Origin: a virus
Strand: one strand, 5' to 3'
IMG/VR virus record: IMGVR_UViG_3300047552_001017
Span: 1-25,566 of that record
DNA length: 25,566 bases
Below the pieces are notes generated by a model that made no database searches, was not told the origin of the DNA, and saw nothing but the letters and a program-made list of their open reading frames with translations. The position numbers and the translations under genes were made by a program. Shown here one piece after another: positions 1 through 25,566 of this stretch (position 1 is its first letter; each line of letters begins with the position of its first letter).

Positions 1-300
1 TGGCAACAGTCGGTTGACGGCTGAATCAACAGCCCTTGCATTGCCTTACTATGCCAAGCCACGCCCTGCCTGTCCGCGCCCTGCCGAGCCTGTCCGCGCA
101 TCGCCTTGCCGGGCCCCTATGGTGTTTCCACCCATCAACCGACTGTTGCCAATCGGCTGACGGCTGAATCAACAGCCCTTGCATTGCCTTGCCGTGCCTT
201 GCATGTCCATGCCCTGCCCGGCCACGCCAAGCTCATCCATGCCCGTCCGCGCCGTTAATGGTGTTTCCACCCATCAGCCGACTGTTGCCAATCGGCTGAC
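1..300. repeat. Degenerate 139-143 bp tandem repeat with hairpins
   Basis: The segment gacggctgaatcaacagccc starts at 16 and 159, and a diverged copy (gacggctaaattc) starts at 298, giving periods of 143 and 139 bp. The text ggtgtttccacccatcarcc precedes the second and third copies. Each copy carries a short hairpin, for example CAGCCGA (275-281) pairing with TCGGCTG (292-298). Positions 1-16 are the exact reverse complement of 136-151. Between conserved parts lie pyrimidine-rich stretches made of loose TGCC/CGCC words. I see no gene here. The only open frame (179-367) is low-complexity repeat text. Confidence 0.75.
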
Positions 301-400
301 GGCTAAATTCAATGCCGCGTATCGTGCGGCGGACGGCGGTTTCTTGGCCGAGTGTGAAGGATCATAGCCAGGCCGCTGCGGCTGTTGTTGCTGTCACCTG

Positions 401-443
401 CCGCTGGACAGTGCGCCGGGAGGAAGGGGCGCAAGCCCAGCGG
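401..443. other. Two-tier hairpin at the end of the leftward operon
   Basis: CCGCTGG (401-407) pairs with CCAGCGG (437-443), and inside it TGCGCC (412-417) pairs with GGCGCA (428-433). It lies just past the stop codon of the last leftward gene (447), so it could end or protect that mRNA. No T run follows on the minus strand, so it is not a standard intrinsic terminator. Confidence 0.4.
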
Positions 444-446
444 ACG

Positions 447-644
447 CTAGGCTGTGGAGATTTTTTGCAATAAATGGATTGCGCATTGCGTGTCTGTTTT
501 GATTTGCTGCGTGATTTGTTCTAGCCGCCCCGTTGGCAAGCGTCCGAATACCTTATCCATTTCCGCTTTTCTGGCGTCTTGCAAAAAGCGGATTGCGTTG
601 TCCAGAGTTGCCAGGTTGTTTTCTATGGGCCAGGTTGTATTCAT
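447..644 (-). CDS. Small hypothetical protein, leftward early operon
   Basis: A 65-residue soluble, charged, mostly helical-looking protein that I do not recognise. Its ATG overlaps the stop codon of the gene before it (641-904) by 4 bases, which argues for translational coupling and one transcript. A weak AAGG ribosome site lies about 10 bases upstream. No signal peptide, membrane segment or cysteine motif is visible. It is the last gene of the leftward transcript, which probably starts at the repressed promoter near 1861-1889. Small unknown genes in this place are typical of lambdoid left operons. Confidence 0.6.
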   Translation of the reverse strand: MNTTWPIENNLATLDNAIRFLQDARKAEMDKVFGRLPTGRLEQITQQIKTDTQCAIHLLQKISTA

Positions 645-904
645 TTCATGGCCTTTTTGATGTTTTTGATTTCTTGCGGTGTCATTTCTGACTTAGCCAG
701 GATCTGGCCGGGCTTGGCGGCTGAATATTCAAGCCGCCAATAAATATTGACCGCTACGGCGTAAAAAGCCGCGACCAATACGGCTGAAACGATCAGCAAG
801 CTTTTGTTTGATCGGCTTTCTATATTCTGTGAAACGGTGTGTTTAAGTTGCGCCTGCTTTTCAAGCGCAATGCGTTTTTTTAAGGTGTCTGCCAGTGTTT
901 CCAT
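641..904 (-). CDS. Small single-pass membrane protein
   Basis: An 87-residue protein. Residues 1-34 are polar and helical (Lys/Glu/Gln rich), residues 35-56 form one hydrophobic segment (SLLIVSAVLVAAFYAVAVNI), and a short polar tail ending in lysines follows. A clear GGAGG ribosome site (911-915, minus strand) lies 6 bases before the ATG, so the start is secure. The stop overlaps the next gene by 4 bases. I do not recognise the family. Its place in the leftward early operon would fit a host-takeover or exclusion role, but that is only a guess from position. Confidence 0.65.
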   Translation of the reverse strand: METLADTLKKRIALEKQAQLKHTVSQNIESRSNKSLLIVSAVLVAAFYAVAVNIYWRLEYSAAKPGQILAKSEMTPQEIKNIKKAMK

Positions 905-997
905 GTTTTACCTCCAAGGTTAAAAAATATCGGTGGCCTTGCTCCAGGGCGTCGCGGCAATGCTTCAAGCGTACTTAAGGCATTTGCACTGGCTTTC

Positions 998-1137
998 TAG
1001 CGACTGTCACCGAAAAAGCTTTCAAGTGATTGGTGACTGGTCTATAAATGGTTGATACCTTGTAGGATTTACACAACGTCACAGCAACCAGATCACACCA
1101 ATCATTTCAAAACTTTCACGGCTGGCGACTGTCGCTA
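998..1137. repeat. 140 bp imperfect inverted repeat (MITE-like or cis structure)
   Basis: The left arm (998-1035, starting TAGCGACTGTCACC) is largely complementary to the right arm (1096-1137, ending GGCGACTGTCGCTA). The best block, 1016-1035 against 1096-1115, matches at 17 of 20 positions. The pairing can extend inward (ACTGGT against ACCAGA). The flanks ctttc (993-997) and ctttg (1138-1142) resemble an imperfect 5 bp target duplication. It fills most of the 289 bp gap between two leftward genes. It could be a small non-autonomous transposable element or a transcript-level structure. Confidence 0.6.
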
Positions 1138-1193
1138 CTTTGTAACGTACCGCACCGGATGCGGAAGTCCGGCCAATCGCCATGCGTGAAAAC

Positions 1194-1382
1194 TCATTCT
1201 TCGCTGTATCTGCCATGTCTATAGGCGCAAAACAAAGCAATTCCGTTTATCAAGGGCCAGCTTGAAACAAAGACAACACCAAGATAAAAAACAACAGTTT
1301 CGGCGCTAAGATTTGAAATTCTTGGCACAATCAACGCAATTAGCATTGGGCTTATGCAGTACAGACCAGCAAGCTTAAACAT
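1194..1382 (-). CDS. Small two-pass membrane protein
   Basis: A 62-residue hydrophobic protein. Two likely membrane helices (about residues 4-22 and 28-53) flank a short polar turn with Arg, and the tail is basic then acidic (RHGRYSEE). The start overlaps the preceding leftward gene by 8 bases. The ribosome site is weak (GGTGA), which fits coupling. I do not recognise the family. It lies in the leftward early operon. Holin or exclusion functions are possible for a protein of this shape, but nothing specific supports either. Confidence 0.5.
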   Translation of the reverse strand: MFKLAGLYCISPMLIALIVPRISNLSAETVVFYLGVVFVSSWPLINGIALFCAYRHGRYSEE

Positions 1383-1545
1383 CTGATTTCACCCAGTTTT
1401 TAAACTGCTCTATCAGTGTTTTGTTATCGGTTTTGTTTCTTGTTTGCTTTGGCAGGTTGCAATACCAGGAATTTGCAGTTTTGCATTCAAAACCGGCGTT
1501 TATTAACTGAGCAACAAATCCTAATCTTTTTGTTGTGGCTGTCAT
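1375..1545 (-). CDS. Small hypothetical protein, first gene of leftward operon
   Basis: A 56-residue protein beginning MTATTKRLGFVAQLINAGFE. An upstream in-frame ATG exists at 1555-1557. The ATG at 1543-1545 is preferred because GGAG lies 6 bases before it (GGAGATTGAAATG), whereas the upstream ATG has no ribosome site. The protein has two cysteines and a lysine-rich C-terminal half, with no signal peptide or membrane helix. The pattern of an N-terminal helix (RLGFVAQLINAGF) plus a basic region could be a small nucleic-acid binder, but I do not recognise it. It is the first gene after the folded leader. Confidence 0.55.
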   Translation of the reverse strand: MTATTKRLGFVAQLINAGFECKTANSWYCNLPKQTRNKTDNKTLIEQFKNWVKSDV

Positions 1546-1625
1546 TTCAATCTCCATTCAATCGCTATGCGTCAAAGTGCCAGCTCTTACCCGGCTGGCT
1601 TAGGCGTTTCTCCCCGTTTGACGGA

Positions 1626-1777
1626 AGATGCATAAGCTTTTTTTTAGACTCTGTGATAAAGCAGTGACTGACTCGGGCCGTTTTTCGGCTCCCGAGGACG
1701 CCGGCTTATGCATCTGGAAAACCCCCGCCGGTCGTAGTGATAGCGTGCCTGGATGCTATCCAGCAGGGGTTTTCCAG
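1626..1777 (-). other. Highly structured leader of the leftward transcript
   Basis: Three nested or adjacent perfect stems lie in a gap without genes. AGATGCATAAGC (1626-1637) pairs with GCTTATGCATCT (1704-1715). Inside it CTCGGGCCG (1672-1680) pairs with 1686-1696 around a five-base loop. CTGGAAAACCCC (1714-1725) pairs with GGGGTTTTCCAG (1766-1777), with inner GATAGC/GCTATC. Two stems share bases 1714-1715. The position within the leftward transcript, between its leader terminator and first gene, suggests a cis-acting RNA or a small RNA. The function is not known. Confidence 0.55.
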
Positions 1778-1792
1778 ATCCTAATCCCTACC

Positions 1793-1816
1793 AAAAAAGC
1801 CCGGCTTTCACCGGGC
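1793..1816 (-). terminator. Leader terminator downstream of the leftward promoter
   Basis: Read on the minus strand, GCCCGG-TGAAAG-CCGGGC is followed by six T. It lies about 40 bases after the predicted leftward start site, before any leftward gene. Expression of that operon would therefore need read-through or antitermination. Confidence 0.75.
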
Positions 1817-1831
1817 AGTGGAGGCTTCAAT

Positions 1832-1854
1832 CAACAGCCGTCCTTTTGCTGTTG
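1832..1854 (-). promoter_or_regulatory. 5'-end hairpin of the leftward transcript
   Basis: CAACAGC (1832-1838) and GCTGTTG (1848-1854) form a perfect 7 bp stem with a 9-base loop. It sits at the very 5' end of the predicted leftward RNA, just before the leader terminator. That is where nut boxB or put elements sit in lambdoid phages. No clear boxA is seen. Confidence 0.45.
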
Positions 1855-1860
1855 AGATAA

Positions 1861-1889
1861 AAGATACCAAAGGGTAAATTTTATTGCAA
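1861..1889 (-). promoter_or_regulatory. Leftward early promoter (PL-like)
   Basis: On the minus strand a -35 TTGCAA (1884-1889), a 17-base spacer and a -10 TATCTT (1861-1866) are present. The 15 bases TTTACCCTTTGGTAT ending in the -10 box are identical to those at the rightward promoter, so one repressor should control both. Confidence 0.7.
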
Positions 1890-1901
1890 TACCTTTTGGT
1901 A
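1865..1901. promoter_or_regulatory. Two repressor operators at the leftward promoter (OL-like)
   Basis: TACCAAAGGGTA (1865-1876) and TACCTTTTGGTA (1890-1901) match the TACC-N4-GGTA consensus of the three sites between repressor and cro. They start 25 bp apart. The first overlaps the -10 region of the leftward promoter, and the second lies just upstream of the -35. Confidence 0.8.
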
Positions 1902-1920
1902 AATTTTTTTTCAATAGGCA

Positions 1921-1948
1921 TAAAAAAACCGCTAGAACGCGGTTTTTG
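1921..1948 (-). terminator. Terminator of the repressor-lipoprotein operon
   Basis: ACCGC (1928-1932) and GCGGT (1939-1943) form a stem, lengthened by A and T runs on either side, with T7 on the minus strand and T5 on the plus strand. It could work in both directions. It separates the repressor operon from the leftward promoter beyond it. Confidence 0.8.
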
Positions 1949-2020
1949 TTTTGAAGTGGTTTTAGGGTAAAACGCTAAAGACTATAGGCGTCGCACTAAA
2001 TAATTAATTTGTTTTGCTGA

Positions 2021-2383
2021 TTAATTTAGGGCAACACATTCAAAGATTAATTCAATGCTTGGCCACTCGCCTAATCCTAATGGGGTAGTTGATGCTGTTT
2101 CTTGTATAACATTGAGCGATTTATTTTTGCGACTGCAAAACGCTGTTGCTCTCGTTTCGGCTGATCGTCTTAAGGCTGAAACGGGGACAAATCCTGTAGC
2201 ACCTTGATGGAAAATTCGGAACGATTCCTCTCCGCTTGTGGGGGTTGATATTTGTATGGTTTCCCCATTCCACAGCTTGTTTTCAAATTCAGACTTGCTT
2301 GTGCTGACGGGTTGAATTGTTGATGTTTTTGCGCAACCTGTTATAAAAACTAAAAAAAACAGAAAAACATGTTTATGAATCAT
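2021..2383 (-). CDS. Lipoprotein co-transcribed with the repressor
   Basis: A 120-residue protein with a signal peptide: MIHKH, a hydrophobic core (VFLFFLVFIT) and a lipobox ending G-Cys17, so it should be lipidated and anchored in the envelope. Ser/Thr-rich mature residues follow the Cys, and no Asp at position +2 is seen (Cys-Ala-Lys), which favours the outer membrane. The start is 6 bases after the repressor stop and a terminator follows, so the two genes form one lysogen-expressed unit. The family is not recognised. Lipoproteins placed like this often alter the lysogen surface, for example to block superinfection, but that role is inferred from position only. Confidence 0.75.
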   Translation of the reverse strand: MIHKHVFLFFLVFITGCAKTSTIQPVSTSKSEFENKLWNGETIQISTPTSGEESFRIFHQGATGFVPVSALRRSAETRATAFCSRKNKSLNVIQETASTTPLGLGEWPSIELIFECVALN

Positions 2384-2389
2384 TATAAA

Positions 2390-3058
2390 TTACCATTCTT
2401 TATGCTTGCTTGGTGGGACAATGGCTGAAATGGCTTCTATGCCTTCGATTTCGGCATGATGTGCTGTGATGCGTTCGTCGCTATTAACGGATAGCAATAA
2501 ATAGCCGTCTGATTTTTTTTGGAGCAATTCTTTTACCATTTTTCGACCGTCGCGAAACTTGATTAGTACATACTCCCCTAATTCTGGCGATTTTTCTGGT
2601 TCTATAATCACAAACCAATCTTCTTTGATTGCGGGGTGCATGCTGTGCCCCTTAATTTTTATTGCTACCGATCCAGGCTTTGCATGAAATTCTAAATAAC
2701 CATCTCCGCCTTCTAAGTCCATATAGTATCCCTTATCTCCGCATCTAGCCGTGCCTACAACACGCGGTCGGCATTGATGTTTGAAAGTTTTTTCTGTTGT
2801 TAATAATGGTTTTGATTCATCGTTGGGCATTAATGCCTGCGGCGTGTCCATCCAATGCATCGGTTTTTTTAGGCATTCTTCTAACTTTCTTGCTGTTTTT
2901 TCACCAATGTTTTTTTTGCCCTTGATCAGATTACTAATGTAGCTAGGTTCGCAGCCGTAAATAGCGGCAATGTCGGCTTGTTGCGAGTGTATTTCGCATG
3001 CCATCTCGAGGTTTTTACGCCTTATCTCTTGCAGTTTTGACTGTTGTTTATTGTTCAT
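2390..3058 (-). CDS. CI-like repressor with LexA-type self-cleavage domain
   Basis: A 222-residue prophage repressor. Residues 26-63 are a helix-turn-helix (QQADIAAIYGCEPSYISNLI). Residues 100-222 are a LexA/S24 peptidase domain with cleavage pair Cys106-Gly107, nucleophile Ser139 (KGHSMHP) and Lys176 (MVKEL). The Ser-Lys spacing of 37 equals that of LexA and UmuD. DNA damage should therefore trigger RecA-assisted cleavage and induction. The ATG at 3056-3058 is preferred over the upstream in-frame ATG at 3098-3100, because the longer reading would run through two operators. The transcript is probably leaderless, as with lambda cI made from PRM. It binds the TACC-N4-GGTA sites, by inference. 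Confidence 0.9.
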   Translation of the reverse strand: MNNKQQSKLQEIRRKNLEMACEIHSQQADIAAIYGCEPSYISNLIKGKKNIGEKTARKLEECLKKPMHWMDTPQALMPNDESKPLLTTEKTFKHQCRPRVVGTARCGDKGYYMDLEGGDGYLEFHAKPGSVAIKIKGHSMHPAIKEDWFVIIEPEKSPELGEYVLIKFRDGRKMVKELLQKKSDGYLLLSVNSDERITAHHAEIEGIEAISAIVPPSKHKEW

Positions 3059-3063
3059 TCGTA

Positions 3064-3092
3064 TTTTTACCACAAGGTAAATAGCTTGTCGT
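3064..3092 (-). promoter_or_regulatory. Repressor maintenance promoter (PRM-like)
   Basis: On the minus strand a -35 ACGACA (3087-3092), a 17-base spacer and a -10 TAAAAA (3064-3069) are present, each matching consensus at 4 of 6. The start site falls at or next to the repressor ATG. The operator at 3068-3079 overlaps the -10, so it should shut the promoter off when filled. Confidence 0.5.
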
Positions 3093-3130
3093 TTACCCAA
3101 GGGTATTGTTTTTTAGTTTACCCTTTGGTA
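3068..3130. promoter_or_regulatory. Three-site operator between repressor and cro (OR-like)
   Basis: TACCACAAGGTA (3068-3079), TACCCAAGGGTA (3094-3105) and TACCCTTTGGTA (3119-3130) share TACC-N4-GGTA and start 26 and 25 bp apart. The cro-proximal site is identical to the inner leftward operator (1865-1876 reversed). The layout copies lambda OR3-OR2-OR1. Confidence 0.85.
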
Positions 3131-3134
3131 TTCT
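3106..3134 (+). promoter_or_regulatory. Rightward early promoter (PR-like)
   Basis: A -35 TTGTTT (3106-3111), a 17-base spacer and a -10 TATTCT (3129-3134) are present. An operator fills the spacer and touches the -10. The start site falls about at the cro ATG (3141), so the transcript probably has no leader. Confidence 0.65.
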
Positions 3135-3140
3135 TTGCCC

Positions 3141-3332
3141 ATGATTGAAAATATACCCACCAAAGAACTGGCCAATTTCCTTGGCGTATCTCTCGGCTTT
3201 GTCAGCAATATAAAAGCCGGTCGTAAACGCTTGCCACCTGAATACATGTCTAGTGTAAGCGAGCGTTTTGATATTTCGCTGGATGATTTAGCCAAGCATT
3301 ATCAAAAACATAAAGCCAAAAAATCAAAATGA
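3141..3332 (+). CDS. Cro-like small HTH regulator
   Basis: A 63-residue DNA-binding protein made almost entirely of one helix-turn-helix fold (residues 6-36, TKELANFLGVSLGFVSNIKA), with a basic tail KHKAKKSK. It is read divergently from the repressor across the shared operators, so it should compete for them and favour the lytic path. The ATG at 3141 is chosen over TTG at 3135, which lies next to the -10 box. No ribosome site precedes it, which fits a leaderless start. The stop overlaps the next gene (ATGA). Confidence 0.8.
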   Translation: MIENIPTKELANFLGVSLGFVSNIKAGRKRLPPEYMSSVSERFDISLDDLAKHYQKHKAKKSK

Positions 3333-3520
3333 ACAAATGCCTTGAAGACATAAAACTTCACCTGGATGAAGACCTGAAAAGGGATATTCAGGATTACGCC
3401 ATGCAGGATGATCGGAAAGTGTCGGAATGGCTGCGGCATGAAATCAAGGCCGTGGTCAGACTTAGAAAGGCTGGGGTCATTATCTCTAACACTTTGGATA
3501 AGTCCAGGGGCGAAGCGTGA
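3329..3520 (+). CDS. Putative ribbon-helix-helix protein, early operon
   Basis: A 63-residue protein. Residues 9-45 fit an Arc/CopG-like pattern: a short strand (KLHLDED), a helix, a turn (DDRKVSEW) and a second helix (LRHEIKAVVRL). The family is inferred from pattern only. It overlaps the cro stop by 4 bases, and its own stop overlaps the following GTG start by 4 bases, so it is translationally coupled in the rightward early operon. A regulatory role such as a CII-like switch or host-gene control is possible. No cysteine motif or membrane segment is seen. Confidence 0.6.
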   Translation: MNKCLEDIKLHLDEDLKRDIQDYAMQDDRKVSEWLRHEIKAVVRLRKAGVIISNTLDKSRGEA

Positions 3521-3681
3521 CACGCGCATGCACGTTAGACCATTGCGCCATGGTGTTGACGGTGTTGCTGGCCGGTGTGGTTTTGATGCTGGCTTTGGTG
3601 TTGTTGGTACTCGAGTGTTTGCGTGTTTGGTTGATTGATGGTGTGGATTTTGTGGCGGCTCATGCGGAGGATTTTGAATGA
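3517..3681 (+). CDS. 54-residue single-pass membrane protein
   Basis: A short gene starting at GTG 3517, which overlaps the previous stop (GTGA) and has AGGGG about 7 bases upstream. It ends in TGA overlapping the next ATG (ATGA). The sequence MTRACTLDHCAM is followed by a Leu/Val-rich helix (about residues 12-34, VLTVLLAGVVLMLALVLLVL) and an acidic tail. It is squeezed between two early genes with perfect coupling on both sides, so it is probably real despite its length. The function is not known. The plus strand here is very rich in G and T because of the Val/Leu codons. Confidence 0.6.
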   Translation: MTRACTLDHCAMVLTVLLAGVVLMLALVLLVLECLRVWLIDGVDFVAAHAEDFE

Positions 3682-4205
3682 TTATCGGGTTTACGGGGAG
3701 AAAGGGCGCGGGTAAATCGGCTGCGGCGGCGGTTGTTCAAAAGTTTGGGTTTGAGCCTATGTCTTTTGCTTGGACAATTAAGCAGATGGCCAGGACGCTG
3801 CTTTTGAATTTGGGACTGGATGAACAGCAGATTGTGTCGGCTCAGTTGGACAAAAAGCAAATAATTTTGCCACTGGGTATTTCATATCGTTATTTGTGCC
3901 AAACACTCGGGACTGAGTGGGGCCGGCATCATTTGCATCCTGATGTCTGGGTGATGGTGACGCGGCATTTAATGAAGCAGCACACTCGCGTGGTGTTTGA
4001 TGACGTGCGCTTTGAAAACGAGGCGGCGATGATACGCGATGCCGGTGGCTTGATTGTGCATATTGAGCGGCAGGGTGTGGAGGATGATGCGCATCAGTCT
4101 GAAAAAGGCATTCTGCTGAATGATAAGGATGTTTTGATTTTTAATAATCGGGGGATGGATTATTTAGAAAGTGCTGTGATGCATGTTGTGCAGCCTTACT
4201 TATAG
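3678..4205 (+). CDS. Deoxynucleoside monophosphate kinase-like P-loop protein
   Basis: A 175-residue protein. A Walker A motif (GRKGAGKS, residues 7-14) follows the first strand (MIIGFT). Later features fit the phage dNMP kinase family (T4 gp1-like): the motif RYLCQTLGTEWGR, an acidic VFDDVRFENEA loop, and a C-terminal strand-helix pattern. Such enzymes phosphorylate dNMPs to dNDPs, which feeds phage DNA synthesis and can include modified nucleotides. A GGAGG ribosome site lies 8 bases before the ATG. It is followed 9 bases later by the replication protein, which supports a nucleotide-supply role. Confidence 0.75.
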   Translation: MIIGFTGRKGAGKSAAAAVVQKFGFEPMSFAWTIKQMARTLLLNLGLDEQQIVSAQLDKKQIILPLGISYRYLCQTLGTEWGRHHLHPDVWVMVTRHLMKQHTRVVFDDVRFENEAAMIRDAGGLIVHIERQGVEDDAHQSEKGILLNDKDVLIFNNRGMDYLESAVMHVVQPYL

Positions 4206-4214
4206 CTGACCCCT

Positions 4215-6641
4215 ATGGCTAAAAAAATTGATTTTGCCGCGATTAATGCCGCGGCGATGGGGCAGTTTACTTCGTTGTTAAGTGAGTGGATACCCGGCGG
4301 CATGTTGAGCGGTGCGGAGTATCAGGCGCTGAATCCGACGCGTGCCGATGGTCGCAAGGGCAGTTTTTCAGTTAACGTGCGGCAAGGCGTTTGGAGCGAT
4401 TTTGCGACGGATGAAAAAGGCAGCGATCCGATCAGTTTGTATGCCTATCTGTTTTGCAAAAATCAGCAAGGCGAAGCGGCGAAGCAGCTGGCTGAGCGGT
4501 TTGGCATTGAATGCAAGAAGCCTACGCGCGGCCCTGAAGCCCAGGCGCAGAGGCAGGCGGTTAAGGCTGGTGTGCTAAAAGACAACCCTGCAGCGACATC
4601 GCCCTGGCGGCCTTTGTTGTCGTGTGTGGATACGACTGAGCCGCCTAAGGCGCACCCGGTGCGGGGGTTGCCTGATCATGTATGGACATATCGCGGCCTG
4701 GATGGGGCTGTGCTGGGGTATGTTTATCGGTTTGTGACCAGTGAGGGTGGCAAGGAGGTTTTGCCGCTGACGTGGTGCGAACATGACACCAGTCATAAGC
4801 GCGATTGGCGCTGGATGCAATGGACGGTGCCACGGCCTTTGTATGGGCTGGATCGGTTGACGGTGGCGGATGTGGATCATCCTCGGCATAAAGCGCCGGT
4901 GTTGATCGTGGAAGGGGAAAAATGCGCGGATGCGGCGGAATCTGTTTACCCTGATCGCGCGTGTTTGACATGGTCTGGTGGTTGTAAGGCGGTGGATAAG
5001 GCCGATTGGCAAGCATTGTCTGGGCGTGCGGTGTGGATCTGGCCGGATTGTGACAGTCAAAAAGACAAATCCGGGCAGTTTTTGCCGTATGACGCGCAGC
5101 CTGGACAGGTGGCGGCGGCCAAAATTGCCAAGATTTTGTTGGGTTTTGGTTGCCAGGTATCTATTGTGCGTGTTCCTGAGCCTGGCGAGGTTAAAAGCGG
5201 CTGGGATATTGCGGACGCTTTGCAGGAATGGCCTGTTGAGCAGGTGTTAAGTTATGCACAAGCGCATTTACAAGCGCTAGAAACGGCGAAATCTGTGGAA
5301 AACCGCCGCGAAAACCCTGCTAACGCTGGTGGCGGGGGTTCTGGCGATGATTCCGCTCGCAAGGAACCGATGGGCGATGCCGAGCCTGATCGCGCGTGGT
5401 TTCATGCGCTGACTAAAAAGGCGCGAGGCGGCATTGAGCCGTGCCGCTCGAACGTCGCCAAGATTTTGCGCATGCATCCGGAGTTGCGGGGTGCAATTGG
5501 GTATAACGAATTCTCGCATCAGGTGGAAAAGTTGCGGCCAACACCGTGGAGCGATGCGATAGGCGCTTGGGAAAATAGTGACGATTCCGAGCTGGACGAA
5601 TGGCTGGTCGATAAAATTGAGGTTTTGATTAAGTCGCTGGCCACGATTGCGGAAGGTGTGTCCCACGCGGCTAATGCGCATCGGTTCCATCCTGTTAAGG
5701 AATATTTAGAGGGCTTGCCCGATTGGGATGGCAAGCCCCGGCTTGATTATTACTTGTCTTATATTACCGATAACGCGCAGACCGATTTTTTGCGATTGGC
5801 TGGGCGTTTTTTTTTGATCGCGATGGTAGCCAGGATTTTTCGGCCTGGCGTGAAGTTTGATTACATGCTGGTTTTGGAAGGCAAGCAGGGTCAAGGTAAG
5901 TCCAGTTTTTTTAGAATACTGGCGGATCCGTGGTTTTCTGAAACGCCGTTTGAAATTGGGACAAATGAAGGGAACATGGCTATCCAAGGCGTTTGGCTGC
6001 AGGAGATGGCCGAGATGGGCATGTTTAGCCGTTCTGAGGATACCGCATTTAAGTCGTTTTTGGCGATTACTAAAGACAAATTCAGGCGGCCTTATGATCG
6101 GCGCCCTATTGAAGTGCCGCGTGTGTGCATGTTCGGCGGGACAACGAATCTGGATCAGTATTTAAAAGATCAAACCGGCAACCGGCGTATTTGGCCTGTG
6201 CGTTGCACTGAAGTGGATAACGAATGGTTGCGGTTGAATCGTGAGCAGTTGTTTGCTGAGGCGATTATTGCGTTTAGAGCCGGCGAGCGCTTTTACCCTA
6301 CGCCGCAAGAAGAGGCCTTGTATTTCGAGCCTGAGCAGCGCACGCGTTTGAGTGTGGATGCCTGGGAGGAAACCATTGCGTTGTTCGTGGGCGATCCTAA
6401 AGAAAAGCTGACGAATTTTTATACCGCCTTGGATTTGTTGATTAAGGCATGCGGCATGGAACGCAGCAAAATTGACGAGGCCAACCGCGCTACGTCAAGG
6501 GTTGGCCGGATCATGGTCAAATTAGGCTGGGAGCGCGTCAGGGAGCCGACCGGGCACTATAGGCGCTGGGGTTATGTGCGCCCCGAAAAGGAGCGCATTA
6601 GAGCCGAAATTTTTAGCCCTGCGCCTGACGATGATGACTAG
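4215..6641 (+). CDS. Primase (TOPRIM) fused to VirE/D5-type replicative helicase
   Basis: An 808-residue two-part replication protein. Residues 1-115 resemble the N-terminal template-binding part of phage primases but lack zinc cysteines (GSFSVNVRQGVWSDFATDEK). Residues 228-336 form a TOPRIM-like fold with IVEGEK (231-236), WPDCD (276-280) and DIADA. A low-complexity linker (360-390) follows. Residues 480-700 are a VirE-type ATPase with Walker A GKQGQGKSS (556-564), the motif LQEMAEM, and GTTNLDQYL...TGNRRIWPV with an arginine finger near 657-658. It likely primes and unwinds DNA at the adjacent repeat region. Almost no ribosome site is visible before the ATG. Confidence 0.85.
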   Translation: MAKKIDFAAINAAAMGQFTSLLSEWIPGGMLSGAEYQALNPTRADGRKGSFSVNVRQGVWSDFATDEKGSDPISLYAYLFCKNQQGEAAKQLAERFGIECKKPTRGPEAQAQRQAVKAGVLKDNPAATSPWRPLLSCVDTTEPPKAHPVRGLPDHVWTYRGLDGAVLGYVYRFVTSEGGKEVLPLTWCEHDTSHKRDWRWMQWTVPRPLYGLDRLTVADVDHPRHKAPVLIVEGEKCADAAESVYPDRACLTWSGGCKAVDKADWQALSGRAVWIWPDCDSQKDKSGQFLPYDAQPGQVAAAKIAKILLGFGCQVSIVRVPEPGEVKSGWDIADALQEWPVEQVLSYAQAHLQALETAKSVENRRENPANAGGGGSGDDSARKEPMGDAEPDRAWFHALTKKARGGIEPCRSNVAKILRMHPELRGAIGYNEFSHQVEKLRPTPWSDAIGAWENSDDSELDEWLVDKIEVLIKSLATIAEGVSHAANAHRFHPVKEYLEGLPDWDGKPRLDYYLSYITDNAQTDFLRLAGRFFLIAMVARIFRPGVKFDYMLVLEGKQGQGKSSFFRILADPWFSETPFEIGTNEGNMAIQGVWLQEMAEMGMFSRSEDTAFKSFLAITKDKFRRPYDRRPIEVPRVCMFGGTTNLDQYLKDQTGNRRIWPVRCTEVDNEWLRLNREQLFAEAIIAFRAGERFYPTPQEEALYFEPEQRTRLSVDAWEETIALFVGDPKEKLTNFYTALDLLIKACGMERSKIDEANRATSRVGRIMVKLGWERVREPTGHYRRWGYVRPEKERIRAEIFSPAPDDDD

Positions 6642-6759
6642 CGCCCTCTCCCCCCGCCCCACGCCCGGCGTCTTCGCGCGGCGGTTTAATCGGCTTTATT
6701 TCAAAGGTTTTATGCCCGCAAAGAATAACCGGCGGCGATTTTGCCATGATTGGGAGTTC

Positions 6760-7016
6760 GTCCCAGTGTCTGGGATAAAAAATAAACTGGGACGGCTGCA
6801 AGCCTTGGTATTCGTGGCTTGTCCGGGTGTCCCAGTAAAAACCCCGCGCGCGCACGTATGCATACGTTATCGCTGTTTTTATTGCTTATATCTCTATACA
6901 TCGAATACGTGTTTTAAGTTTTTTTTATTACTTTTCACTAGGACACTAGGACAAGTCACGAATACCAATGCTTGCAGCCGTCCCAGTAGCCGTCTGGGTA
7001 TTCAAGTCTGGGACGG
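6760..7016. other. Candidate replication origin: 51 bp inverted repeat with CTGGGAC boxes
   Basis: The 407-base gap after the primase-helicase holds no convincing gene. Arms 6786-6836 and 6937-6987 are inverted copies matching at about 46 of 51 positions, with a 100 bp spacer. GTCCCAG/CTGGGAC boxes occur at 6760-6766, 6787-6793, 6829-6835, 6980-6986 and 7008-7014, with partial ones at 6770-6775 and 6994-6998. The spacer has a 23 bp strictly alternating pyrimidine-purine tract (6845-6867), which contains the palindrome ACGTATGCATACGT (6854-6867), then an A+T-rich stretch (6868-6936). Boxes, an A+T-rich zone and a neighbouring primase fit an origin. A transposable element or regulatory structure is the alternative. 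Confidence 0.55.
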
Positions 7017-7048
7017 AATCATTTTTTATTTTATTTAGCGGGGTAATA

Positions 7049-7573
7049 ATGCCTAATCCTGAATTGATTGCTTTGCTGACTGCGGGATCTGCTTTTTTTA
7101 AAGACGGTGATAGGCAAACTAGCAGCGTGGTGTTGACGCGTTCCGAGCTGGCGGGGTATTTAGCGGGATTGACGCATGGTGCGACGTTGATGGCGTATGC
7201 TAAATGGGGCCAGGATGAGGCCAGCTTGCGTAATTTGATCGCATGGGTGCGTGTGGTGGCGATGGGCATGGCGATTGAACAGCAATGGCCTATCGAGCGT
7301 GGCAAGCCGATTATTTGCAATCTGGCGGCGATTGCGACTTATGAGGTCGTTATGCCGATGGTGCATGATGTGTGTGAAGGCCGGGGGCATATTGGCTTCA
7401 AAGCCTGTCCAGGCTGCAATGGCACCGGGCGCAAGCTGCTAACCAGCCGAGCTATACAGGAGGCATCAGGCGTTGAGCGGATGGCGTGGCGGCGGCATTG
7501 GGAGGGGCGCTATCGGCAGATTGTGCGAGCGGTGGCGGATTTGGATGCGGAGGTGCAGCGGGGCGGAAGGTGA
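7049..7573 (+). CDS. Q-like late antiterminator candidate with zinc motif
   Basis: A 174-residue protein from ATG 7049. A longer reading from 6968 would start inside the inverted repeat and is rejected. The N-terminal half is helical and carries no motif I know. Residues about 111-128 have Cys-x5-G...CPGCNGTGRK, a zinc-finger-like CxxCxGxG motif seen in phage Q-type antiterminators. A helical tail (WRRHWEGRYRQIVRAVADL) follows. It ends the early operon and lies upstream of a strong promoter with an immediate terminator (8353-8430), the usual target of Q. The identity is inferred from motif plus position. I cannot show homology here. Confidence 0.6.
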   Translation: MPNPELIALLTAGSAFFKDGDRQTSSVVLTRSELAGYLAGLTHGATLMAYAKWGQDEASLRNLIAWVRVVAMGMAIEQQWPIERGKPIICNLAAIATYEVVMPMVHDVCEGRGHIGFKACPGCNGTGRKLLTSRAIQEASGVERMAWRRHWEGRYRQIVRAVADLDAEVQRGGR

Positions 7574-7611
7574 TAGTTAATGGGTTTTGTTAATTTATTT
7601 TGATTTAAGTG

Positions 7612-7639
7612 TTGACTTTTATTAATTATGGTGTACACT
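7612..7639 (+). promoter_or_regulatory. Promoter of the small accessory cassette
   Basis: A -35 TTGACT (7612-7617), a 16-base spacer and a -10 TACACT (7634-7639) are present. An 8 bp palindrome GTGTACAC (7631-7638) overlaps the -10 and is a possible operator for the cassette's own ribbon-helix-helix protein. No operator of the CI family is present, so this unit should be active in the lysogen. Confidence 0.65.
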
Positions 7640-7689
7640 AATATCAACGGTTTGGAAATGGTCTGAATCGAATTAATTGGAGAGCAAAG

Positions 7690-7917
7690 ATGTCAACACT
7701 AGAGCAAGCAGAATCAAGAGCCAATGAAGCTTATTTCAACGTACCATCGTCTTACGCCATGACGCGTAACCAAGCCGTAAAAGAAGCAAAAGGAAGGAAC
7801 CATAGCGCGTCTGATCTCGATGGTATTTGCTGGCAAGGAGAGCACGGAAGTTATGAATATTTGCGTTATTCGGAAATGACAGAATCAGAACGCAAAATTT
7901 TAGCCAAACATTTATGA
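7690..7917 (+). CDS. Small hypothetical protein of the accessory cassette
   Basis: A 75-residue soluble protein with a strong ribosome site (GGAGAG, 8 bases before ATG) behind its own promoter. It is polar and mixed in charge, with aromatic residues in the middle (GICWQGEHGSYEYLRY) and no signal or membrane segment. I do not recognise it. The stop overlaps the start of the DNA-binding-like gene (ATGA). A small unknown protein followed by a putative regulator in a self-promoted phage unit is the layout of many anti-defence cassettes, but no sequence evidence shows such an activity here. Confidence 0.65.
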   Translation: MSTLEQAESRANEAYFNVPSSYAMTRNQAVKEAKGRNHSASDLDGICWQGEHGSYEYLRYSEMTESERKILAKHL

Positions 7918-8126
7918 TAACTAAAGGCGGAAAGCGTCAAGGAGCAGGCCGCCCGCCTGCACCGGCTAAATTAAAAAAAGAATCAATCCATGTAAAACTG
8001 CCAAAGTGGCTGATTGAATGGATGTCTGAACAATCAGAAAGCCGGGCTGTTATCATCGAAGCCGCGATTAAAAAATCGCATGATATTCAGCCGCCAAGCG
8101 TTAAATTGGAGAATAAACATGATTAA
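7914..8126 (+). CDS. Ribbon-helix-helix DNA-binding protein, probable cassette autoregulator
   Basis: A 70-residue protein. A basic N-terminus (GGKRQGAGRPPAPAKLKK) precedes a strand-helix-helix pattern (SIHVKLPKWLIEWMSEQ, then SRAVIIEAAI) that fits the ribbon-helix-helix fold. The GRP-rich start resembles DNA minor-groove contact arms. It overlaps the previous gene by 4 bases, and the next gene's ATG lies inside its last codons. The GTGTACAC palindrome over the cassette promoter is a plausible target. An antitoxin role is a second option, but no toxin-like partner is recognised. Confidence 0.65.
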   Translation: MITKGGKRQGAGRPPAPAKLKKESIHVKLPKWLIEWMSEQSESRAVIIEAAIKKSHDIQPPSVKLENKHD

Positions 8127-8336
8127 AAAACTGCAAATTCAGATTCCATTATTTTACGTGCTCAGGCGCTTGGCTTTTTAGCTGGTTACAACCACAAACC
8201 AGGCAGCAATTACAGGGAATTAACAACAAGTGGAGACAGTCAGGCTAAACCTGCATATCCCTTTATTATTGATGGGATTAGAATGTCATGGGGAATGGCT
8301 AAACAGTATTTAGCTTTACGTGAATCAAGAAAATAA
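8119..8336 (+). CDS. Frameshifted small gene (A6 slip site), cassette third gene
   Basis: The ATG at 8119 has GGAG 7 bases upstream but reads only 20 codons (to 8181) in its own frame. A -1 shift at the A6 run after codon 2 (ATT AAA AAA C) enters an open frame to TAA 8334-8336. The product would then be about 72 residues and include AQALGFLAGYNHKPG, YPFIIDGIRMSWG and QYLALRESRK, which looks like real protein. That second frame has no ATG, GTG or TTG start before about 8282. Either frameshifting, a decayed gene or a homopolymer sequence error explains it. The family is not recognised. Confidence 0.55.
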
Positions 8337-8352
8337 CAAAAAATCAACCCTA

Positions 8353-8381
8353 TTGACATTGACCCAAAAACCCGCTATAAA
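8353..8381 (+). promoter_or_regulatory. Late promoter (pR'-like)
   Basis: TTGACA (8353-8358), a 17-base spacer and TATAAA (8376-8381) make the strongest sigma70 match in the window. A repeated TTGAC (8353 and 8359) lies at the -35 and in the spacer, where Q proteins bind in lambdoid phages. It lies immediately before the late terminator and terminase genes. Confidence 0.8.
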
Positions 8382-8397
8382 ATCCCAAAATAGAAAA

Positions 8398-8430
8398 AGC
8401 CTGCCCGGAAACGGAGCGGGCTTTTTTTTT
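8398..8430 (+). terminator. Terminator just after the late promoter (tR'-like)
   Basis: AGCCTGCCCG and CGGAGCGGGCT pair (10 bp with one bulge) around a GAAA loop and are followed by nine T. It begins about 10 bases after the predicted start site, so transcripts would be about 40 bases unless an antiterminator acts. Confidence 0.85.
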
Positions 8431-8456
8431 GGAATGACGTTTTAAAAAGGTGATGT

Positions 8457-8984
8457 GTGGCGTTAACAGATAAGCAACAACGTTTTGTTGACGAGTATTT
8501 AAAGGATTTGAATGCGACGGATGCCGCGATTCGCGCGGGCTACACGACACCAGACAATCGAAATTCAGCCAGAACGCAAGGTTCGCGATTGTTGGCAAAT
8601 GTTAACATTTCTGTTGCTGTTTCTGCTGCGATGACTGAACGCAGTGACCGCACCAAAATTACATCCGACAGGGTATTGCGGGAAATTGGCCGCATCGGGC
8701 TGGTAGATCCGCGCAAAGCGTTCGATCAAAACAACGCCCTTTTGCCGGTCAAAGAATGGCCAGACGAGATTGCCGCGGCGATTTCATCCATAAAAATTCT
8801 GGAAGTGCGCGACGAAGACGGCCAGGTGATTGGTGAAACTAAGGAAATTAAATTCTGGGATAAACCGGCGGCGTTGACGTTAGCCGCGCGTCATTTGGGC
8901 ATGCTGAATGACAAGGTGACGCTGGACGTGACCGATGAACTGGCCGAACGACTGGCCAGGGCTAGACAGCGGCTCAATGGATGA
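8457..8984 (+). CDS. terS: Terminase small subunit
   Basis: A 175-residue DNA-packaging protein. The start MALTDKQQRFVDEYLKDLNA and the following helix-turn-helix (TDAAIRAGY...NARTQGSRLLAN) are typical of the Terminase_2 family. They recognise the phage DNA packaging site and feed the large subunit. The C-terminal half has the oligomerisation/coupling region (WDKPAALTLAARHLGML). The GTG start has AAGGTGAT about 2-9 bases upstream. The stop overlaps the large subunit ATG, so the two are translated together. It is the first gene after the late promoter and terminator. Confidence 0.9.
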   Translation: MALTDKQQRFVDEYLKDLNATDAAIRAGYTTPDNRNSARTQGSRLLANVNISVAVSAAMTERSDRTKITSDRVLREIGRIGLVDPRKAFDQNNALLPVKEWPDEIAAAISSIKILEVRDEDGQVIGETKEIKFWDKPAALTLAARHLGMLNDKVTLDVTDELAERLARARQRLNG

Positions 8985-10434
8985 ACTTATACAACTGGCG
9001 GCTCAGTGTGACACCGACCCGCAGCGCTGGGCGTTGTCCGCGTTTGACTGGGGCAATGGGCAGCTAAAAGCCCACGCCGGGCCAAGAGCCTGGCAAGCTG
9101 ATATTAATCGCATTATCGGATCGCATTTGCAGGATCCGCAAACGCGCTACCAACCGCTAAAAATTGCGGTGGCATCGGGTCACGGGATTGGCAAATCTGC
9201 GCAACTGGGCATGCTGGTGAATTGGGCCTTAAGCACTTGCGAAGATTGCAAGGTGGTCATTACAGCCAACACGGAAACCCAGCTCAGGACTAAAACCAGC
9301 CCGGAAATAGGCAAATGGTCACGCTTGTCGATCACGTCCGGATGGTTTGACACGCAATCCACCAGCATTTCTAGTGTGGACAAAAAACACACCCGCGAAT
9401 GGCGGGCGGATTTTGTCACGTGGTCAAAAACCAATACCGAAGCATTCGCCGGCCTGCACAACGAAGGCAAGCGGATTCTGCTGATATTCGATGAAGCATC
9501 CGCCATAGATGACGCGGTGTGGGAAGTGGCCGAAGGGGCACTGACCGACGAAAACACCGAGATTATCTGGATTGTGTTCGGCAACCCGACGCGTAACACG
9601 GGCGCTTTTAGGGAATGCTTTAGAAAGCATCGCCATCGCTGGGTGACTAGGCAGATTGATAGCCGCGATGTGGAAGGCACCAACAAAGCGCATTTCCAAT
9701 CCATGGTGGATGATTATGGTTTGGATAGTGACATTGTTAAGGTGCGTGTGCGTGGCTTATTTCCTAGCCTATCCGCCAAGCAATTCATCAGCACCAATGA
9801 TGTCGATGCGGCGTATGGCCGGGATCTTCGACCTGAATCTTATACGTTTGCTGCCAAGATATTGACTTGTGATCCGGCCTGGGAAGGCGACGATCAGTTA
9901 GTGATTGGCTTGCGGCAAGGCTTGGCGTTTTGGGTGTTGCGGACGATCCCCAAAAATGACAATGATGTTTATATTGCTAACCTGCTGGCCAACCTTGAAG
10001 ACGAGCATCATGCGGATGCGGTGTTCATCGATGCCGGTTATGGTACTGGCATTGCCTCGGCTGGCTCCACCATGGGCCGAGAATGGCAACTGGTTTGGTT
10101 TGCCAGTGCGTCTAGTGAGCCTGGATGCCTGAACAAACGCGCAGAAATGTGGCTGTTGATGCGCAATTGGCTGAAAGACGGTGGGGCAATCCCAAAAAAT
10201 CAGCAACTGTACGACGAGCTGATCAGCCCCGAAACGGTGGCCAGGCTTGATGGCAAAATCCAGCTGGAAAGTAAAAAAGACATGAAAGCGCGGGGTTTGC
10301 CCTCGCCCAACATTGCGGATGCCCTGGCTTTGAGCTTTGCGTTTCCGGTTAATAAAAAATTAAATCATTTATCTGCATCCGCCTCGGACAGCCGGCGCGG
10401 GTTTGATCCACTTAATCAAAAAAAGCGCTTATGA
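8977..10434 (+). CDS. terL: Terminase large subunit (ATPase and nuclease)
   Basis: A 485-residue packaging motor protein from ATG 8977. An ATG at 8935 is in frame but lies deep inside the small subunit gene. Walker A is SGHGIGKS (67-74), Walker B is LLIFDEAS (168-175) and a coupling motif GNPTRNTG is at 202-209. The C-terminal RNase H-like nuclease shows Asp299 (LTCDPAWEG), Asp352 (FIDAGYGTG) and a late Asp in NIADALAL. It cuts concatemeric DNA and pumps it into the prohead through the portal. The stop overlaps the next ATG by 4 bases. Confidence 0.9.
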   Translation: MDELIQLAAQCDTDPQRWALSAFDWGNGQLKAHAGPRAWQADINRIIGSHLQDPQTRYQPLKIAVASGHGIGKSAQLGMLVNWALSTCEDCKVVITANTETQLRTKTSPEIGKWSRLSITSGWFDTQSTSISSVDKKHTREWRADFVTWSKTNTEAFAGLHNEGKRILLIFDEASAIDDAVWEVAEGALTDENTEIIWIVFGNPTRNTGAFRECFRKHRHRWVTRQIDSRDVEGTNKAHFQSMVDDYGLDSDIVKVRVRGLFPSLSAKQFISTNDVDAAYGRDLRPESYTFAAKILTCDPAWEGDDQLVIGLRQGLAFWVLRTIPKNDNDVYIANLLANLEDEHHADAVFIDAGYGTGIASAGSTMGREWQLVWFASASSEPGCLNKRAEMWLLMRNWLKDGGAIPKNQQLYDELISPETVARLDGKIQLESKKDMKARGLPSPNIADALALSFAFPVNKKLNHLSASASDSRRGFDPLNQKKRL

Positions 10435-10688
10435 AAACCTATTTGTTTGGTTGTTTACCGCATCGATTGTATTGCGGCGGCGGTTCTGCGCCTACGCCAC
10501 CACCACCGCCACCGAATCCGCAGATTGCAAAGGTGCCTGATGCGATGGCGGTGCGTAAGGATACGATGAACAGCAATGTAGCCCAAGGCGGCGGTAAGTT
10601 TCGTTCAACGCTATTGACGGGCGGCCAGGGTGACGAAATTGATCAAAACAAGTTGGGCAAATCCACGCTGTTGGGCCGGCTTAAGTAA
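10431..10688 (+). CDS. Small Pro-rich virion-associated protein
   Basis: An 85-residue protein with a run of prolines (APTPPPPPPNP, about residues 20-30), a disordered Gly/Asn-rich middle, and a C-terminal motif STLLTGGQGDE...LGKSTLLG. Short Pro-rich proteins with a repeated TLLTG/TLLG ending recur next to portals in podoviruses, where they are thought to be minor tail or adaptor parts. This relation rests on pattern memory. It overlaps the terminase stop by 4 bases and the portal ATG by 1 base. The first 16 residues, which are Cys-bearing, may be poorly conserved. Confidence 0.6.
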   Translation: MKTYLFGCLPHRLYCGGGSAPTPPPPPPNPQIAKVPDAMAVRKDTMNSNVAQGGGKFRSTLLTGGQGDEIDQNKLGKSTLLGRLK

Positions 10689-12346
10689 TGTCTGACCTGC
10701 AGATTAAACAGCTCAATCAGCGCTGGCAAGCGTTGGTGAATGAGCGGGCGTCCTGGATTTCGCATTGGGAAGACATTTCCGATTATCTCTTGCCGCGTTC
10801 CGGACGGTTTTTTAACCAGCGTGTAAACGATGGCGATAAAAAACACAATCATATTTATGACAATACCGGCACCAAAGCGCTGCGTGTATTGGCGGCGGGT
10901 ATGATGTCCGGCATGACCAGCCCATCAAGGCCTTGGTTTAAATTGTCTGTGGCGGATAACGGTTTAATGCAATACGAGCCGGTGAAAATCTGGCTGAATG
11001 GTGTCACTGAGCAAATTCAAGATGTATTAGCCCGGTCAAATGCTTATCGGGTATTGCATCACATTTATGAAGAGCTGGGCGCCTTTGGTACAGCTTCTGC
11101 GTTTATTGGTCATGATTACGAAAACGTAATCCATTTGCATGCGTTTACTGCGGGCGAATATGTGCTGGCTCAAAACTGGCGGAATGAGGTTGAAACGCTT
11201 TATCGCGAATTTGATGCCACTGTTTCGCAGTTAGTGCGTGAATTTGGTTTTGATGTGTTGCCCGCCAGAATTCAATCGCAGTTTCAACGCGGCGAACTGG
11301 AGACATTGCACAGCATCAGGCATGCGATTGAACCGCGTCATGATCGCGACTTTAGCAAAAAAGATGCGAAAAACATGCCGTTTAAATCGTGCTATTGGTT
11401 GCAAGGGGATAATCAAACGCTGTTGAGAGAGTCCGGGTTTTTGTCCTTTCCTTGTGTATCGCCCCGTTGGGCCACCAAGCCTTGCGATGTGTACGGCTCA
11501 AGCCCTGCGATGGATGCGCTTGGCGACATTAAACAGCTGCAGCAAGATCAATCGCGCAAGTCTTTGGCGATTGAATACCAAGCTAATCCGCCGATTCAAG
11601 TGCCTAGCAGTTTAAAAAACCGTGAGTCTGATTATTTGCCCGGTGGCGTAACGTATTACGATCCTTTATCAGCGCCTCAAGGTGTCAAAAATGCGTTTGA
11701 CGTGCCTTTGGATATCCGTAATTTGTTGCTGGATGTGCAAGACATTCGCGGGCGCATTAATTCGGCGTTCTTTGCCGATGTGTTCATGATGATTTCCAGC
11801 ATCGATAGCCGCATGACAGCGACTGAAGTGGCTGAACGGCATGAAGAAAAGATGTTGATGTTAGGGCCGGTGGTTGAGCGTTTGAATAATGAATTGCTTG
11901 ATCCGTTAGTGGAAACCGTATTTGAACGGTTGCTAGTAGGCGGCTTATTACCCCCTGCCCCGGAAGAATTGCAAGGCGCGGATTTGAATATTGAATATGT
12001 GTCTGTGCTGGCTCAAGCGCAAAAGGCGGCGGCAGTGAACGGCGTTGATCGGTTTGTTTCACGTTTAGGTGAAATTGCCGCCATCAAACCGGATGTGTTA
12101 GACCGCTTTAATGCGGATCACTGGGCGGAAATGTATTCCGATAAATTGGGCATCGATCCAGAACTGATAGTGCCAGGCGAACAAGCGGCGTTAGTACGGC
12201 AAGACCGTGCAAAGGCTATGGCCGCACAACAGCAACAAATGGCGTTGACTCAGGCGGCGGAAATGGCGTCTAAATTGGGCAACACGCCGACAACACCCGG
12301 CACAGTCACAAACGAGCTGATAAAACGCTTAGGCATGGCGGCATGA
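10688..12346 (+). CDS. Portal (head-to-tail connecting) protein
   Basis: A 552-residue portal of the podovirus head-tail connector family. Typical blocks in order are LLPRSGRFF (near 35), ALRVLAAGMMSGMTSPSRPW (near 70-90), FGTASAFIGHD, SPRWATKPCDVYGSSPAMDA, LQQDQSRKSLAIEYQANPP, and MTATEVAERHEEKMLMLGP in the C-terminal stem region. Twelve copies form the ring at one vertex, through which DNA enters and leaves and on which the tail is built. The length is normal for the family. The C-terminal tail (AAQQQQMALTQAAEMASK) is helical. It overlaps the next gene by 4 bases. Confidence 0.9.
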   Translation: MSDLQIKQLNQRWQALVNERASWISHWEDISDYLLPRSGRFFNQRVNDGDKKHNHIYDNTGTKALRVLAAGMMSGMTSPSRPWFKLSVADNGLMQYEPVKIWLNGVTEQIQDVLARSNAYRVLHHIYEELGAFGTASAFIGHDYENVIHLHAFTAGEYVLAQNWRNEVETLYREFDATVSQLVREFGFDVLPARIQSQFQRGELETLHSIRHAIEPRHDRDFSKKDAKNMPFKSCYWLQGDNQTLLRESGFLSFPCVSPRWATKPCDVYGSSPAMDALGDIKQLQQDQSRKSLAIEYQANPPIQVPSSLKNRESDYLPGGVTYYDPLSAPQGVKNAFDVPLDIRNLLLDVQDIRGRINSAFFADVFMMISSIDSRMTATEVAERHEEKMLMLGPVVERLNNELLDPLVETVFERLLVGGLLPPAPEELQGADLNIEYVSVLAQAQKAAAVNGVDRFVSRLGEIAAIKPDVLDRFNADHWAEMYSDKLGIDPELIVPGEQAALVRQDRAKAMAAQQQQMALTQAAEMASKLGNTPTTPGTVTNELIKRLGMAA

Positions 12347-12672
12347 GTTTTGTTGAGGATTTATACCGTAAATCGCCAGAAGGCCAGGCCGATGAAAAAG
12401 CCAAGCAATTGCAGGCTATTCAGGACAACCAGGACGTTAAAACGCTTTTGGTATTACCCGAAGGCCGCCGATTTTTAAAGCGCTTGCTGCACACCTGCGG
12501 CGTCAACCAAATCAGTTACATCCCCGGCGATGCCTATGCCACGGCTTTTAAAGAAGGCCAGCGCAATATTGGCCTATGGCTGATGAGTCAGTTTGAACCG
12601 CACCCTGATTTGTATCTACATCTATTAATTGAGAAACCCCATGGACACCCCCTCGAACGAAACAACCCTTGA
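12343..12672 (+). CDS. Bbp19-like structural protein
   Basis: A 109-residue protein. The segment EGRRFLKRLLHTCGV...AFKEGQRNIGLWLMSQ matches the pattern of the small Bbp19 protein first listed in Bordetella phage BPP-1. In those phages it also sits between portal and scaffold. The molecular role is not settled, and a virion or assembly role is likely from position. The ATG overlaps the portal stop by 4 bases. The 3' end overlaps the start of the scaffold gene by about 30 bases in another frame. Confidence 0.7.
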   Translation: MSFVEDLYRKSPEGQADEKAKQLQAIQDNQDVKTLLVLPEGRRFLKRLLHTCGVNQISYIPGDAYATAFKEGQRNIGLWLMSQFEPHPDLYLHLLIEKPHGHPLERNNP

Positions 12673-13213
12673 CTTGCCTGCCGATCCTGCGCCGGCTGAT
12701 CCTGTAGCAGAAGAAAACATCACACCCGAAAACGCACCCGCCGACCCGGTGGCGGATGAGTTTGATTTTGTGATGGAAGGCTTGCCGGATTATGCCGATT
12801 TGGCCACTGAATACAAAACAGCCGCTAAAGCTATAGGCATGACTGCGGAACAAGCCAAGGAATTGGCTGCCGTGGGTGTTAAGCTTTCTCAGCGCATCAT
12901 GGACGAAGCGGATCAGCGCAAGATTGAACAGGTGCAGAACTGGGAAGACACTGTGAGAAACGATAAGGAAATCGGCGGGCCGCAACTGGATGCCAATATG
13001 TCTATTGTCAAAAAGGCTTTAGAAACCTTTGGCACGCCTGAATTAAAAACCTATTTGATTGAATCCGGCATTGGCAGTCATCCCGAGCTGATCAAAGCGT
13101 TTTATCGCGTAGGCAAAGCGATTTCAGAAGATTCATTGGTGGGCGGTCTTAGGCCAGCCGCCCCCCAACAAAAATCGATGGCCCAACAACTTTTCCCCAA
13201 TATGAACCCATAG
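12641..13213 (+). CDS. Scaffolding protein
   Basis: A 190-residue acidic protein placed directly before the capsid gene, where scaffolds lie. The N-terminus is disordered and rich in Pro, Asp and Ala (repeats of PADPVA). The middle and end are helical, and the C-terminus (AQQLFPNMNP) resembles the short capsid-contact ends of podovirus scaffolds. It would guide capsid assembly and leave or be lost before packaging. The ATG at 12641 is preferred; TTG at 12629 is in frame and an alternative. No protease motif is seen, so a protease role is less likely. Confidence 0.75.
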   Translation: MDTPSNETTLDLPADPAPADPVAEENITPENAPADPVADEFDFVMEGLPDYADLATEYKTAAKAIGMTAEQAKELAAVGVKLSQRIMDEADQRKIEQVQNWEDTVRNDKEIGGPQLDANMSIVKKALETFGTPELKTYLIESGIGSHPELIKAFYRVGKAISEDSLVGGLRPAAPQQKSMAQQLFPNMNP

Positions 13214-13223
13214 GAGGCCAGAC

Positions 13224-14243
13224 ATGGCTTTATTATCAGCGGGCAGTCTCACCCTGGCCGACGTATCCAAAGCATTTACCCCGGACGGCAAGGTTGACCC
13301 TTTAGCCGAGTTGCTCTCACAACAAAACGAAATTTTAGAAGACATCGTGTATGTGGAAGCCAACCAACCAACCAGCCATGTTGTCAGCATCCGCACCGGT
13401 TTGCCTGATGTGTATTGGCGTTCTTACAACGCTGGCACACCCAGCAGCAAATCTACACGGGCGCAAGTCACTGAGCCCTGCGCAATGCTGGAAGCGCGTT
13501 CACATATCGACGCGGATCTGTTGAAGTTGAATGGCAATAGTGCGGCGTTTAGACTGTCTGAGGATTCCGCGTTTGTTGAAGCGATGTCGCAAGAAATGGT
13601 TGGCAAAATCTTTAATGGCAATGTTGGCGTGGATCTGAAAACCTTTTCAGGCTTTGCCACCCGTGCCAGCAGCACTTCAGCCGGCAACGGCCAAAACGTC
13701 ATTTTGGCGGGCGGTTCTGGCTCAGATAATGCGTCTATGTATTTAGTGGTTTGGGGTAAAGAAACTGTATTCTGTCCCTTCCCTAAAGGCTCCAAGGCCG
13801 GTTTGGTGAATCGCGATTTGGGCGAAGAATCTGTTGCTGATGCTAATGGAAACTATTACCAAGCATCACGCTCATTGTACAAATGGGATGCGGGGTTGGT
13901 CGTTAAGGATTGGCGTTATCTGGTGCGCATTGCCAATATTGACGTGTCTGATTGGGTGGGTGTAACCGGTACACAAGCATCCAATGCATCTACTAATTTA
14001 ATCAAGCTGATGATGAAAGCGATTCATCGCATTCCGTCTTTTAGAATGGGCCGAGCTGCATTTTATGGCAATCGCACCATTAAAGAAGGCTTGATGATTC
14101 AGGCATTGGAAAAATCTTCTTCAGCATTGGGCATACAAGATGCATTGTCGCAGTTCGGCGATCAATACAAAGAATTGACATTCATGGGCATTCCAGTGCG
14201 TTGCGTCGACCAGTTAGGCGTTGCCGAAACCCCCATTTCTTAA
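13224..14243 (+). CDS. Major capsid protein (GP7-like, HK97 fold expected)
   Basis: A 339-residue protein with a strong ribosome site (AGGAGG, about 7 bases before ATG), in keeping with high expression. The N-terminus (LSAGSLTLADVSKAFTPDGK) and blocks such as VEANQPTSHVVSIRTGLPDV, KTFSGFATR and DWRYLVRIANIDVSDW match the capsid type found in epsilon15 and BPP-1-like podoviruses. It forms the icosahedral shell. No N-terminal pro-domain is apparent. A GC-rich hairpin follows the stop codon. Confidence 0.85.
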   Translation: MALLSAGSLTLADVSKAFTPDGKVDPLAELLSQQNEILEDIVYVEANQPTSHVVSIRTGLPDVYWRSYNAGTPSSKSTRAQVTEPCAMLEARSHIDADLLKLNGNSAAFRLSEDSAFVEAMSQEMVGKIFNGNVGVDLKTFSGFATRASSTSAGNGQNVILAGGSGSDNASMYLVVWGKETVFCPFPKGSKAGLVNRDLGEESVADANGNYYQASRSLYKWDAGLVVKDWRYLVRIANIDVSDWVGVTGTQASNASTNLIKLMMKAIHRIPSFRMGRAAFYGNRTIKEGLMIQALEKSSSALGIQDALSQFGDQYKELTFMGIPVRCVDQLGVAETPIS

Positions 14244-14249
14244 TTTTTA

Positions 14250-14265
14250 GCGCGGTTCGCCGCGC
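14250..14265 (+). terminator. Hairpin after the capsid gene
   Basis: GCGCGG-TTCG-CCGCGC is a perfect 6 bp stem with a TTCG loop, 7 bases after the capsid stop codon. Only a short T run (14270-14273) follows, so it is more likely a partial terminator or an mRNA-stabilising structure than a full stop. Confidence 0.45.
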
Positions 14266-14288
14266 AACCTTTTCAGGAGTTTAACGCT

Positions 14289-14741
14289 ATGTTGACTGAT
14301 GCTTTACTAAAATTATCTGCTGCCCAAGCCGTCACAGCCACGGCGGTCAGCACAAATACAGTCGATTTGACTGATAACCGCGACATGGGGCCAGGCGAGG
14401 ACGTTTATGCCGTGTTTGGCGTGGATGTGTCAGCCACGGCTGCGGGTGCGGCTACTGTGACATTTGAGGTCATTTCTTCGGCAGCGGCGGATTTATCTTC
14501 CCCGACTGTTTTGGTGTCTAGCGGTGCCATTCCTAAAGCCGATTTGGTACTGGGCAGGGCGCCGATTGTACTGTGCGTGCCGCAGTCGAATTTAACCAGC
14601 TTGCCCATTGGCCAGCGTTATTTAGGCGTTCGCTATACCGTGGCCACGGGGCCATTGACGGCGGGTTCGTTTACTTGTTATTTGACCGACAGCGATGTGA
14701 GTGTGGGCAAATATTACCCTAGCGGCTTTGCGGTGCTTTAA
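14289..14741 (+). CDS. Bbp16-like capsid cement protein
   Basis: A 150-residue protein rich in Ala, Thr, Val and Ser with a strand-rich pattern (VDLTDNRDMGPGEDVYAVFG, GAATVTFEVISS, LGVRYTVATG). It ends in YYPSGFAVL. The position directly after the capsid and the overall pattern match the Bbp16 decoration protein of BPP-1, a jelly-roll trimer that clamps the shell from outside. An AGGAG ribosome site lies about 10 bases before the ATG, separate from the capsid gene's own, fitting high expression. Confidence 0.7.
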   Translation: MLTDALLKLSAAQAVTATAVSTNTVDLTDNRDMGPGEDVYAVFGVDVSATAAGAATVTFEVISSAAADLSSPTVLVSSGAIPKADLVLGRAPIVLCVPQSNLTSLPIGQRYLGVRYTVATGPLTAGSFTCYLTDSDVSVGKYYPSGFAVL

Positions 14742-14743
14742 TT

Positions 14744-14974
14744 ATGGCACGATATAAAGCGCATGCCGAGATATGGCTCGGCCATGAAAATCGGAAAATC
14801 GCAGAGGGCCAAGAGTTTGAAACCGATTTTCCGGACAACTTTAAACCTGGCGGCAATGTGGAAGCGTTAGACGCGCCAAAACGTGGCCGCAAAAAAGAAG
14901 CCATCGTAGCGGATGTGGAAACGGAGGAAACGACCGCAACGCCAGAAGCTTTGTCTTACGAAGACGGCGTGTAG
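14744..14974 (+). CDS. Small virion-region protein, basic core and acidic tail
   Basis: A 76-residue protein. It starts with a strand-like piece (YKAHAEIWLGHENRKIAEGQ), followed by a basic patch (APKRGRKKEA) and a strongly acidic C-terminus (DVETEETTATPEALSYEDG). It lies between the cement and membrane-protein genes with only 2 bases on each side. I do not recognise the family. Similar small proteins in this place are found in BPP-1-like phages and may belong to the head. Confidence 0.6.
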   Translation: MARYKAHAEIWLGHENRKIAEGQEFETDFPDNFKPGGNVEALDAPKRGRKKEAIVADVETEETTATPEALSYEDGV

Positions 14975-14976
14975 TC

Positions 14977-15351
14977 GTGGCGGATCAGGTGATTAATCCA
15001 GGCCTGTGGGCAGACAACGGCGGCTTGATTGGGCTGGTGGTGTTTGCCCTGTTTTATGTTTTGTACAGTTTTTCAAAACATTTGAACAGCTTACAAGATA
15101 AACACCGCGAAGACCTGTCAAAACTGATGGATTTGCACGCTAAGGAGCGTGATAAATGGTCGGAAATTGTTGACGTTAGGCAAAGATCCACCAACGAAAC
15201 CATCAAAAGCATTTCCGACGAAACCAATCAATCCATGCGATTGATGGCCGAGGCGATTAACAAAATGGCTTGTCGTTATCGGGCAACAGATCATCACATC
15301 GATAACGACGCCAGTTATTCACAACGCAGCATTAATTCGGATAGGTTATGA
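14977..15351 (+). CDS. Membrane protein with coiled coil (holin-like candidate)
   Basis: A 124-residue protein from a GTG start. The N-terminal 13 residues are polar, residues about 14-32 are one hydrophobic helix (GGLIGLVVFALFYVLYSFSK), and residues 33-95 form a long charged helix likely to be a coiled coil. The tail is basic and polar. One anchor plus a cytoplasmic coil resembles BhlA/UviB-type small holin proteins, but other membrane roles fit equally. The stop overlaps the tailspike start by 4 bases. No endolysin gene is next to it, which weakens the holin reading. Confidence 0.55.
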   Translation: MADQVINPGLWADNGGLIGLVVFALFYVLYSFSKHLNSLQDKHREDLSKLMDLHAKERDKWSEIVDVRQRSTNETIKSISDETNQSMRLMAEAINKMACRYRATDHHIDNDASYSQRSINSDRL

Positions 15352-17456
15352 GCGGCTATATTACGGGCAATTTTCCTAACCTATACGATCTGGTAACCAA
15401 TCGGCAAATAGGCTATTTAGACCAGGACGGAAACGAGAAATTCTTTACTGAATCGTTAGGCGGTCAGCATAAAACGCCTGATGATTTTGGTGCTATAGGC
15501 GATGGACTTGTTGATGATTCTGTTGCATTTTTTGATGCGTTGAATTATTGCTCACAAAACGGTATCAAATTAGTTTCTGATTCTTCCAAAACCTACAGAA
15601 TTGCAACCAATATCTTAATTGACAGAACAGGCGACAGAGCGTTAAGCGTTGATCTACAAGGCGCTACATTATTTCTTGACAACGCTTCTATAAAACTAAC
15701 AGCGCCAACGCCGTTTTTGACAACTACAATGACTTCTGAAGTCACGAAAAACAGAAGTTATTTAGATTTGACCAGTGTCACGGGGCTAACTTCTGGCGAT
15801 TTGCTAGAAATTGAGTGCCCTTATAAATCCGGGCCTGATCATGCTGATTCTCTGCATTATTACGTTTATCGGGAGCGGTCAGGAAACAAGTGTTATGTTG
15901 AAAGCCTGACTGTTTCAGACATCACAGTCGCACAAATAACAGCATCGGGCGGATCGGGCACGCTGGCATCATTTACTGTTAATGCTTACCACCTAAACGA
16001 GCCGGTTTCTTGGCTCAACACTAATTTAATCATTACAGACACAGCCGGAATCATCACTGGTGCGCTGGAGATCAATGGTTGCAAAGTGGTGTGGCTGGAC
16101 AAGATCGTAACAGACGGCAAATGCCGTGCTCAAATTTATTTGCGTCGTAATGCGTATGACTTTTTGAGCCGTTCTGCCTTCAATAATTTCGGTTATACAA
16201 ATGACATAGGCACGGTGGCGCCACTTGTATCTGGAAGCCCTAACTATTATGGTTATGGCGTGTTACGTGAACGCAACTGGATGAGTTTCACATCTCAGTG
16301 CGTAGGTCGTCACGGCTGGCACACATTCGACGATGCCTATGGTCAAATGCATTCGTTTTATGCTGATTGTGTGGCTGAGCGGGTCGCCGGCGGGTTTTCT
16401 ACGCACAATGGGGCGTGGAATGTCAATTATGACAATTGCCGAGTTATAGGAACGCTAGGCTTTAACGTATTCAGAGCATGCAATGTCACACTAACAAACT
16501 GCAAAGCGCTGGTTGAAACAATCGCTGTCAATATGTCAGCTATAAATCACCGCATAACAATCGACGGCTGCGAATTTGAGTCATTAAGCACATCTTCGCA
16601 AGTGTTGTTTGTTGATACGTCCTACACGTCCGGCGTGCGTGATCCGCATTCCGCAAACCCAAGCGCGACATCGGCAAATTACCCGGTTAAATGGTCGTTA
16701 ACTAAGTCTAAGCTGTATTCAAAAAACACATCGAATACTTGGTCTTTTGGCGTAGATAACGTAAATGATGATTCTGAGCTTGAAATTTCTGATGTCACGT
16801 TTAATAACATTATCAATTGGTCGCTAAATCAAGGCACGTTACACGCCAAATCAAAAGTTGTTAATAACAAATTTATTGGCATCTTGTCTTCGCAATTTGC
16901 CATTGCCCCCGCTGCATTTCCTGCCAATGCTGGCGCAAAATGGCTATTTGATAATAATAAACTGTATGTTGATGGCGCATCATCCAACGGCGCCATGCTG
17001 TATCTGGTCGCCCCGAATACCAATGTTACTATCACACTGCGACGGAATCATATTGACATGCCTAGCCTGGCTGGATTAGTACGTTTGAATACAGGCGGCG
17101 CATGCAATATTGACTTTTGCGAAGGGAATATCAGCAACGGCAGACTATTTTTTATAAATACAGGCAGCGCCACTACACTAAACATCACAAATCTTTATGA
17201 CAACATCACATCAGGCGACATCAATAACAGCACATCCGGGCTAACAATAACCAATCGCTATGGCAACATTGACAGGCTTTTGCAATTTGACCAAGCAGCC
17301 ATCAATTTTGCAGCGGCAGCACCCACAACCGGCGCTCACAAATTAGGCGAGCGCGTCTATAACTCTGCCCCTGTTGCTGGTGGTACTGAGGGTTGGGTTT
17401 GCACAGCCGCAGGATCGCCTGGCACTTGGAAAACGTTCGGCTCCATTTCTGCATAA
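15348..17456 (+). CDS. Tailspike with pectate-lyase-like beta helix
   Basis: A 702-residue receptor-binding protein. Residues 1-40 are a short virion-attachment part. Residues 43-65 carry the DFGAIGDGLVDDSVAF motif that opens right-handed beta-helix domains of the Pectate_lyase_3 type. Residues about 80-640 continue as irregular repeats of short strands. The C-terminal part (PTTGAHKLGERVYNSAPVAG, then GWVCTAAGSPGTW) is a compact cap also found on many phage fibres. It probably binds or cuts a surface polysaccharide. The middle is richer in A and T than its neighbours, which suggests host-range exchange. It lies before the tail tube genes, not after them. Confidence 0.8.
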   Translation: MSGYITGNFPNLYDLVTNRQIGYLDQDGNEKFFTESLGGQHKTPDDFGAIGDGLVDDSVAFFDALNYCSQNGIKLVSDSSKTYRIATNILIDRTGDRALSVDLQGATLFLDNASIKLTAPTPFLTTTMTSEVTKNRSYLDLTSVTGLTSGDLLEIECPYKSGPDHADSLHYYVYRERSGNKCYVESLTVSDITVAQITASGGSGTLASFTVNAYHLNEPVSWLNTNLIITDTAGIITGALEINGCKVVWLDKIVTDGKCRAQIYLRRNAYDFLSRSAFNNFGYTNDIGTVAPLVSGSPNYYGYGVLRERNWMSFTSQCVGRHGWHTFDDAYGQMHSFYADCVAERVAGGFSTHNGAWNVNYDNCRVIGTLGFNVFRACNVTLTNCKALVETIAVNMSAINHRITIDGCEFESLSTSSQVLFVDTSYTSGVRDPHSANPSATSANYPVKWSLTKSKLYSKNTSNTWSFGVDNVNDDSELEISDVTFNNIINWSLNQGTLHAKSKVVNNKFIGILSSQFAIAPAAFPANAGAKWLFDNNKLYVDGASSNGAMLYLVAPNTNVTITLRRNHIDMPSLAGLVRLNTGGACNIDFCEGNISNGRLFFINTGSATTLNITNLYDNITSGDINNSTSGLTITNRYGNIDRLLQFDQAAINFAAAAPTTGAHKLGERVYNSAPVAGGTEGWVCTAAGSPGTWKTFGSISA

Positions 17457-17471
17457 ACCACCCCATAAAAC

Positions 17472-18074
17472 ATGACCACACCCGTTGACATCTGTAACCT
17501 AGCCCTTGCCCGCCTGGGCGATGAGGCTACGGTTTCTAGCATTGATCCGCCTGAGCAATCTGTGCAGGCTATGCATTGCGCCACTTTTTACCCAATTGCC
17601 TTACGCCAAGCGTTAGATGATGAACACGCCTATTCATTCGCCACGCGTCGGCAGATATTAGCCCCGGTTACAAATGACGCGGTGGATGATTGGCTTTATT
17701 GTTATGCCCTGCCCTCGCAGCTGGTCAACATCATTTGCTTGAGCTCAGCCGGTCAAACCGTTACCGATTACAGCATCGAAATCGATGCCGATGGGGACAA
17801 GGTGGTTTATGCCAATACCACGCCGATTGGCTTGGTGTATGTGAGTTCGGATGTATCATCCGCGCATTTTTCGCCCAGTTTTGTGGCGTATTTTTCGGCG
17901 CTGTTGGCGCATCATTTGGCCGGGCCTATTTTAAAGGGTGACGTCGGCGCATCAGCGGCTATCAAAATGCTAGAGTTGGCCAGGACATTACGCCAAACCG
18001 CCACCGAACGCGACAGCCTGTCTTTCCGCAAAAAATCCACTTATGTGCCTGCGGGCATACAGGCCAGGCAATAA
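17472..18074 (+). CDS. Tail adaptor / tubular-A-like protein
   Basis: A 200-residue protein. The start TPVDICNLALARLGDEATVS, then SIDPPEQSVQAMHCATFYPIALRQAL and a Trp/Tyr-rich block (DDWLYCYALPSQLVNI), follow the pattern of podovirus adaptor proteins that join portal to nozzle (T7 gp11-like). The helical C-terminus (AIKMLELARTLRQTATERDS) is usual. It ends 1 base into the next gene. The name rests on pattern and on the following nozzle-like gene. Confidence 0.65.
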   Translation: MTTPVDICNLALARLGDEATVSSIDPPEQSVQAMHCATFYPIALRQALDDEHAYSFATRRQILAPVTNDAVDDWLYCYALPSQLVNIICLSSAGQTVTDYSIEIDADGDKVVYANTTPIGLVYVSSDVSSAHFSPSFVAYFSALLAHHLAGPILKGDVGASAAIKMLELARTLRQTATERDSLSFRKKSTYVPAGIQARQ

Positions 18075-20146
18075 TGCCCAGTCTACGACTCATCAGGCAA
18101 TCGTTCGCCGGCGGTGAAATATCGCCCCGCTTATTAGGGCGGATGGACATTACCAAATTTAAATCCGGCTTGTCTCAAGCCAAAAACATGATCACGTTGC
18201 CGCAAGGCTCGATTGTTAAGCGGCCTGGCACGCGTTTTGTGCGCGAATGTGGCAACACGGATTTTTTTTATGATGTCCGGCTGATCCCGTTTATCTTCTC
18301 AAACAGCCAATCCTTTGTGTTGGAGTTTGGGCATTTGTACATGCGCGTACATACCCTGGGTGCGACGGTGATGGATGGCGCGGTGCCTTATGAAATCGTG
18401 ACGCCTTACACCGGCGAGCATGTAAACCATTTGCATTATGTGCAATCTGGGGATGTGATTACCTTGACGCATCCGGAATATGAACCGCGCGAATTATCCC
18501 GCATCAGCAATACCAACTGGACGCTAACGGTGATTGATTTCACCACCAAACAAGCCGCACCGCCTAAACCAACGGTGGTGACGGTGATTCCGGTTTCTGG
18601 CGGGAACAATATTACTTTCCGCTACAAGATTACAGCCGTTAGCAAAAACGGTTATGAAGAATCGCGCGGTTCTCCAGCTTCTGATCCGGCATCCAATGAC
18701 TTGACGTTAGACGGGAATGAAAACGTCATTTCCTGGACAACCACCACGGGCGCGGCTTATTACAATGTCTATAAGCAAGCCAATGGCACGTATGGCTTTA
18801 TTGGCCAAACCAAGGGCTTGACGTTCACAGACGACAACATCATCGCGGACATGACGCGCACTATTCCTGTGTTTGAGGATCCGTTTGATACGTCCAATCC
18901 CACGGCAGTCGGGTATTTTGAACAACGGCGCATCTTTGCCGGCACGACTGAAGAGCCAATGAATCTATGGGCTACACAAAGCGGGTCTGATTACAATATG
19001 GCGTATACGATTCCCAGCCAGGATAGTAATGCCTTACGCTTTCGGATGATGAGTAACCGCTCTGACCAGATTCAGCATTTAGTCAATCTGCAAGATTTGC
19101 TGGTGTTTACAGGCGCAAATATCTGGCGTGTAACCGGCGGCAATGGTGCGCTGACGCCTTCCACGATTAACGTCAAAATCCAATCCCAAATCGGCGCCAC
19201 GCCTATTCAGCCTCAAGTGGTCACAAACATCGTGTTGTTCGCCGAATACGGAAGCGGCCACATTCGCGAAATGACGTACAGTTGGGAGATGAACGGCTAC
19301 AAAATTCAGGACTTAAGCATCCTGGCCGCGCATTTGTTTGATGGCAATACGATTAATGACATGGCGTATATGAACGCGCCCTGGCCTATATTGTGGTGTG
19401 TCAGCAGTGACGGCAAACTGCTGGGCATGACCTACTCACCCGAACATGAAGTGATGGGCTGGCATCAACATACAACAGGCACGCCTGCGGCTTTTTATGA
19501 CGGCGGCATTCGTAACGTTTGTGTGATTCCTGAAAACGGTATTGATGCGTTGTACATGGTCGTCAATCGCACGATAGACGGCACTATTACCAAATACATA
19601 GAGCGTATGGAGCCCTTTTTGCAGCCACTGCAAGAGAATTCATTTTATGTGGACTGCGGCTTGACGTACAGCGGCACAGCGGCCACGGTCATTAGCGGAC
19701 TGGATCATTTGGAAGGCAAACAGGTAGCTATTCTCGGGGATGGCGCAGTAATGGCACCCAAAACCGTTATAGGCGGCTCCATTACGCTGGAAACGCCAGT
19801 GACTAAAGCGCAAATTGGCTTGCCTTTCAGCGCTTATTTAACCACCCTACCCGTGTATTTTGACGATACATCACTGGGGCAAAGTCGGGTTAAAAGCATC
19901 AATAAAGTCTGGGCCAGGGTGCAAAACTCCGGGCCTTTTGAAGCCGGGCCCAGTTTTGACAAAATGACACTGCAAAAGCCGCGCACGTTTGAAAGCTATG
20001 GCCAGTCGCCTTTGCTGAAAGACGGTGAATATGAACTGACGGTGATGGGTGACTGGAATCAAACCGGTCAAATCATTATCAGGCAATCCGACCCCTTGCC
20101 GTTTGAAGTCATTTATTTGGTGTCTGAGGTGTCCATTGGCGGTTGA
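18074..20146 (+). CDS. Tail nozzle / tubular-B-like protein
   Basis: A 690-residue tail protein. The opening RLIRQSFAGGEISPRLLGR and TLPQGSIVKRPGTRFV blocks are typical of the podovirus nozzle family (T7 gp12-like). Residues about 155-265 look like an inserted fibronectin-III-type domain (NNITFRYKITAVSKNGYEES, then TGAAYYNVYKQANGTYGFIG). The remaining strand-rich parts would form the hexameric tube through which DNA leaves. The first base is shared with the previous stop codon. The methyltransferase start lies inside its 3' end. Confidence 0.75.
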   Translation: MPSLRLIRQSFAGGEISPRLLGRMDITKFKSGLSQAKNMITLPQGSIVKRPGTRFVRECGNTDFFYDVRLIPFIFSNSQSFVLEFGHLYMRVHTLGATVMDGAVPYEIVTPYTGEHVNHLHYVQSGDVITLTHPEYEPRELSRISNTNWTLTVIDFTTKQAAPPKPTVVTVIPVSGGNNITFRYKITAVSKNGYEESRGSPASDPASNDLTLDGNENVISWTTTTGAAYYNVYKQANGTYGFIGQTKGLTFTDDNIIADMTRTIPVFEDPFDTSNPTAVGYFEQRRIFAGTTEEPMNLWATQSGSDYNMAYTIPSQDSNALRFRMMSNRSDQIQHLVNLQDLLVFTGANIWRVTGGNGALTPSTINVKIQSQIGATPIQPQVVTNIVLFAEYGSGHIREMTYSWEMNGYKIQDLSILAAHLFDGNTINDMAYMNAPWPILWCVSSDGKLLGMTYSPEHEVMGWHQHTTGTPAAFYDGGIRNVCVIPENGIDALYMVVNRTIDGTITKYIERMEPFLQPLQENSFYVDCGLTYSGTAATVISGLDHLEGKQVAILGDGAVMAPKTVIGGSITLETPVTKAQIGLPFSAYLTTLPVYFDDTSLGQSRVKSINKVWARVQNSGPFEAGPSFDKMTLQKPRTFESYGQSPLLKDGEYELTVMGDWNQTGQIIIRQSDPLPFEVIYLVSEVSIGG

Positions 20147-20771
20147 GTTATTGAACATGGATTGCATGGAATACATGCGCGGCTTGCCTGATAAGGCTTT
20201 CGATTTGGCTATTGTTGATCCGCCGTATGGTATCAATTTTGCAAAAACGTATACCGGAAAAGGCTGGGTGGTTCGTGACCAAAAAGATTGGGATAAACAA
20301 GCGCCAGGGGAGGGGTATTTTGATGAGCTTTGGCGTGTTTCAAAAAATCAAATTGTGTGGGGCGCTAATTATATGACGCCTTATTTGCCAGCGTCACAAC
20401 ATTGGATTTTTTGGGATAAAGGCCAGCGGAATTTTTCACTAGCGGATGGCGAACTTGCTTTTACTTCATTTGATAAAGCGTTGCGGGTTTTTGAAATGTC
20501 ACGTGGCGCTATGCAAGGTGAGCAAGGTTGGGAGCAAAAATTTCATCCAACGCAAAAGCCTATTAAACTTTATAAATGGTTGCTAGAAAACTACGCCAAA
20601 CCCGGCCAAAAAATCCTGGATACCCATCTAGGCAGCGGTAGCAGCGCCATAGCCGCGCATTATTTCGGTGTTGATTTTGTAGGCACTGAACTTGATAAAG
20701 ATTACTACGAAGCCGCTTGCAAACGGTTCGAGCTGGCCACAGCACAAACAACGCTATTTGAATTATCGTGA
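20136..20771 (+). CDS. DNA methyltransferase, beta class (orphan)
   Basis: A 211-residue enzyme. DPPYG (residues 28-32) lies near the N-terminus and the SAM-binding part (ILDTHLGSGSSAIAAHYFG, about 160-178) near the C-terminus, with HPTQKP at 137-142. This order marks the beta class of N4-cytosine/N6-adenine methyltransferases (N6_N4_Mtase family). TTG at 20136 has GAGGTG about 5 bases upstream and overlaps the nozzle stop. ATG at 20157 is the alternative (204 residues). No restriction enzyme is nearby, so it probably modifies phage or host DNA to escape restriction or alter expression. The target site is not readable from sequence. Confidence 0.8.
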   Translation: MAVELLNMDCMEYMRGLPDKAFDLAIVDPPYGINFAKTYTGKGWVVRDQKDWDKQAPGEGYFDELWRVSKNQIVWGANYMTPYLPASQHWIFWDKGQRNFSLADGELAFTSFDKALRVFEMSRGAMQGEQGWEQKFHPTQKPIKLYKWLLENYAKPGQKILDTHLGSGSSAIAAHYFGVDFVGTELDKDYYEAACKRFELATAQTTLFELS

Positions 20772-20798
20772 TTCAACAAAGGATTGAGGCCTCTATAA

Positions 20799-21296
20799 AT
20801 GGCTAAAGCGCTGCACTGCATTTTCAGAAAACCCACCGAAACCGATATTAAAACCCTCACCGCACAATTGCGCCAGGAAGACATCGACGACTTAAAGGCC
20901 GTCGGTTGGCATTCAATGGAGTTTGCCGTGCGGTTGTCGGTGTTGCGTAGTGATTGGCAGCATTTACAAGCGGTTGAAGTGAATAAAGAACTGGTGTGCA
21001 TTTTCGGCTGCGTACCGCCACAACAACACTTTGATGCAGCCATCCCCTGGTTGTTATGCACAAACGCCATGGGGCGTTATGGCCGCGAAGTAACGGTGCG
21101 CACGCGGTTTGAATTAAATCGCATGCTGGATACCTGGCCTGCACTCAGTAACGTGGCTGCAGCCTCCAGCAAAAAGACTTTGCGCTGGCTTGAGTTATGC
21201 GGCTTTGAAATGCAGGAATCCGTTATATACCCCGCAACCGGCGTTGAAGTGGTGCCTTTTAAAATGATCAAAAGACCTGATGCCGACTTGCACTGA
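20799..21296 (+). CDS. T7 gp13-like internal virion / acyltransferase-fold protein
   Basis: A 165-residue protein. The order of strands and helices, and the segment NVAAASSKKTLRWLELCGFE near the C-terminus, resemble GNAT-type acyltransferases and the small podovirus proteins at the T7 gp13 position. No clear acetyl-CoA loop (QxxGxG/A) is visible, so catalytic activity is doubtful. It lies before gp14-, gp15- and gp16-like genes, in T7 order. Its end overlaps the cupin-SET gene by 17 bases. A role in virion assembly is likely, and the enzymatic role is open. Confidence 0.6.
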   Translation: MAKALHCIFRKPTETDIKTLTAQLRQEDIDDLKAVGWHSMEFAVRLSVLRSDWQHLQAVEVNKELVCIFGCVPPQQHFDAAIPWLLCTNAMGRYGREVTVRTRFELNRMLDTWPALSNVAAASSKKTLRWLELCGFEMQESVIYPATGVEVVPFKMIKRPDADLH

Positions 21297-22101
21297 ACTA
21301 AAGCCGCTCTTGGCCGGATTGAAACCGTCTGATTATCGCGAAGCGATTTTGCGCATTGAGCAAATGATGTTGACATTGCCGCCCATGGATTTGCCGGTGA
21401 CACATCATTTTGCGCCGGGGATGTACATGCGCGAGCTGTTTATCCCCGCGGGCAGTACGTTAACCGGAAAAATTCATAAATACGACCATTTTTGCCTAGT
21501 CTTAAAAGGCGACATTGAAATTCTTGACCAGGATGGATACCAGCGCATCACTGGCCCTGCCCGCTTTACATCTAAAGCCGGCGCTAAACGGTTTGGCTTG
21601 GCGCATGAAGACACGATATTCATCACAGTGCATCCGACGGACGCGCAAGATGTTGAAACGTGTGAACGGGATCTAGTGTGTAATGATTTTGAAACCTATC
21701 AACGCTTTTGGGTCGAGCATCACAGCGAATTAGACCGGCTTGATTTTCAGGCTTTTTTAACCGAACACCCGCAAAAGGCCTTACACACAAACGCGCAAGA
21801 CTTTGTGAACACGGACATAGACCGGGTTGAGCTAAAACCTTCAGCCATTGACGGCCTGGGAGTGTTTAGCAAAATACGGATTGAACCCGACATTTTGATA
21901 TTGCCCGCGCATTATGACGGCCAAATGACCTTTGGCGGGCGTTATATCAACCACTCCAAAGTGCCTAATTGCCTATTGTGGCGGGACTCTACCGATAACG
22001 TTTGGGTGATTTCGCGCTATACCCTTTTCCCCGGTGATGAATTAACAATTGATTATCGCGAAGCGGTGTCTTTTGATGAATCTATGAGGTTTTTAACATG
22101 A
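21280..22101 (+). CDS. Cupin-SET domain fusion protein
   Basis: A 273-residue protein with two domains. Residues about 43-120 fit a cupin barrel (HKYDHFCLVLKGDIEILDQD with His66, His70 and Glu80; His109 in GLAHED). Residues about 182-262 fit a SET protein-lysine methyltransferase: GLGVFS (192-197), RYINHSKVPNC (221-231) and GDELTIDY (252-259), which match the SET motifs GxG, NHSxxPN and GEELTxDY. SET enzymes use SAM to methylate lysine. The linker (125-180) is helical and acidic. It lies between the gp13- and gp14-like genes, so it may enter the cell with the core proteins or modify a virion protein. The substrate is unknown. Confidence 0.8.
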   Translation: MPTCTELKPLLAGLKPSDYREAILRIEQMMLTLPPMDLPVTHHFAPGMYMRELFIPAGSTLTGKIHKYDHFCLVLKGDIEILDQDGYQRITGPARFTSKAGAKRFGLAHEDTIFITVHPTDAQDVETCERDLVCNDFETYQRFWVEHHSELDRLDFQAFLTEHPQKALHTNAQDFVNTDIDRVELKPSAIDGLGVFSKIRIEPDILILPAHYDGQMTFGGRYINHSKVPNCLLWRDSTDNVWVISRYTLFPGDELTIDYREAVSFDESMRFLT

Positions 22102-22655
22102 GTTTTGCTTATGTCGCCGTTGCGTTGGCGGTGGTGAGTGCAGCAGTGGGCGGCGTCACGGCATCCCAGCAAGCTTCTGCCCAAAAACGCCAGGCCAATT
22201 ATCAATCCCAGGTGGATGCCAACAACGCCAAAATTGCCGCGCAACAACGCAGCGATGCTTTACAGCGGGGCGAAATCGAGGCGCAACGCTCCATGGCCGA
22301 ACGGGCTCAATTGCTGGGACGACAGCGGGCGGCGTTAGCGTCTAATGGCGTGGATTTAAGCCAGGGATCGGCGCTGGATTTATTGGCGTCGACCGAGTTT
22401 TTAGGTCAGCAAGAAGTGGCCACCATTCAAAGCAATGCCGCGCGCGAAGCCTGGGGCTATGACATTCAGGGTATGAATTACCGCTCTTCTGCCGGGTTTG
22501 AAGAATGGAAGGCGCGGCAAGCCAATCCTACTAAAGCCGGCGTAATGGCCGGCATGTCTTCGCTGCTGAGTTCGGCATCGTCTTATGCCTCGTCGGGCGC
22601 GTTAAAAGCGGGCGGCGGTGGCGGTGGGGCTAATGGCGGCGGATCTACATTTTAA
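22098..22655 (+). CDS. T7 gp14-like internal core protein
   Basis: A 185-residue protein. A hydrophobic, Ala-rich N-terminus (FAYVAVALAVVSAAVGGVTA, about residues 3-22) is followed by long helical, Gln/Ala/Arg-rich stretches (AEMs of the type QAN..QVDANNAKIAAQQRSD) and a conserved-looking GVDLSQGSALDLLASTEFLG segment. It ends in a Gly-rich tail (GGGGGGANGGGSTF). This matches podovirus internal core proteins at the gp14 position, which are ejected and form the outer-membrane part of the DNA channel. The start overlaps the cupin-SET stop by 4 bases. Confidence 0.7.
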   Translation: MSFAYVAVALAVVSAAVGGVTASQQASAQKRQANYQSQVDANNAKIAAQQRSDALQRGEIEAQRSMAERAQLLGRQRAALASNGVDLSQGSALDLLASTEFLGQQEVATIQSNAAREAWGYDIQGMNYRSSAGFEEWKARQANPTKAGVMAGMSSLLSSASSYASSGALKAGGGGGGANGGGSTF

Positions 22656-22664
22656 AGGGCTGAT

Positions 22665-24887
22665 ATGAAAGTACCTGTCATGGAATCGGCAGGCGTCCGG
22701 CAAGCCGGTTTGCCTGATGCCCGCCAAGTCGGTCGCGGTCTGGATGGGTTTTTGGATGTCGGGCAACAGCAAGCGTTGGCGGCCACGCAAAACGCTTTGG
22801 GCGCTGTGCAACACGCGGCTTTGTCGATGCATTTGCAAGCCTTGGAGGATACCAATCGTTTACGGGTGCAGGATGCCGAAAACCAATTGATTCAGCACGA
22901 TCAGGATGCGGCGTTTGGTGATAACGGTTGGCGCAGGCAAACCGGCGCGGCGGTGTTTACCCAACAAAACAGCAAGCCCTTAACCGATAACGTGTTGGAC
23001 AGCCGGCAAGCTAAAATTGATGAAATCATCAAGGGCTTGGGCAATGATTACCAGCGCACGCTGTTTAAACAGCGTGCTGATCAATCTGGTTTGTCTTTGC
23101 GTGGTCATTTGATGAATCACGAAAACGAGCAAGGCCGCGTGTATAAACGCGGCGTGTTGGTGCAAGGCCTGGATACCGCCGAACGCCAAATGAGCTTGTT
23201 TTATAATGACGGTGCGCAAGTGCAAGCCGCATTGGATAATATTCAACAGTTTAGTGTGGATCTGGGCGAACTGGAACACGGCAGCCAGGAAATTGGCCAG
23301 GTAGCCGCCAAACAACGCGCATCCTCGGCCATCAATAGCGCCATACAAGCCGCGCTACAGCAACAGGACCACGCCAGCGCCACGCGATTATTGCAGCAAT
23401 TCAGCGGGCATATGGAAGCCAGCGACATGCTGAAAGCCGCCAAACTGATTACCGAGGAACAAGACAACACCACCGCCATGCAAATCAGCAAAACGGTGAT
23501 TGGTGAGCTTTACCCGCGCATGGTGACACCTGAAGGCGATAGGGCCATCAATATTCTAGCCATGGCGGAATCAGGAAACCGGCAGTTTTCCGAAACCGGT
23601 CAGCCCATTACCAGCCCCAAGGGTGCAATCGGCAAAATGCAGGTGATGGAAAGTACAGGCCCGGAAGCGGCCAAGCTGGCGGGCTTGCCCTGGAATCCGG
23701 CTTTATTTAGACGCGCAAAAACAGGCAATGCCCAACAAGATCAGGAAACCGAACAATACAACCAGGCGCTGGGCACGGCGTATTTTAAGAAGCAGTTACA
23801 AGATTTTAACGGTGATTTGGCTTTGGCTTATGCCGCGTACAATGCTGGCCCCGGTGCCACTCGCAAAGCGCTTAAACAAGCCGGCGCCCAATGGCTATCC
23901 GCCTTACCTGAGGAAACCCAGGCTTATGTCAGTCAAAACCTTAAGGCCTATGCCTCCGGAGCCGGGCAATATGCCAAGCCCACCTTACGCGATGCCCAAC
24001 AGACGGCGCTTTCACAGCTAGGCCCAGCCAGCGCCGAACTGCAGCAGAAAACTTTACGACTGGTGGAACAGCGTTATCAAGACGAACTCAAAGCGCAAAA
24101 AGAGCGCGAAGACGATGCCACCGCGCAAGCCATGCAATACATTTACACCAACAAAGTGGCGTTTGAAGCGTTGCCGGCTGAGCTAAGCGCACAAGTGCCG
24201 ATCGATAAAAAAATGGCAGTCACCGAGTTTGCCAAGAAAGTGACGACAGGCGAAGACCTGCACGACCCTGCCGCCTGGGCGGATGTGGTCAGCATGACCC
24301 CGCAAGCGCTTAGTCAAATGACCCCACAACAATTTGTGGCGGCCTTTCGGGATAAACTGGACGATAGCCATTTGGATAAAGGCTTGGCCATGATCAAAGA
24401 AGCTTCTACGCGTGGCGATACCAATGCACATTTAGAAGTCATCAGCACGCAAAAACGCTTGCAATCGGCGGCCATCAAGGCCGGCATTTTGCAAGAAGAC
24501 GGCAAAGCCAAAAACAATGATGCCTTGTTGCAATATCGGCAATTTGAAACGCTGGTGGATGAGCGGGTGCGGGAGTTTGAAAGCACGCTGGGACAACAAC
24601 GCAAAGCCACCACCGAAGAATTGCAACAAGTCATTGACGGCGTTCTGGTGGATCAGGTGTTTGACTCCGGCGGTTTGTTTGGGTTTGAAACTCAAAAACC
24701 GGTGGCTTTGCTGGATGAGCAATCCATTGACAGAGCGTTTGTGAAAGTGGGGCGTGAAGAAATCAAACTGAGCGCTATTCCCGCCGATCAACGCAGCCTG
24801 ATTATTAGCAAGCTGGAACAACGCGGGCGGCAAGCCACCGAGCAAGCCATTGCTGAACTATGGGTTGCTGCTGGCAAGCCCCGTTGA
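22665..24887 (+). CDS. Internal core protein with lytic transglycosylase domain
   Basis: A 740-residue protein in the T7 gp15 position. Residues 1-285 are helical, charged and Gln-rich. Residues about 290-432 form an SLT lysozyme-like domain: catalytic Glu302 in AMAESGN, then SPKGAIGKMQVM (317-328), AYAAYNAGPGAT (388-399) and LPEETQAYVSQ (414-424). Residues 433-740 are again helical. In T7 the transglycosylase sits at the N-terminus of gp16; here it is in the middle of the preceding gene. It likely cuts a local hole in peptidoglycan during DNA ejection. The start has a weak GGGC ribosome site. Confidence 0.8.
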   Translation: MKVPVMESAGVRQAGLPDARQVGRGLDGFLDVGQQQALAATQNALGAVQHAALSMHLQALEDTNRLRVQDAENQLIQHDQDAAFGDNGWRRQTGAAVFTQQNSKPLTDNVLDSRQAKIDEIIKGLGNDYQRTLFKQRADQSGLSLRGHLMNHENEQGRVYKRGVLVQGLDTAERQMSLFYNDGAQVQAALDNIQQFSVDLGELEHGSQEIGQVAAKQRASSAINSAIQAALQQQDHASATRLLQQFSGHMEASDMLKAAKLITEEQDNTTAMQISKTVIGELYPRMVTPEGDRAINILAMAESGNRQFSETGQPITSPKGAIGKMQVMESTGPEAAKLAGLPWNPALFRRAKTGNAQQDQETEQYNQALGTAYFKKQLQDFNGDLALAYAAYNAGPGATRKALKQAGAQWLSALPEETQAYVSQNLKAYASGAGQYAKPTLRDAQQTALSQLGPASAELQQKTLRLVEQRYQDELKAQKEREDDATAQAMQYIYTNKVAFEALPAELSAQVPIDKKMAVTEFAKKVTTGEDLHDPAAWADVVSMTPQALSQMTPQQFVAAFRDKLDDSHLDKGLAMIKEASTRGDTNAHLEVISTQKRLQSAAIKAGILQEDGKAKNNDALLQYRQFETLVDERVREFESTLGQQRKATTEELQQVIDGVLVDQVFDSGGLFGFETQKPVALLDEQSIDRAFVKVGREEIKLSAIPADQRSLIISKLEQRGRQATEQAIAELWVAAGKPR

Positions 24888-25075
24888 TTGCTCAGCCGGC
24901 TGATATTGATTGCGCATGGGTATTGCAATTATTGCCAGGCATTACAGACGCCGATTTGGAATGGTTTATGGAGCGTATTGCCATCAAAACAGACAGCGGC
25001 TTAACGGATAGGCAGGCCAGAAATGAAACCTATGACTTATACCTGTCCTTGAAAAACACGGGGTATTTTGATTAG
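24860..25075 (+). CDS. Small hypothetical protein before the gp16-like gene
   Basis: Up to 71 residues. The ATG at 24860 lies inside the preceding gene. TTG at 24884 would overlap the preceding stop exactly (TTGA), giving 63 residues, and fits the coupling pattern of this cluster. The likely folded part is WVLQLLPGITDADLEWFMER followed by a helix (SGLTDRQARNETYDLYLSLK). I do not recognise the family. Its stop touches the next GTG start by 1 base. Confidence 0.55.
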   Translation: MGCCWQAPLIAQPADIDCAWVLQLLPGITDADLEWFMERIAIKTDSGLTDRQARNETYDLYLSLKNTGYFD

Positions 25076-25566
25076 TGGATATTTACGATCAAATATTGGA
25101 CGGCGAACCGCTGGACATTCAACCGGCGGACACGTCAGCGGTTAAAAAACCTGATGTGTACGATGCGGTTTTGGATGCACAAGACGCCCAACAGCAGCGG
25201 CAATTACAAAACACCTTAGAGCTAGCCAGCAAAAACAACGCGGACAAAACCGCGCAAGCGCTTAATTTATCCAAAACAACAGGTTTGCCGTTAGATTTGG
25301 TTGAACGCAACTTGCCGGCAGTGGCACAAAAACAGCAGTTGCAAACCTTGGCCGCGCAAGCCAGCCGGCATCCTGTGCTAAAAAGGCAGTTGCAAGATCC
25401 AGTGTTTGCCAAACTGGCGCATGATGACATTGAAAACTTGTCTGCGACGGCAAGCGCTTTTGGGTATATGAAAAACGCCGGATCCGCGATGGCATCCGGT
25501 GTGTTTGGCTTTACCGAAGGCTTGACCGGCACAGCCGAAGCCGGCGCGGATTTTGTTCGTAGAACA
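25075..25566 (+). CDS. gp16-like large internal virion protein, 5' part only
   Basis: The frame is open from GTG 25075 to the window edge (164 codons, incomplete). Residues 1-30 are acidic. Residues 40-130 contain helical, Gln-rich segments (DAQDAQQQRQLQNTLELASK, LPLDLVERNLPAVAQ, KLAHDDIENLSATAS). A Gly/Ala-rich hydrophobic stretch (SAMASGVFGFTEGLTGTAEA) follows. This opening and its place after gp13-, gp14- and gp15-like genes match the very large internal proteins at the gp16 position, which are ejected and form the periplasmic and inner-membrane channel. Only the start is visible. Confidence 0.7.
   Translation, partial: MDIYDQILDGEPLDIQPADTSAVKKPDVYDAVLDAQDAQQQRQLQNTLELASKNNADKTAQALNLSKTTGLPLDLVERNLPAVAQKQQLQTLAAQASRHPVLKRQLQDPVFAKLAHDDIENLSATASAFGYMKNAGSAMASGVFGFTEGLTGTAEAGADFVRRT

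Follow-up and report, generated by a model that had tools for sequence, protein, structure and literature searches.

The available parts of two published accounts describe how, in the known Q and AlpA systems, RNA polymerase pauses as sigma region 2 grips a -10-like element, and how promoter-bound Q or AlpA loads to build a nozzle within the RNA exit channel (PMC6606751, PMC9371919). In the same parts, the Q21 and AlpA binding sites lie between the -35 and -10 hexamers (the AlpA site at -25 to -20; PMC6606751, PMC9371919), and the -10-like element of PalpB is placed at -1 to +5 (PMC9371919). The AlpA loading complex, in the portion of the account available, was built with a 12-nt RNA.

The window analysed here is a virus record of 25.6 kb (25,566 nt; all positions are those of the window unless a locus is named). 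By analogy with these systems, positions 8353-8430 very probably form a late switch of the Q-dependent pR'/tR' type, whose terminator is unusually close. A sequence-only reading had proposed a switch of the pR'/tR' type at this place, and the proposal is strengthened by a promoter and terminator that are conserved together, a putative pause element at a fixed place, a conserved patch in the promoter spacer and a protein with a predicted Q fold. The pause-type -10-like element was not part of that reading.

Organization of the cassette and its genomic setting

The cassette spans 78 bases and consists of a promoter, a -10-like element, a hairpin and a T9 tract (Table 1). The promoter that had been proposed, TTGACA-N17-TATAAA, is confirmed at 8353-8381, and an A-rich stretch of 7 nt separates CAAAAT from the hairpin. 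The immediate terminator proposed with it stands as a hairpin followed by T9, but not as a simple 10-bp stem: a GAAA loop closes 6 + 3 pairs that flank a bulged A, and the stem is extended below by up to 5 A-U pairs. The RNA of 8389-8430 folds with an MFE of -23.3 kcal/mol (z -5.6). A simple promoter and terminator scan of the window lists neither part of the cassette, because it accepts only -10 hexamers that end in T and stems that have no bulge. In 1000 shuffles of the window, a perfect promoter (spacer of 16-18, TATAAA or TATAAT) occurs 20 times, and not once (0/1000) is it followed by a T7 run at a distance of 15-60 nt.

Table 1. Positions of the cassette elements and neighbouring genes in the window.
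Feature	Position	Strand	Remarks
CI-type repressor	2390-3100	minus	phrog_4, E 5.6e-24
VapE-like gene	4215-6641		upstream of the Q-like gene
Q-like antiterminator gene (predicted)	7049..7573	+	174 aa; CxGxG...CxxCxGxG zinc motif; C-terminal helix-turn-helix region
Small genes	7690-7917 and 7914-8126		between the Q-like gene and the cassette
-35 hexamer TTGACA, late promoter (pR'-like)	8353..8358	+	
17-nt spacer	8359-8375		
Upstream part of spacer, candidate Q binding element	8359..8370	+	YYGMNNCA core; conserved in relatives
-10 hexamer TATAAA	8376..8381	+	
-10-like CAAAAT, predicted sigma-dependent pause element	8386..8391	+	about -2 to +4; 4 nt after the -10
Predicted transcription start	about 8388	+	placed 7 nt past the -10 hexamer
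Terminator hairpin (tR'-like), GCCTGCCCG-GAAA-CGGAGCGGGC	8399..8421	+	GC stem from about +12
Terminator T9 tract	8422..8430	+	
Terminase small subunit, first late gene	8457..8984	+	GTG start at 8457; PF03592, E 7e-37
Terminase large subunit	8935..10434	+	phrog_2, E 1.5e-36
Portal / head-to-tail connector	10688..12346	+	PF12236, E 3e-173
Major capsid protein, GP7 family	13224..14243	+	PF20911, E 4e-120
Remaining late block: Bbp16, tail fibre, T7 gp14-like, SLT transglycosylase	14289..24887	+	

The cassette stands directly before terminase, as had been claimed, with T9 ending at 8430 and the small subunit starting at the GTG at 8457. The BPP-1/T7-like late gene set that the same reading had named is found downstream (i.e. 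Bbp16, Bbp19, GP7 capsid, head-to-tail connector and T7 gp14). The late block also encodes a SET-domain protein (21280-22101; PF00856, E 6.9e-8).

Several further features were observed around the Q-like gene. Just 5' of it lies a 56-nt inverted repeat (6786-6841 / 6932-6987, 89% complementary, arms 90 nt apart), which has no match in the viral contigs. The small genes between the Q-like gene and pR' (7612-8336) have a promoter-like sequence of their own at 7612-7639; at the corresponding position relatives have either nothing or a CRISPR-like repeat, and the gap between Q and pR' seems to be an insertion spot. This lone, type I-F-like CRISPR repeat lies between the Q-like gene and pR' in L002 (3777-3804, minus strand), and is the same in L004. 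In L002 it matches Rfam CRISPR-DR4 at 29.8 bits (E 5.7e-5; the gathering score, 35, is not reached), is enclosed in an 11-bp inverted repeat and resembles the solitary repeat units that the available part of one report describes as RNA anti-CRISPRs (PMC10651486).

Distribution of the cassette among relatives

A query with the terminase small subunit (terS) yields 70 viral loci. Homologues of the 7049-7573 protein are present in eight of the 70 (phmmer against all ORFs of the loci), and the cassette is present in the same eight and in no other (scan for an exact-hexamer promoter plus terminator). These eight loci represent five lineages, and searches with the Q-like protein add L080, L102 and L103/L104, which gives nine lineages with the window included. 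Our results reveal that C-A-x-A-x-T stands exactly 4 nt past the -10 in 9/9 lineages, that a terminator is present in 8/9, with its GC stem beginning 17-20 nt after the -10, that the -10 is TATAAA in 6/9, and that TTGAC is kept in six of the seven rows aligned. A chance origin of the cassette is untenable because it is conserved in relatives.

L080, L102 and L103 were recovered through the protein alone, so that their cassettes serve to test the idea. In each of them CATAAT stands exactly 4 nt past the -10 of a promoter, and two of the three have a terminator. Their -10 hexamers are TAGGAT (L080), TAAATT (L102) and TATATT (L103) given a spacer set at 17, so that this part is fitted, the hexamers being set by the 17-nt and 4-nt spacings. 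The promoter and -10-like element are kept in L102, but only the first arm of the terminator is present and the 3' half is missing, either through true loss or through an assembly join; an ORF begins where this 3' arm is absent (L102 3560-3620).

The distance between gene and cassette is variable. Either 137 to 779 nt separate the Q-like gene from the cassette behind it, or the cassette overlaps the gene end (by 41 nt in L003 and L009 and by 4 in L080); in L102 and L103 the cassette stands at or just past the gene end. The Q-promoter linkage in the window is not tight, because 779 nt with other genes intervene. This distance would suit a late switch of the same kind served by another loader (a host factor, or an N- or put-like mechanism), which we nevertheless consider very improbable: all eight terS loci that have the cassette or the gene have both, and the predicted fold of the protein is like that of lambda Q (see below). 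It is probably the 7049-7573 protein that lets RNA polymerase pass the stop.

Conservation of the cassette

The 78-nt cassette is 72.4-94.9% identical between the window and six relatives, compared with 61.2-77.4% for the Q-like gene (six relatives) and 62.2-73.0% for terS (five relatives). Identity in the 100 nt upstream is 55.8-65.9%, which we judge to be near random and about what a gapped alignment of unrelated DNA gives. Among the relatives, the cassette is more conserved than the Q gene in 13 of 15 pairs, the exceptions being L002/L004 and L009/L080. The z scores of the seven hairpins folded (window and relatives) range from -3.6 to -5.8. Hairpin covariation is slight, with one pair showing changes on both sides; as proof of the hairpin it is too weak and we do not rely on it.

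Such conservation could also be expected of a short functional RNA of about 43 nt, made from a constitutive promoter while late expression is controlled otherwise. A strong promoter with a strong terminator would give this RNA in abundance, and its sequence is conserved in most relatives. However, the RNA is almost all terminator, the stem sequence is quite different in L103, Rfam at the gathering score gives no match in the window and six loci, and such an RNA would account for neither the pause element nor the Q-like gene; we regard a small RNA as highly unlikely.

The promoter spacer bears on the Q-dependent late switch, which is the reading we prefer. Its first 12 bases are conserved and its last 5 are not. 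The conserved half would be needless for a plain promoter, and its position agrees, by analogy, with Q21 and AlpA binding. The candidate Q site is thus far a conserved patch with no defined repeat.

Specificity of the cassette grammar

When promoter and -10-like element are searched for as one pattern that leaves out the terminator, nine of 2.9 million viral contigs match, and eight of these nine have a Q-like gene and a terminator. The ninth (L085), T4-like by eye, lacks both the Q-like gene and the terminator and is a chance match. A terminator-only pattern finds six contigs, all among the eight cassette contigs. Least probable of the alternatives, and hardly tenable, is that the hairpin simply ends transcription of early or inserted upstream genes, beside a coincidental promoter-like sequence: the cassette does follow small genes (7690-8126) with their own promoter-like sequence, and a terminator at 8399-8430 would insulate early from late genes, but the spacing of promoter, -10-like element and terminator is kept in relatives that lack these small genes, including L003 and L009, in which the promoter reaches into the end of the Q-like gene, and a search with the promoter only recovers the terminator.

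In the collection of genome contigs, the promoter pattern gives no match, and the search for Q homologues gives 197 pattern stretches, none of which is confirmed. The cassette has no BLASTN match among named phages; for the terS region, a Mannheimia phage is the sole match, over 10%. The literature matches listed for BPP-1 and late promoters include no description of this switch.

We also surveyed 133 distinct promoter-like sites in loci L001-L079. C-A-x-A-x-T stands at 4 nt in seven of them, all seven with a terminator not more than 61 nt from the -10, and the 126 promoter-like sites without a -10-like element at 4 nt have no terminator within that distance (0/126). Since six of the seven sites come from the very family on which the motif is based, L022 is the sole independent case. 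It was found blind and has the same grammar (805-885; promoter, CACACT at 4 nt and an immediate terminator). Its cassette stands behind ORF 134-757, a 208-codon stretch, and before genes that look lysis-like by eye. No family of known function was found for this ORF, and its product is possibly an antiterminator of a new type.

The Q-like protein

The 7049-7573 product matches the PHROG Q-like families weakly and in its C-terminal part (phrog_127, E 1e-4; phrog_304, E 9.7e-4), and its homologue in L103 matches PHROG Q-like profiles better (E 5.5e-8). At E up to 10 the window protein is not matched by PF03589, which the available part of one report gives as the lambda Q family of Pfam (PMC7171158), nor by PF06530 (21Q) or PF06323 (82Q); Pfam gives only a sub-threshold DnaJ zinc finger. 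A sequence-profile search of the PDB returns two chance-level matches only (E 0.6).

Predicted structure is more informative. Our second AlphaFold2 model (nine sequences, pLDDT 78.2, pTM 0.70) has lambda Q as its top Foldseek match (probability 1.00; E 3.4e-4 for 7ubn), with TM values of 0.63/0.67 for 7ubm and a lambda Q range of 0.61-0.67; a first, poorer model likewise has lambda Q as top match. Aligned with lambda Q by VIA-align, the model reaches Z 13.2 (133 residues, 2.4 A), the next being 12.5, with about 15% identity in the structural alignment. Z values are 9.4-13.2 for the six lambda Q entries, 7.0 and 6.0 for AlpA and from 4.9 for unrelated chains, middling values being common for helical proteins. 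The model fits the lambda Q fold, i.e. a helical body, an inserted zinc finger and a helix-turn-helix; its N-terminal 27 residues, which would include the nozzle segment, have low confidence. The 21Q and 82Q proteins are absent from the fold matches listed, an absence to which we attach no weight. We consider the lambda Q assignment sound because of the gap in Z to the unrelated rows, the PHROG matches and the cassette. The suggestion of a Q-like gene upstream, made earlier from the letters, is thus borne out by a predicted lambda Q fold, weak PHROG matches and co-occurrence with the cassette.

A broader proposal, which we put forward tentatively and rate at somewhat below even chances, is that (i) the protein belongs to a clade of lambda-Q-fold antiterminators without a Pfam Q model; (ii) these phages carry a minimal, portable switch of <80 bp, with a pause site abutting the stem and Q loading before any base of the hairpin; and (iii) the cassette grammar may find antiterminators of families not known so far, L022 being a possible case.

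Proposed mechanism of the late switch

We infer the pausing, binding, antitermination and RNA length as follows. Host RNA polymerase with the housekeeping sigma would start at about 8388, and sigma would re-bind the -10-like CAAAAT at 8386-8391. Because this start puts the element at -2 to +4, polymerase would pause at about +11 or +12, i.e. on the base that opens the terminator stem. If the 7049-7573 protein is absent, polymerase would proceed and stop in T9, leaving a terminated RNA with a predicted length of 43 nt, counted from the assumed start through the last T of T9. The Q-like protein, if bound on the conserved upstream half of the spacer, would load onto the paused polymerase and narrow the RNA exit channel, so that hairpins would be prevented and the terminase, capsid and tail genes could then be transcribed. 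With the terminator unusually close, Q would have to load before the hairpin exists. A pause next to the terminator stem raises the question of whether Q loading and action can fit within about 40 nt.

Comparison with known systems

Among named phages, the nearest relatives of the Q-like protein are in Halomonas phage phiHAP-1 (27.6%) and Vibrio phage douglas 12A4 (29.1%). The annotated Q-like relative in phiHAP-1 has no cassette in the ~250 bases after the gene. Douglas 12A4 has, by eye, a promoter and then a terminator right after its Q-like gene, as in the family described here, but about 54 nt separate the -10 from the start of its terminator. A related arrangement was observed on plasmid pC of Spartinivicinus ruber (L106), which encodes a primase, VRR-NUC, a Q-like gene and an amidase; downstream of the Q-like gene (about 3375-3480, by eye) are a promoter, a CATACT element and a terminator, and L106 is probably a phage-plasmid that has a switch of this kind.

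The 21Q/pR' system resembles the window in what we propose for it by analogy, i.e. a Q site in the promoter spacer, a pause and a nozzle mechanism; it differs in that the available part of the 21Q report describes two TGAGCA direct repeats (PMC6606751), and the cassette has none. The AlpA/PalpB/tB system is similar in having, in the parts of the reports at hand, one factor, a site between the -35 and -10 and a downstream terminator (PMC9371919, PMC7969949), and the model of the window protein also matches AlpA (Z 7.0). The zinc finger, however, is absent from AlpA as described in the available part of one report (PMC9371919), and tB begins 54 nt past the start in that of the other (PMC7969949), whereas the GC stem in the window begins at about +12. 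This closeness of the terminator is the main difference from the AlpA system.

Lambda Q is the closest in predicted fold, and the available part of one account describes an inserted zinc finger in lambda Q too (PMC9371919). The lambda Q/pR'/tR' system has, like the layout predicted here, a late promoter, a -10-like pause element, a terminator before the late genes and an antiterminator gene upstream, but its -10-like element stands 6 nt after the -10 (by eye, L093), compared with 4 nt in the window. The terminated RNA of lambda is 194 nt long, against the 43 nt predicted here, and the late block of lambda begins with lysis genes, that of the window with terminase.

Our results would widen the range of the lambda-Q late switch to a group of environmental phages whose late genes are BPP-1/T7-like, and they provide a family of natural variants for aligning the cis elements. 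The grammar of the cassette (promoter, -10-like element at +4 nt and hairpin within 20 nt) offers a search tool for antiterminators missed by sequence models. In brief, the principle is known from phage lambda, and the window very probably holds a compact version of it, in a different kind of phage and with a divergent Q.
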